Origin: an uncultured Selenomonadales bacterium | GTDB lineage: Bacteria > Bacillota > Negativicutes > Selenomonadales > Selenomonadaceae | Direction of reading: 5' to 3' | DNA length: 47,114 nucleotides | Assembly: GCA_946407095.1 (NCBI GenBank) | Contig: CAMJMR010000015.1 | Coordinates: 1-47,114, forward strand | Shown here: positions 1 through 47,114 of the stretch, piece by piece | Numbering within the stretch: the first letter of the stretch is position 1 | Layout: every line of letters starts with the position of its first letter | Position numbers and translations under genes: made by a program | Notes under the pieces: generated by a model | What the model saw: the letters and a program-made list of their open reading frames with translations, nothing else | Database searches by the model: none | Told to the model about the DNA's origin: nothing

Positions 1-256
1 CCGAAAAAAATATCCGGATTGATTTTACATTCGGATCAGGGTGCACAATTTACTTCTCACGAATTCACTTCTTTCTGCAACTCGGTCGGCGTGATTCAGA
101 GTATGAGCCGCGCCGCTTGTCCTTACGACAATTATGGAACGCTCCAAGGAGCAGTTGTACAAAGCCATAGATGATTTTGTCTACGTTTTTTACAATCACG
201 TTCGTCCTCATTCTTTCAATGATAATTTGACGCCTTTTCAGAAACGTTCGTTATAG
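1..256 (+). pseudogene. IS3-family transposase (OrfB, rve domain) remnant
   Basis: Frame 1 reads the integrase-core stretch LILHSDQGAQFTS, with the second catalytic Asp in HSDQG, then QSMSRAACPYDN, both typical of IS3/IS150 OrfB. At about 136-146 the frame changes, and the expected segment with the catalytic Glu is missing. A second frame then continues with an ordinary OrfB C-terminus (YVFYNHVRPHSFNDNLTP) to a TAG at 254-256. The 5' part lies outside the window. What is seen is an internally deleted, frameshifted copy that cannot make an active transposase. No terminal repeat could be assigned. Confidence 0.85.
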
Positions 257-316
257 CCTTTCTTGTTACAATTTTTCTTGACCAATACAAACGACAGTGT
301 AGACACAGGAATGGCT

Positions 317-349
317 ACAAAAAGAACCCCGAGCTAGCGACTCGGGGTT
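317..349 (-). terminator. Rho-independent terminator, minus strand
   Basis: AACCCCGAG (325-333) pairs perfectly with CTCGGGGTT (341-349) around a 7-base loop. Read on the minus strand the stem is followed by TTCTTTTTG, a usable U tract; on the plus strand there is no T run. It probably ended a minus-strand gene of which only the fragment at 377-457 remains. Confidence 0.7.
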
Positions 350-376
350 CAAGCGTTTCATAGCAAAATCTTCGTT

Positions 377-457
377 TTATGGTGTAACGATAACCACGGG
401 CTGTGTGTCTTTTAGAAATGCCTGTCCAGCCACTTGCAAACGAAGCAGAGGGCGATT
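377..457 (-). pseudogene. C-terminal fragment of an unidentified gene
   Basis: The minus strand encodes about 26 residues ending QAFLKDTQPVVIVTP and a stop at 377. It lies directly between the end of the dispersed repeat (about 458) and a minus-strand terminator (317-349). The longer open frame up to 724 runs through the repeat itself and is not a credible protein. This is best read as the 3' stump of a gene cut by the repeat. I do not recognise the family, and the fragment may be chance coding. Confidence 0.25.
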
Positions 458-790
458 GGGCAGTTGTCGGCTCTGATTTGGCGTTTCGATAGCTTTCGAG
501 TTTAAGTATCTACTTTCTTTCACCGGGGAAAGAAAGTAGCAAAGACCCGCTTTAAAAGCGGGGAACAGCGTGAACGCGGCGACCGCCCTTAAGTCGTCGA
601 TGACTTTCAACGCGCTATCTGGGTCAAGATTCAAGCTTGCGCCGCTACGCGCGGAGCGGATACCGACCACCGACGAAACGTCCGCGCTGCCCGAAGCCTT
701 GTGTGCGCCGCTACTTCGTATCACGCTCAGTACTCGGCGCGGCCGTCATCCATGACGGCCTCAAACTTCACGGCGCATTGGCGACCTCGT
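458..790 (-). repeat. Dispersed MITE-like repeat, copy A (inverted orientation)
   Basis: This is the only copy in the window lying on the minus strand. It begins at GGGCAGTTG (458), a form of the terminal repeat, and holds the family hairpin CTACTTTCTTTC/GAAAGAAAGTAG at 510-539. It also carries the module with CCAGATAGCGCGTTGAAA (reverse complement near 611-628), the shared GCGGACGTTTCGTCGGTGG block, and the CATGGATG-centred hairpin near 750. The far boundary near 790 is approximate, and no matching terminal repeat was found there. Together with the terminator and fragment it fills the gap between the IS3 remnant and the gene at 848. Confidence 0.8.
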
Positions 791-847
791 AAAAAAAAAT
801 TAGCGACAGACTTTTTCAAGCCTGCCGCTTTTTGTTTGCGAAATTTT

Positions 848-1261
848 TTAAGCCGTGACGGCTCCCGCAGTGTAGCCCGCTTTGTTAATCGCCTCGCGCA
901 AAACGTCGTCCGAAATGTTTTCCTTCAAACCGACCTGCGCGGACTGCTTTTCAAGACTGGCCGCCGCAATCGTCACGCCGTCGACCTTCTCAAGCGCGCG
1001 CACGACGCGGTAAATGCATTTCTCGCAAGTCATGCCGTCAACGTCAATAGTGCGGTGCAACGGGAACTTTTCAATCTTCTCGACGCGGGCACGATAGCTG
1101 TCGTCCAATGCCTTTTGCATGTTACAACCGCCTGCACAACCCGCGCAGCCGTCCTCCGAACAACAAGCCGCCTCGCCCTTGAAGAACGCGCGATAAGCCG
1201 TCCTGAGCCCGAAGACGAACGCCGCCGCTATCACCGCTCCAAGTATAATCGTTGCCGTCAT
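848..1261 (-). CDS. FeoB-associated Cys-rich membrane protein fused to a heavy-metal-associated (HMA) domain
   Basis: The 137-residue protein starts with one membrane segment (about residues 4-22), then a cysteine cluster (CCSEDGCAGCAGGC, about 33-46) as in the small FeoB-associated Cys-rich proteins. A C-terminal ferredoxin-like HMA domain follows, with the metal-binding motif GMTCEKC (about 76-82). It is the third gene after feoA and feoB, separated from feoB by about 108 bp of low-complexity DNA. The family is thought to help iron uptake; the HMA domain suggests binding of a soft or transition metal. The fusion is unusual, since the two parts are commonly separate. The exact role is inferred from position. 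Confidence 0.75.
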   Translation of the reverse strand: MTATIILGAVIAAAFVFGLRTAYRAFFKGEAACCSEDGCAGCAGGCNMQKALDDSYRARVEKIEKFPLHRTIDVDGMTCEKCIYRVVRALEKVDGVTIAAASLEKQSAQVGLKENISDDVLREAINKAGYTAGAVTA

Positions 1262-1369
1262 TTGAATTCATCTCCGTGTTAGGGAATTAGAGCAACAGAG
1301 CAACAGGGAAATAGGGAAATAGTCTGCTTCCCTTATTCCCTTATTCCCTTGTTCCCTGCTTCCCTACAA
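1262..1369. repeat. Low-complexity AGGGAAT/ATTCCCT repeat in the feoB 3' gap
   Basis: On the plus strand a run of AGGGAATTAG- and AGGGAAATAGGG-like units (about 1278-1322) is followed by CTTCCCTTATTCCC-like units (about 1327-1370). The two halves can fold as an imperfect long hairpin. Similar runs lie at about 35800-35875 and 36383-36440. It has no coding capacity and may act as a transcription attenuator or RNA stabiliser within the operon; that role is inference. Confidence 0.6.
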
Positions 1370-3274
1370 TCATTCAAAGCCCAAAAGCTTGCCGCCCTGA
1401 TAGACGATAAGCGACGCCACCCAAGCGACCGCCGTCGTGTAGAAGAATACGAACGCCATCCACTTGAATCCTTGCGCCTCTTTCTTGACGGTACCCAGCG
1501 CGGTCATGCACGGCGAATACAGCAGACTGAAAACCATAAACGCCAACGCCGTCAGCGGAGTGAACGCGCCGCCCATTGAAGTTGCCATCATGGTTTCGGC
1601 GGATTCGGCAACGTCTTCGTCTTCGGTAGAAATGTCATCGCCCGCGCCGTAGAGTATGCCCATCGTCGAAACGACCGCCTCTTTAGCCAAGATACCCGTC
1701 ACGGCAGCCGCGCCCGCTTCCCAAGTGTCAAAGCCTTGCGGGGCGAAAATCACGGACGTCGCCGAGCCTATGCTTGCCAAGTAACTGCTGTCCATGTCTT
1801 CGGTCATGCCGTCCGAATTGAAACTGCTGAGGAACCAAATTATGACGCTCATTGCAAAGATAATCGTGCCGGCCTTAATCAAGTAGCCCTTGCCCTTGTC
1901 CCAAGCCTCAAGCAAAACGGTTTTGGGGTCGGGCAGGCGATAGGGCGGCAACTCAAGCAGGAAGGTCGATTGTTGCTCTTTGAACATCGTCGAGCTTAAA
2001 ACTTTCGCCATAACAATCGCCGTGATTATGCCGAGGAAATACATGGCGAAGACGACGTTGGCGACGTTATCGGGGAAGAACATCGCCGCGAACAGCGCGA
2101 TAATCGGGACTTTCGCGTTGCAGGTTATGAACGGCGTCACGAAGATTGAAATCATTCTGTCCTTGTGCGTGTCGAGCGCACGATTTGCCATAATGGCGGG
2201 GACGGCGCAACCGAAGCCCATCATCAGCGGCATAATCGATTTGCCCGACAAGCCTGCGCGGCGCATAATCGGATCCATTATGAAGGCGACGCGAGCCATA
2301 TAGCCCGTGCCGTCGAGGAAACTCAAAATGATAAACAGCGTGAAAATCAGCGGCACGAAGTTGATAACCGCGCCGACGCCCGCGATAATGCCGTCCGAAA
2401 CGAGCGACTGCATCCAACCTTCGACGCCCGCCGCCTCCATTGATTCTGCCGCCCAAGGTACAAGCGTTTCGTCGAAAAATTCGCCGACGATATCGGCAAG
2501 CGGCTGACCTATCCAGTTGAACGAGATTTGGAACATCAGATAGAATATCGCAATCATGAGCAGAATCGACGTGACACCGTTGGCAAGGAAAGAGTCGAGC
2601 TTTTCAGTGAGCGTCTTGCCCGCCGCGCTGACCGTCACCGCGCTTGCCATAATCTTGTCAATCAAATCGTAGCGCGCCGAAATAATTTCTTCTTCGACCT
2701 TCGCGGGAGCCAAGCCGCTGCGTTCCAGGTTGCGGACGCGTTCGATGTGTTCGCTGATAAGCTTGCTCGGCGTGTAGTTCGTCATTACGGCGTTCGTGAA
2801 GACGTCAAGCAGTTTGCGGACGCTTTTGTTGCTGCGCCCGACGGTATTGGTCACGGGCATCCCGAAGGCGGCTTCAAGCTTCTTCATATCGATTTTAATG
2901 CCGTGACGTTCGGCCTCGTCCATCATGTTGAGGTTGAGGATAAGCGGAATGCCGTTTTCCATTAGTTGAATCGTAAGGAACAGGTTGCGCGCTATGTTCG
3001 ACGCGTCGATAATGTTTACGACTATGTCGGGCTTGTTGGTCTTGAAGAAATCGCTGACGACCTGCTCTTCCTGCGAGCGGGCGTTGATTGAATAAGTGCC
3101 GGGCAAGTCAATGACGGAAATTTTTCTGCCGTTGTGTTCAATGACGCCGACCTTCTTGTCGACGGTGACGCCCGGCCAATTGCCGATTTTCTGCCGCGCG
3201 CCCGTGAGTTCGTTAAAGATTGTCGATTTGCCGGTATTGGGGTTGCCGGTCAAAGCTACGGATAATGCTGACAT
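1370..3274 (-). CDS. feoB: Ferrous iron transporter B (FeoB)
   Basis: Main Fe(II) permease of the cytoplasmic membrane. The N-terminal G domain is clear: GNPNTGKST (P-loop, about residues 10-18), DLPGTYS (G3) and NMMD (G4), followed by the NFeoB helical region and a membrane core with gate motifs and many hydrophobic segments from about residue 230 to the end. The protein is 634 residues, shorter than the E. coli form (about 770) but usual for Firmicutes. The ATG at 3274 is preferred over the upstream TTG because AAGGAGG lies 7 bases before it. It follows feoA by 16 bp and is probably co-transcribed under the Fur-like site at 3571-3585. No feoC is visible. Confidence 0.97.
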   Translation of the reverse strand: MSALSVALTGNPNTGKSTIFNELTGARQKIGNWPGVTVDKKVGVIEHNGRKISVIDLPGTYSINARSQEEQVVSDFFKTNKPDIVVNIIDASNIARNLFLTIQLMENGIPLILNLNMMDEAERHGIKIDMKKLEAAFGMPVTNTVGRSNKSVRKLLDVFTNAVMTNYTPSKLISEHIERVRNLERSGLAPAKVEEEIISARYDLIDKIMASAVTVSAAGKTLTEKLDSFLANGVTSILLMIAIFYLMFQISFNWIGQPLADIVGEFFDETLVPWAAESMEAAGVEGWMQSLVSDGIIAGVGAVINFVPLIFTLFIILSFLDGTGYMARVAFIMDPIMRRAGLSGKSIMPLMMGFGCAVPAIMANRALDTHKDRMISIFVTPFITCNAKVPIIALFAAMFFPDNVANVVFAMYFLGIITAIVMAKVLSSTMFKEQQSTFLLELPPYRLPDPKTVLLEAWDKGKGYLIKAGTIIFAMSVIIWFLSSFNSDGMTEDMDSSYLASIGSATSVIFAPQGFDTWEAGAAAVTGILAKEAVVSTMGILYGAGDDISTEDEDVAESAETMMATSMGGAFTPLTALAFMVFSLLYSPCMTALGTVKKEAQGFKWMAFVFFYTTAVAWVASLIVYQGGKLLGFE

Positions 3275-3290
3275 GTTCAAGCCTCCTTGT

Positions 3291-3521
3291 TCAGCCTACT
3301 TCGGAAACTTCAATCTGCGCGGCGTCGTCGCGTCTCATAGCGAGGTTGTAAGAGCGGAGGCGCAGTGCAATGGGGTCGCCGAACGGAGCCGAGTTCAAAA
3401 TTTCTACGCGCGTGCCGGGGATTAAGCCCATGGTCATGAGGCGTTGCTTGAGTGCCGATTCGCCGACGGAATCAATACGCACGACCATTCCCGGTCTTGT
3501 ATCTTTAAGCGTCAATGTCAT
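3291..3521 (-). CDS. feoA: Ferrous iron transport protein A (FeoA)
   Basis: Small SH3-like cytosolic protein of 76 residues that partners FeoB. The sequence shows the family pattern: a basic start, LKQRLMTMGLIPGTRVEIL in the middle, and the ending DPIALRLRSYNLAMRRDDAAQIEV. The start is uncertain: ATG at 3521 sits only 2 bases after GGGAG, an overlapping GTG at 3524 is also possible, and a TTG at 3515 has better spacing. It is first in the feoA-feoB-Cys-rich operon and lies just downstream of a promoter with a Fur-like box. Confidence 0.93.
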   Translation of the reverse strand: MTLTLKDTRPGMVVRIDSVGESALKQRLMTMGLIPGTRVEILNSAPFGDPIALRLRSYNLAMRRDDAAQIEVSEVG

Positions 3522-3557
3522 CACTCCCTGAAAAATATTTTCGTTTACTTCCCGCGC

Positions 3558-3586
3558 AGTTTATCACGCGTGAAAACAATTATCAA
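3558..3586 (-). promoter_or_regulatory. feo operon promoter overlapped by a Fur-like box
   Basis: On the minus strand TTGATA (3581-3586) and TAAACT (3558-3563) stand 17 bp apart, a plausible sigma-70 promoter about 37 bp before feoA. Plus-strand bases 3571-3585 read TGAAAACAATTATCA, matching 12 of 14 fixed positions of the 7-1-7 Fur consensus TGATAATNATTATCA on one strand. The box covers the -35 and spacer, so iron-loaded Fur would block transcription. The match is seen directly; regulation by Fur is inferred. Confidence 0.65.
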
Positions 3587-3637
3587 CACCTTGCGAAAAA
3601 ATTTTGCCGGGCGACGTGCCATTCCTCATTGCGCATT

Positions 3638-3675
3638 AAAAAAGAGCCGCTCCGCAACGGGAACGACTCTTTTTA
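3638..3675 (-). terminator. Terminator after mraY
   Basis: AAAAAGAGTCGTTCCC and GGAGCGGCTCTTTTTT (read on the minus strand) form a stem with a short GTTGC-type loop, followed by T residues. It lies 15 bp beyond the mraY stop and ends the flgG-flgA-murF-mraY run. The stem also carries T-rich sequence on the plus strand, so it may work in both directions. Confidence 0.75.
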
Positions 3676-3689
3676 TTTTTTTCGACGCG

Positions 3690-4643
3690 TCAAAGCATGG
3701 ACAGCCCTATCACGCCGAAAAGCAAGCCGACCATCCAAAAGACGAACACGACTTTGACTTCCGACCAGCCGCCCAGCTCGAAGTGGTGATGCAACGGACT
3801 CATGCGGAAAATGCGCTTGCCCGTCGACTTGAACGAAATGACTTGCAGGATAACCGACAACGCCTCGCAGACGAAGACGAAGCCCACGACCGCCAACAAA
3901 ATTTCTGTGTGCGAAAGAATGCCGACTGCCGCGAACGCGCCGCCCAATGCCAACGAGCCCGTGTCGCCCATGAAAATTTTCGCAGGGTGGAAGTTGAATC
4001 TCAAAAAGCCCACGCACGCTCCGACCGTCGCCGCGCAGAATATCGCCAAGTCGTTATGTCCCGTCAAAATGCAAATCACCGCGTAGCAACTCGCCGCTAT
4101 CGCCATGCAGCCCGCCGCCAAGCCGTCTAGCCCGTCCGTCAAGTTGACCGCGTTCGACGCCCCGACCACTACAAAAAACATGAACGGCACGTACCAACCG
4201 CCCGCGTTAATCGTCACGTCGACGACGGGCAGCCATATCGTCGGGTTGAAGTCAATCAGCAATTCGCTCGCCACAAGCGTCGTCACGATGACGATTAGGA
4301 TTTGCCCCGCCAACTTGTAGCGGGCAAGCAGACCTTGATTGTGTTTGCGGACGACCTTCAGATAATCGTCAATGAATCCCAAAATGAAGTGTCCGAGCAG
4401 AATGAACAGCGCAAGGAAAATTTCCGCGTTCCAATCGGCTTGAATCAGCGTGGCGGCGACAATCCCCGCAATTAAAAAAATTCCGCCCATAGTCGGCGTG
4501 CCGCTCTTGACCATATGACTTTTGGGACCTTCGGCGCGTATGCTCTGCCCGAATTTCAATCGGTGCAGAATCGGTATGCAAATCGGCGCAAGCAGAATCA
4601 CGACGCCCGCCGCAATCGCTCCCGCTATCAAAAGTTTTTCCAT
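3690..4643 (-). CDS. mraY: Phospho-N-acetylmuramoyl-pentapeptide-transferase (MraY)
   Basis: Polytopic membrane enzyme that joins phospho-MurNAc-pentapeptide to undecaprenyl phosphate to make lipid I. The 317-residue protein has about ten hydrophobic segments and family motifs: KSGTPTMGG (about 47-55), DDYLK (about 92-96), NLTDGLDGLA (about 166-175) and the HHHFE cluster near residue 290. Length is normal. It lies 50 bp after murF on the same strand and is followed by a terminator, so here it is separated from murD, ftsW and murG, which usually follow it in the dcw cluster. Confidence 0.97.
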   Translation of the reverse strand: MEKLLIAGAIAAGVVILLAPICIPILHRLKFGQSIRAEGPKSHMVKSGTPTMGGIFLIAGIVAATLIQADWNAEIFLALFILLGHFILGFIDDYLKVVRKHNQGLLARYKLAGQILIVIVTTLVASELLIDFNPTIWLPVVDVTINAGGWYVPFMFFVVVGASNAVNLTDGLDGLAAGCMAIAASCYAVICILTGHNDLAIFCAATVGACVGFLRFNFHPAKIFMGDTGSLALGGAFAAVGILSHTEILLAVVGFVFVCEALSVILQVISFKSTGKRIFRMSPLHHHFELGGWSEVKVVFVFWMVGLLFGVIGLSML

Positions 4644-4693
4644 TTAATGATGTCCCTTGCCTAAAAATTTTTTAACCGCTAAAGCTCAGTGCT

Positions 4694-6052
4694 TTAAATC
4701 AGCTCGATAATTTTTTCCATGTGCATGACATGCGAAGCCTTGAAAAGAATCGTATCGCCGTCGCGGACAATCTCCAAGATTTTTTTCGCGGCGTCTTCGT
4801 GCGTGTCGAAGGTGTAGACTTCCTTCAAGCCCGCGTCGCGCGCGCCCGCCGCTATGAACTTGCCCAAATCGCCCAACGTTATCAGCACGTCGAATTTGTT
4901 TTCGACAAGCTCCGCGCCTATCTCGCGGTGAACGGCCTCCGATATATCGCCAAGCTCCATCATATCGCCCAGGACTGCTATCAATCGCCCGTCGTAAATT
5001 TCAGACGCCGTCTTAATCGCCACGCGCATGGAGGCGGGGCTCGCGTTGTAGGAGTCGTTGACAATCGTCAAGCCGTCGCGTCTGATAACCTCGAAGCGCA
5101 TTTTCGTCGTAGTCAAAGTGGAAATGCCGCGCTGAATTTCCTCGACGCTCAAGCCGCACGCCAAGCCCGCCGCTATAGCCGCCAAAGCATTCGACACGTT
5201 GTGACGACCAAGCATGGGAATTTCAAAGTCAAAATCCTCGCCGCGATAACTCAACGTGAATTCCGTCGACACGCTGCCGATTAAAACGTCTCGCGCCGTC
5301 ACGTCGGCAGGAAGTTCCAAGCCGTAAGTCATGACGTTGACGCCTTCGCCCGCCAAGCTTTTCATGCCCGCCGTGTGACGATTGTCCGCGTTGAGGATAA
5401 TCGTGCCGCCGCTTTGAATCGCCTCGACCAATTCGCCCTTCGCCCGCGCGATGTTTTCGATTGAGCCCAAAAGTTCAATGTGCGCCTCGCTGACGTTAGT
5501 GACAATCCCAATCGTCGGCTTGACGACCTTCGCAAGCGATTCAATCTGTCCAAGCCCGCGCATGCCGATTTCGACGACCGCCGCGCAGTGCTTGTCGTTC
5601 AGCTCCAGCAACGTCATGGGGACGCCGACCTCGTTGTTGAAGTTGCCGGAAGTTTTGTTGACGTGACCAAGTCCGTTGAGGGCGGCGGCAGTCAAATCCT
5701 TAGTCGTGGTCTTGCCGTTTGAGCCCGTGACCGCGACGACGGGAATGTCGAAACGGTCTCGCCACGCGCCCGCGATTTGCCTGTAAGCCGTCAAGGTGTC
5801 GTCGACTTTCAAAACAACGCCGTCGATGTCTTTGTCGAAAGTTTTGCTGACGACAACCGCCGCCGCGCCCTTTTTGAAGGACTCCTCGACAAAATCTTCG
5901 CCGTTGAAAATTTCGCCCTTCAACGCCACGAACAACGCGCCGCTCGTAACCTTCCTGCTGTCGGTCGTCACGCACTCGAAAAACATTTCAGCCTTGGAAT
6001 TCGTCACTGCGCCCGTAACCTGCGCGGCTTCCGCCAAACTCAACTTATCCAC
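4694..6052 (-). CDS. murF: UDP-N-acetylmuramoyl-tripeptide--D-alanyl-D-alanine ligase (MurF)
   Basis: Cytosolic ATP-dependent ligase that adds D-Ala-D-Ala to the peptidoglycan precursor. The Mur-ligase P-loop VTGSNGKTTTKD lies at about residue 108, followed by the central EIGMRGLGQI and NVSEAH motifs and the C-terminal NDSYNASPASM motif. A GTG at 6052 is chosen because AAGGAGG lies about 9 bases upstream; this gives 452 residues and drops eight extra residues of the longer open frame. It is 31 bp after flgA and 50 bp before mraY, consistent with one transcript from the flagellar genes into the cell wall genes. Confidence 0.96.
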   Translation of the reverse strand: MDKLSLAEAAQVTGAVTNSKAEMFFECVTTDSRKVTSGALFVALKGEIFNGEDFVEESFKKGAAAVVVSKTFDKDIDGVVLKVDDTLTAYRQIAGAWRDRFDIPVVAVTGSNGKTTTKDLTAAALNGLGHVNKTSGNFNNEVGVPMTLLELNDKHCAAVVEIGMRGLGQIESLAKVVKPTIGIVTNVSEAHIELLGSIENIARAKGELVEAIQSGGTIILNADNRHTAGMKSLAGEGVNVMTYGLELPADVTARDVLIGSVSTEFTLSYRGEDFDFEIPMLGRHNVSNALAAIAAGLACGLSVEEIQRGISTLTTTKMRFEVIRRDGLTIVNDSYNASPASMRVAIKTASEIYDGRLIAVLGDMMELGDISEAVHREIGAELVENKFDVLITLGDLGKFIAAGARDAGLKEVYTFDTHEDAAKKILEIVRDGDTILFKASHVMHMEKIIELI

Positions 6053-6083
6053 CAAGATTAGCCTCCTTGATTGCAAAAAAAAA

Positions 6084-6791
6084 TTAAAAGGTTACTTCGA
6101 CCGTCTGCGAATCGATAACCTTAGCCGTCAAGATTTTTTCCGAAGTCTCGTTCTTGACTTTGACCAATGCGCCGATTCGCCCGCGCGTCATTACGATGCC
6201 CCGCGCCATAGCTTGAATGCCGTTGTATCTTATGATTATGTTGACGCGCTGACCCGAATTGACGGCGATGGGCTGTTGAAAGTAGCCCTTGGTGACGGGT
6301 GAGCCGCCGCGAATGAATCTGTGCGGAACAAGCCCCGCGACTTCGGACACGTCCTTGACATACTCGTTGCGCCCGTCAATCGCGACCTCGGCGACGTGAA
6401 AATCTTCAGCCGTCACGGGCACTTCGATTCGCAAGTCGTGATTGGCGACGATGACCGCGTCGTAAACTCTGACGTTCGCGGTAAAGCTGACCGTCCTGTG
6501 AAGCCTGCCGTTCACGAAGATGGAGGCGCGCACGGGTGTCAAGCCGGTGTAGCTTATCTGCGTGGGCAAGCCGGCTTTCACGTCGACGACGCCTTCGGGC
6601 AATTTGATATCGGGCGCGCTTTGCATGAAAAATATTTCGTGACGTCTGGTCTCGCCGCGCTCGGCAAGAGCATCTTCCAAGGCGTCGAAGGCAACTGCTT
6701 GCAGTTCCGCGCCCATTATCGTATAAGCAAAAGTATGCGGCGTCAAACTCATTGCTAAGATTAACGCCGCGACGAAAAATATTTTCTTCAT
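6084..6791 (-). CDS. flgA: Flagellar basal body P-ring formation protein FlgA
   Basis: Periplasmic chaperone for the flagellar P ring. The 235-residue product begins with a signal peptide (MKKIFFVAALILAMSLTPHTFA) and ends with a SAF/FlgA domain: VPVTAEDFHVAEVAI, the GLVPHRFIRGGSPVT turn, then QPIAVNSGQRVNIII and the GRIGALVKVKN block. FlgA is expected only in cells with an outer membrane, so it supports a diderm host. It follows flgG by 6 bp. The usual neighbours flgH and flgI (L- and P-ring proteins) are not in the window. Confidence 0.9.
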   Translation of the reverse strand: MKKIFFVAALILAMSLTPHTFAYTIMGAELQAVAFDALEDALAERGETRRHEIFFMQSAPDIKLPEGVVDVKAGLPTQISYTGLTPVRASIFVNGRLHRTVSFTANVRVYDAVIVANHDLRIEVPVTAEDFHVAEVAIDGRNEYVKDVSEVAGLVPHRFIRGGSPVTKGYFQQPIAVNSGQRVNIIIRYNGIQAMARGIVMTRGRIGALVKVKNETSEKILTAKVIDSQTVEVTF

Positions 6792-6797
6792 GTTAAA

Positions 6798-7589
6798 TTA
6801 TCGTTTCAAGCCATTGGCGGTCTCAAGCATTGAGTCGGAAGTCGTGACCGCCTTTGAATTCGATTCGTAAGCGCGCTGGGCGACAATCATGTTGACCATT
6901 TCCTCGACGACCTGCACGCTCGACATTTCAATGGTGCCTTGCGCCAAAACGCCTGCGCCGTCGGCTCCGGGCTCGCTTTCAATCGGTGCGCCGCTTGCCG
7001 CCGTCTCAAGGAAAAGATTTTTGCCATAAGCGTAAAGTCCTTCGGGATTGATGAAGCGCACAAGCGTAATCTGTCCTATTTCGGTTTGCGTGCCGCCCGT
7101 CGGGGTGTCGGAAACGCGCCCGTCGGAACTGATAACGACGCTGTCAATCGTGGCGTTTTCTTCAAGCGTGATGTTCGGGATAAGCAGGAAGCCTTCGCTT
7201 GTGACGAGGCGGCGTTCCGAATCAAGCTTGAAGGAGCCGTCGCGGGTGTAAGCCGTCGTGCCGTCGGGCAGTTGGATTTGGAAGAAGCCTTCGCCCTGAA
7301 TGCCTATATCAGTCGGGCGGTCAGTCGTCTGCAACGGACCTTGCGTAAAAATTCTGTTGGTGGCCGCCACTCGCACGCCCAAGCCGACTTGCAAGCCTTG
7401 CGGGTATTGGGTGCCGTTGCCGCTGGTGCCGCCCGCGTCGCGCAGCGTCTGATAAAGCAAGTCTTGAAATTCTGCGCGGACTTTCTTGTTGCCGTAGGTG
7501 TTGACGTTGGCGATATTGTGCGCAACCACGTCCATGTTCGTCTGCTGCGCCTTCATGCCCGACGCCGCCGACCACAGCGATCTCATCAT
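6798..7589 (-). CDS. flgG: Flagellar distal rod protein FlgG
   Basis: Distal rod protein of the flagellar basal body, 263 residues, the usual length. The N-terminal rod signature is present (MRSLWSAASGMKAQQTNMDVVAHNIANVNTYG, stated here in outline), as are the central GEGFFQIQLPDGTTAYTRDG and the C-terminal EMVNMIVAQRAYESNSKAV heptad region. AGGAG lies upstream of the tandem ATG start. The dispersed repeat B begins only 40 bp upstream, so the promoter, or an upstream flagellar gene on this strand, lies in or beyond the repeat. Confidence 0.96.
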   Translation of the reverse strand: MMRSLWSAASGMKAQQTNMDVVAHNIANVNTYGNKKVRAEFQDLLYQTLRDAGGTSGNGTQYPQGLQVGLGVRVAATNRIFTQGPLQTTDRPTDIGIQGEGFFQIQLPDGTTAYTRDGSFKLDSERRLVTSEGFLLIPNITLEENATIDSVVISSDGRVSDTPTGGTQTEIGQITLVRFINPEGLYAYGKNLFLETAASGAPIESEPGADGAGVLAQGTIEMSSVQVVEEMVNMIVAQRAYESNSKAVTTSDSMLETANGLKR

Positions 7590-7628
7590 AATTCAAGCAT
7601 CTCCTTAAACTAAATGTCATTTTTCTTT

Positions 7629-7885
7629 GGGCGTGTCGGTATAAATCACCGCGAACCTTGATTTAGAGGCCGCCCAAGGACGGGCGGCCGCCCGCCGACG
7701 CATTTGCGTGATGCAAATACCGTCGGCGGCAACCACGCTGAAATTATCGGACGGTGCGGCTTGCGACCTTTCGCCCCTGCGAGGCACCCTTTTCTTTGAC
7801 CGCACAAAGAAAAAGTAGATCCTAAACATAAAAGCTAATCGAAACGCCGATTCGGAGCCGACAAATCAAATTTACCAACTGCCCC
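7629..7885 (+). repeat. Dispersed MITE-like repeat, copy B
   Basis: A 257-bp element between flgG and the 3D-domain gene. It starts with GGGCGTGTCGGTATAAAT and ends with AATTTACCAACTGCCCC, imperfect inverted ends like those of copy C. A TA follows the right end but not the left. Inside are the GGCCGCCC..GGGCGGCC hairpin, a hairpin built on CGCCGACG/CGTCGGCG around ATTTGCGTGATGCAAAT, the CGCCCCTGCGAGGCA block and the terminal hairpin near 7790-7816 in a CTTTTCTTTG variant. With about 140 bp of unannotated DNA it fills the gap 7590-8026. Confidence 0.85.
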
Positions 7886-7983
7886 TAAATCTATATCGGC
7901 AAGATTCTATTCTGCATTAAAATTTTTTGCAAGGGCGAACGAAAAAAATCCCGTTTTGCCACAAGATTTTCAGTATGCGCTGA

Positions 7984-7989
7984 TATAAT
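7984..7989 (+). promoter_or_regulatory. -10 box (TATAAT) of the 3D-domain gene
   Basis: A perfect TATAAT stands 38 bp before the ATG at 8027, with the TG pair of an extended -10 two to three bases upstream (TGATATAAT). The best -35 candidate, TTGCCA at 7956-7961, is 22 bp away and therefore weak. Confidence 0.5.
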
Positions 7990-8026
7990 CGCTCAAACTT
8001 AAGAAACGATTAACGAGGTGGAGGAA

Positions 8027-8974
8027 ATGAAGCTAAGGCGATTGCTCTGGGCGCTGCTCTTGATTTCCGCCGTAAGTCTTTCAAGTCTTTGCTCGGCAGC
8101 GGCGTTGAAGTACGGCGACAGAGGCGACGGGGTCAAAGAAATTCAAACGTATCTCATAGCGCAAAACCTTCTTCACGCGGAGGCTGACGGCGTCTACGGC
8201 TCGTCGACCGTCAATGCGATAAAAAATTTCCAAGAGGCTCTCGGTCTTGAAGTCGACGGCGTTTGCGGCGCGTTGACTTACAAAATCTTGCGGGCAGCCG
8301 CCTTCGACGAAATTGACATTAACACTTTCCAACTCGGCGATTACGTTCCCGATTATCAACTTCCCGCCGCGTCAAGCTCAAGCTCGGCAAGTTCGGTGCT
8401 AAGCGCGGTCAGCACCGTTAAGCAGGTTGCCGAATACGCGGGCGTCGGCGATATCATCAAGCTCGGCATGGAAGGCGACGGCGTTGTCGACCTCCAAAAT
8501 AAATTGATTGAGCTGGGCTACTACGAAGGCGATGCGCACGGCGTGGCGGACGCTTCGACGATTGGCGCGTTGAAAAATTTCCAGCGCAGTTGCGGCATTG
8601 CGGCGGACGGCATTTGCGGACGCAGAACTTATTCGGCACTTGACGGCAACGACGATTACAGCGGTGAAGACGAATTCGGCATTCCCGCCTACAGCCGCGT
8701 CGTCTACGTCGAGGCAACCGCCTACTCCAGCGCAGAGCCCGGCTTGAGTGCTTACACCGCCACGGGCGAAATTTGCCGCCGCGGGATTATCGCGACAGAC
8801 CCGAATTTCATTCCGCTCGGCACGCGGGTTTTCATTCCCGGCTACGGCTACGCTGTGGCAGCGGACATTGGCGGCGCGATTGTCGGCGATGTTGTCGACC
8901 TTGCGTTCGATTCCGTAGGCGAATGCCATGAGTGGGGACGCCGCGTCGTGCCCATGTACATTCTTGAAGATTGA
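8027..8974 (+). CDS. Secreted cell wall protein with two peptidoglycan-binding domains and a C-terminal 3D domain
   Basis: A 315-residue exported protein. The signal peptide covers about residues 1-26 (LLWALLLISAVSLSSLCSAAA). Two PG_binding_1 repeats follow (about 28-92, GDRGDGVKEIQTYLI..DGVYGSSTV; about 143-205, GMEGDGVVDLQNKLI..ADASTIGAL). The C-terminal 3D domain (about 228-313) has the three key Asp in TDPNFIPLGT, AADIGGAI and VDLAFD, as in MltA-like and SleB-associated enzymes. It probably cleaves or remodels peptidoglycan. ATG 8027 is preferred over the in-frame GTG 8018 because GGTGGAGG precedes it. It stands alone, with its own -10 box and terminator. Confidence 0.88.
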   Translation: MKLRRLLWALLLISAVSLSSLCSAAALKYGDRGDGVKEIQTYLIAQNLLHAEADGVYGSSTVNAIKNFQEALGLEVDGVCGALTYKILRAAAFDEIDINTFQLGDYVPDYQLPAASSSSSASSVLSAVSTVKQVAEYAGVGDIIKLGMEGDGVVDLQNKLIELGYYEGDAHGVADASTIGALKNFQRSCGIAADGICGRRTYSALDGNDDYSGEDEFGIPAYSRVVYVEATAYSSAEPGLSAYTATGEICRRGIIATDPNFIPLGTRVFIPGYGYAVAADIGGAIVGDVVDLAFDSVGECHEWGRRVVPMYILED

Positions 8975-8992
8975 TTCGTATCGTTACATAAG

Positions 8993-9027
8993 AAAATCCC
9001 TCGTCAATCGGCGGGGGATTTTTTTTT
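8993..9027 (+). terminator. Terminator after the 3D-domain gene
   Basis: AATCCCTCG pairs with CGGGGGATT across a short loop, followed by nine T residues, about 20 bp beyond the stop codon. Confidence 0.8.
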
Positions 9028-9036
9028 GCGAAGTCC

Positions 9037-9069
9037 TTGCTATCCCCCCCCCCCGCTGTGTGCTTTAAT
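9037..9069 (+). promoter_or_regulatory. Promoter with an 11-C tract in the spacer, candidate phase-variable switch
   Basis: TTGCTA (9037-9042) and TTTAAT (9064-9069) flank a 21-bp spacer that holds eleven consecutive C (9044-9054). The paralogous promoter at 10832-10859 has the same TTGCTAT and TTTAATG ends but a 16-bp spacer with only five C in a row. Loss of about 4-5 C would restore a 16-17 bp spacer. The sequence is seen; switching by slippage is inferred from known poly-C spacer switches. Confidence 0.65.
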
Positions 9070-9107
9070 GAATCGGGACAAACTTCAAGCACAAGGAGGA
9101 AAACTTC

Positions 9108-10037
9108 ATGAGCACAACGGATATTTTGAGTAAACTTTTGGCAGAAAGAAAAAATCTGATTTTGACGGGCGGCAGTGGCGATAAAAACATGGGCGCGTCA
9201 AGCGGCACGTCGGGCGGCAGTTCTTCTACCAGCGGCGGAGGCTCTTCGTCGAGCGGAAGCGGCTCTTCGTCAAGTGGCAGTGGCGGCTCTTCGTCAAGCG
9301 GAAGCGGCAGTTCAAGCGGAGGCAGCAACGGCACAAGCGGCACGACATCCTCGCACGGCACCGGCGCGACTTCCAACACGACGACGACCGCCAACAGCAG
9401 ATTCTACTACAACTACACGGGCGGCAATCAATTCATTTCAAGCTACACGTCGGAGCGGAAGATTATCTTCAATGCGACGTTCGCGGGCGCAACATTTGAC
9501 GGCGCGGGCAATTTTATCGTCAATTCAAATCTCGGCACGCTTACCGTCCAAAATGCTCGCGATAAAGTTATCGACCTGTCGACGGCGGACGGCGAGACTT
9601 TCGTTGCGGCTTACGAATCAAGCGTCCCGACAGTCCTTGACGGCAGAGGCATTGCGGGCTACGAAATAATCAGCGGCAGTGCGACGGGCTCCGATTTTAT
9701 TTTTGCAGGCGACGGCGGCAGCCAACTGTGGGGCGGCGCAGGCTTCGGCGCAGATGTTCTGACGGGCGGCGGCGGAACCGATATTTTCATCGGCGGCAAG
9801 TATCAGGGCGCGGACGTTTTCTATAACGCCTCCTCTGCCGACGTTGTGAACTTGAACGACACGACGCTTAGCGACATCGTTGCGGCCAGTGAGGCGAACG
9901 GCGTGATAGCTCTTGCCTTCAACACGGGCAATGCGGTTGCGATTCAGAGTTCGGAACTTTTGAGCGCGGCGGTTGTCTTGGCGGATGGCTCGGCTTATCG
10001 CTTCAATCACGTGACTAAATCTTGGCAGGGCGCGTAA
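9108..10037 (+). CDS. RTX-like Gly/Ser-rich repeat protein, paralogue 1
   Basis: A 309-residue protein without a Sec signal peptide. Residues about 24-90 are a low-complexity Gly/Ser linker (SSSGSG repeats). A beta-rich middle follows, then a C-terminal module from about residue 200: GGSQLWGGAGFGADVLTGGG and DIFIGGKYQGADVF, resembling hemolysin-type GGxGxD nonapeptides. The end is QSSELL..LADGSAYRFNH..WQGA, shared with the next two genes. The family pattern suggests Ca2+-dependent folding and type I secretion through the C-terminus, but no ABC/HlyD/TolC genes lie nearby, so this is inference. AAGGAGG precedes the ATG. Expression may depend on the poly-C promoter upstream. Confidence 0.75.
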   Translation: MSTTDILSKLLAERKNLILTGGSGDKNMGASSGTSGGSSSTSGGGSSSSGSGSSSSGSGGSSSSGSGSSSGGSNGTSGTTSSHGTGATSNTTTTANSRFYYNYTGGNQFISSYTSERKIIFNATFAGATFDGAGNFIVNSNLGTLTVQNARDKVIDLSTADGETFVAAYESSVPTVLDGRGIAGYEIISGSATGSDFIFAGDGGSQLWGGAGFGADVLTGGGGTDIFIGGKYQGADVFYNASSADVVNLNDTTLSDIVAASEANGVIALAFNTGNAVAIQSSELLSAAVVLADGSAYRFNHVTKSWQGA

Positions 10038-10053
10038 AGTTGCACGCGACCGA

Positions 10054-10081
10054 TTGACAACGAAACCTCAATTAGTATAAT
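10054..10081 (+). promoter_or_regulatory. Consensus sigma-70 promoter of RTX-like paralogue 2
   Basis: A perfect TTGACA (10054-10059) and a perfect TATAAT (10076-10081) are 16 bp apart, 52 bp before the ATG at 10133. This is among the best promoter matches in the window and implies strong constitutive transcription. Confidence 0.85.
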
Positions 10082-10132
10082 CATTGCATACCCAAAAGGT
10101 TATTGGTTGTTTGTTTTGAAGGAGGCTTTTAC

Positions 10133-10756
10133 ATGGATTGGGACGATTTGGACGATTACTACGATTATGACGACTACGACGACGTGGACGACTACGACGA
10201 CTACTACGACTACGACGATGACGATGATGACGATGATGACGACGATACGCCGCTTACCACCTACGTGACAAACGACGGCGTCACGGTGACGGTCGTCGGC
10301 GAAGGAAACCATCAAGTCTGGTTGAGTAGCGGGGCTTACGGCACGGCGCAAAACATTAACGCAAATCCCTCGTGGGGTCAAAACGTTTTGGTCGGCAACT
10401 ACGCGGCGAATCTCATTGTGTCGGGCGCAGGTCAAAATAACTTGTGGGGCGGTCAAGACTACGCCAATGACATTTTGGTCGGCGGCTTGGGCTACGATAC
10501 TTTCCTCTGCGGCAAGAACGAAGGCTCCGATGTCGTCACCAATGCAGCCGCCGTCGATTCCGTCCGCTTGTACGACGCAACCTTGAGCGATATTGCTTTC
10601 ACGGCCTCGGACGGACGCGGCACTGTCGCCCTGCAATTTAAGAGCGGCAACATCCTTTCCGTGCAGAGTTCGGAACTTTTAAGTTCGGCGTTCGTTTTTG
10701 CGGACGGCTCGGCTTATCGCTTTAATCATGCCACTCAATCTTGGCAAGGCGCGTAA
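10133..10756 (+). CDS. RTX-like protein with an Asp/Tyr-rich N-terminus, paralogue 2
   Basis: A 207-residue protein starting at the ATG 7-8 bases after GGAGG; the longer frame from 10103 is rejected. The first 38 residues are almost only Asp and Tyr (DDYYDYDDYDD..., ending in eleven consecutive D), an extremely acidic tail that could bind Ca2+ or other cations. The rest matches the RTX-like paralogues: NNLWGGQDYANDILVGGLGY, then the shared end QSSELLSSAFVFADGSAYRF..WQGA. Protein function is not known. Its promoter is near consensus and a terminator follows. Confidence 0.75.
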   Translation: MDWDDLDDYYDYDDYDDVDDYDDYYDYDDDDDDDDDDDTPLTTYVTNDGVTVTVVGEGNHQVWLSSGAYGTAQNINANPSWGQNVLVGNYAANLIVSGAGQNNLWGGQDYANDILVGGLGYDTFLCGKNEGSDVVTNAAAVDSVRLYDATLSDIAFTASDGRGTVALQFKSGNILSVQSSELLSSAFVFADGSAYRFNHATQSWQGA

Positions 10757-10783
10757 AAAAAAATTTTTTGTAACGTCACGTTG

Positions 10784-10810
10784 CCCCGTCGAAAGGCGGG
10801 GATTTTTTTT
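10784..10810 (+). terminator. Terminator after RTX-like paralogue 2
   Basis: CCCCGTC and GGCGGGG pair around a GAAA tetraloop (one wobble), followed by a T8 tract after an A. It is about 28 bp past the stop codon. Confidence 0.85.
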
Positions 10811-10831
10811 TCAAGATTTAATATCCAATCC

Positions 10832-10859
10832 TTGCTATGCCCCCACAATATGTTTTAAT
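10832..10859 (+). promoter_or_regulatory. Promoter of RTX-like paralogue 3
   Basis: TTGCTA (10832-10837) and TTTAAT (10854-10859) are spaced by 16 bp. The boxes and flanks match the promoter at 9037-9069 apart from the C tract, so the two are paralogous. The gene it serves has lost its start. Confidence 0.65.
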
Positions 10860-10889
10860 GACAGCGAATTAAACTACAGGCAATATTGG

Positions 10890-12160
10890 TTGTACAAAGA
10901 CGACAGCGTTCTGGACAATGACCCGCTTGCAGACAACCCCGGCTATACGAATTCAAACAGCGGCGGCGGCGATATTTACAACGCAACCGCCAACAAAGTC
11001 TTGATCGGTACGGTTTACGCCGATTCGATTGCTAACCAAGACGGCGGCGACTGCGTAACGATAAACGCCGGCGCGGGTAACGATATCATCACCAATTCAA
11101 ACGGCGGTCACGTTTTAGGGCGTGTTGGTAAATTAACGAATGAGTAGTAAGGGACAGAGGCCGCCATGGATGGCGGCCGCCGGCAACAAAAACATGGAAG
11201 TTTTTTTGCCGGCACACACGGCTTCGGGTTGCGCGGACGTTTCGCCGGTGGACGGTTTCCGCCCCTGCGAGGCGGGTTTCTTTGCTACTTTCTTTCCCCG
11301 GTGAAAGAAAGTAGATTCTAAACGCCGAATCAGAATCGACAGACTCAATTTACCAACACGTCCTAATTCGTATGTTTGGCTCCAACAACACTCTGAACAT
11401 TGCGGGCGACAATTACTCAACAGCAATGAGCGGCGAGGACATCATTGTCACGGTTGGAAACGGCAAGATAACCCTTGGCGGCGACGGTAGAGACGGCAGA
11501 GAAATGCCGCAAATTGTCGCTACCTACGGCTCTTCAACCGTTCAAGCGGCGACACCCGTTGCCACGACGCCTGCCGCTACTTCAACCACGACGACGACTT
11601 CAACGCCGATTGTCTCAAGCGGTTACGTCTACGCGGGCGGCGACCAAGTCATCAGCAACTACGCGGGCGAACAAATCATGTTGGGCACGTCTCCGACGGG
11701 CGCGTTCTTCGGCGGCGGAAATTTCGCGCTGACTTCGGCGACGGGTACGCTCCTTATCCAAAACGCCAACGACAAGCTAATCAGTTTCACGGACGGCGCG
11801 GACACCCCTTATGCCAAGGCAGGCGTATGCGGCGACGGCGGCTCACAACTGTGGGGCGGCGCAGGCTTCGACGCGGATGTTTTGACGGGCGGCGGCGGCA
11901 CCGATATTTTTATCGGCGGCAAGTATCAGGGCTCGGATATTTTCTTTAACGCCTCCTCCGCCGACGTTGTGAACTTGAACGACACGACACTTAGCGATAT
12001 CGTTGCGGCAAGTGAGGCCAACGGCGTGATAGCTCTTGCCTTCAACACGGGCAACGTCGTAGCGGTTCAAAGTTCGGAACTTTTGAGTTCGGCGTTCGTT
12101 TTGGCTGACGGCTCGGCTTATCGCTTCAATCACGTCACAAAAGCTTGGCAAGGCGCGTAA
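10890..12160 (+). pseudogene. RTX-like protein, paralogue 3, broken by a MITE and 5' truncated
   Basis: The frame before the insertion reads NKVLIGTVYADSIANQDGGD and NAGAGNDIITNSNGGHVL, and the frame after it reads MFGSNNTLNIAGDNYSTAMS and on to the shared C-terminal module (YRFNHVTKAWQGA). Removing copy C with one TA (248 bp) joins the frames exactly at codon TTA 11115-11117 and ATT 11366-11368. No ATG with a ribosome binding site exists between the promoter and the coding part, so the 5' end was also lost; the listed start is only where homologous coding becomes clear. A protein from an internal start (ATG 11372) is conceivable but lacks a good Shine-Dalgarno. Its last 110 residues are nearly identical to paralogue 1, which suggests gene conversion or recent duplication. 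Confidence 0.8.
11118..11363 (+). mobile_element. Intact MITE, copy C, with terminal inverted repeats and a TA target duplication
   Basis: A 246-bp non-coding element. The left end GGGCGTGTTGGTAAATT and right end AATTTACCAACACGTCC are inverted repeats with one mismatch, flanked by TA on both sides (11116-11117 and 11364-11365). Inside, in order: GGCCGCCATGGATGGCGGCC hairpin (11160-11179); GCCGGCAA/TTGCCGGC hairpin with an AACATGG loop region (about 11181-11213); the GCGCGGACGTTTCGCCGG block; and the CTACTTTCTTTC/GAAAGAAAGTAG hairpin (11285-11314). It encodes no transposase. Excision with one TA restores the host reading frame, which proves it is an insertion. This is the reference copy for the family. 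Confidence 0.93.
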
Positions 12161-12181
12161 ATTTTTTCGACAACAAAAAAA

Positions 12182-12212
12182 AACCTTAAGCGCGACGCTT
12201 GAGGGTTTTTTT
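12182..12212 (+). terminator. Terminator after RTX-like paralogue 3
   Basis: AACCTTAAGCG pairs with CGCTTGAGGGTT around a CGA loop, followed by a T7 run. It lies 22 bp past the stop at 12160. Confidence 0.85.
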
Positions 12213-12213
12213 A

Positions 12214-12241
12214 TTGACGGAACGGGAATTTCGTTTACAAT
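12214..12241 (+). promoter_or_regulatory. rbgA promoter
   Basis: TTGACG (12214-12219) and TACAAT (12236-12241), spacer 16 bp, 20 bp before the rbgA start and directly after the preceding terminator. It probably drives rbgA, the CydC-like gene, the MsrA-like gene and the LCP gene. Confidence 0.7.
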
Positions 12242-12260
12242 GTTCGCGAAGGTGATTTTT

Positions 12261-13103
12261 ATGGAAAATTCTTTGCAATGGTTCCCAGGGCACATGCGCA
12301 AGGCGCAACGGCTGATTCTGGAAAATTTATCGCTCGTCGACCTGGTGATTGAACTTTTGGACGCGCGAATTCCGCTGAGCAGTCAAAACCCGATGCTACG
12401 CGAAATTATTCAAGACAAGCCGCGCCTAATCGTTTTGGGCAAGGCAGACCTGGCTGCGAACGTCGACGCATGGCTGAAACACTTCCGCGAAGAAAATCTT
12501 CCCGCCGCCGCCGTCGACGCTGTCAAAGGCACAGGCATTAAAAATTTAATCGCGCTCGCCAAAACGCTGACCGAATCGAAGACGCACAAGCTCGCAAAGC
12601 ACGGAGCCAAGCCGCGCGCCGCCCGCGTGATGATTGTCGGCATTCCGAACGTCGGCAAGTCTTCGCTGATAAATCGGCTGGCGGGCATGAATCACGCCAA
12701 GATTGAGAATCGCCCGGGTGTCACGCGCGCCAAGCAGTGGATTAAAATCGCTGACGGGCTCGACCTGCTCGATATGCCGGGCATTTTGTGGCCGAAGTTC
12801 GACGACGCCGATGTTGCGCTGAAACTCTCGTGGACTTACGCAATAAGCGATGAGATTCACGACCTTGAGCCGACCGTTTGCAAGTTGCTTGAGACTCTCG
12901 CCGCGAAATTTCCTGCAGGGCTTATCGAACGCTACAAGCTCGCCGACTTGCCGACTGACGGGCACGAACTCTTGAATCAAATCGGCTTGAAGCGCGGCTG
13001 CATTCGCAAGGGCGGCCTCCTCGACACCGACAAGGCTTTGCGGCTCGTCTTGAGCGAATTCCGCGCCGGCAAGCTCGGAAAGGTTATGCTCGATGAAATT
13101 TAA
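12261..13103 (+). CDS. rbgA: Ribosome biogenesis GTPase RbgA (YlqF)
   Basis: Circularly permuted GTPase needed for late 50S subunit assembly. The 280-residue protein shows the permuted order: LGKADL (G4, about 58-63), then AVKGTGI (G5), GIPNVGKSS (G1, about 126-134), GVT (G2) and DMPGILW (G3). The start WFPGHMRKAQ is diagnostic of the YlqF family. ATG 12261 follows GAAGGTGA; the upstream ATG at 12240 lacks a ribosome binding site. The C-terminal RNA-binding part (GCIRKGG..DTDKA) is present. It overlaps the next gene by 11 bp. Confidence 0.96.
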   Translation: MENSLQWFPGHMRKAQRLILENLSLVDLVIELLDARIPLSSQNPMLREIIQDKPRLIVLGKADLAANVDAWLKHFREENLPAAAVDAVKGTGIKNLIALAKTLTESKTHKLAKHGAKPRAARVMIVGIPNVGKSSLINRLAGMNHAKIENRPGVTRAKQWIKIADGLDLLDMPGILWPKFDDADVALKLSWTYAISDEIHDLEPTVCKLLETLAAKFPAGLIERYKLADLPTDGHELLNQIGLKRGCIRKGGLLDTDKALRLVLSEFRAGKLGKVMLDEI

Positions 13104-14559
13104 ATTTTTGCCCGCGATAGCCGCAAACGTGTCGGCAGCATTGAGTGAACTTTTGCTTATGGCGTCGTCGGCGTGGCTTATCGCGTCGGCGGCACTGCAC
13201 CCGCCGCTCAGCGCGCTGTCGGTGGGGATAACGCTTGTGCGGACGGCAGGCATTGCGCGGGCGGTCCTGCGCTACGCAGACAGATTCGTTTCGCACAAAA
13301 TAATTTTCAAGCTCTTCGACGACCTGCGCGGGGAAATTTTTTTGCGCGCCGCGAAAATCTTTCCGCTGAAGTCGGGACGCTCGCGCGAAGGGGAATTGTT
13401 GCACTCGCTGACGGTCTCCGCCGATTTGCTTAAGGATTTCCTGCCGCGCGTCGTGTTGCCGCTGTCGACCGCCTCGCTAGTGACGCTTTTGCTGACGTGT
13501 TTTTTATTTGAGCCGTTGAAAGTCTTCGCGCTGACTTTGCCCGCGATTTTGCTGGCGAACGTCCTGCTTGCCGCGCTGATTAAAATTGAACGGGCTGACG
13601 ACTCGGATTATCGCGGAAAGCTTTTGGACTTCAGCGACGGGCGCGACGAATTGAAAATCTTCGGCACGATGCCCGCGATTAAAGCCCTCGACCGTGCGGC
13701 GGAAAATTTCGGCTCGGAAAGTCTCAAGCTGACGGCTCGGCAAATAAATTTCGATACCGCCTTCCGAATCGGCAACGCGGCGGGATTTTTTTTTATTCTG
13801 TTGAAACTCGGCGCAGTTGTTGATACAATCGCCTTGACGGTTTGGAGTTTGATTTTCCTCGCGACGTTGGAAATTTTTAGTCAAATCCCGCCCGCCGTTC
13901 GCACCTTGAAAAAAATTCGCGCCGTTGAACTTGCAGACGAAAAATTTTTGCCGCCCGCGCAGATTGTCTCGACCGATAAGGCCGTCGAACTGCGCAACGT
14001 CACTTTCGGCTACGGCAGCGAAAAAATTTTCGACGACTTCAGCTTGACGATTGAGCGCGGCGAACGCGTTGCCGTTGTCGGCGAAAGCGGCGCGGGCAAA
14101 ACGACGTTGCTTTACCTGCTGATGAAACTTTTTCCGCCCGACAAAGGCACAATCGCGCTCGGCGGGACGATAGCGGCGTCGACGTTTGCCAATGTGATTT
14201 TCTCGGCTTCGATTCGCGAAAATTTCCGAATGCTCCACGGCGATATTGCCGACGAAAAAATTTTGGCGGCGTTGAAATTGTGCGGGCTTGACGGCTTCGA
14301 CCTTGACGCTCCAATCGGCGAGGACGGCGCAAATCTTTCGGGCGGCGAGCGCAATCGTTTGCAAGCGGCGTTGGCCGTGGCGAAGGACGCCGACATCCTG
14401 ATTCTCGACGAACCGACTGCAGGGCTCGACCGCCGCCGCGCAGATTGTCTGATTGAAAACCTTATCGCCGCCGCGCAGATTAAAAATCGCACGCTGATAA
14501 TCATAACGCACGACGATAATTATTTTTCGGAAATGGGGAGAGTAGAACTTGTACACTAA
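13093..14559 (+). CDS. CydC-like ABC half-transporter (membrane and ATPase domains)
   Basis: A 488-residue fusion of a membrane domain (about 1-285) and an ABC ATPase (about 298-488). The region AVLRYADRFVSH..KLFDDLRGEIFLRAA is typical of CydC, half of the thiol exporter CydDC. The ATPase has Walker A GESGAGKT (about 331), signature LSGGERNR (about 415), Walker B ILILDEP and the switch His in TLIIITHDD. No Q-loop glutamine is visible: between GTIALGG and FSASIREN the protein is shorter than the family and reads TIAASTFANVI. No cydD is next to it, and it is about 80 residues shorter than typical CydC. It overlaps rbgA by 11 bp and the next gene by 11 bp, so translation is probably coupled. Confidence 0.75.
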   Translation: MKFKFLPAIAANVSAALSELLLMASSAWLIASAALHPPLSALSVGITLVRTAGIARAVLRYADRFVSHKIIFKLFDDLRGEIFLRAAKIFPLKSGRSREGELLHSLTVSADLLKDFLPRVVLPLSTASLVTLLLTCFLFEPLKVFALTLPAILLANVLLAALIKIERADDSDYRGKLLDFSDGRDELKIFGTMPAIKALDRAAENFGSESLKLTARQINFDTAFRIGNAAGFFFILLKLGAVVDTIALTVWSLIFLATLEIFSQIPPAVRTLKKIRAVELADEKFLPPAQIVSTDKAVELRNVTFGYGSEKIFDDFSLTIERGERVAVVGESGAGKTTLLYLLMKLFPPDKGTIALGGTIAASTFANVIFSASIRENFRMLHGDIADEKILAALKLCGLDGFDLDAPIGEDGANLSGGERNRLQAALAVAKDADILILDEPTAGLDRRRADCLIENLIAAAQIKNRTLIIITHDDNYFSEMGRVELVH

Positions 14560-15079
14560 AAAAATTTACTTCAGCGGCGGGAACGTCAGCGAACTGCAAG
14601 AAATCTTCGCCGACGTGCCGGGCGTCGTGAAAGTTTTAATCGGGAGGCTGTCCGCCCGCAACGTCCACAGCTACGTTAATCACGAGCCGCAGACGCTAGA
14701 AAACATTCCCGCCGTCGAAATCGAATTCAACCCGAAGAAAATGGATTTGTCGATGCTCATGGACGTACTCTTCAACGTCCTCAATCCCTACGCCGACAAA
14801 ACTTTGGGCGTCTACTACGCGAGCGGCGAGGACGAGCCGCAAGTCGAATTGCACTTGAACTTTATCGCCAATCGCGGCAAAGAGCCCGTCGTTTCCAAGG
14901 CGTGTCTGACGATTAACGACCCGCACGTCGACAAGCCCGTTCGGAAATGCTACGCGCAAGTCGGACGGCTGACAAGCTTCGCTGCCGCGCCCGACGCCGA
15001 ACAATTTTTCCTCCGCAAACACCCCGAAATTAAAACCGACATTGACTTGACAAAGCTGAAGACTTCCCTTAGATTTTGA
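14549..15079 (+). CDS. MsrA-like protein lacking the catalytic cysteine
   Basis: The 176-residue protein follows the layout of peptide methionine sulfoxide reductase A. It has an N-terminal strand IYFSGGNVSELQEIFADVPG where MsrA has AGGCFWG..E..F..LPGV. Then comes AVEIEFNPKKMDLSMLMDVL (MsrA: AVEVEFDP..I.YE.LLDVF), LGVYYASGEDE (MsrA: YRSAIYY.SEEQ) and a C-terminal DAEQFFLRKHP (MsrA: AE.YHQ.Y). The catalytic Cys of GCFW is replaced by Asn, and the aromatic partner is gone. Two cysteines remain late in the chain. It is probably a non-enzymatic or altered homologue. The TTG start at 14549 has GGGGAG 8 bases upstream and overlaps the ABC gene. Confidence 0.65.
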   Translation: MYTKKIYFSGGNVSELQEIFADVPGVVKVLIGRLSARNVHSYVNHEPQTLENIPAVEIEFNPKKMDLSMLMDVLFNVLNPYADKTLGVYYASGEDEPQVELHLNFIANRGKEPVVSKACLTINDPHVDKPVRKCYAQVGRLTSFAAAPDAEQFFLRKHPEIKTDIDLTKLKTSLRF

Positions 15080-15098
15080 TTGAGGGGAGGTGAAAATC

Positions 15099-16187
15099 AT
15101 GCGCGAACGTTTGGAAAAGAGGCGGCTCGCTTTGTATCGCAAAATGCGCAATCGGAAATTATTTTGGTCATTAATTCTTTGTTTCTTTATAGTTATCGGG
15201 TCGCTGGCGCATCTGGGTTTCAATTCCGACTTCACGCGAATGAAAGAAGGCATCGCGTCGAAGGTCAAGCCCGAAACGATTTTGCCGACATTCCGCAAGC
15301 CGACGACGATAATGCTGATGGGCGTCGACGAGCGCAAGGACGACGTGGGGCGTTCCGACACGCTGATGATTTTGAACTTATCCGAAGACAACGCGTCACT
15401 GCTTACCATTCCGCGTGACACGTTGGTTTACGTCGAACGGCACGGCTATCAGAAAATCAATGCGGCTTACGCTTATGGCGGCGCGAAATTGGCGCGCGAA
15501 ACCGTCGAAGACTTCTTGGGCATTGAAATCGACCGTTACGTCGCGATAAACAAGGCGCGTTTCGCCGAAGTGATTGACGCCATGGGCGGCGTCGAAATTT
15601 ACATTGAACGCGATATGCACTACGAAGACCCGTGGGACGACAACGGCGGGCTCGTGATTGACCTTAAGCAGGGCAAGCGGCACCTTGACGGCGATACCGC
15701 GATTCAATTCGTGCGTTTCCGCGATTCGGAGGGCGATGTCGGGCGCGTGCGTCGTCAACAAGCTTTCATGCGTGCCTGCGCGGACAAATTGAGTCAGCCG
15801 TCAATGCTGATTAAAATCCCCGAACTTTTGGGCGTGGCGGTCAAGGCGATTGACACTGATTTGTCTTCGGGCGAAATGCTTGCGGCGGCGGGCACCCTAA
15901 AGAGCGCGGAGGCGGCGGGCAATGTCAAAACGGGCGTCGTGCCCGGTTGGCTTCAGTATATCGACGAAGTCAGCTATCTCATCCCCAATGCCGACCGCCT
16001 CGGCACCGTCATGAAAAAAAATCTTGGTTTCGACGTAAGCAGGAAACATTTCGACAAGCTCGCCTACGAATACACGCCCGGCACCGACGCCGACTATTAC
16101 GACGTGAATTTTTATCCCGAACGCGATATTCGCTTCATGGACTATATAGACCGTCGTCGAATAGATTTGTCCGACAACGAACTCTGA
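15099..16187 (+). CDS. LytR-CpsA-Psr (LCP) family cell wall polymer ligase
   Basis: Membrane-anchored enzyme of a family that attaches glycopolymers to peptidoglycan. The 362-residue protein has an N-terminal basic stretch, one membrane segment (about residues 20-40), then the LCP domain: LMGVDERKDDVGRSDTLMIL with the conserved Arg/Asp pair, LLTIPRDTLVY, INAAYAYGG, GVEIYIERDMHY and the late HLDGDTAIQFVRFR..GDVGRVRRQQ segment. ATG 15099 lies 7 bases after GGGGAGGTG; an in-frame GTG at 15090 overlaps that ribosome binding site and is less likely. It is 19 bp after the MsrA-like gene and ends the operon. Confidence 0.92.
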   Translation: MRERLEKRRLALYRKMRNRKLFWSLILCFFIVIGSLAHLGFNSDFTRMKEGIASKVKPETILPTFRKPTTIMLMGVDERKDDVGRSDTLMILNLSEDNASLLTIPRDTLVYVERHGYQKINAAYAYGGAKLARETVEDFLGIEIDRYVAINKARFAEVIDAMGGVEIYIERDMHYEDPWDDNGGLVIDLKQGKRHLDGDTAIQFVRFRDSEGDVGRVRRQQAFMRACADKLSQPSMLIKIPELLGVAVKAIDTDLSSGEMLAAAGTLKSAEAAGNVKTGVVPGWLQYIDEVSYLIPNADRLGTVMKKNLGFDVSRKHFDKLAYEYTPGTDADYYDVNFYPERDIRFMDYIDRRRIDLSDNEL

Positions 16188-16195
16188 ACAAAAAA

Positions 16196-16222
16196 ATCCC
16201 CGCCTTATCGACGGGGTTTTTT
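16196..16222. terminator. Bidirectional terminator between the LCP gene and the nitrilase
   Basis: ATCCCCG and CGGGGTTTTTT surround a 9-base loop, with an A run before and a T run after, so it can end transcripts from both sides. It overlaps the stop region of the minus-strand gene at 16221. Confidence 0.8.
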
Positions 16223-16964
16223 AGTCTGTGTTCAAATTTCTGTCGGCAAGCAGATTCATTGAGGCGATGACGTCGGCGCGCTCGTTCAAGTCGATTTCCG
16301 CCGTCAAAAGTTCTTCGCCGCGCCCGCTCTCGGCAACGACTTCGCCGCAGGGATTGACGACCTCGGAAACGCCGGAACTGTTCGCGAAGACGACGAAAAC
16401 TTGATTCTCAATCGCGCGTGCCTTAGTCAAAATCCTGCGCGGCGTCAAACGTTTGAGGCTCCAAGCGGCGGGGATGAAAATAATTTCCGTGCCCGCCAAG
16501 GCAAGCTTGCGCATGAATTCGGGGAAGCGCAAATCGTAGCAGACGGCCAAGCCGCACTTCACGCCGTCAAGCTCGACCGTGACAACCTTATCGCCCGCGC
16601 TGAAGACTTTATCCTCGTCGGCGAAGCTGAACAGATGAGTTTTGTCGTAAGCCGCGCAGATTTCGCCGCGCCGATTCGCTACGAGGCACCGATTGAAAAT
16701 TTTGCCGCCGCTTGAAACTATGACGGAGCCGCCGATTATGTTCACGGAAAATTTTTCGGCAAGCGTGCTTAGAAATTCCGTCGTGCGCAAGCCGTCAATG
16801 TCCGCGAAGTCCTCAACGGGAGTGGGGTAGTAGCCCGTCGACCAGAGTTCGGGCAAAAGTATCACATCCGCCGCCCGCGCAGATTCGATAAGCCGCGCCG
16901 CCGTTGCAAAGTTTTCGTCGACCGCGCCCAATGTCGATTTGAATTGCGCGATTGAAATTTTCAT
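16221..16964 (-). CDS. Carbon-nitrogen hydrolase (nitrilase superfamily, omega-amidase-like)
   Basis: Cytosolic amidase of 247 residues with the Glu-Lys-Cys triad: Glu in LLPELWSTGY (about residue 39), Lys in YDKTHLF (about 108) and Cys in LAVCYDLRFPE (about 141). These fit the omega-amidase/YafV-like branch that hydrolyses alpha-keto amides, but the substrate cannot be fixed from sequence. The gene overlaps the upstream Dabb gene by 4 bp (ATGA), which indicates translational coupling. Confidence 0.9.
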   Translation of the reverse strand: MKISIAQFKSTLGAVDENFATAARLIESARAADVILLPELWSTGYYPTPVEDFADIDGLRTTEFLSTLAEKFSVNIIGGSVIVSSGGKIFNRCLVANRRGEICAAYDKTHLFSFADEDKVFSAGDKVVTVELDGVKCGLAVCYDLRFPEFMRKLALAGTEIIFIPAAWSLKRLTPRRILTKARAIENQVFVVFANSSGVSEVVNPCGEVVAESGRGEELLTAEIDLNERADVIASMNLLADRNLNTD

Positions 16965-17254
16965 AGCTCGAACTGCGCGGCAACGTAGCTCGAAACAAAA
17001 GCCTCGCCCTGCTTGGCAACGTGCTCGGTGTGATAGGGGTGCGTCATGTAGACGTCGAAATCCGCCTTCGCCGCGAAGTCAACGGTCATCACGACAGAAT
17101 TTTCGCTGCCGACCCAACCCGTGGCGAAGTTCGCGTGCAAGTCGACGATGCCGGGGATTTTCTCGCGCATTGCCCGCAAATCGGCAAGCACCGTGTTTTT
17201 AGTCGCGTCGTCAACGTCGTCCTTGAACGTGCCGATAAAAATGTGCCTTATCAC
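16961..17254 (-). CDS. Dabb-domain (stress-responsive alpha/beta barrel) protein
   Basis: A 97-residue single-domain protein. It opens with MIRHIFIGTFKDD, has LRAMREKIPGIVDLHANFATGW in the middle and ends with MTHPYHTEHV, the usual Dabb layout with the conserved HPxH motif. Such proteins are small dimeric barrels with varied or unknown roles. It is coupled to the nitrilase gene by a 4-bp overlap and lies 15 bp after the NagZ-like gene. Confidence 0.85.
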   Translation of the reverse strand: MIRHIFIGTFKDDVDDATKNTVLADLRAMREKIPGIVDLHANFATGWVGSENSVVMTVDFAAKADFDVYMTHPYHTEHVAKQGEAFVSSYVAAQFEL

Positions 17255-17269
17255 AAAATCGCCTCCGAT

Positions 17270-18367
17270 TTATAAATGCGCCTTCATCTTGAGGATGCGG
17301 CGAACGGATTCGTCGATACGCGCCATGGAAATTTCGCCGCGCTTCACGGCGTTGATTATGCCGTCGTAAACGATTTGCTGACTGTCGTAATTGTGGCAGA
17401 CCAGAGCAATATCGCCGCCCGCTTGAATCATTTTGACGCCCAAGCTTGCCAACTCGACGTTGTTTTTAATCGCGCCCATTTCCAAATCGTCAGTGACGAC
17501 AACGCCCGAATAACCCATCTCGTTGCGCAGAAGCCCCGTCATAACGGCAGGCGACAGGCTCGCGGAGTTGGCGGGGTCAAGCGCAGTGTATTTCAAATGC
17601 CCGACCATAATCATGAACTTGCTATTGTCGTGCCCGCGAATGATTTTCGCGAACGGCAAAAAATCTTCGGCGGCAAGCGTTGCCTTATCGTCTTCGATTT
17701 CGGAAACTGCCTTGTGCGGGTCAATCTTGCTTTTGCCTATGCCGGGGAAGTGTTTCAGCGTGTAGAAGAAATTTTCGGCCTCGTAGCCCTGCGCGGCGGC
17801 GTCGACGAAATTGGCGACGGTCTGCGCGTTATCGCCGAAAGAGCGCGTGTCTTTGCTGCCGACATCAGCCACGGGCGCGAAATTTAAGTTGACGCCGATA
17901 CTGCGCAGGATTTTGGCGTTGTGGCGAGCCCAATAGGTTGCGTTGGAAGGCTGACCGCTTAGCCCGATTTCCTCTTGCGAAGGCGCGACTTCAAACATAT
18001 GTCTGCCGCGAGCGACGCGCCCGCCCTCCTCGTCTATCGCGACGAACAACGGGGCTTTCTGATTCGCGGCAAAGGATATATCGTCGACCAATTTTTTTGT
18101 CTGCGCCACGCTTTCAAGGTTCCTGTCGAAGAGAATCAAGCCGCCGAAATGAATTCTGTTCAGCAGGTAAAAAATATCGTCATTGACGCTTGTGCCGTAG
18201 ACGCCAATCATAATCATCTGCCCGACTTTTTCTTCGAGCGTCATTGCTTTGAGCGTCTCTTCAATCGGGTCAGGCGGAGGAGGCAGAACGTCGGCTTGCA
18301 CTTCCTTGACTTCGCCGCAACCCGTCATGAGCAGAGCCGCGCAGATTATCGCTAAAAATTTTTTCAT
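17270..18367 (-). CDS. Beta-N-acetylhexosaminidase-like lipoprotein (GH3, NagZ-like)
   Basis: Exported lipoprotein of 365 residues: signal with lipobox LLMTGCGE (Cys at about 17), then a GH3 domain. Family markers include GQMIMIGVYG, the AIDEEGGRVAR strand, NLNFAPVADVG, KHFPGIGKSKIDPH (NagZ: KHFPGHGD..DSH) and VVTDDLEMGAI with the nucleophile Asp. It should release N-acetylglucosamine from peptidoglycan fragments outside the cytoplasmic membrane. The KHFPG loop differs from the standard GHGD, which may change the substrate. It is 1 bp downstream of the next gene and likely co-transcribed with it. Confidence 0.88.
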   Translation of the reverse strand: MKKFLAIICAALLMTGCGEVKEVQADVLPPPPDPIEETLKAMTLEEKVGQMIMIGVYGTSVNDDIFYLLNRIHFGGLILFDRNLESVAQTKKLVDDISFAANQKAPLFVAIDEEGGRVARGRHMFEVAPSQEEIGLSGQPSNATYWARHNAKILRSIGVNLNFAPVADVGSKDTRSFGDNAQTVANFVDAAAQGYEAENFFYTLKHFPGIGKSKIDPHKAVSEIEDDKATLAAEDFLPFAKIIRGHDNSKFMIMVGHLKYTALDPANSASLSPAVMTGLLRNEMGYSGVVVTDDLEMGAIKNNVELASLGVKMIQAGGDIALVCHNYDSQQIVYDGIINAVKRGEISMARIDESVRRILKMKAHL

Positions 18368-18368
18368 A

Positions 18369-19064
18369 TTACCTCTCCAAATTCACAACGCCGGGATTTT
18401 TGAGCATCCAGCCTCTTTCGGGGTCGTGAGTAAAAATTGCGGGCAACTTGACCGAATATTTTTTGTAGGTGCCGCGCTGATAGTTGAGCGCGAAAATTTC
18501 TTTAAGCCCGCCGTGTTCGTGCAATTCTTCGTCGCAAGGGTTCATGGGGTTGGGGACAACCGCGAACTCGTCACCCGAAAGTTTGAACGCCCAATAGCTG
18601 CTGTCGCGCACGTCTATGGCGGGGCGGAAAGTCATTGAGCCGCCGTAAGTCAACGCCCGCAATTTTTTTTCGCGAACGAATTTTTCACAGCGCGTCAACT
18701 GTCCCGGCTTAACCATTTCCTCGGCAAGGGTATTGAAATCTGCCACGAAATCCATCCACGGGTCTTGCGGCGCCAGCGGCGTGACGTTCAGCGAACGCGG
18801 CTCCGATATGTCCAGCCCGAACGGCTCCACTTGCGGCACTTCCGAAACGACCGTCGGCTCTCTCAGCTGATTGACTTTTTCCTCGACCTTGTCCAACTTT
18901 TTTTTCATCTTCTGCACTTCCGACTGAAGCTTTTCGATTTGCGCGGCCTTGGTGCTGTTGCTCGACCACAGATACGCCACGGCGAACAGCAGCACGACGC
19001 TCAAGCCCAATGCCAAAAAGTTCAGTGCGTCGGCAAAAAGCGGCGATGCCATTGTTTCTTCCAT
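18369..19064 (-). CDS. Single-pass membrane protein with coiled coil, unknown function
   Basis: I do not recognise this 231-residue protein. From ATG 19064 (GGGAGGT 7 bases upstream) it has a short N-terminus, one membrane segment (about residues 13-33), a coiled coil (AAQIEKLQSEVQKMKKKLDKV, about 41-68) and a folded C-terminal domain (about 105-231) with GSMTFRPAIDVRD and FAVVPNPMNPC. The longer open frame to 19292 runs into repeat D and is rejected. It is next to and tightly spaced with the NagZ-like gene, so an envelope role is plausible. Confidence 0.75.
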   Translation of the reverse strand: MEETMASPLFADALNFLALGLSVVLLFAVAYLWSSNSTKAAQIEKLQSEVQKMKKKLDKVEEKVNQLREPTVVSEVPQVEPFGLDISEPRSLNVTPLAPQDPWMDFVADFNTLAEEMVKPGQLTRCEKFVREKKLRALTYGGSMTFRPAIDVRDSSYWAFKLSGDEFAVVPNPMNPCDEELHEHGGLKEIFALNYQRGTYKKYSVKLPAIFTHDPERGWMLKNPGVVNLER

Positions 19065-19094
19065 ACTTTCGACCTCCCTACCAGGATTTACCGA

Positions 19095-19403
19095 TAAAGT
19101 AAAAAACGAATTGCAAAGAACGAGGCCGCCAAGGATGGCGACCGCCCGCGTCTTAAACAGCGGGCACAGTCGGCTTCGGGTTGCGCGGACGTTGGACAAG
19201 TGATCGGCAGCCGCTCCGCGCGGCAACGTGACGTTGCATCCAGATAGCGCGTTGTAGCTCGCTGACGGCTTAAGGGTGGACGCCGCGTCCACGCTGTTCC
19301 CCCGCTTCTAAAGCGGGTCTTTGCTACTTTCTTTCGCCAGTGAAAGAAAGTAGGTAGATAACGCCGAATCAGTGCCGACAAATCCTATTTATCAACACGC
19401 CCC
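19095..19403 (+). repeat. Dispersed MITE-like repeat, copy D
   Basis: It contains the GCGCGGACGTT block, the module with GCAACGTGACGTTGCATCC and CAGATAGCGCGTTG (19221-19301), the CACGCTGTTCCC block and the hairpin CTACTTTCTTTC/GAAAGAAAGTAG (19324-19353). The right end is the terminal repeat CTATTTATCAACACGCCCC, ending at 19403; the left terminal repeat is absent or decayed, so 19095 is approximate. It lies upstream of the unknown membrane protein gene and fills most of the gap before the tRNA. Confidence 0.8.
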
Positions 19404-19411
19404 AGCCCCTT

Positions 19412-19445
19412 AACGAACAAAGCCCGCGCCGTTAAAGACGCAGGC
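19412..19445 (-). terminator. Probable terminator after tRNA-Gln
   Basis: On the minus strand GCCTGCG pairs with CGCGGGC (one mismatch) around a loop of about ten bases, followed by TTTGTTCGTT. The U tract is weak, so this is tentative. Confidence 0.5.
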
Positions 19446-19460
19446 CTGAAATTTCTTGAT

Positions 19461-19536
19461 TGGCAGGGGTAGCTGGACTCGAACCAACGCATGCCAGATT
19501 CAGAGTCTGGTGCCTTACCAACTTGGCGATACCCCT
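19461..19536 (-). tRNA. tRNA-Gln (anticodon CTG)
   Basis: A full 76-base cloverleaf on the minus strand: acceptor AGGGGTA/TACCCCT, D arm with AAGTTGGTAAGGC, anticodon stem CCAGA/TCTGG with loop CTCTGAA (anticodon CTG, reading CAG), T arm with GGTTCGAGTCC and an encoded CCA end. It is flanked by a weak terminator-like hairpin on its 3' side. Confidence 0.96.
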
Positions 19537-19589
19537 TTGGTAAAACCGTTGCCATTTATACCACACGCCAAAAGCTTTGTCAATCGAAA

Positions 19590-20312
19590 TTATTTCTTGT
19601 CTTCCTTGGACTTTTTGTCTTTGGATTTTTTATCTTTGTCTTTCTTATCTTTTTTGTCTTTGGACTTCTTGTCTTTAGATTTTTTGTCGGGAGCGGAGTT
19701 GTCTTTGAAAGTGGTGACGCCGTAGCGGTAAACGTCGACGAAATTTTTATCCATTTGGGTGGTGAGGAGCTGGACGCTTACGCAACGACCTTCGGGGGTG
19801 CGGAAGAAAGTGTAGATATCCTGTCTGTCGGCAACGAATTCGCCTTCGACTTCGCCGGTCTCTTTGTTGAGGACTTCGATTGATTGGGCGGTGACGGCGT
19901 AGACACCCTTGTTTTCCTTGGTTATGCTGACGATTTCGGCGAGTTCAAAGCCGTTGGTTTTCTTGAGGCCTTCCAGATATTCGTCGATAGTTTTTTTGTC
20001 CGCCTTGTTGAAGTCGGGGATTTTGTCGTTGTCGAAGGCGTTGACTTGAATCAGGTAGGCGTATTGGACGTTCCAGCCCTCGTTGGCGAAGACAAGCATT
20101 TCACCGCGCTTTGAGGGGTCTTCCCAAGGATTTTGGACGACGGCAAGCGGCTTGAACGGGCAGGCGATTGAGTAATTGAAGTCTTCGCTCGTGTAGATGT
20201 AGGGCTCGTCTGTCGGCTCGGCGTTTTGCTCGGTAGCCGCCGCTTCCTCGGCGAAGGCGGTCGCCGTAAGAATCATCATCAGCAGAGCCGTCAGGAAAAA
20301 GATTTTTCGCAA
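19590..20312 (-). CDS. Secreted protein with a Lys-rich tail, unknown function
   Basis: A 240-residue exported protein not recognised as a named family. The signal peptide is clear (MRKIFFLTALLMMILTATAFA). The mature part starts with an acidic segment (EEAAATEQNAEPTDEP), then a folded region of about 150 residues (YTSEDFNYSIACPFKPL..). It ends in a highly basic tail of about 33 residues built from KKSKDKK units. The tail could bind anionic polymers or nucleic acid; that is a guess. It has its own promoter (20345-20373) and stands alone between tRNA-Gln and the metallo-hydrolase. Confidence 0.75.
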   Translation of the reverse strand: MRKIFFLTALLMMILTATAFAEEAAATEQNAEPTDEPYIYTSEDFNYSIACPFKPLAVVQNPWEDPSKRGEMLVFANEGWNVQYAYLIQVNAFDNDKIPDFNKADKKTIDEYLEGLKKTNGFELAEIVSITKENKGVYAVTAQSIEVLNKETGEVEGEFVADRQDIYTFFRTPEGRCVSVQLLTTQMDKNFVDVYRYGVTTFKDNSAPDKKSKDKKSKDKKDKKDKDKKSKDKKSKEDKK

Positions 20313-20344
20313 ATCGATTCACCTCGTTGGAAAATTTTGCTTGC

Positions 20345-20373
20345 ATTGTACATTACCTGAAAAAAATATGCAA
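20345..20373 (-). promoter_or_regulatory. Promoter of the Lys-rich-tail secreted protein
   Basis: On the minus strand TTGCAT (20368-20373) and TACAAT (20345-20350) are 17 bp apart, 33 bp upstream of the ATG at 20312. Confidence 0.7.
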
Positions 20374-20383
20374 GGATAATTTC

Positions 20384-20412
20384 TTGCACCGCCCTAAGAA
20401 ATTCGTTAAACT
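20384..20412 (+). promoter_or_regulatory. Promoter of the metallo-hydrolase gene
   Basis: TTGCAC (20384-20389) and TAAACT (20407-20412) with a 17-bp spacer, 19 bp before the TTG start at 20431. It is back to back with the promoter at 20345-20373. Confidence 0.55.
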
Positions 20413-20430
20413 TTGGCGGGGGTGAGCGAA

Positions 20431-21318
20431 TTGAGATTGACGATACTTATTGAGAACACGAAACCCGAAAGTTCGGCGTTGACGGCGGAGCACGGGCTAA
20501 GTTTTTTTGTGGAGACGGCTCGGACGAAATTTATCTTTGATTGTGGACACACGGGCGCGGCCTTCGACAACGCGAAGATTTTGGGCGTCGACCTGCGCGG
20601 CGTGAAGGTTGCGGCGTTGAGCCATTCACATTACGACCACGCGGGCGGCTTCCCTAAGCTTTTGGACTGCGCGGCGATTGAAACGGTTTTGACGGGCGCG
20701 AACTTTTGGGAAGAAAAATTTTCACGCACCGACGACGGCTTCAAGTACAGAGGCTGCGGCTTCGACGAAAATTTTTTGGCGGCGCGCGGCATTAAGCAAG
20801 TCGTCTGCCGAGATGTGCTTGAGCTTGACGCGGAGGCGTGGCTTGTCGGGAATTTTAAGCGGCGTTACGATTTTGAAACGATACCGAAAAAATTTGTTCG
20901 CGGCGCAGAAAAAATCCCCGACGGCAACGTGACGTTGCATCCAGATAGCGCGTTGAAACTCTTCGGCAGCTTAAGGGAGGATGCCGCGCTTGAACGTTCC
21001 TTTATCCCCGATGACTTTAGCGACGAGATTGTTTTGGTGTTGCGCGGCGGCGAAGGCTTGACAGTCGTGACGGCTTGCGCGCATTCGGGCATTCTAAATA
21101 TCGTTGCCGACATTCGCGAGCGATTTGCCTTGCCGCTTGCGCGAGTGATTGGCGGCTTGCACTTGACGGGCGCGGCGCAGGACAGAATTAATCGCACGCT
21201 TGCCGAGCTTAAAGCTTTGGGCGTGAGGGAAATTTTGCCGTGCCACTGTTCGGGCGAAGAGTTCATGAGCCGTTGCCCGCGCAGATTGTCTACGGGCTCC
21301 GTCATCGAAATTCCATGA
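20431..21318 (+). CDS. MBL-fold metallo-hydrolase with an in-frame repeat-derived insert
   Basis: Metallo-beta-lactamase fold protein of 295 residues, resembling the branch often annotated as dihydropteroate-synthesis-related or RNase-Z-like hydrolases. The metal motif SHSHYDHAGG (about residues 68-77), a late ACAHSGILNI (His ligand) and GGLHLTGA are present. Between KFVRGAEKIPD and IPDDFSDEIVLVL there is a stretch of about 27 residues (GNVTLHPDSALKLFGSLRED...) that is not expected in the family and is encoded by a copy of a module from the dispersed repeats. The TTG start at 20431 follows GGGGGTGA. The substrate is unknown. Confidence 0.8.
   Translation: MRLTILIENTKPESSALTAEHGLSFFVETARTKFIFDCGHTGAAFDNAKILGVDLRGVKVAALSHSHYDHAGGFPKLLDCAAIETVLTGANFWEEKFSRTDDGFKYRGCGFDENFLAARGIKQVVCRDVLELDAEAWLVGNFKRRYDFETIPKKFVRGAEKIPDGNVTLHPDSALKLFGSLREDAALERSFIPDDFSDEIVLVLRGGEGLTVVTACAHSGILNIVADIRERFALPLARVIGGLHLTGAAQDRINRTLAELKALGVREILPCHCSGEEFMSRCPRRLSTGSVIEIP
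20922..21000 (+). repeat. Repeat module embedded in frame in the metallo-hydrolase gene
   Basis: Its first 34 bases are identical to bases 19221-19254 of intergenic repeat D, and similarity continues for about 45 more (CTTAAGGG and GCCGCG blocks). It starts with the perfect 7-1-7 palindrome GCAACGT G ACGTTGC. An 18-base part, CCAGATAGCGCGTTGAAA, also occurs in repeat A. It adds about 26 codons without a stop or frameshift. Confidence 0.8.
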
Positions 21319-21452
21319 AAAATTTTTTTGAGCCGCCGTCCGATCGCCGACTTTGTGACGACGCGTCATTAAGCCGTTTAAAAATCTTGACTTATTGGCC
21401 TTCGCGTCTTGCCGCCAATCTGTAGGCGTTTCACGTTGAAAATTTTAAATGA

Positions 21453-21458
21453 TATAAT
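21453..21458 (+). promoter_or_regulatory. -10 box (TATAAT) upstream of nrdD
   Basis: A perfect TATAAT with the extended form TGATATAAT, 95 bp upstream of the nrdD start. No well-spaced -35 is visible (the nearest TTGAAA is only 11 bp upstream). No NrdR boxes or cobalamin riboswitch core were recognised in the 21319-21552 gap. Confidence 0.5.
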
Positions 21459-21492
21459 CGCGCCGCGCCAAGATTTTACTTTGGAGGGAGGC

Positions 21493-21531
21493 ATGCGCAT
21501 TCAACATGGTCAAGCGTGTTTTTTTTTCTAA
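21493..21531 (+). CDS. Possible 12-residue leader peptide upstream of nrdD
   Basis: A mini open frame, ATG to TAA, with a strong ribosome binding site (GGAGGGAGG, 2-3 bases before the ATG), encoding MRIQHGQACFFF. It ends 21 bp before the nrdD start and contains a T9 run. Its translation could affect nrdD expression, but there is no clear attenuator hairpin, and it may be chance. Confidence 0.3.
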   Translation: MRIQHGQACFFF

Positions 21532-21552
21532 ACTATGAAAGGAGGGAGACAA

Positions 21553-24500
21553 ATGAAGATTGCCAAAGTTCGGAAGCGTTCGGGGCAAAAGGTGAATTAC
21601 GACCGCGAAAAGATTTTCAGCGCAATAGCCGGCGCAAATCGTGACGCGTCGACGCCCGCCGACAAACTTTCCAACAGCGACTTGCAACTTGTGACGAATT
21701 CGGTTGAGCAGGCGATATCCGAAAACGAAATTATCGACGTCGAAGCGATTCAAGACCAAGTCGAAAAAAGTTTGATGGCGCACGGTTTCTTCGACGTTGC
21801 CAAGCAGTTCATTGTTTACCGACAAAAACATTCTCAACGGCGCGCCGCGCAGAAAAGGCTTATGACAACCTACCGCGATATTTTCTTCGCCGACAGCGTG
21901 GACATCGACCTCAAGCGCGACAACGCAAATATCAATACCGACGCCTCAATGGGCATCATGCTCAAACTCGGCGCGGAAAGCTCAAAGTACTTTGTCGATA
22001 ACTACGTACTGCCCGAAGAGTTTGTCCAAGCCGACAAGGAAAACTGGATCCATATTCACGATAAAGACTTTTCGCTGATAACGTTCAACTGCTGCCAAAT
22101 CGATTTGCTCAAGCTTTTTCGCGGCGGCTTTTCGACGGGGCACGGCTTCCTTCGCGAGCCCAACTCCATTCGCTCCTACGCGTCGCTTGCTTGTATCGCT
22201 ATCCAGTCTAACCAAAATGACATGTTCGGCGGACAAAGCATAAATGCGTTCGATTATGCGATGGCTGAAGGTGTAAAAAAATCTTTCAGGAAGGCGATAC
22301 GTGACGAGGTAAAACGCGCCTGCAACTTCTGCGGCGTGGAGGCGGCGGGCGAAATTGATTTTAATGTTTGCACTTATTCAGAGGGTGATAACCTTGTCGC
22401 TGTCGACAACTTAATTCAAGTCGTCAGATCGGCTAAGCTGGCGGAGAAAATTTATCGGCAAGCTTGTATCGATGTTGAAGAGGAAACCCATCAAGCCATG
22501 GAGGCACTGATTCACAACTTTAACACGTTGCACAGCAGGGCGGGTGCGCAAGTCCCTTTCAGCTCGATAAACTACGGCATGGACACCAGTCCCGAAGGGC
22601 GCCTCGTGATTCGCGAAGTTCTTAACGCTATCGACGCGGGGCTCGGAAACGGCGAAACGCCCATTTTCCCGATAAGCGTCTTTCAACTTAAGGCGGGCGT
22701 CAATTACAACGTCGGCGACCCGAATTATGATTTGTTCCGCCAAGCCTGCAAAGTCAGCGCAAAGCGGCTCTTCCCCAATTTCGTTTCGCTCGACGCGCCG
22801 TACAATCTTCAATACTACAAGCCCGGCGATTATAACAGTTACGTCGCTACGATGGGGTGCGCGGACGGCGATGAGATTGTCAGCTATCGTTACGGCGGAA
22901 AATTTTTCTGCGAAGGACTCAAACGTCTTTGGGCGCGCTTAAGCGAGTCCGTTCAGCGTCGCGGGATAAGCGAATACGTTCAGCCGAAAGACTTGCAGGT
23001 TTGGGACGCCGACGCCGATAAATTCGTCGACGTCTACACGGCAGTCAAAAATCCCGACCAAGGCAACTGGGTCAGAATAAATTTCGATAACGGCAGGTCA
23101 ATCCTTGTGACGGCCGACCATCCGCTTTATACGGCAAATCGCGGGCGCATTCGCGTTTCCGACTTAAAAATCGGCGATACCGTCAAAGCATTCTACGCCG
23201 CGCCGAACACGGAAGCTAAATCGGAACTCGTTCGCAACGTCGACGAAGCTTACATTTTGGGGCTTATCGTAACGGACGGCTGTTACGACGGCGGCTTGTT
23301 CGTGAGCCTTGACGCCAAAACGGAGGAGTATGTTCTCGAAACATTCACGGAGCGTGTAAAGACTGCTTGGGACAAAGACTGCACCGTCATGCGTCACGAG
23401 CGCGGCGATAAAGGCGATTACTTCATGGTTTACGTCAAAGGCAGCCCTAAAGAATATCAGGAAAGGCTTACCGCGATTTTCGGCGGCTTGCAGAAAAACA
23501 GCAGGCAAATCCCCGCCGATGTTTTCACGGCACCGCGCGAAGTCAGATTGGCATTCCTTGCGGGCATGATTGACGGCGACGGGCAGGATGGCTACAAATC
23601 TAACGTCCAACTCGGCAACACGAACAAAGAGCTTGCTTGGCAACAGTTGGCACTTGCTCAATCGCTCGGCTATCCCGCTAAGCTGTACTTAAATCGATAC
23701 AGCTCCGAACAACCCGAAAAGATTCGTTACCGCGTCGAATTCACGATGTCGGACGAAATTGCCAAACACCTTGCAAGCGCAAAAAAATCTTGCGTCCGGT
23801 GGACTGGCAACGAATCTCGTACAAAGACGCCCGAAATCGTCAGTGTGCGTTCGATTGAATACCTCGGCAGCCTCGACAAGTGCAGTTACGACTTGGAGAC
23901 GGCGACGGATAAATTTACCTTGTCGTTTATCAATTCGGGCAACTGCCGGACGCGTGTCATGTCGAACGTCAACGGGCGCGAAGAATCGGGCAGCAGAGGG
24001 AATTTTGCCTTCGTGACGATTAATTTGCCCAAGCTTGCGCTGGAGGCTAAGGGCGACCTTGAAAAGTTTTTCGCGCTCTTTGACAAGTACATCGCGCTTT
24101 GCCACGATTATCTTTTGTGCCGTCTAAAGACCATTGAGGAAAAGCACGTCTACAATTTCCCGTTCCTTATGGGGCAAGGCGTCTGGATGGATTCGGAAAA
24201 GCTCAAGCCGACCGACAAGATTAAAGACGTCCTTAAGCACGCCAGCTATTCAATCGGCTTTTGCGGGCTCGCGGAGTGTCTTGTTGCGTTGACGGGCAAG
24301 CATCACGGTCAAAGCGACGAGGCACAGGAATTGGGCTTGAAAATAGTCGGCCACCTTCGCGAAAGAACAGACGACTACACCAAGCTTGAGCGGCGGAACT
24401 GGACGACCTTCGGAACGCCCGCCGAATCAACCGCAGGACAATTTCAGCGCTCCAATCGTAAATCTTACGGCATAATTAAGGGCGTGACAGACCGACCTTA

Positions 24501-24834
24501 CATGACGAATTCTAGCCACGTGCCCGTTTACTTCCCGATATGCGCCGGCGACAAGATTCGCATTGAGGCTCCGTACCACGCGCTGTGCAACGCGGGACAT
24601 ATCGCCTACATAGAAATGGACGGCGACCCGACGAAAAATCTTTCCGCGTTCGAGGCATTGGTCAGGGCAATGCACGACGCCGATATGGGCTATTTCAGCA
24701 TAAACCATCCCGTCGACCGCGACCCTGTTTGCGGCTACACAGGCATTATCGCCAACGAGTGCCCGCATTGTCACAGGAAGGAAGTCGAAACAGGAACTTT
24801 CCACATTGAGCGATTGAAGCCTAACGGCAAATGA
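21553..24834 (+). CDS. nrdD: Anaerobic (class III) ribonucleoside-triphosphate reductase with intein
   Basis: Makes deoxynucleotides without oxygen. ATG 21553 (GGAGG 8 bases upstream) gives 1093 residues: ATP-cone (about 1-90), catalytic barrel with NCCQIDL (about 177) and GFSTGHGFL, an intein (436-797), and the rest of the barrel to the Zn-type motif CGYTG..CPHC at the end. Without the intein the protein is 731 residues. The chain stops at HIERLKPNGK, where relatives continue into the glycyl-radical loop (RxTGYL and about 30 residues). No such sequence is seen in any frame before the terminator at 24840, so activity is doubtful as drawn. The activase gene nrdG is not in the window. Confidence 0.9.
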   Translation: MKIAKVRKRSGQKVNYDREKIFSAIAGANRDASTPADKLSNSDLQLVTNSVEQAISENEIIDVEAIQDQVEKSLMAHGFFDVAKQFIVYRQKHSQRRAAQKRLMTTYRDIFFADSVDIDLKRDNANINTDASMGIMLKLGAESSKYFVDNYVLPEEFVQADKENWIHIHDKDFSLITFNCCQIDLLKLFRGGFSTGHGFLREPNSIRSYASLACIAIQSNQNDMFGGQSINAFDYAMAEGVKKSFRKAIRDEVKRACNFCGVEAAGEIDFNVCTYSEGDNLVAVDNLIQVVRSAKLAEKIYRQACIDVEEETHQAMEALIHNFNTLHSRAGAQVPFSSINYGMDTSPEGRLVIREVLNAIDAGLGNGETPIFPISVFQLKAGVNYNVGDPNYDLFRQACKVSAKRLFPNFVSLDAPYNLQYYKPGDYNSYVATMGCADGDEIVSYRYGGKFFCEGLKRLWARLSESVQRRGISEYVQPKDLQVWDADADKFVDVYTAVKNPDQGNWVRINFDNGRSILVTADHPLYTANRGRIRVSDLKIGDTVKAFYAAPNTEAKSELVRNVDEAYILGLIVTDGCYDGGLFVSLDAKTEEYVLETFTERVKTAWDKDCTVMRHERGDKGDYFMVYVKGSPKEYQERLTAIFGGLQKNSRQIPADVFTAPREVRLAFLAGMIDGDGQDGYKSNVQLGNTNKELAWQQLALAQSLGYPAKLYLNRYSSEQPEKIRYRVEFTMSDEIAKHLASAKKSCVRWTGNESRTKTPEIVSVRSIEYLGSLDKCSYDLETATDKFTLSFINSGNCRTRVMSNVNGREESGSRGNFAFVTINLPKLALEAKGDLEKFFALFDKYIALCHDYLLCRLKTIEEKHVYNFPFLMGQGVWMDSEKLKPTDKIKDVLKHASYSIGFCGLAECLVALTGKHHGQSDEAQELGLKIVGHLRERTDDYTKLERRNWTTFGTPAESTAGQFQRSNRKSYGIIKGVTDRPYMTNSSHVPVYFPICAGDKIRIEAPYHALCNAGHIAYIEMDGDPTKNLSAFEALVRAMHDADMGYFSINHPVDRDPVCGYTGIIANECPHCHRKEVETGTFHIERLKPNGK
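22858..23943 (+). other. Intein in NrdD (362 residues, LAGLIDADG endonuclease)
   Basis: The insertion splits the conserved NrdD motif MGCRTRV after MG. The intein starts with Cys (CADGDEIVSYRYGGKF), carries splicing block B (ILVTADHPLYTANRG) and two LAGLIDADG motifs (YILGLIVTDG and FLAGMIDGDG), and ends LSFINSGN before extein Cys+1. The usual penultimate His is replaced by Gly (GN instead of HN), which occurs in some inteins but can slow splicing. It is in frame and uninterrupted, so it looks functional and possibly still able to home. Confidence 0.93.
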
Positions 24835-24839
24835 AAAAA

Positions 24840-24870
24840 CCTCCGTCAGATGTTTGGCGGAGGTTTTTTT
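24840..24870. terminator. Bidirectional terminator between nrdD and the glycosyltransferase array
   Basis: CCTCCG pairs with CGGAGG around a 12-base loop, with A5 before and T7 after. It starts 6 bp after the nrdD stop and touches the stop of the convergent glycosyltransferase gene at 24869, so it serves both sides. Confidence 0.88.
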
Positions 24871-26005
24871 ATCGGCGTTTCAGTTCGGCTTCTAAGGCGG
24901 CGATTCGCTGTTGTGCCAACATAAGTTGCCGCCTGTCTGATTTCATTTCGTTTTCCAGGACGGCGATTCGTCGTTGCGTTCGTAACAGCTGCAGGTGGCG
25001 AACATTCATTTCGCTGAAAAGAAGCGCCGTCAGAGCCGCATTGTCACCGTCGCCCAATGTTTCCCTTAAAAGTTCGTCAAGCTCGTGCGCGGGAATTTTG
25101 GCATAAACCTGCGTCAAATGCCCCAGCATTTCATTGGCAAACGCCTCCGTCAAAAGATGTTTCAAATCGGGGCGGCTCGACAAAAATTCATTATCGCCAA
25201 AAAATTCGTCAAGATGTTCAACGCCGTCCCTAATCATCTTCAGCCAAGAATTTACTTGACGGAGCGTGTCAGAATCTTTGTGAATGAGCGAATCCTCTCT
25301 TTTGCGGTAAAAGTAAATGACGTTCGGAACCAAGACGTATTTTTTCGCGCAACACAGCGCGCAGATTGTAAAAATCATATCGTCCGCCATGACGCCGACC
25401 GCTTTAATTGAGTTTTCGACAATGAAGTCGCGGCGGACAAGCTTGACCCAATAGTTCCAAGTGAGTTTCCTTTGACTGAAAAATTTGATTCGCTCTTCCA
25501 AATTGTCCGCCCAAATCAAAGGCTCGGTCAGAAAAACTTTTTCGCCCGTCACGTAACTGAACGGCTTGAGCTTTTTCCGCAATTCGGCGTCGTTCCAAAG
25601 CCTTGCGGGAACTTCGTAATACTTTTCGCAATGAACAACGTCGGCGTCGAATTTTTTTGCCGCAGTGTAAAGTTCTTCAAGGGCAGTCGGCGCAACGGCG
25701 TCGTCGTTGTCCATGAGGTAAAGATATTCGCCGCGTGAATAATCAATGCCCAAATTTCTGGGCTCGGTGCCGTTGCCGGTATTTTTTTTTGTCTTGAAGT
25801 ACTGAAGCCGCCCGCCGAACTTTTCCGTGTAACTTTCGACAATGGCGGGGCTTGAGTCGGTTGAGCAGTCGTCTACTACGATAACTTCAAAATCTGCGAA
25901 CGTTTGCGCAAGGAGGCTGTCGAGGCATTCGGCGATATATTTTTCGGCGTTGTAGACGGGAATAATCACGGACACGGCGGGGAAGGTGTATTTCTGCGTT
26001 GGCAT
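24869..26005 (-). CDS. GT2 family glycosyltransferase, array member 1
   Basis: A 378-residue GT-A fold glycosyltransferase. The N-terminal catalytic region shows VSVIIPVYNAEKYIAECLDS, VVDDCSTDSS (nucleotide binding) and the metal-binding DNDD (about 97-100) in YLYLMDNDDAV. The C-terminal third is helical and ends in a short coiled coil (RIAALEAELKRR). It transfers a sugar from a nucleotide donor, likely for surface glycan or glycoprotein; donor and acceptor are unknown. It is last of five tandem paralogues, with its own AAAGGAGA ribosome binding site and a 12-bp gap to the previous gene. Confidence 0.88.
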   Translation of the reverse strand: MPTQKYTFPAVSVIIPVYNAEKYIAECLDSLLAQTFADFEVIVVDDCSTDSSPAIVESYTEKFGGRLQYFKTKKNTGNGTEPRNLGIDYSRGEYLYLMDNDDAVAPTALEELYTAAKKFDADVVHCEKYYEVPARLWNDAELRKKLKPFSYVTGEKVFLTEPLIWADNLEERIKFFSQRKLTWNYWVKLVRRDFIVENSIKAVGVMADDMIFTICALCCAKKYVLVPNVIYFYRKREDSLIHKDSDTLRQVNSWLKMIRDGVEHLDEFFGDNEFLSSRPDLKHLLTEAFANEMLGHLTQVYAKIPAHELDELLRETLGDGDNAALTALLFSEMNVRHLQLLRTQRRIAVLENEMKSDRRQLMLAQQRIAALEAELKRR

Positions 26006-26017
26006 AGGGATTCTCCT

Positions 26018-27160
26018 TTAATCTGCGCGGCGCAATTCGGCTTCCAGGGCGGCGATTCGTTCTTGTGCCAAGGTGAGCTGTCGGCGGTCGGATTTCAATT
26101 CGTTTTCCATCACGGCGGCTTTTTGCAGAGTTCTCTTCAGCAACAGCCGATTGATATTCATTGCGCTGAAAATAAAGGCTTTTAGAGCCGGCGTGACGTC
26201 TTCGCCGAATTCTTTCCTTAAAATTTTGTCGAGGGCATACGCGGGAAGTTGCCTGTAGATATGCTCCACATTTCCGACGATTTCCTTTGAGAACATGTCG
26301 AAAAGAAGGTACTTTAAGTCAAGGCGCGACGAAAAAGCCCTTTGCTCATCCAAAAACTTTTCAAAATATCTGAAGCCGTCTTTAAGCATAGTCAAGCGCG
26401 AATGCAAAAATTTTTCGGCGTTATCGCTGTCTTGCCAAAGCAAAGAGCCCGAATGAACGCGATGCATGTAAATGACATTCGGGACGACAAGATACCTTTT
26501 GGCGGAACAAATTTCGCAGATGGTAAAAAGTTTGTCGTCAAGCGCGATGCCTACGAATCTCAATTTGTTTTCCAGAATGAAACTGCGGCGAATGAGCTGA
26601 ACCCATATGCTCCAGGTGAGCCAGCCTTTAGTGAAGTCAACGGCGCGTTGCGCAAAATCTTCGGCAAGCAAAGTCGGCTTTGTTATGAAAATTTTTTCGT
26701 AAGAGGGATGACAGGACGCTTTAAGATTTTTTCTGTACTCGGCGTCGTGATAAAACTTATCGGGGATTTCGAAATTTTTTTCGCAATGGACGACATCGGC
26801 GTCATAATCCTTGGCAAGCGTGTAAAGTTCCTCAAGCGCGGTCGGCGTGACGGTATCGTCGTTGTCCATGAAGTAGAGATATTCGCCGCGCGAATAAATA
26901 ATGCCCAAATTTCGGGGCTCGGTGCCGCTACCGGTATTTTTTTTCGTCTTGAAAAAGCGAAGCCGCCCGCCGAACTTTTCCGCGTAACTTTCGACAACGG
27001 CAGGGCTTGAGTCGGTTGAGCAGTCGTCTACGACGATAACTTCAAAATCCGTGAACGTCTGCAAAAGGAGGCTGTCGAGGCATTCGGCGATATATTTTTC
27101 GACGTTGTAAAGCGGGATAATCACGGACACGGCGGGGAAGGTGTATTTCTGCGTTGACAT
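26018..27160 (-). CDS. GT2 family glycosyltransferase, array member 2
   Basis: A 380-residue paralogue of its neighbours, nearly identical in the first 110 residues (VSVIIPLYNVEKYIAECLDS, VVDDCSTDSSPAVVESYAEK, MDNDDTVTPTALEELYTLAK). The acceptor region from about residue 160 differs more: it has LTWSIWVQLIRRSFILENKL and a Phe/Tyr-rich helix set. The C-terminal coiled coil (SDRRQLTLAQERIAALEAEL) is shared. The start is supported by AAAGGAGAATC upstream of ATG 27160. The pattern of a conserved donor domain and divergent second half fits enzymes using the same sugar donor on different acceptors. Confidence 0.88.
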   Translation of the reverse strand: MSTQKYTFPAVSVIIPLYNVEKYIAECLDSLLLQTFTDFEVIVVDDCSTDSSPAVVESYAEKFGGRLRFFKTKKNTGSGTEPRNLGIIYSRGEYLYFMDNDDTVTPTALEELYTLAKDYDADVVHCEKNFEIPDKFYHDAEYRKNLKASCHPSYEKIFITKPTLLAEDFAQRAVDFTKGWLTWSIWVQLIRRSFILENKLRFVGIALDDKLFTICEICSAKRYLVVPNVIYMHRVHSGSLLWQDSDNAEKFLHSRLTMLKDGFRYFEKFLDEQRAFSSRLDLKYLLFDMFSKEIVGNVEHIYRQLPAYALDKILRKEFGEDVTPALKAFIFSAMNINRLLLKRTLQKAAVMENELKSDRRQLTLAQERIAALEAELRRAD

Positions 27161-27173
27161 GAAAGATTCTCCT

Positions 27174-28316
27174 TTAATCTGCGCGGCACCGCTCGGTTTC
27201 CAGGGCGGCGATTCGTTCTTGCGCCAAGGTGAGCTGTCGACGGTCAGAATTCAATTCGTTTTCCAGTACGGCAATTCGTCGTTGCGCTCGCTTCAGCAAC
27301 ACTTGATAAACATTCATTGCGCTAAAAATGAACGGCATAAAAATCGTATCGTCGTCCTTGAGGAATTCATTTTGCAAAAGCTCGGAAAAAGCATATATCG
27401 GTCGTTGCAAATACACGGCGTCGAAGGCCTCTATCATTTTCTTAAAAAAGGTATCGAACAAAACGTATTTCAAGTCGGGGCGATTGGAAAGCCTTTCGTT
27501 GTCGGCAAAGAACTCGTCAAGATATTCCATGCCGAATTTAATGCATTTAAACCATTTGTTGATTCGCGTGGCGTCGTCTATGTTTTCCGTTGTCACGGAG
27601 TCTTCGCGCACGCGGTAATTGTAAACGGCATTTGGAACTATAACGTATGTCTTGGCGCAACAAAGCTCGCAAATGGTCAGTATCATGTCTTGAGCGACGG
27701 CGTCTTGCAATTTAATCGAATTTTCAACGATAAATTCACGACGAATAAGTTGCGCCCAATAATTCCATATCAGTTTTCTTTCCGCGAACATTCGCGCGCG
27801 TTCGGCAATATCGTCACTTAAAACGGTCGGAGCCGTCACGTTCAAACGCCCTTCGGTAAAATAATTGTCGGGTTTAAGGTTTGCCCGCAAGTCTTTGTTG
27901 TGCCAAATGCTGTCGGGAACGCGATAAAATTTTTCGCAATGAACAACGTCTGCCGAAAATTTTTCTGCAAGCTCGTAAAGTTCCTCAAAGGCTGTCGGCG
28001 TGACGGCGTCATCGGCGTCCAAGAAGTAAAGATATTTGCCGCGTGAAATTTCCAATCCGATATTTCGCGGCATACTTCCGCCGCCGCCGGATTTTTTTTT
28101 CATGCGTGCAAGCTTGAGCCGCCCGCCGAACTTTTCCGCGTAACTTTCGACAACGGCGGGGCTTGAATCGGTGGAACAGTCGTCGACTACGATAACTTCA
28201 AAATCTTGAAACGTCTGCAAAAGGAGGCTGTCCAAGCATTCGCCGATATACTTTTCCGCGTTGTAGAGTGGAATGACTACCGAAACAGCAGGACAGCTAA
28301 ATTTTTGTTCCGTCAC
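27174..28316 (-). CDS. GT2 family glycosyltransferase, array member 3
   Basis: A 380-residue GT2 paralogue with VSVVIPLYNAEKYIGECLDS, VVDDCSTDSS and the metal site as DADD (YLYFLDADDAVTP), a variant of DNDD in members 1 and 2. It has one extra GGG in KKKSGGGGSMPRNIGLE. The C-terminal half (WNYWAQLIRREFIVENSIKL) aligns with the others, and the coiled coil SDRRQLTLAQERIAALE is nearly identical to member 2. Good GGAGG upstream; 13-bp gap to the next array gene. Confidence 0.88.
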   Translation of the reverse strand: MTEQKFSCPAVSVVIPLYNAEKYIGECLDSLLLQTFQDFEVIVVDDCSTDSSPAVVESYAEKFGGRLKLARMKKKSGGGGSMPRNIGLEISRGKYLYFLDADDAVTPTAFEELYELAEKFSADVVHCEKFYRVPDSIWHNKDLRANLKPDNYFTEGRLNVTAPTVLSDDIAERARMFAERKLIWNYWAQLIRREFIVENSIKLQDAVAQDMILTICELCCAKTYVIVPNAVYNYRVREDSVTTENIDDATRINKWFKCIKFGMEYLDEFFADNERLSNRPDLKYVLFDTFFKKMIEAFDAVYLQRPIYAFSELLQNEFLKDDDTIFMPFIFSAMNVYQVLLKRAQRRIAVLENELNSDRRQLTLAQERIAALETERCRAD

Positions 28317-28329
28317 GAAAATCCTCCCT

Positions 28330-29418
28330 TTAAAGATTTACTTCACGCGGCGCAGTTCGTTTTTCCAAGGCGGCGATTCGCTGTTGCGCCTGCAAAAGTT
28401 TCAAGCGATAAACATTCATTGAACTGAAAACAAAAGCGTTTAGAGCAATGTTGCCGTCGTCGCTGAATTCTTTTTGCAAAAGTTCATCGAGGGCAAACAT
28501 CGGGATATTGACATAAATATTAATCAAATGCCCTAAAATTTCTTGTACGAACATATCGAACAAAGCGTATTTGAGATCGGGTCTCTGCGCAAAAAGCTCT
28601 TGTTCACTCAAAAATTCATTAAGGTATCGAACACCTTTTTTCAAAGAAGAAAGTTCCTTGTGAAGAAATGTGGACAATTCCGGGCGCGAATGCATTGCGG
28701 AGCCTTCGCGTTGCCGATAAAAATAAATGACATTGGGCACGACGAGATATTTTTTTGCAGAACAAATTTCGCAAATGGTAAATGCACAGTCTTCAAAGAC
28801 GGGAAGGTTAGCAAACTTGATACTTGTTTCTATTATAAAATTTCTGCGTACAAATTGAATACCCATGCCCCATGTGAGCCAACGTTTGCTGAATTCAGTG
28901 ACGCGAAGAGCAAAATCTTCCGTGAGTAAAGTCGGCGTCGTTATGAAAATTTTTTCGCCTGCAGGCCACGAGCTAGGCTTGAGACTTTTTCTGTATCCGT
29001 CATCATGCCAAAACTTATCGGGGACTTCGTACCATTTTTCGCAATGGACAACGTCGGCGTCGTATTTTTTTGCAAGAGTATAAAGTTCTTCAAGAGCTGT
29101 CGGCGTAACGGCGTCATCGGGATCCATGAAGTAAAGATATTCGCCGCAAGAAAGTTCAATGCCCCTATTACGCGGGGAGCCTGCACTGCCCGAATTTTTT
29201 TTCATACGTGTGAGCTTAAGCCGCCCGCCGAATTTTGACGCGTAACTTTCGACAACGGCGGGGCTTGAGTCGGTTGAGCAGTCGTCTGCGACGATAACTT
29301 CAAAATTTTGAAAGGTCTGCGCAAGGAGGCTGTCCAAGCATTCGCCGACGTATTTTTCGACGTTGTAAAGCGGAATGACAACAGATACTGCAGGGCAGAT
29401 AAATTTTTGTTTCGTCAC
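28330..29418 (-). CDS. GT2 family glycosyltransferase, array member 4, with altered C-terminus
   Basis: A 362-residue GT2 paralogue: VSVVIPLYNVEKYVGECLDS, VADDCSTDSS (V to A change) and DPDD at the metal site (YLYFMDPDDAVTP). The tail reads RIAALEKRTAPREVNL instead of the family RIAALENELRRVK. One base less in the T5 run at 28360-28364 (plus strand) would give exactly ALENELRRVK and a stop, so a single-base insertion has changed the last ten residues. The catalytic part is intact, and activity is probably kept. GGAGG precedes ATG 29418. Confidence 0.85.
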   Translation of the reverse strand: MTKQKFICPAVSVVIPLYNVEKYVGECLDSLLAQTFQNFEVIVADDCSTDSSPAVVESYASKFGGRLKLTRMKKNSGSAGSPRNRGIELSCGEYLYFMDPDDAVTPTALEELYTLAKKYDADVVHCEKWYEVPDKFWHDDGYRKSLKPSSWPAGEKIFITTPTLLTEDFALRVTEFSKRWLTWGMGIQFVRRNFIIETSIKFANLPVFEDCAFTICEICSAKKYLVVPNVIYFYRQREGSAMHSRPELSTFLHKELSSLKKGVRYLNEFLSEQELFAQRPDLKYALFDMFVQEILGHLINIYVNIPMFALDELLQKEFSDDGNIALNAFVFSSMNVYRLKLLQAQQRIAALEKRTAPREVNL

Positions 29419-29439
29419 GAAAATCCTCCTTTTACCGGT

Positions 29440-30565
29440 CTACTTAACGCGGCGCAGTTCGTTTTCCAGGGCACCAATATGTTGGCTTGCGTGCATGAGA
29501 TTCAAACGATGAATGTTCATTGCACTGAAAATAAAGCTCGTTAAGGCGGTATTGTCGCCGCTATCGAATTCCTTGCGCAAAAGTTTATCGAGGTCATACG
29601 GAGGGATTTGAGTGTAAAGCTCGTCCAAGTGCCAAAGCATTTCATTGGTAAGCAAATTGAACAAAATGTACTTCAAATCGGTGCGTTGTGAAAATAATTC
29701 AATGTCGCTCAAAAATTTATCCAGATATTGGAAACCGTCTCGCAACATGCTTAGCCACAAATGAACGTGCTTAGCCGCATCAAATTTCTTGTGAACGAGC
29801 GAATCGTTTCTGTGGCGATAAAAATAAATGGCATTGGGAACCAATACATACTTTTTCGCACAACAAATCTCGCACGTGGTGAAGAGCATGTCATCTGCCA
29901 TTATGCCGACCATTTTTATTGCGTTTTTGATTAAAAAGTCACGTCGGACAAGTTGAATCCAATAGTTAAAAAGAATTTTCCTTTGACCAAAAAAGTTTTA
30001 CACGTTCCTCTATGTTATTCTCCCAAATCCACGGTTCCTGCACAAAAAAATTTTGTCCCATCATACCGAGCGGTTTGAGCTGTTTTCGAATTTCGGCATT
30101 GTACCAAATTTCTTCGGGAACTCTGTAGAATTTTTCGCAATGGACAACGTCGGCGTCGTATTTTTTTGCGAACGAATGCAATTCCTCAAAAGCTGTTGGT
30201 GTAACGGCATCATCGTTGTCCATGAAGTAAAGGTACTCGCCGCGCGAATAAGCCAATCCAAGATTTCTGGGCTCGGTGCCGCTGCCCGTATTCCTGTTCG
30301 TTTGAAAATAACGGAGCCGCCCGCCGAATTTTGGCGCGTAACTTTCGACAACGGCGGGGCTTGAGTCGGTTGAGCAGTCGTCGACAACGATAACTTCAAA
30401 ATTTTGAAAGGTCTGCGCAAGGAGGCTGTCCAAGCATTCGCCGATATACTTTTCTGCGTTGTAGAGTGGAATGACTACCGAAACAGCAGGGCAGGTAAAG
30501 TGCGGTGGGGGGGGGGTAAATGAATTGGACAATTGGCGTATGCGCCCGGATTTGTGTTTTGCCAT
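29440..30565 (-). pseudogene. GT2 family glycosyltransferase, array member 5, frameshifted (possibly phase-variable)
   Basis: First gene of the array. The N-terminal part (29966-30565) has VSVVIPLYNAEKYIGECLDS, VVDDCSTDSS and MDNDD, then stops after FWSKENSF. The second part (from 29914 down to 29440) continues the family in another frame (VGIMADDMLFTTCEICCAKK). Removing one base from the A6 run at 29989-29994 gives VKLFGQRKILFNYWIQLVRR, exactly as in the paralogues. A G10 run (30507-30516) also encodes Pro residues near the N-terminus within a 17-residue extension not found in the other members. These tracts are prime sites for slippage; a sequencing error is the main alternative. Start at ATG 30565 with AAAGGAGA. 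Confidence 0.8.
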
Positions 30566-30604
30566 AAAAATTTCTCCTTTACAAGTTTTGCCGCGTCATT
30601 CGCC

Positions 30605-30633
30605 TTGACAGCTTGAACTTCCTGCCTTAGACT
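30605..30633 (+). promoter_or_regulatory. ychF promoter
   Basis: TTGACA (30605-30610) and TAGACT (30628-30633) with a 17-bp spacer, 31 bp before the ychF start, in the 99-bp divergent gap with the glycosyltransferase array. Confidence 0.7.
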
Positions 30634-30664
30634 GCCTTAAAAACTTTCGGGAGGAAAAATTTTC

Positions 30665-31762
30665 ATGAGTAACCTTGAAGTCGGTATCGTCGGTCTGCCC
30701 AATGTCGGCAAGTCGACGCTTTTTAACGCGATAACGAAGGCGGGTGCGGAGGCCGCCAATTACCCCTTCTGTACGATTGAGCCGAATGTCGGTATAGTGG
30801 CAGTGCCCGACCCGCGCCTCGGTGTCTTGACGAAACTTTACAGCTCGAAGAAAACCACGCCCGCAAGTGTCCGCTTCGTCGATATCGCCGGGCTCGTCAA
30901 GGGCGCGTCGAAGGGCGAAGGCCTCGGCAACAAATTCCTTGAACACATTCGGCAAGTCGATGCCATTGCTCACGTCGTGCGCTGCTTTGAAGACGAAAAC
31001 ATCACGCACGTGGCCGATACCATTGACCCGTTGCGCGACATCGACACCATTCAAACGGAGCTGTGCCTCGCTGACCTCGACGTCGTCGATAAGCGGCTCG
31101 CCAAGGTTGCCAAGCTTTTGAAGTCGGGTAGCAAGGAGGCCAAGCTTGAATCAGAAATTTTGGAGCGCGTCAAAAATTCTCTCGACGCGGCGAAACCTGC
31201 TCGGAGTCTGAACTTGACCGAAGACGAACTGGCCGCCATTCGCGACGCGAATCTTTTGACGCTAAAGCCCACGCTCTACATTGCCAACGTAGCCGAAGAC
31301 GACCTCGCCGAAGAAAATTCTTACGTCAAAAAAGTTCGCGACCTCGCCGACCGGGAGGAGGCTCAAGTCGTCGTCATCTGCGCGAAGGTTGAAGAGGAAA
31401 TTGCCGAACTCGACGACGCGGAGGCCAAAGAATTTCTGGCCGACTTGGGTCTCGACGCTTCGGGGCTCGACAGGCTGATTCATGCGGCATTCGACCTCCT
31501 CGGCTTGATGACTTTCTTGACGGCGGGCGCGGACGAATGTCGTGCTTGGACGATTAAAAAGGGTACGCCTGCAGTCAAGGCGGCGGGCAAAATCCACAGC
31601 GATATCGAACGCGGCTTCATTCGGGCGGAAATTGTCAACTACGACGATTTGATTCGGCTCGGCTCAATCAACGCCGCTCGCGACAAAGGGCTCGTTCGCC
31701 TCGAAGGTAAAGATTACATCATGCAGGACGGCGACGTTACCTATTTCCGTTTCAACGTTTAA
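30665..31762 (+). CDS. ychF: Redox-regulated ATPase YchF (OLA1 family)
   Basis: Conserved P-loop ATPase/GTPase (365 residues, usual length) that binds ribosomes and is linked to stress and translation control. Motifs: [13 protein letters not shown] (G1, about 8-20), the switch region [20 protein letters not shown] (G3), a family-specific NVAEDD (G4 variant, adenine preference) and a C-terminal TGS domain ending [29 protein letters not shown] lies upstream of the ATG. It has its own promoter and terminator. Confidence 0.97.
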
Positions 31763-31779
31763 AGTGAAAGTCGGTTGCC

Positions 31780-31807
31780 CCTCCGCGACGAGCGGAGGAT
31801 TTTTTTT
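31780..31807 (+). terminator. Terminator after ychF
   Basis: CCTCCGC and GCGGAGG form a perfect 7-bp stem with a GACGA loop, followed by A and T8. It is 18 bp past the ychF stop. Confidence 0.9.
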
Positions 31808-31811
31808 GCGG

Positions 31812-32055
31812 TGATACGTTGCAAAGGAGGAAGCCGCCCATGGATGGGCGGCGCCGCGACTTCGACGCAGGATGCGTCGACAGCGGCACGAGCGGCTTCG
31901 GTTGACGCGGACGTTTCGTCGGTGGTCGGCTTCCGCCCCGCGCGTAGCGGCGGGTTTCTTTGCTACTTTCTTTCCCCGGTGAAAGAAAGTAGATTCTAAA
32001 CATTAAAGCTATTGAATCGCCGAGTCGAAGCCGATACTTTGATAACCTCCCCGGC
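31812..32055 (+). repeat. Dispersed MITE-like repeat, copy E
   Basis: It contains the GCCGCCCATGGATGGGCGG hairpin (about 31831-31850), a CGACGCAGGATGCGTCG hairpin, the GCGGACGTTTCGTCGGTGG block (shared exactly with copy A), the CGCGCGTAGCGGCGGG block and the hairpin CTACTTTCTTTC/GAAAGAAAGTAG (31963-31992), followed by ATTCTAAACAT. The ends are degenerate. It lies between the ychF terminator and the RNase J promoter and accounts for most of the gap 31763-32181. Confidence 0.8.
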
Positions 32056-32065
32056 AAAATTCAAA

Positions 32066-32094
32066 TTGCATTGCCCTGCGCTATTTGATACAAT
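32066..32094 (+). promoter_or_regulatory. RNase J promoter
   Basis: TTGCAT (32066-32071) and TACAAT (32089-32094), spacer 17 bp. The leader that follows (32095-32181) includes four close copies of GGAACTAG-type sequence (about 32127-32155), a low-complexity run just before the ribosome binding site. Confidence 0.65.
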
Positions 32095-32181
32095 GCCCGC
32101 AAGCGTTGAGAGTTCGGAAAAAGGTAGGAACTAGGGACTAGGAACTAGGAACTAGTTTTTAAACAAAGGAGGAGATTCTAT

Positions 32182-33855
32182 TTGAGAAATGACCCACGAG
32201 GCGACAACAAACTGAAAATTATTCCGCTGGGCGGGTTGGGCGAGATCGGCAAGAATATGACCATAATCCGCTACGGCGACGAAATGATTATGATTGACGC
32301 GGGCTTAATGTTCCCCGAAAACGATATGCTCGGTATCGACCTCGTTATACCCGATATTTCTTACGTCATGGAAAATAAAACGTGCTTGAAGGCGATAATC
32401 CTGACGCACGGGCACGAAGACCACATCGGCGCGTTGCCTTACATTTTGAAAAATCTTTCCGTCCCCGTCTACGGCACCAAGCTGACGCTCGGCATTTTGA
32501 CGGGGCGGCTCAAAGAGGACGGCGTAGAATGCAAAAACCTCCGCGCAGTGTCGGGCGGCGAAATCGTCATGATTGGCTGTTTCAGCGTCGGCTTCATTCG
32601 CGTCAATCACTCAATCCCCGATTCGGTCGGCTTGTCGATTAAAACGCCCGTCGGCATGATTGTCCACACGGGCGACTTCAAACTCGACTACACGCCGATT
32701 GACGGCAAGATGACTGACTTCCGCCGCTTTGCCGACTTGGGAGCGCGCGGCGTCCTGCTTTTAATGGCTGACTCGACGAACGCCGAAAAGGAAGGACACA
32801 CGCCCAGCGAAAAGACCGTCGGCGCGGCATTCAATCGCGTTTTCCAAAATGCTACGGGCAGAATCATCGTGGCGACATTCTCGTCGAACGTCCACAGGAT
32901 TCAGCAGGCGATTGACACGGCGATTCGCTACCGTCGGCGCGTGGCCATTCTCGGACGTAGCATGGTAAACGTCGTCAACATTTCGCTGGAGCTCGGCTAC
33001 ATTCACGCGCCCGAAGGCACAATCATTGACATTGAGGACATAAGAAATTATCCGTCAAACAAAATCGTAATCATAACGACGGGCAGCCAAGGCGAACCGA
33101 TGAGTGCCTTGACGCGCATGGCAATGAGCGACCACCGTCAAGTGGACATCATCCCCGGCGATACCGTAATCATTTCCGCTACGCCCATACCCGGCAATGA
33201 AAAGCTTGTTGCCAAGACCGTCGACAATCTTTTGCGGCTCGGAGCCAATGTCATACACCGCCGCGAAGAGGGCATTCACGTATCGGGTCACGCCGCCCGC
33301 GACGAGTTGCGCTTGATTCACAATCTGGTTAAGCCGAAATTTTTCATGCCCGTTCACGGCGAACTGCATCACCTGTTCGCTCACGCCAAGCTTGCCGAGG
33401 AACTGGGCATGAATCGCGAAAACATTATCGTTGCCGAAAACGGCGCGGTCATTGAACTTTCACGCGACAGCGGCAAAATCACGGGGCACGTCAATGCAGG
33501 CGTGATTATGGTAGACGGGCTGGGCGTCGGCGACGTCGGCAATATCGTCCTGCGCGACCGCCGCCAACTTTCCCAAGACGGGATTTTGATTGTCGTCGTG
33601 ACAATGAATCGCGCTTCGGGCAGAATCGTTTCGGGTCCCGACATTGTTTCGCGCGGCTTCGTTTACGTTCGCGAATCCGAACAACTGATGGACGACGCAA
33701 GGAGCCGCGTCTTCCACGTACTCAAACGCTGCAAGGAAGACCAAATTTCCGATTGGATGACAATCAAGCTGAACATTCGCGACGCCTTGGCACAATTTCT
33801 CTTTGAGCAGACGCGCCGCCGCCCGATGATTTTGCCGATTATCGTTGAAGTTTAA
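32182..33855 (+). CDS. rnj: Ribonuclease J
   Basis: Metallo-beta-lactamase/beta-CASP ribonuclease (557 residues, usual length) with 5'-3' exo- and endonuclease activity, central to mRNA decay and rRNA maturation. Motifs: PLGGLGEIGKN near the start, metal site THGHEDHIG (about 75-83), HTGDFKLD, ADSTNAEKEGHTPSE, TGSQGEP (beta-CASP) and HVSGHAARDEL. The start is TTG at 32182 with GGAGGAGA upstream. The following glycosyltransferase begins 26 bp later and may be co-transcribed. Confidence 0.96.
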   Translation: MRNDPRGDNKLKIIPLGGLGEIGKNMTIIRYGDEMIMIDAGLMFPENDMLGIDLVIPDISYVMENKTCLKAIILTHGHEDHIGALPYILKNLSVPVYGTKLTLGILTGRLKEDGVECKNLRAVSGGEIVMIGCFSVGFIRVNHSIPDSVGLSIKTPVGMIVHTGDFKLDYTPIDGKMTDFRRFADLGARGVLLLMADSTNAEKEGHTPSEKTVGAAFNRVFQNATGRIIVATFSSNVHRIQQAIDTAIRYRRRVAILGRSMVNVVNISLELGYIHAPEGTIIDIEDIRNYPSNKIVIITTGSQGEPMSALTRMAMSDHRQVDIIPGDTVIISATPIPGNEKLVAKTVDNLLRLGANVIHRREEGIHVSGHAARDELRLIHNLVKPKFFMPVHGELHHLFAHAKLAEELGMNRENIIVAENGAVIELSRDSGKITGHVNAGVIMVDGLGVGDVGNIVLRDRRQLSQDGILIVVVTMNRASGRIVSGPDIVSRGFVYVRESEQLMDDARSRVFHVLKRCKEDQISDWMTIKLNIRDALAQFLFEQTRRRPMILPIIVEV

Positions 33856-33881
33856 GCGCGTCCAATCGAAGGAGAAATTTT

Positions 33882-35015
33882 ATGGCAGAATTCAAATTGG
33901 ACATTTCTCGCAAGGCGTCCGCGTCGAACGATTCGCGCAAGGGCTGTCCCGCCGTCTCGGTTGTCATTCCGCTCTACAACACCGAAAAGTATATCGGCGA
34001 ATGCTTAAACACTTTGCTGGCGCAGACGTTCACCGATTTTGAAGTCGTCGTCGTCGACGATTGCTCGACCGACAACAGCGTTGCCGTCGTCGAAAGATAT
34101 ATGCCGCAATTCGGCGGGCGGCTTACGCTTCTGCACATGGAGGAAAATTCGGGCGGCGGAGCCTTGCCTCGCAACAAGGGCTTAAATTTTTCTCGCGGCG
34201 AATACATTTTCTTCGCCGACAGCGACGACTTCTTGACGACGACCGCGCTTGAGGAGCTGTACTCGCTGGCGAAGGAATATGACGCCGATGTTGTCCACTG
34301 CGAAAAAAATTTCGAGGCAGACGACGACGGCGGGAATGTTCGTTTGGTTACGCATCAAAGCGGCGAACTGGTTGAGAATCCGACGTTGGAGACGGAAGTT
34401 TTGGAGCGGCGCGTCAATGACATGTTGGAGCGCGATATTTGGGGCGCGCCCTGGTGCAAGTTGGTGCGGCGCGACTTCCTGCTGGAAAACGATTTATTTT
34501 TCCAAAACGTGCGTCCGTGCCAAGATTATCTTTGGACGTTGACGTTGCTGTTCTTCGCCGAAAAATTCTTGCGCGTGCCCAATGCCGTTTACTGTTGGCG
34601 GCAAACCGACAAGTCGACGATACGCGGCAACGCCGAAGAGGACAAGTTCAATCTGTGGCTTAATCCCGTGATTTTGGGCTTGAAGGGGCTCGATAAGGCG
34701 ATGGGCAAGCTTGAATTCTTCAGGAACAATCCGCAATTTCGCTACGCGGTTTTGGATTTCGTCGTGAAGAAAATGTTTGTCATGAGCTTTGAGGCGGGCA
34801 TGACCGTTCCGCAATTCGGCATCTACGGGAAGATAAAAGACAAGTTCGGCGGCAGGCTTGGCGAATTCGACATTCTGATTCCCGCGCTCTGCACCGCCAT
34901 AAACACCCAACAAAAAATCATCATCATGAATCAGCGGAGCTTGAACAAACTCGTCGAAGAGAACGACAAACGAATCGCCGAACTGGAAAACGAATTGCAA
35001 CGTGACGTGATTTGA
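33882..35015 (+). CDS. GT2 family glycosyltransferase, sixth paralogue
   Basis: A 377-residue relative of the array at 24869-30565, on the opposite strand. It has VSVVIPLYNTEKYIGECLNT, VVDDCSTDNS and the metal motif DSDD (YIFFADSDDFL). It differs from the array by a longer N-terminus (DISRKASASNDSRKG) and a divergent C-terminal half (DIWGAPWCKLVRRDFLLEND). It also ends in a coiled coil (KRIAELENELQRD), so the tail is a family feature. GAAGGAG precedes the ATG. It lies 26 bp after RNase J. Confidence 0.87.
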   Translation: MAEFKLDISRKASASNDSRKGCPAVSVVIPLYNTEKYIGECLNTLLAQTFTDFEVVVVDDCSTDNSVAVVERYMPQFGGRLTLLHMEENSGGGALPRNKGLNFSRGEYIFFADSDDFLTTTALEELYSLAKEYDADVVHCEKNFEADDDGGNVRLVTHQSGELVENPTLETEVLERRVNDMLERDIWGAPWCKLVRRDFLLENDLFFQNVRPCQDYLWTLTLLFFAEKFLRVPNAVYCWRQTDKSTIRGNAEEDKFNLWLNPVILGLKGLDKAMGKLEFFRNNPQFRYAVLDFVVKKMFVMSFEAGMTVPQFGIYGKIKDKFGGRLGEFDILIPALCTAINTQQKIIIMNQRSLNKLVEENDKRIAELENELQRDVI

Positions 35016-35180
35016 GGCCGTCATGGATGACGGCCGCCGGCAACAGAAACATGGATGTTTCTTTGCCGGCACAGCACATTTCGGGTTGGTGTAACGTTGC
35101 GGCGGTGACTGCTTAACGCCCCTGCGAGGCACCTTTTCTTTTTGCTACTTTTTCTTTGGGTGAGCAAAGAAAAAGTAGAT
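35016..35180 (+). repeat. Dispersed MITE-like repeat, copy F
   Basis: It begins at the glycosyltransferase stop codon with GAGGCCGTCATGGATGACGG (hairpin), then GCCGGCAAC..TTGCCGGC around ACATGGATGT, the CGCCCCTGCGAGGCA block and a longer hairpin variant CTACTTTTTCTTTG/CAAAGAAAAAGTAG (35144-35177). The terminal repeats are not recognisable. Because it touches the stop, it may have replaced the original 3' flank. The rest of the gap 35016-35361 holds a terminator and an unassigned leader. Confidence 0.78.
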
Positions 35181-35230
35181 GCTAAAACTTGAAATCATCA
35201 ATCCGTTGAATCAAAGAAAACACACCGCTT

Positions 35231-35258
35231 GCCGCTTGTAAAGCGGCTTTTTCTTTAT
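35231..35258 (+). terminator. Terminator upstream of the PTS operon
   Basis: GCCGCTT and AAGCGGC form a 7-bp stem with a short GTA loop, followed by TTTTTCTTTATT. It separates RNase J/glycosyltransferase transcripts from the PTS genes. Confidence 0.8.
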
Positions 35259-35361
35259 TACAATTGTCACGAATTTTAATGACGCAATTCAGCTGATTAA
35301 GCTTCTGCGCGTCGATAAAATATTTTGTGTTAAAGTGTCTTTTGATTAAGGAGGCGTTCAG

Positions 35362-35799
35362 ATGTTTGGAATTATCGTAGGCACCCACGGGCAATTTGCC
35401 ACGGGAATTGTGCAGTCGTGCGAAATGATTTTCGGCAAGCGCGACAACCTTAAGGCGGTAACGCTCATGCCGGGCGAAGGCCCCGACGATGTCGTTGCCA
35501 AGTACGAAAAGGCGATTGAGGAACTCGGCAACCCCGACAGGATTTTGTTCTTCAACGACTTGATGGGCGGCAGCCCCTACAATGCCGCGTGCAGACTCGT
35601 TGCCACCCACGAAAATTACGGCATAGTTGCGGGCGTCAATCTGCCCGGGCTTATCGCCATGTCCGCCGCGCAGGATATCGACGACGGCTCCGCGCCAATC
35701 GAAGAAATCATGCAAGAGGCTTACGAGGCTTGCAAGGACGGCGTCGCTGTTTCTTCCTACGAAAGCTTGAACGCCGAATCAGACGACGACGAACTTTAA
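35362..35799 (+). CDS. PTS mannose-family IIA component
   Basis: A 145-residue cytosolic phosphocarrier. The phosphorylated His is in IVGTHGQFA (about residue 9), and FFNDLMGGSPYNAA is the family core. It takes phosphate from HPr and passes it to IIB. The C-terminal 20 residues are acidic (SLNAESDDDEL). A strong AAGGAGG precedes the ATG. It is the first gene of a four-gene mannose/fructose/sorbose-type PTS; the sugar cannot be fixed from sequence. Confidence 0.92.
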   Translation: MFGIIVGTHGQFATGIVQSCEMIFGKRDNLKAVTLMPGEGPDDVVAKYEKAIEELGNPDRILFFNDLMGGSPYNAACRLVATHENYGIVAGVNLPGLIAMSAAQDIDDGSAPIEEIMQEAYEACKDGVAVSSYESLNAESDDDEL

Positions 35800-35880
35800 T
35801 TAGGGAATCAGGGAATGAGGACGTTAGGGAATTAGGCTGCTTCCCTATTTCCCTACTAACTTTTTCCCTTAAATAAAAGG
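35800..35880. repeat. Low-complexity AGGGAAT/TTCCCT repeat between PTS IIA and IIB
   Basis: Runs of AGGGAATCAGGGAATGAGG and then CTTCCCTATTTCCCTA can pair as an imperfect hairpin in the operon mRNA. It resembles runs at 1278-1370 and 36383-36440. Confidence 0.55.
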
Positions 35881-35890
35881 GGGTCTCATT

Positions 35891-36382
35891 ATGGAGATAG
35901 CTTTTTGCAGAATCGACGACCGTCTGATTCACGGTCAAGTCGCAACGGTCTGGTCGAAGGTCACCGGTTGCAACCGCATTATGTGCGTCAGCGACGAGGT
36001 TGCCAAGGACGAACTGCGCAAGAAACTTTTGTTGCAAGTCGTTCCGCCCGGGCTCAAAGGCTACGTCATTCCCGTCGACAAGGCGGTTGAGGCGTACAAG
36101 AATCCCAAATACGATTCGTTCAAGACTTTGTTCCTGTTCACGAATCCCACGGACGTTTTGCGCGCAGTCAAAGGCGGCATTCCGTTCAAATCCGTCAATC
36201 TCGGCGGCAAGTGCTTCAAAGACGGCGACACGCTGATTTCGCAAGCGGTTTCGGTCAACGCCGAAGATGTCAAGGCGATTAAAGAACTCGTCAGCATGGG
36301 CATCGAAGTCGAAATGCGCAAGCTCGTCAACGACCCGAAAGTCGACGCTATGGACGCGCTCAAGGCTAAAGGTCTCGCTTAA
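35891..36382 (+). CDS. PTS mannose-family IIB component
   Basis: A 163-residue cytosolic subunit that transfers phosphate from IIA to the incoming sugar. The active His is in DDRLIHGQVATVW (about residue 15), typical of the Man family. FTNPTDVLRAVKGGIPF and VNLGGK lie in the middle and the late VSVNAEDVKAIKEL block is present. A GGGGG-type ribosome binding site lies before the ATG. It follows IIA after 91 bp that contain a low-complexity hairpin. Confidence 0.92.
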   Translation: MEIAFCRIDDRLIHGQVATVWSKVTGCNRIMCVSDEVAKDELRKKLLLQVVPPGLKGYVIPVDKAVEAYKNPKYDSFKTLFLFTNPTDVLRAVKGGIPFKSVNLGGKCFKDGDTLISQAVSVNAEDVKAIKELVSMGIEVEMRKLVNDPKVDAMDALKAKGLA

Positions 36383-36445
36383 AGCAGGGAACGGGGACAT
36401 CGGGCAGGCAAGTTTGTCCCTTGTCCCTTTTCCCTTGCCCTAAAG
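36383..36445. repeat. Low-complexity hairpin between PTS IIB and IIC
   Basis: AGCAGGGAACGGGGAC and a run of GTCCCTTGTCCCTTTTCCCTTG can form an imperfect stem. It is the same type of purine/pyrimidine run as at 1278 and 35800. Confidence 0.5.
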
Positions 36446-36458
36446 AGGGGTGTTTTTA

Positions 36459-37268
36459 ATGTCAGGTGTAGAACTGATACTTTTATTCATCGTGGCGTCA
36501 ATCGCGGGCATGGCTTCGGTCTTGGACGAGGCGCAATTCCACCGCCCCGTTATCGCCTGCACAATGACGGGCATAGTTCTCGGCGACCCGACAACCGGCA
36601 TAATTTTGGGCGGCACGCTCGAAATGATGGCTCTGGGCTGGATGAACGTCGGCGCGGCTATGGCTCCGGACGCCGCACTTGCTTCGACGGTTTCGACCGT
36701 TTTGGTTATCGTCGGGCATCAATCAATCGGCGCGGGCATTGCTTTGGCAGTTCCGCTTGCCGCAGCCGGTCAGGTCTTAACGATTTTCGTCAGAACTATT
36801 ACCGTTTTCTTCCAACATTTGGCGGACAAATACGCCGAAGAGGCCAACCTGCGCGGCATTGAAATGTGTCACGTGGCGGGCTTGTTGTTGCAAGCGTTGC
36901 GCGTTGCCATTCCTACCGTTGCCATTGCCATGGTCGCGGGCACGGACGTCGTCAACAATGCTCTGAACTCAATCCCTGAAGTTATCACGCGCGGCTTGCA
37001 GGTAGCGGGCGGCTTTATCGTCGTCGTCGGCTACGCCATGGTTATCAACCTCATGAACGCGCAAAAGCTCATGGTGTATTTCTTCCTGGGCTTCCTTATC
37101 GCGGTCTTCACGGACGTCAACCTTATCGGCTTCGGCGCCATCGGTGCCATCTGCGCTTACTTCCACATCAAGGGCATGCAGAAAGACATTGCCATTGAAG
37201 AGGCGGCAAAGACGGGCGGCGGCTCGGCTATCGAAGGCGACGACATTGACGATTCCGATTTGATGTAA
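36459..37268 (+). CDS. PTS mannose-family IIC component
   Basis: A 269-residue membrane channel subunit with multiple hydrophobic segments. Family motifs: ASVLDEAQFHRPVI near the start, GDPTTGIILGGTLEMMALGW and VGAAMAPD. The start ATG 36459 is preferred over the frame start 36450 because GAGGGG lies 8 bases before it. The C-terminus is acidic and cytosolic (GDDIDDSDLM). It ends 13 bp before the IID gene. Confidence 0.93.
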   Translation: MSGVELILLFIVASIAGMASVLDEAQFHRPVIACTMTGIVLGDPTTGIILGGTLEMMALGWMNVGAAMAPDAALASTVSTVLVIVGHQSIGAGIALAVPLAAAGQVLTIFVRTITVFFQHLADKYAEEANLRGIEMCHVAGLLLQALRVAIPTVAIAMVAGTDVVNNALNSIPEVITRGLQVAGGFIVVVGYAMVINLMNAQKLMVYFFLGFLIAVFTDVNLIGFGAIGAICAYFHIKGMQKDIAIEEAAKTGGGSAIEGDDIDDSDLM

Positions 37269-37281
37269 GGAGGCGAGATTT

Positions 37282-38109
37282 ATGGCAGACAAAAAAGTAA
37301 CCAAGGACGATTTGTTCTGGACGTTCGTGCGTTCCAACTTCCTGCTCGGCTCCTTCAACTTTGAGCGTATGCAGTCAATGGGATTCTGCGTCTCGATGAT
37401 GCCGATTCTAAAGCGCGTATACGCCGACAACACGGAGGAACTCAAAGCGGCTCTCAAGCGTCACTTGGAATTCTTCAACACGCAACCGTTCGTAGCGGCG
37501 GCTATCATGGGCATAATCGGCGCAATGGAGGAAAAGCGCGCCAACGGCGCGGACATTTCCCCTGCCACGCTGTCCGGCGTCAAAGTCGGTTTGATTGGTC
37601 CTTTGGCGGGCGTCGGCGACCCGATATTCTGGGGCACGATTCGTCCTGTCTTGGCGGCGTTGGGCGCGGGCATTGCGCTCACGGGCTCGATTATCGGTCC
37701 GATTATTTTCTTCGTCGGTTTCAACGCCATTCGTCTTGCCACGCACTGGTACGGCGTCAAATACGGTTACGAAAAAGGTACTGAACTCGTCGAAAACATC
37801 GGCGGCAACGAAATGAAATTCTTGACGGAAGGCGCGTCGGTGCTCGGCTTGCTGGTTATGGGCGCGCTCGTCGCCAAGTGGACGACCGTCAACATGCCGT
37901 TGGTCATTTCCGAATACGACAACTCGGCGGGCGAACACGTCGTTACGACTCTCCAGACGATCCTCGACAGCTTGATGCCCGGTATCGTCGCCTTGCTGAT
38001 GACTTTCGCTTGCATGTGGCTGCTCAAGCGCGGCATGAACCCGTTGGTCATAATCATCGGGTTGTTCGCAATCGGCATTGTCGGCTACGCTATCGGTCTC
38101 TTTGCTTAA
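37282..38109 (+). CDS. PTS mannose-family IID component
   Basis: A 275-residue membrane subunit that, with IIC, forms the sugar channel. Markers: FWTFVRSNFLLGSFNFERMQ at the N-terminus, PFVAAAIMGIIGAMEEKRA, and GPLAGVGDPIFWGT..RPVLAALG. AAGGAGG precedes the ATG. A strong terminator follows at 38138. Confidence 0.93.
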   Translation: MADKKVTKDDLFWTFVRSNFLLGSFNFERMQSMGFCVSMMPILKRVYADNTEELKAALKRHLEFFNTQPFVAAAIMGIIGAMEEKRANGADISPATLSGVKVGLIGPLAGVGDPIFWGTIRPVLAALGAGIALTGSIIGPIIFFVGFNAIRLATHWYGVKYGYEKGTELVENIGGNEMKFLTEGASVLGLLVMGALVAKWTTVNMPLVISEYDNSAGEHVVTTLQTILDSLMPGIVALLMTFACMWLLKRGMNPLVIIIGLFAIGIVGYAIGLFA

Positions 38110-38137
38110 TATCCACAACCACACCTTACCCAAACTT

Positions 38138-38169
38138 AAGAGCCTCAAGGTTACCTTTGAGGCTCTTTT
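38138..38169 (+). terminator. Terminator at the end of the PTS operon
   Basis: AAGAGCCTCAAGG and CCTTTGAGGCTCTT form a near-perfect 13-bp stem with a TTA loop, followed by TTTTG. It lies 29 bp past the IID stop. Confidence 0.92.
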
Positions 38170-38197
38170 GTGGTATAGTGCACGGCGGGTGATTTGA

Positions 38198-39145
38198 ATG
38201 CGGAAAGCATTGGCAGTGACGTTGGGGCTTGCGTTGTTGGCGGCGGGCTTTTGGCACTTCGCCACGACGGATTATTCCCTTCGACAGAACGAACACCGCC
38301 GCAAGCTCGGCGCAGTCTACATGACGCTGAACAATCCCTTTTACGAAGTCATTGACGAGGAAATTCGCACGACGGTTGAGAATCACGGAGACGTTTTGAT
38401 TTCGCGAGACCCTGCGTTGAGTGTCGACAAGCAGGTTGAAGAAATTCGCGAGCTGATTGATTCGGGCGTCGAATTGATTTTCATAAACCCCGTTGACTGG
38501 ACGAAGGTCGAGACTGCCCTGGAACTTGCCCGCGCCGCGCAGATTCCCGTTATCGCGATTGATACCAACGTCGAGGACGATTCGCTTGTCGCCTGCACGA
38601 TTGTTTCCGATAATTACGCGGCGGGCGTCCAATGCGCCGAACACCTGCTGAAAACGTCTGCGGGCGGGAAAATCGGCTTGCTTAAGCATTCGCAGGCGCG
38701 TTCGTCTATCGACAGGATAAAGGGCTTCACCGACAAAATTTCCGCGAACAAAAACTTTGAAGTCGTCGCCGAGGCCGAATGCCTTGGTCAGTTGGAAGTC
38801 GCGATGCCCGCCATGGAGGAAATGATTCGCACGCACCCCGAAATAAATATCGTGATGGCTCTGAACGACCCCGCCGCCATGGGCGCGCTTGCCGCCTTGC
38901 AGAACGAAAACCTTTCGGGCGTGAAGATTTACGGCGTCGACGGCGTGCCCGAAGTCAAAGAGATGATTTTTTCGCGTAGGATGACAGCTACCGCCGGACA
39001 ATCGCCGAGGCAAATCGGAAAGCTTGCCGCCGACCGCGCCTACAAGATTTTCAGCGGCGAACGCGTTGAAAAGATTATCGAGTTGCCGACGCGTCTCCTT
39101 TCCGCCGAAAACATTTCCGCCGCCGACCTTGACAGTTGGGACTAG
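38198..39145 (+). CDS. Periplasmic sugar-binding protein (RbsB/XylF-like)
   Basis: A 315-residue exported protein of the pentose/hexose-binding family. An N-terminal hydrophobic segment (ALAVTLGLALLAAGF) acts as signal or anchor; no lipobox is seen. The two-lobed domain shows GAVYMTLNNPFYEVIDEE, the SGVELIFINPVDW strand and PVIAIDTNVED. The hinge and late lobe have GVDGVPEVKEMIF. No ABC permease or ATPase follows; instead the next genes are a histidine kinase and response regulator, separated by repeat G. It may act as a sensor for the kinase rather than in uptake. Confidence 0.85.
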   Translation: MRKALAVTLGLALLAAGFWHFATTDYSLRQNEHRRKLGAVYMTLNNPFYEVIDEEIRTTVENHGDVLISRDPALSVDKQVEEIRELIDSGVELIFINPVDWTKVETALELARAAQIPVIAIDTNVEDDSLVACTIVSDNYAAGVQCAEHLLKTSAGGKIGLLKHSQARSSIDRIKGFTDKISANKNFEVVAEAECLGQLEVAMPAMEEMIRTHPEINIVMALNDPAAMGALAALQNENLSGVKIYGVDGVPEVKEMIFSRRMTATAGQSPRQIGKLAADRAYKIFSGERVEKIIELPTRLLSAENISAADLDSWD

Positions 39146-39149
39146 CGAG

Positions 39150-39420
39150 CTGTTGGTAAGGAAAACGTTGCAGAGGATGAAGGCGCGCATGGACGCGCGC
39201 TCGCCCGCGCTATTGAGCGTGATGCGAAATAAGCGGGCACAGACGGCTTCGGGTAGCGCGGACATTGCGGCGGTGACTATTTAACGCCCCTGCGAGGTGT
39301 CTTTTCTTTTTGCTACTTTTTCTTTGGACACGCAAAGAAAAAGTAGATTCTAAACATAAAAATTACGATTAATCGAATCGAAGAGACACGCCGCCGCCAA
39401 CTTGCCGACAAGCCCCACTC
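39150..39420 (+). repeat. Dispersed MITE-like repeat, copy G
   Basis: Contains GGCGCGCATGGACGCGCGC hairpin (about 39182-39200), ACGGCTTCGGGTAGCGCGGA, the CGCCCCTGCGAGGTG block and the longer hairpin variant CTACTTTTTCTTTG..CAAAGAAAAAGTAG (39313-39346), then ATTCTAAACATAAAA. The right end has a weak CAACTTGCCGACAAGCCCC similar to other ends. It lies between the sugar-binding protein and kinase genes, and its right end stops about 12 bp before the kinase start. Confidence 0.8.
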
Positions 39421-39431
39421 TGGAGTTTAGA

Positions 39432-40748
39432 ATGCAAAATCTTTTGACCGTCGCGGGAATGCACCGCCTGCTTTACGCCTACAATGCCGCCGTCATCTTC
39501 GTGCTTATGGCGTTCATGTGCCTCACGCAAGAACGAATCAACGACTCAATGACTGCGCGGGCATTCCTTGAATCGGCGGGAGCCATTCCCCCGTCGTCGA
39601 GCGTAATTTTCTGCACAGTGACCGCCGCCTTCCTTGCCTTCGTCCTTAGCGGCTGCTTCTACCGCAAAAGCCAAAACCGTCACGCAAAATATCTGCTGTT
39701 CGCGGCGGAGGTCGTGATTTGCATGTTGCTCATGCGCGTGCTGAATTTGTCCTACGACGGCGTGGTTTTGCTGGTCGTGGCCGATTTGATGTACAAGTAC
39801 GACGGACGCCGCCAAGAATACATTTTGCTAATCGCGATGATTTGCCTGTACTTCATTGCCAACTACAACATGGCGATTTTCCAGACGAAGATAATCACGT
39901 TCGAGGCATACGCGTCCTACTACGACGCCGACGCCAAAGCCGTCATCCTTGCGCTGAAAAATACATTCTATTCGCTGAATATCGTTTGCTTCGTGTTCTA
40001 CCTGGTCTTGCTGATAAAAAGCACGCACGAGGAAAAGGAGCGCATCCGTCTGCTGAACGAGCGGCTGGAGGAGGCGAATCAACGGCTGCGGGCTTACGCT
40101 ATCGAAGTGGCGCAAATGGCGGAGACGCGCGAACGCAACCGATTGGCGCGGGAAATTCACGACACATTGGGTCACGCGCTCACGGGCATAGCCGCCGGGC
40201 TTGAGGCCTGCATTATGACGTTGGAAGTTGCGCCCGAACTAACCAAGCAACAGCTCAACAAGATACGCGACGCGGCACGCAAAGGGATTGTCGACGTTCG
40301 CCGCTCTGTCAAGAAACTGCGCCCCGACGATTTGGAGCGGTTGCCCTTCCAAGAGGCGTTGCTTGAAATGACCAAGGACTATTCGGCGTCTTCGGGCATG
40401 GAGATAACCTTCGACATCTTCAGCTGGTCGGATAAGCTGCGCCAAGACCAGGAGGACGTTATCTATCGCGTGTTGCAGGAGAGCATAACGAACGCCAAGC
40501 GGCACGGGCAGGCGACCAAGGTTAAAATCACAATCGGCGGCAACGAAAATTATTTGCTGATAGTGATAGCCGACAACGGGCGCGGTTGCGAGGACGTCAA
40601 GCAAGGCTTCGGGCTCAAGCACATGCGCGAGCGATTGGAACTTTTGCACGGCACGGTTCACTATTGGAGCGACGAGGGCTTTATCGTCGAGGCGATGATT
40701 CCTTTGAACAGGGAGGCTCAACATGATAAAAATTCTGATAGCCGATGA
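39432..40748 (+). CDS. Membrane sensor histidine kinase (NarX/LiaS type, HisKA_3)
   Basis: A 438-residue kinase. ATG 39432 has CTGGAG 7 bases upstream and removes ten residues of the longer frame. The N-terminal 190 residues have about five to six membrane segments with little extracytoplasmic sequence. A coiled linker (EEKERIRLLNERLEEANQRL) follows, then HisKA_3 with phospho-accepting His in RLAREIHDTLGHALTG (about residue 240). The HATPase_c domain has QESITNAKRHG and DNGRGCEDVKQGFGL. It overlaps the response regulator gene by 26 bp, so the pair is co-translated. Confidence 0.92.
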   Translation: MQNLLTVAGMHRLLYAYNAAVIFVLMAFMCLTQERINDSMTARAFLESAGAIPPSSSVIFCTVTAAFLAFVLSGCFYRKSQNRHAKYLLFAAEVVICMLLMRVLNLSYDGVVLLVVADLMYKYDGRRQEYILLIAMICLYFIANYNMAIFQTKIITFEAYASYYDADAKAVILALKNTFYSLNIVCFVFYLVLLIKSTHEEKERIRLLNERLEEANQRLRAYAIEVAQMAETRERNRLAREIHDTLGHALTGIAAGLEACIMTLEVAPELTKQQLNKIRDAARKGIVDVRRSVKKLRPDDLERLPFQEALLEMTKDYSASSGMEITFDIFSWSDKLRQDQEDVIYRVLQESITNAKRHGQATKVKITIGGNENYLLIVIADNGRGCEDVKQGFGLKHMRERLELLHGTVHYWSDEGFIVEAMIPLNREAQHDKNSDSR

Positions 40749-41388
40749 CCAAGATTTGATTCGCGAGAGCTTGAAAATCGTTTTGGACTTGAATAAGGAC
40801 ATGGACGTTATCGGCACGGCGGAAAACGGGCTCAAGGTTTTGGAGCTGCTCAAAAAAAATTTGCCCGACGTGATTCTGATGGATGTGCGAATGCCCGAAA
40901 TGGACGGCGTCCTTTGCACCAAGACCGTCAAGGAAAAATATCCCGGCGTGAAGATTATCATCCTGACGACGTTCGACGACGACGAGTACGTTTTTTACGC
41001 GCTCAAGTACGGAGCGAGCGGTTACCTGCTCAAAGGCTGTTCGGTACAAGAGTTGACGGCGGCGATTCATACGGTCATGGGCGGCGGTTCGATTCTCAAC
41101 CAAGGCGCGATTAACAAGGTCGTCAAGCTTTTCAATCAGTTGGCGCAGGCAAACATCACCATGGAGCTGGACGGTCGGCGCGTCGAAGAACTCAATCGCA
41201 CGGAAAAAAATATCGCGAGCCTGGTCGGGCGCGGGCTGTCGAATAAGGAAATCGCCGAGAAATTATTTTTGTCGGAGGGCACGATTCGCAACGCCCTAAG
41301 CTCTGCGCTGTCGAAACTCAACTTGCGAGACAGGACACAGCTTGCGATTTGGTCGGTGCAGACGGGCTTGACGATGAAAACGAGTTGA
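40723..41388 (+). CDS. NarL/LuxR-family response regulator
   Basis: A 221-residue regulator. Receiver domain: acidic pair in ILIADDQDLIRES, phospho-acceptor Asp in DVILMDVRMPEMDG (about residue 52) and the conserved Lys in YLLKGCS (about 104). The C-terminal LuxR helix-turn-helix is LNRTEKNIASLVGRGLSNKE through EGTIRNALSSALSKL. GGGAGG lies upstream within the kinase gene. Its target is unknown; the adjacent solute-binding protein gene and the PTS operon are candidates. Confidence 0.93.
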   Translation: MIKILIADDQDLIRESLKIVLDLNKDMDVIGTAENGLKVLELLKKNLPDVILMDVRMPEMDGVLCTKTVKEKYPGVKIIILTTFDDDEYVFYALKYGASGYLLKGCSVQELTAAIHTVMGGGSILNQGAINKVVKLFNQLAQANITMELDGRRVEELNRTEKNIASLVGRGLSNKEIAEKLFLSEGTIRNALSSALSKLNLRDRTQLAIWSVQTGLTMKTS

Positions 41389-41393
41389 TTCAT

Positions 41394-42686
41394 ATGCGCA
41401 AAAAAATTTTGGTCGCGGTCGCAATTATCGTCGCGATATTTTTTTTGTATTGGCGAGCGAGCCGCCCCGTGACGTTAACGATTGGTATCTTCGCGGGCAA
41501 TAATTGGGACGTGCCGCAGGGCGAGCCCTACGCGATAATCGACGACGTTATCAAGAGTTTCGAGGCGGAAAACCCCGGCGTGCGCGTCAAATACGTCAGC
41601 GGCATAAAAAAGGAGGACTACAGCGAGTGGCTTGCCGAGCAGTTCATTGACGGCGAGGAGCCCGATATTTTTTTCGTCTTGGCGAACGACTTCAACCTTT
41701 ACGCGTCAATCGGCGGGCTGATGAATTTGGACGGCTTCATTGCCGCCGACAAAAATTTTTCCGCCGACGTCTACTATCCCGCCGCGTTCAAGTTCGGTCA
41801 GTACGAAAATATTTCCTACGCGCTGCCCTGCGAGAGCACTTTGACGTTCATGTTCGTGAACAAAACCCTGCTTGCCAAAGAGGGCATTGCGTTGCCGAAG
41901 AACGATTGGACGTGGCGAGACTTTCTGGAGATTTGCCGCAAGGTCACGCGAGACACCGACGGCGACGGCGTGCCCGACCAATTCGGCTGCTACGACTACA
42001 CGTGGCGGCAGGCTGCCATTTCCAACGGCGTGAAGCTTTTCCGCGACGACGGGCGCACGTCCTACTTTGCCGATTCGCGCATGGAGGAGGCGATTAAATT
42101 CGTCATGGAGCTGCGCGGCTTGAACGGCGGCTTTGAAGTTTCGCCGAAAGATTTTGACATGGGGCGCGTGGCGTTCAGACCGTTCACCTTCGCGGAATAC
42201 AGGACGTACAAGCCGTATCCGTGGCGTATCAAAAAATATTCGTCGTTCGAGTGGGATTGCATAAAAATGCCCGCAGGCGAGGCGGGCGGGAACATTTCGG
42301 TCATGGACACGCTTTTAATCGGCATGAGCGCGCGGACACGTGAAAAGGATTTGTCATGGGCGTTGCTGAAGAAATTTTGCTACGACGAGGCGACTCAACA
42401 ACTGATTCTGCAAAAATCGCAAGCGTTGCCCGTTCGTCGAGACGTTATCATTTCGGCGGAGGCTGAAGAAATTTTTTCATGGGAGGGCAACGAGACCGCC
42501 GCGATAACGCCCGCCGACATTTCCGACGCGATGGACGAAGCGATTATGCCGTTCAAGTTCAAGAACTACAAAGCGGCGATGCTTTACGCCGACACCGAGC
42601 TGACGAAAATCATTGACGGCGTCGTCCCGCTCAACAACGCGCTGAACAAGCTGCAAAAGGAAATCAACGCCCGCTTGCAGTATTAA
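41394..42686 (+). CDS. Family 1 extracellular solute-binding protein (sugar type)
   Basis: A 430-residue exported protein. The N-terminus is a membrane anchor or signal (KKILVAVAIIVAIFFLYW) without a lipobox. The binding domain has VIKSFEAENPGVRVKYVSG, PDIFFVLANDFNLYASIGGL, the CESTLTFMFVNKTLLAKEGI segment and WTWRDFLEICRKVTRDTDGD, as in MalE-like binding proteins. ATG 41394 is 5 bp after the response regulator stop; its ribosome binding site is weak, so coupling is likely. No ABC permease is adjacent. It might sense sugars together with the kinase. Confidence 0.85.
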   Translation: MRKKILVAVAIIVAIFFLYWRASRPVTLTIGIFAGNNWDVPQGEPYAIIDDVIKSFEAENPGVRVKYVSGIKKEDYSEWLAEQFIDGEEPDIFFVLANDFNLYASIGGLMNLDGFIAADKNFSADVYYPAAFKFGQYENISYALPCESTLTFMFVNKTLLAKEGIALPKNDWTWRDFLEICRKVTRDTDGDGVPDQFGCYDYTWRQAAISNGVKLFRDDGRTSYFADSRMEEAIKFVMELRGLNGGFEVSPKDFDMGRVAFRPFTFAEYRTYKPYPWRIKKYSSFEWDCIKMPAGEAGGNISVMDTLLIGMSARTREKDLSWALLKKFCYDEATQQLILQKSQALPVRRDVIISAEAEEIFSWEGNETAAITPADISDAMDEAIMPFKFKNYKAAMLYADTELTKIIDGVVPLNNALNKLQKEINARLQY

Positions 42687-42710
42687 GCATTTGGAAAGGA
42701 GATGACGGCT

Positions 42711-43493
42711 TTGTTTGACGGCATAGAAATTTTTTTCAACGCGCTGAAGGAAAAGTGTTCGTCCGACGAGGAATACGCGGCGGAGCTTTTGAAGGCGCGA
42801 GGCTTTTTGTTGGAGGACGACGGGCTTGTTCTCAGCGACAATTCGCACAAAGACGATGCCGCCTACTTGAACGCGCTTTTGACGGCGGACGACCTCGGCG
42901 AAGTACGCGACGGAAAGATTTTCATTGCCCCCAATGCCAACGTCGAAAAAATTTTTTACTCGAAACTTATCAACGGCTGTGAAGCTTGGCTTGGCATGGA
43001 AATAACTTGGGAAAGATTTGTTCATGACAGCTGTGCGCCGAAAATTCCGCTCAGCTATTTGGAGCCGTTTATCGGCAGGTATGTCAAAGCGATTTCCGCT
43101 TGCGGCGTACAAACTCACGGCTCTTGTGACGGCAATCATCCCGATAGAAGACCGCAAAGACTTTATATCGAAGTTTCCGGCAAGCCCGATAGTGTTTGGC
43201 ATGAAATAATTTGTCAACGGTGCTTGGATAAACGATTCAATCTGAATTGGCGTCATGAATATGATTATTTTAAGATTAAGTTCACTAAGGCGAACAAGTG
43301 GCAAACATACACGGAGCTTAATCGGGCGGCGGAGTTCTTGTACAACAATCGAATCCTGCTTAGGCAAATCAGGCGCGAGGCATCGGACGCAATCGGCTTG
43401 AGAATGGCACGGACGTTGCCGCAAGACGAATTGTCGCAGATTTTTTCCGAGCGAGCCAACGAGCTTTTCGACAAGGCAACATTGCGGGCATAA
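42711..43493 (+). CDS. Unknown protein with a Cys/His motif
   Basis: I do not recognise this 260-residue soluble protein. It has an acidic N-terminal half and a later motif ACGVQTHGSCDGNHP (about residues 127-141), followed by RLYIEVSGKPDSVWHEIICQ and a basic region (RFNLNWRHEYDYF). The two Cys and two His could bind a metal, and a further Cys pair (CQRC) lies about 40 residues on. TTG 42711 is chosen over ATG 42702 because AAGGAG directly touches that ATG, whereas it is about 9 bases from the TTG. It ends convergent with the ribosomal protein operon. Confidence 0.7.
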   Translation: MFDGIEIFFNALKEKCSSDEEYAAELLKARGFLLEDDGLVLSDNSHKDDAAYLNALLTADDLGEVRDGKIFIAPNANVEKIFYSKLINGCEAWLGMEITWERFVHDSCAPKIPLSYLEPFIGRYVKAISACGVQTHGSCDGNHPDRRPQRLYIEVSGKPDSVWHEIICQRCLDKRFNLNWRHEYDYFKIKFTKANKWQTYTELNRAAEFLYNNRILLRQIRREASDAIGLRMARTLPQDELSQIFSERANELFDKATLRA

Positions 43494-43532
43494 AAAATCC
43501 CCCGCCCGAAACTTCCGGGCGAGGGTTTATAA
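43493..43532. terminator. Bidirectional terminator between the unknown gene and rplL
   Basis: ATCCCCCGCCCG and CGGGCGAGGGTTTAT pair around a short AAACTTC loop; the plus strand has A6 before the stem. On the minus strand it ends in ATTTTTT, a good terminator 18 bp past rplL. Confidence 0.85.
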
Positions 43533-43549
43533 GAATCACATACGCTTGC

Positions 43550-43924
43550 TTATTTAATTTCGACAGTTGCGCCGACTTCTTCGAGCTTAGCCTTGAGAGC
43601 TTCGGCATCAGCTTTCGAGATTTTTTCTTTGACGGGAGCGGGTGCGCCGTCGACGAGAGCTTTAGCCTCTTTGAGGCCGAGACCCGTGGCTTCGCGGACA
43701 GCTTTGATAACTTTGATTTTCTCTTGACCGACATTGGCGAGCACGACGTCGAATTCGGTTTTTTCCTCTTCGGGTTCAGCCGCCGCCGCTGCAGGACCTG
43801 CCGCCGCGACCGCTACGGGAGCCGCCGCCGAGACGCCGAAACGCTCTTCCATTGCCTTGACGAGTTCGGACAATTCCAAAACCGTCATGCTTTCAATCGC
43901 TTGCATGATTTCTTCTTTAGTCAT
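43550..43924 (-). CDS. rplL: 50S ribosomal protein L7/L12
   Basis: A 124-residue stalk protein that recruits translation factors. N-terminal dimer domain ([20 protein letters not shown]), an Ala/Pro-rich hinge (about 36-54) and the C-terminal domain with [21 protein letters not shown] and [10 protein letters not shown]. It is the last gene of the minus-strand rpmG-secE-nusG-rplKAJL series. A terminator follows directly, and rpoB, normally next, is not present. Confidence 0.98.
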
Positions 43925-43967
43925 TTTATTTCAGCCTCCAAATGTCAAAAACTTTACGCGGCGCAGA

Positions 43968-44525
43968 TTAAGCCGCTTGTTCCTTTTCCTTCTTTTCGCG
44001 AACGGCATCGACGACGCCGACGAAATTGCGAATGACGGCCGACAAGACGCCGACGCAGTTTGCAATCGGGGCGTTCATGCTGCCAAGGAGTTTCGCGATG
44101 AGAGCTTCGCGGCTCGGCAAATTCGCCAACGCCTTGACGCCCGCTGCGTCGATAACCTTGCCTTCGACCATGCCGACTTTAATCGTGAGGATGCCGGGGT
44201 CTTCAAGCTTGTTTTTCTTCATGAAGTCGCAAAGGACTTTCGCCGGGGCAACGGCGTCTTCTGCGAACGCCATAGCCGTGGTGCCTTCCAGGTGCGCGTC
44301 AAGCCCTTCGATGCCCGCCTGCTTCGCCGCAATGCGCAACATTGTATTCTTGACGACTTTATATTGAACGCCTGCCGCACGAAGTTCGCGGCGCAGTTGC
44401 GTATCGGTAGCGACGTTGAGCTTGTCGTAGCTCGTCAAAACGACGCCTTTGGAATTGGTCAGCCAGCCTTTGATTTCGGCGACGACTGCCTCTTTTTGAG
44501 GCGTCACTTTGCTCGTAACTGCCAT
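43968..44525 (-). CDS. rplJ: 50S ribosomal protein L10
   Basis: A 185-residue protein that anchors L7/L12 dimers to the 50S subunit. N-terminal rRNA-binding part has GVVLTSYDKLNVATDTQLRR and VKNTMLRIAAKQAG; the C-terminal helix holds the L12 sites (IRNFVGVVDAVREKKEKEQA). Its ribosome binding site GGGAGGTG lies 7 bases before the ATG, and the L10 leader precedes it. Confidence 0.98.
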   Translation of the reverse strand: MAVTSKVTPQKEAVVAEIKGWLTNSKGVVLTSYDKLNVATDTQLRRELRAAGVQYKVVKNTMLRIAAKQAGIEGLDAHLEGTTAMAFAEDAVAPAKVLCDFMKKNKLEDPGILTIKVGMVEGKVIDAAGVKALANLPSREALIAKLLGSMNAPIANCVGVLSAVIRNFVGVVDAVREKKEKEQAA

Positions 44526-44552
44526 AGATTTTCACCTCCCGCTGCTTAATGA

Positions 44553-44655
44553 AAAAATCCCTCGACCGCGCAGGACGAAGGAAACTTTAATGTCAAAGTC
44601 ACTTTCGACCTGGGCAAGTGCTTTAATCGGCGTGCCGAACTTGCCGTCTGCGGTC
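44553..44655 (-). promoter_or_regulatory. L10 leader with attenuator
   Basis: On the minus strand GACC-GCAGAC-GGCAAG (44640-44655) pairs with CTTGCC-CA-GGTC (44607-44618). The asymmetric GCAGAC/CA internal loop is the kink-turn that L10 binds. Further down CCTTCG pairs with CGAGGG, followed by ATTTTTTC (44553-44584), a terminator-like stem. L10-L12 binding would favour termination and thus autoregulate rplJL, as established in Bacillus. The structure is seen; regulation is inferred. Confidence 0.8.
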
Positions 44656-44671
44656 AATGATATTGGTTAGC

Positions 44672-45352
44672 TTAAAGCTGAATGGGGACGCCGGGACCCA
44701 TGGACGCCGCCAACGTGATTGAGCGAATGTATTGCCCCTTGGCCGCCGCCGGCTTGACGCGAATCAAGGTGTCGATAAGCGTCTGATAGTTTTCCTTGAG
44801 CTTGTCGTCCTCGAAAGTCTTTTTGCCAATCGGGCAGTGGATGTTGCCCTGCTTGTCGGTGCGGTATTCAACCTTACCTGCCTTCTGCTCGCTGATAGCC
44901 TTGGCAATGTCGGGCGTGACGGTGCCGAGTTTCGGGTTAGGCATCAAGCCGCGCGGACCGAGCAACTTACCGAGACGACCGATAATGCGCATCATATCGG
45001 GCGTAGCGACGGCAACATCGAAATCGAACCAGCCGCCTTGAATTTTGGCAACCAGATCATCCGAGCCGACGTAATCCGCGCCCGCCGCCTCCGCTTCGGC
45101 AACCTTTTCGCCCGCAACGAATGCAAGGACGCGTTTGGTCTTGCCAATGCCGTTGGGCAGGACAATCGCGCCGCGAACTTGCTGGTCAGCGTATTTCGGG
45201 TCGACGCCGAGGCGAACGTGCAATTCAATCGTCTCATCGAATTTCGCCGTAGCGGTTTGCTTCACGAGGGCAACAGCTTCGTCGGCGGTGTAAAACTTGC
45301 CGTCTTGGACGAGTGCTTGAGCCTCGCGGAATCTTTTGCTTTGCTTTGCCAT
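44672..45352 (-). CDS. rplA: 50S ribosomal protein L1
   Basis: A 226-residue protein of the L1 stalk. Family markers: [20 protein letters not shown]-like segment ([18 protein letters not shown]), [12 protein letters not shown], the [20 protein letters not shown] signature and the C-terminal [19 protein letters not shown]. It may also bind its own mRNA in some bacteria. It is 49 bp after rplK, with GGAGGAAATTTA before the ATG. Confidence 0.98.
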
Positions 45353-45401
45353 TAAATTTCCTCCTCGCGGTACAAACGATTAACTCTCCCGCGTCGTGCC
45401 G

Positions 45402-45827
45402 TTAAGCGACAATTTCAATGCCCATGCTGCGCGCCGTGCCTTCAATCATACGGGTGGCCGCCTCGACGGACGCCGCATTGAGGTCTTTCATTTTGAGTTC
45501 GGCTATCTCTTGCGCTTTGGCGCGGGGCAACTTGGCGACTTTGGTTTTGTTGGGTTCGCCCGAAGCTTTTTCGATGCCCGCCGCCTTTTTGAGCAGGACG
45601 GCCGCCGGCGGAGTCTTGGTAATGAAGGTGAACGAGCGGTCTTCATAAACCGAAATTTCGACGGGGATAATCAAGCCTGCCTGTTGAGCCGTGCGGTCGT
45701 TGAATTCCTTGACGAACGCCATGATGTTGACGCCCGCCTGACCGAGCGCAGGACCTACAGGCGGCGCGGGCGTGGCTTTGCCCGCAGGAACTTGCAACTT
45801 GACGACTTTGGTAACTTTCTTTGCCAT
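45402..45827 (-). CDS. rplK: 50S ribosomal protein L11
   Basis: A 141-residue protein of the GTPase-associated centre. Markers: [35 protein letters not shown] near the N-terminus, [15 protein letters not shown] and the C-terminal [13 protein letters not shown] 45827 has AGGAGGTGCT upstream; the longer open frame to 45983 extends into repeat H and is rejected. Confidence 0.98.
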
Positions 45828-45884
45828 AGTAGCACCTCCTTTCAATAGAATGAATTTGCTGACGAATTTTGAAACGTGCCGCGT

Positions 45885-46015
45885 AATATTTGGGCGCGCA
45901 TGGACGCGCGCCTTGCGCGGACATGCGCGCTCTCCGCGAATTGAAACCGGGATGCGGCTTTCTTTGCTACTTGATTTCGACACTGAAAGAAAGTAGATTT
46001 AAAATAAAAAGCTGT
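45885..46015 (+). repeat. Dispersed MITE-like repeat, copy H (short), inside the ribosomal protein operon
   Basis: It has a GGGCGCGCATGGACGCGCGCC hairpin core (about 45891-45911), ACCGGGATGCGGCTTTCTTTG and a degraded terminal hairpin (CTACTTGATTTC/GAAAGAAAGTAG, 45967-45996) followed by ATTTAAAATAAAAAGCT. The middle modules of the family are missing. It lies between nusG and rplK, two genes expected to be co-transcribed, so the hairpins should be present in their mRNA. Confidence 0.7.
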
Positions 46016-46047
46016 CTTTGCGCCCTTTTGCTTAGCAAACGAAAGGG

Positions 46048-46596
46048 CTAAATTTTTTCTACTTGGCTGACGTCGACGTCAACGGGCATATCCTCAACCA
46101 AAACCTTGAGACGTTGCTTTTCGGCGTCAATGCCCTTGATCGTGCCGAGCCGATTTTCAAAGATGCCCGCGATGATTCTGACATTGTCGTTGACCTTGAA
46201 GCCGAGAGTATTATCGGTGGCGCGCCCGTCGACCAATTCGGTGAGGATGCGTTGAGCCTCTTCTTCGCTTAGCGGAATGGGATCCTTTTCGGAGCCGACA
46301 AAGCCCGTGACGCCTTGGGTATTGCGCACGACGAACCAGGAATTGTTGTTGACAATCATATCGACCAGGACGTAGCCGGGGAAAACTTTTTTCTGCACGA
46401 TGCGCCGTCTGCCGTCCTTGTATTCGGATTCGGCGCGCATGGGCACTATCACGTTAAAGATAACGTCTTCGAGACCCTGCGCGGCGACTTTGCTTTCGAG
46501 AGTAGCCTTGACGCGTTTTTCGTAGCCCGAAAAAGTGTGAACGACATACCATGCCCTTTCGGAAATGCGTTCCGATTCGGCAATTTTCTTTTCCAT
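46048..46596 (-). CDS. nusG: Transcription termination/antitermination factor NusG
   Basis: A 182-residue protein that binds RNA polymerase and couples it to the ribosome or Rho. N-terminal NGN domain: WYVVHTFSGYEKRVKATLES, FPGYVLVDMIVNNNSWFVVR and NTQGVTGFVG; C-terminal KOW domain: VNDNVRIIAGIFENRLGTIK. ATG 46596 follows GAAAGGAC; the frame start at 46662 lies in secE and is rejected. Confidence 0.97.
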   Translation of the reverse strand: MEKKIAESERISERAWYVVHTFSGYEKRVKATLESKVAAQGLEDVIFNVIVPMRAESEYKDGRRRIVQKKVFPGYVLVDMIVNNNSWFVVRNTQGVTGFVGSEKDPIPLSEEEAQRILTELVDGRATDNTLGFKVNDNVRIIAGIFENRLGTIKGIDAEKQRLKVLVEDMPVDVDVSQVEKI

Positions 46597-46610
46597 AGCA
46601 ACTTGTCCTT

Positions 46611-46823
46611 TCAGCCGAGGATAATGCGGAACAGCTTGGCAAAAGCCGTATCGCAAACCCAAATCAGCACGCAGACGATAACGACCGCCAGCCCCACGAC
46701 GCCCGTGTAAGATACAAGCTCCTTATTCGTAGGCCAAGAGACTTTTTTGAGTTCTGTGCGGACTTCCCTGATAAATTGGAAGACGCCCTTTTTGTCGCCC
46801 TTTTGCTCCGACAATTCTTTCAC
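46611..46823 (-). CDS. secE: Preprotein translocase subunit SecE
   Basis: A 70-residue single-span subunit of the SecYEG channel. FIREVRTELKKVSWPTNKEL is the conserved amphipathic region, followed by one membrane segment (VVGLAVVIVCVLIWVCDTAF). The start is GTG at 46823 with GCAGGAGT upstream. Length fits the short Firmicute form. Confidence 0.96.
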   Translation of the reverse strand: MKELSEQKGDKKGVFQFIREVRTELKKVSWPTNKELVSYTGVVGLAVVIVCVLIWVCDTAFAKLFRIILG

Positions 46824-46841
46824 ACTCCTGCCGCCGAGAAA

Positions 46842-46991
46842 TTATTTGGTTTCCTTGTGCGCGGTATGCTTCTTGCAGAATTTGCAATACTTTTTGAGCT
46901 CGATGCGGTCGGGCGTATTTTTTTTGTTTTTGTTCGTCCTGTAGTTGCGATTTTTGCATTCGGTGCAGGACAAGGTGATGTTCGTCCTCAT
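46842..46991 (-). CDS. rpmG: 50S ribosomal protein L33
   Basis: A 49-residue protein: starts [17 protein letters not shown] and ends [14 protein letters not shown]. It has four cysteines in two CxxC pairs (positions 9/12 and 36/39), the zinc-binding form of L33. GGGAGG lies 7 bases before the ATG. It starts the run rpmG-secE-nusG-rplK, a common order in Firmicutes. Confidence 0.96.
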
Positions 46992-47048
46992 TTTGTAGCC
47001 TCCCGATTTAATTTAATAAGCCCCTTATGCAGGGGCGTTAATCTCAAG

Positions 47049-47114
47049 TGGTGGCGGTGCACGGATTTGAACCGCGGACACAGCGGGTATGAACCGCTTG
47101 CTCTAGCCAACTGA
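47049..47114 (-). tRNA. tRNA-Met (anticodon CAT), partial at the window end
   Basis: Minus-strand sequence has the 3' 66 bases: D arm part CAGTTGGCTAGAGC, anticodon stem AGCGG/CCGCT with loop TTCATAC, T arm GCGGTTCAAATCCGT, acceptor CACCGCC and an encoded CCA. The anticodon arm lacks the GGG/CCC set of initiator tRNA, so it looks like elongator Met; an Ile-CAU tRNA modified to lysidine is less likely. The 5' end lies beyond the window. Confidence 0.9.

Follow-up and report, generated by a model that had tools for sequence, protein, structure and literature searches.

A dispersed hairpin repeat in frame within a metallo-hydrolase gene of an uncultured selenomonad, very probably a small mobile element with target-site duplication

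Short palindromic repeats that lie between genes and also, in frame, within unrelated proteins, to which they add a recurrent peptide, are described from Rickettsia as Rickettsia palindromic elements (RPEs), and similar in-frame repeats are reported in Wolbachia (PMC10969869, PMC2229807, in the portions of these papers drawn on here). The part of the 2007 review used here (PMC2229807) gives RPEs a length of 105-146 bp, long stem-loops and terminal inverted repeats, and lists their target duplication as '?'. The same portion describes YPAL/RU-2 of Yersinia as a small element of 168 bp, located between genes, which has internal but no terminal inverted repeats and for which filled and empty sites with variable target duplications of 3-26 bp are known, and it describes bacterial MITEs (RUP, Correia/NEMIS, ERIC) as non-autonomous elements in many copies with a target duplication, terminal inverted repeats and TA ends. 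A further class, the CGTC-tagged REPs (dRS3 and some RPEs belong to it), has intragenic units and does without a dedicated transposase according to the sections of PMC3733652 considered here, a paper in whose main text the terms 'target site' and 'duplication' are absent. The mobility of palindromic repeats of this in-frame kind, those of Rickettsia among them, is not well understood, and the Selenomonad family described below gives a handle on this question.

The window, that is the whole analysed stretch of 47,114 nucleotides from an uncultured Selenomonadales bacterium (contig CAMJMR010000015.1, assembly GCA_946407095.1), contains a gene for an MBL-fold metallo-hydrolase at 20413..21318 on the + strand, recognised by its matches to Pfam Lactamase_B (9.9e-10) and PDB 2p4z_A (3.1e-32) and by alignment with 29 same-genus homologues; an NCBIfam search of the protein gave only matches far below the cut-off. 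Counted from a TTG the protein has 301 aa, the start codon being uncertain, and its reading frame stays open across a segment of 80 nt at 20924..21003 (+), which shares its similarity with a repeat family of the same genome mostly over 20922-20988. This segment is very probably a non-autonomous mobile element that inserted into the hydrolase gene and duplicated its target. It starts with the terminal hairpin GCAACG-TGA-CGTTGC (20924..20938, +), which together with the following ATCC forms a 19-nt core (20924-20942), and it is flanked by two copies of a 10-bp stretch with the pattern ATCCCCGA[C/T]G, namely ATCCCCGACG on the left (20914..20923, +) and ATCCCCGATG on the right (21004..21013, +). 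The two copies differ at a single position, where the same residue is encoded and where both C and T are present among the aligned relatives. Because 80 + 10 = 90 nt preserves the frame, the gene was kept readable, with a net gain of 30 residues that consist of GNVTLHPDSALKLFGSLREDAALERSF and a second IPD. An earlier sequence-only reading had counted about 26 extra residues and placed the module at 20922..21000, an interval that begins within the left flank copy and ends 3 nt early, but it was right that the frame is unbroken and that the insert lies between two conserved parts of the MBL fold, as the split matches in relatives and the alignment with 2p4z show. The inserted residues are probably tolerated as an extra loop between these halves; the predicted structure of the window protein alone (mean pLDDT 34) was uninformative on placement in a surface loop. 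Phage records compared with 18300-22500 gave no match.

A search with the protein at a cut-off of E<=1e-10 covered 60 genomes of relatives (a tally that includes the own genome), of which 41 gave a match, including 30 of the 36 same-genus genomes. Within the genus these matches break in two, the first part comprising residues up to about 170 and the second those from about 198, and in 20 of the 30 genomes with a match the half-matches share exactly 9 bp, the others having an overlap of 3, 6 or 12 bp, or none. Loci were returned for 29 same-genus homologues, and in the alignment of these the segment is absent from all 29. The nearest homologues read ..EK-IPDDFSDE.. or close to it at the position where the window protein reads ..EK-IPD-GNVTLHPDSALKLFGSLREDAALERSF-IPD-DFSDE.., and in the DNA the relatives have one ATCCCCGAYG-like stretch and the window gene two, with the element between them. 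PDB 2p4z is likewise without the insert, and its single GKRIPD was aligned by HMMER to both IPD copies. The identification of the duplication in this gene rests on these empty sites, since 10 bp is short, one position is mismatched, and the repeat by itself scores only 7, which falls in the range of sites that lack a duplication. The check for the same residues in homologues was thus negative for all 29, and the claim of the sequence-only reading that a dispersed palindromic repeat invaded a coding sequence in frame is supported by the absence of the segment.

At many other copies of the element, a stretch that ends exactly at GCAACG recurs downstream. With a flush direct repeat defined by a score of at least 12, and random positions in the same loci as a control, such repeats were found at 26 of 56 sites in the own genome (44/1120 random positions), at 21 of 31 sites in same-genus loci (9/620) and at 44 of 116 sites in loci of named genome contigs (51/2320), where the latter two sets are not independent because some of their loci look like the same sites, and where the control is raised by random positions that may fall within repeats. 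Copies on viral contigs showed none (0/37, against 0/740 random positions). When arrays are left out, flush repeats are present at 13 of 41 own, 17 of 27 same-genus and 33 of 103 genome-contig sites. The duplications are mostly about 20-60 nt long, with extremes of 7 and 127, and the core is preceded by a purine at 195 of 203 sites (146 times G, 49 times A). No flush repeat was found at 30 of the 56 own sites, many of which, by eye, lie within composite intergenic repeats.

Eight sites of the own genome were compared with 36 relatives, of which 22 belong to the same genus, and the results given here are those of the matches listed. At the purE site, for which a duplication of 23 bp was predicted, the half-matches overlap by exactly 23 in at least five genomes (G001, G011, G015, G020, G021), and at the site neighbouring purE (58 bp) the half-matches overlap partially, by just the amount expected from where they end, in at least six (G001, G013, G014, G016, G017, G021); a third site, with 33 bp, has an overlap of 32 in at least one genome (G011). 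There are also misfits: the purE site seems occupied in G013 and has its halves about 0.8 kb apart in G016, the 58-bp site has halves without overlap in G020, the match at aroC continues into the element in G019, and at ftsY G019 has about 0.7 kb between the halves and G013 has the end of the gene twice. At three other sites, no genome had both halves side by side among the matches listed. As flush repeats are common and three sites are single-copy in relatives, the family makes target-site duplications of variable length.

As the sequence-only reading had noticed, 19221-19254 repeats without a difference the 34 bases that begin at 20922; the match in fact extends over 67 nt at 87% and belongs to an intergenic copy of the element (19223..19287, +) in composite repeat D that was also found by the own-genome search. 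The 18 bases it had reported as common to repeat A are likewise there, as CCAGATAGCGCGTTGAAA on the minus strand, within a related copy (541..640, -) that has the variant hairpin CAAG...CTTG. Composite intergenic repeats at 19100-19400, 480-700, 11157-11363 and 31831-32041 contain several hairpin modules each, such as the terminator-like CCCGC..GCGGG and CTACTTTCTTTC..GAAAGAAAGTAG, and some of these repeats also contain copies of the element. In the own genome, a 101-base query around the insert gave at least 43 matches, with 40 of the 176 candidates scored. At up to 2 mismatches 136 sites fit the 17-bp palindrome, and the exact 19-nt core has 107 copies; the reversed controls for the palindrome and the core each gave 0. 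Of 60 genomes sampled from the genus, the own among them, 34 carry the core, the number of copies ranging from 0 to 107 across the sample, and none of 397 other genomes sampled from the phylum does; this patchy spread across the genus counts in favour of insertion. Among named genome contigs at least 112 stretches with the core were found, and the 80 titles listed for core-bearing contigs are mostly those of Selenomonadaceae, Selenomonadales, Quinella or clostridial MAGs, with a few from Fusobacteriaceae, Planctomycetaceae and Verrucomicrobia. In Fusobacteriaceae/Propionigenium loci (L120, L124, L134, L143, L154) the core follows A runs that resemble gene ends and, by eye, several of these cores stand shortly before a terminator-like hairpin, a context unlike that of the Selenomonad copies. 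The exact core is also found in 33 stretches of viral contigs (L231-L263), probably above chance, and by eye the conserved downstream part is absent there. Tandem arrays of the element with its flank occur as 150 nt x3 (L102), 162 nt x2 (L113) and 64-nt steps x4 (G079:C84), and further arrays are found in L099, L107 and G029:C25.

To describe the structure of the element, 120 copies up to a CCGCG motif were gathered from own, relative and named loci, of which 77 were aligned, after removal of 21 copies that belong to the window's subfamily and of 22 that were odd or nearly duplicated others. The aligned copies, which therefore represent a related subfamily and not that of the window, are 62-65 nt long, and because the core and the final CCGCG defined the selection, only the spacing and an inner CGCG near position 26 count as findings. 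The consensus fold of the 77 copies predicts a 6-bp terminal hairpin at one end only, without covariation, and its invariant columns provide no covariation evidence since the selection pattern had nearly fixed them; a second stem in the element, suspected by eye, is unsupported by this fold. The hairpin end is fixed and the 3' end is variable; element lengths are mostly about 40-125 nt, those of own-genome elements with duplications being about 54-124 nt. Rfam has no family for the element in the window and the seven loci searched, and the literature text searches made, among them one with the letters of the hairpin, found no published description of the family.

Read in frame, the core translates as NVTL, and the genome-wide peptide scan proposed with the sequence-only reading gave 92 matches in the own genome, with in-frame copies also in a Lon-family protease (TIGR02903), at residue 674 and past the model's last match at 635, and in FlhF (TIGR03499), at residue 153 in what by eye is a low-complexity stretch. 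These two copies were called in frame from the open frame and the family models, while empty sites were established for the MBL gene. Element and duplication together measure 90, 96 and 123 nt in the three in-frame copies (90 in the MBL gene), totals that are divisible by three but do not constitute independent evidence, because the copies were found by their open frame. Some of the other open frames of at least 185 aa over copies of the element look antisense or precede the probable start. Genes with a copy of the element at their start (purE, aroC) or end (ftsY) appear to survive the insertion, since the gene is still present intact thanks to the duplication.

Several other features of the window are recorded here in their own right. 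The anaerobic ribonucleotide reductase gene NRDD (21535-24834, +), a single open frame, has matches to intein splicing and LAGLIDADG homing endonuclease domains. It is followed at 24869-30565 (-) by five similar genes in tandem that by eye are glycosyltransferase-like; the one at the high end is in two frames (29440-29913 and 29966-30565), perhaps through a frameshift, and a further relative lies on the opposite strand at 33882-35015. The ORF at 10103-10756 (+) has a long aspartate run and is, by eye, RTX-like further on, and a core-like sequence is found just downstream of it at 10766-10784 (-).

As to how the element moves, its hairpin end may be joined to a staggered break or nick in the target, after which fill-in would copy the overhang and create target duplications of variable length. 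Profile searches of the own genome found 0 matches to Y1_Tnp and 0 to RVT_1, absences that are suggestive only, because this genome is 89% complete. In same-genus genomes Y1_Tnp was matched in 3 of 22 (G002, G007, which is below the cut-off, and G013), one of them a core carrier, and RVT_1 in 5 of 22 drafts, namely 2 of 11 core carriers and 3 of 11 non-carriers. Insertion might also come about by template switching without any dedicated enzyme, when a stalled replication fork switches to a copy of the repeat at the hairpin, replicates a portion of that copy and returns upstream, leaving target, element and target in a row with no endonuclease involved. I consider this a possible though rather unlikely route: the fixed hairpin end, the variable other end and the varying length of the duplications fit it, as does an own genome without a Y1_Tnp or RVT_1 match, but the purine preceding the core at nearly all sites looks enzymatic, and the patchy, locally high copy number looks like active spread. 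More doubtful still is a SINE-like, RNA-templated insertion, in which an RNA with a hairpin 3' end (GCAACGUCACGUUGC) would be reverse-transcribed at a target nicked after a purine. Such a process, improbable as I take it to be, would produce 5'-truncated copies with duplications of about 10-60 bp and would seed the same NVTL peptide into unrelated proteins; it agrees with the variable duplications, with one fixed and one variable end and with the base preference at the fixed end, while the missing RVT_1 match in the own genome speaks against it, as do the RVT_1 counts for carriers and non-carriers, which come from drafts of varying completeness.

The short hairpin, the high copy number and the grouping in tandem would suit a REP element moved by a RAYT (Y1 tyrosine) transposase, an explanation that I nevertheless regard as very improbable, since the own genome has no Y1_Tnp match and only one of the three matching same-genus genomes carries the core. 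Long target duplications are not known for RAYTs, which counts against it as well. Furthermore, the GTAG tag that REPs have according to the sections used of PMC3733652 is not seen here. That the repeat was put into the MBL gene by an assembly artefact could be suspected in a draft genome of 101 contigs that is rich in repeats, but this is hardly credible with an intact frame, with both flanks matching relatives as one gene, with a duplication at the junction, and with an anatomy that recurs at other sites and in further genomes. The least probable explanation, and one that I reject, is the suggestion in the sequence-only reading that part of this gene was taken up by the repeat family; the 67 nt in common would fit such a capture, yet all 29 aligned homologues are without the segment and the genome has 107 exact copies of the core.

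Insertion of a mobile element thus remains the preferred reading, and it means that an MBL hydrolase, and probably also a Lon-family protease and FlhF, have gained residues from mobile DNA outside the Rickettsiales. The integration is directly testable in this family, which has filled and empty sites, duplications of measured length, one fixed hairpin end and a preference in its targets. In its behaviour the family works like the RPEs, as it is inserted in frame in the genes of unrelated conserved proteins (MBL, Lon-family protease, FlhF). The likeness to the Rickettsia elements put forward in the sequence-only reading accordingly stands for behaviour but not for the long palindrome: a long stem-loop of the whole element is not found, and only the short hairpin at one end, 6 bp in the 77 related-subfamily copies, is predicted. 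Target duplications, moreover, are demonstrated for the Selenomonad family, unlike for RPEs. With YPAL/RU-2, compared by description, the family has in common that target duplications vary in size and that inverted ends are not seen by eye, but its duplications reach about 60 bp, its elements are shorter and some are intragenic, and in place of a 168-bp unit with internal inverted repeats the consensus fold has a single terminal hairpin. It resembles the CGTC-tagged REPs in its palindrome with a CCA-like tail and in its intragenic units, but has no outer CGTC tag and no AT-initiated stem of 8-9 bp, the stem here being 6 bp; the hairpin is mostly preceded by CG, GG, TG or AA, bases that are part of the duplicated target at the sites where relatives were compared. 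Like MITEs, it is non-autonomous and present in many copies with a target duplication (empty sites in the MBL gene and at three more sites); by eye, terminal inverted repeats are not seen in the listed elements, and the 3' ends vary. The Selenomonad family therefore joins traits known from RPEs, YPAL and CGTC-tagged REPs to longer duplications and a different structure.
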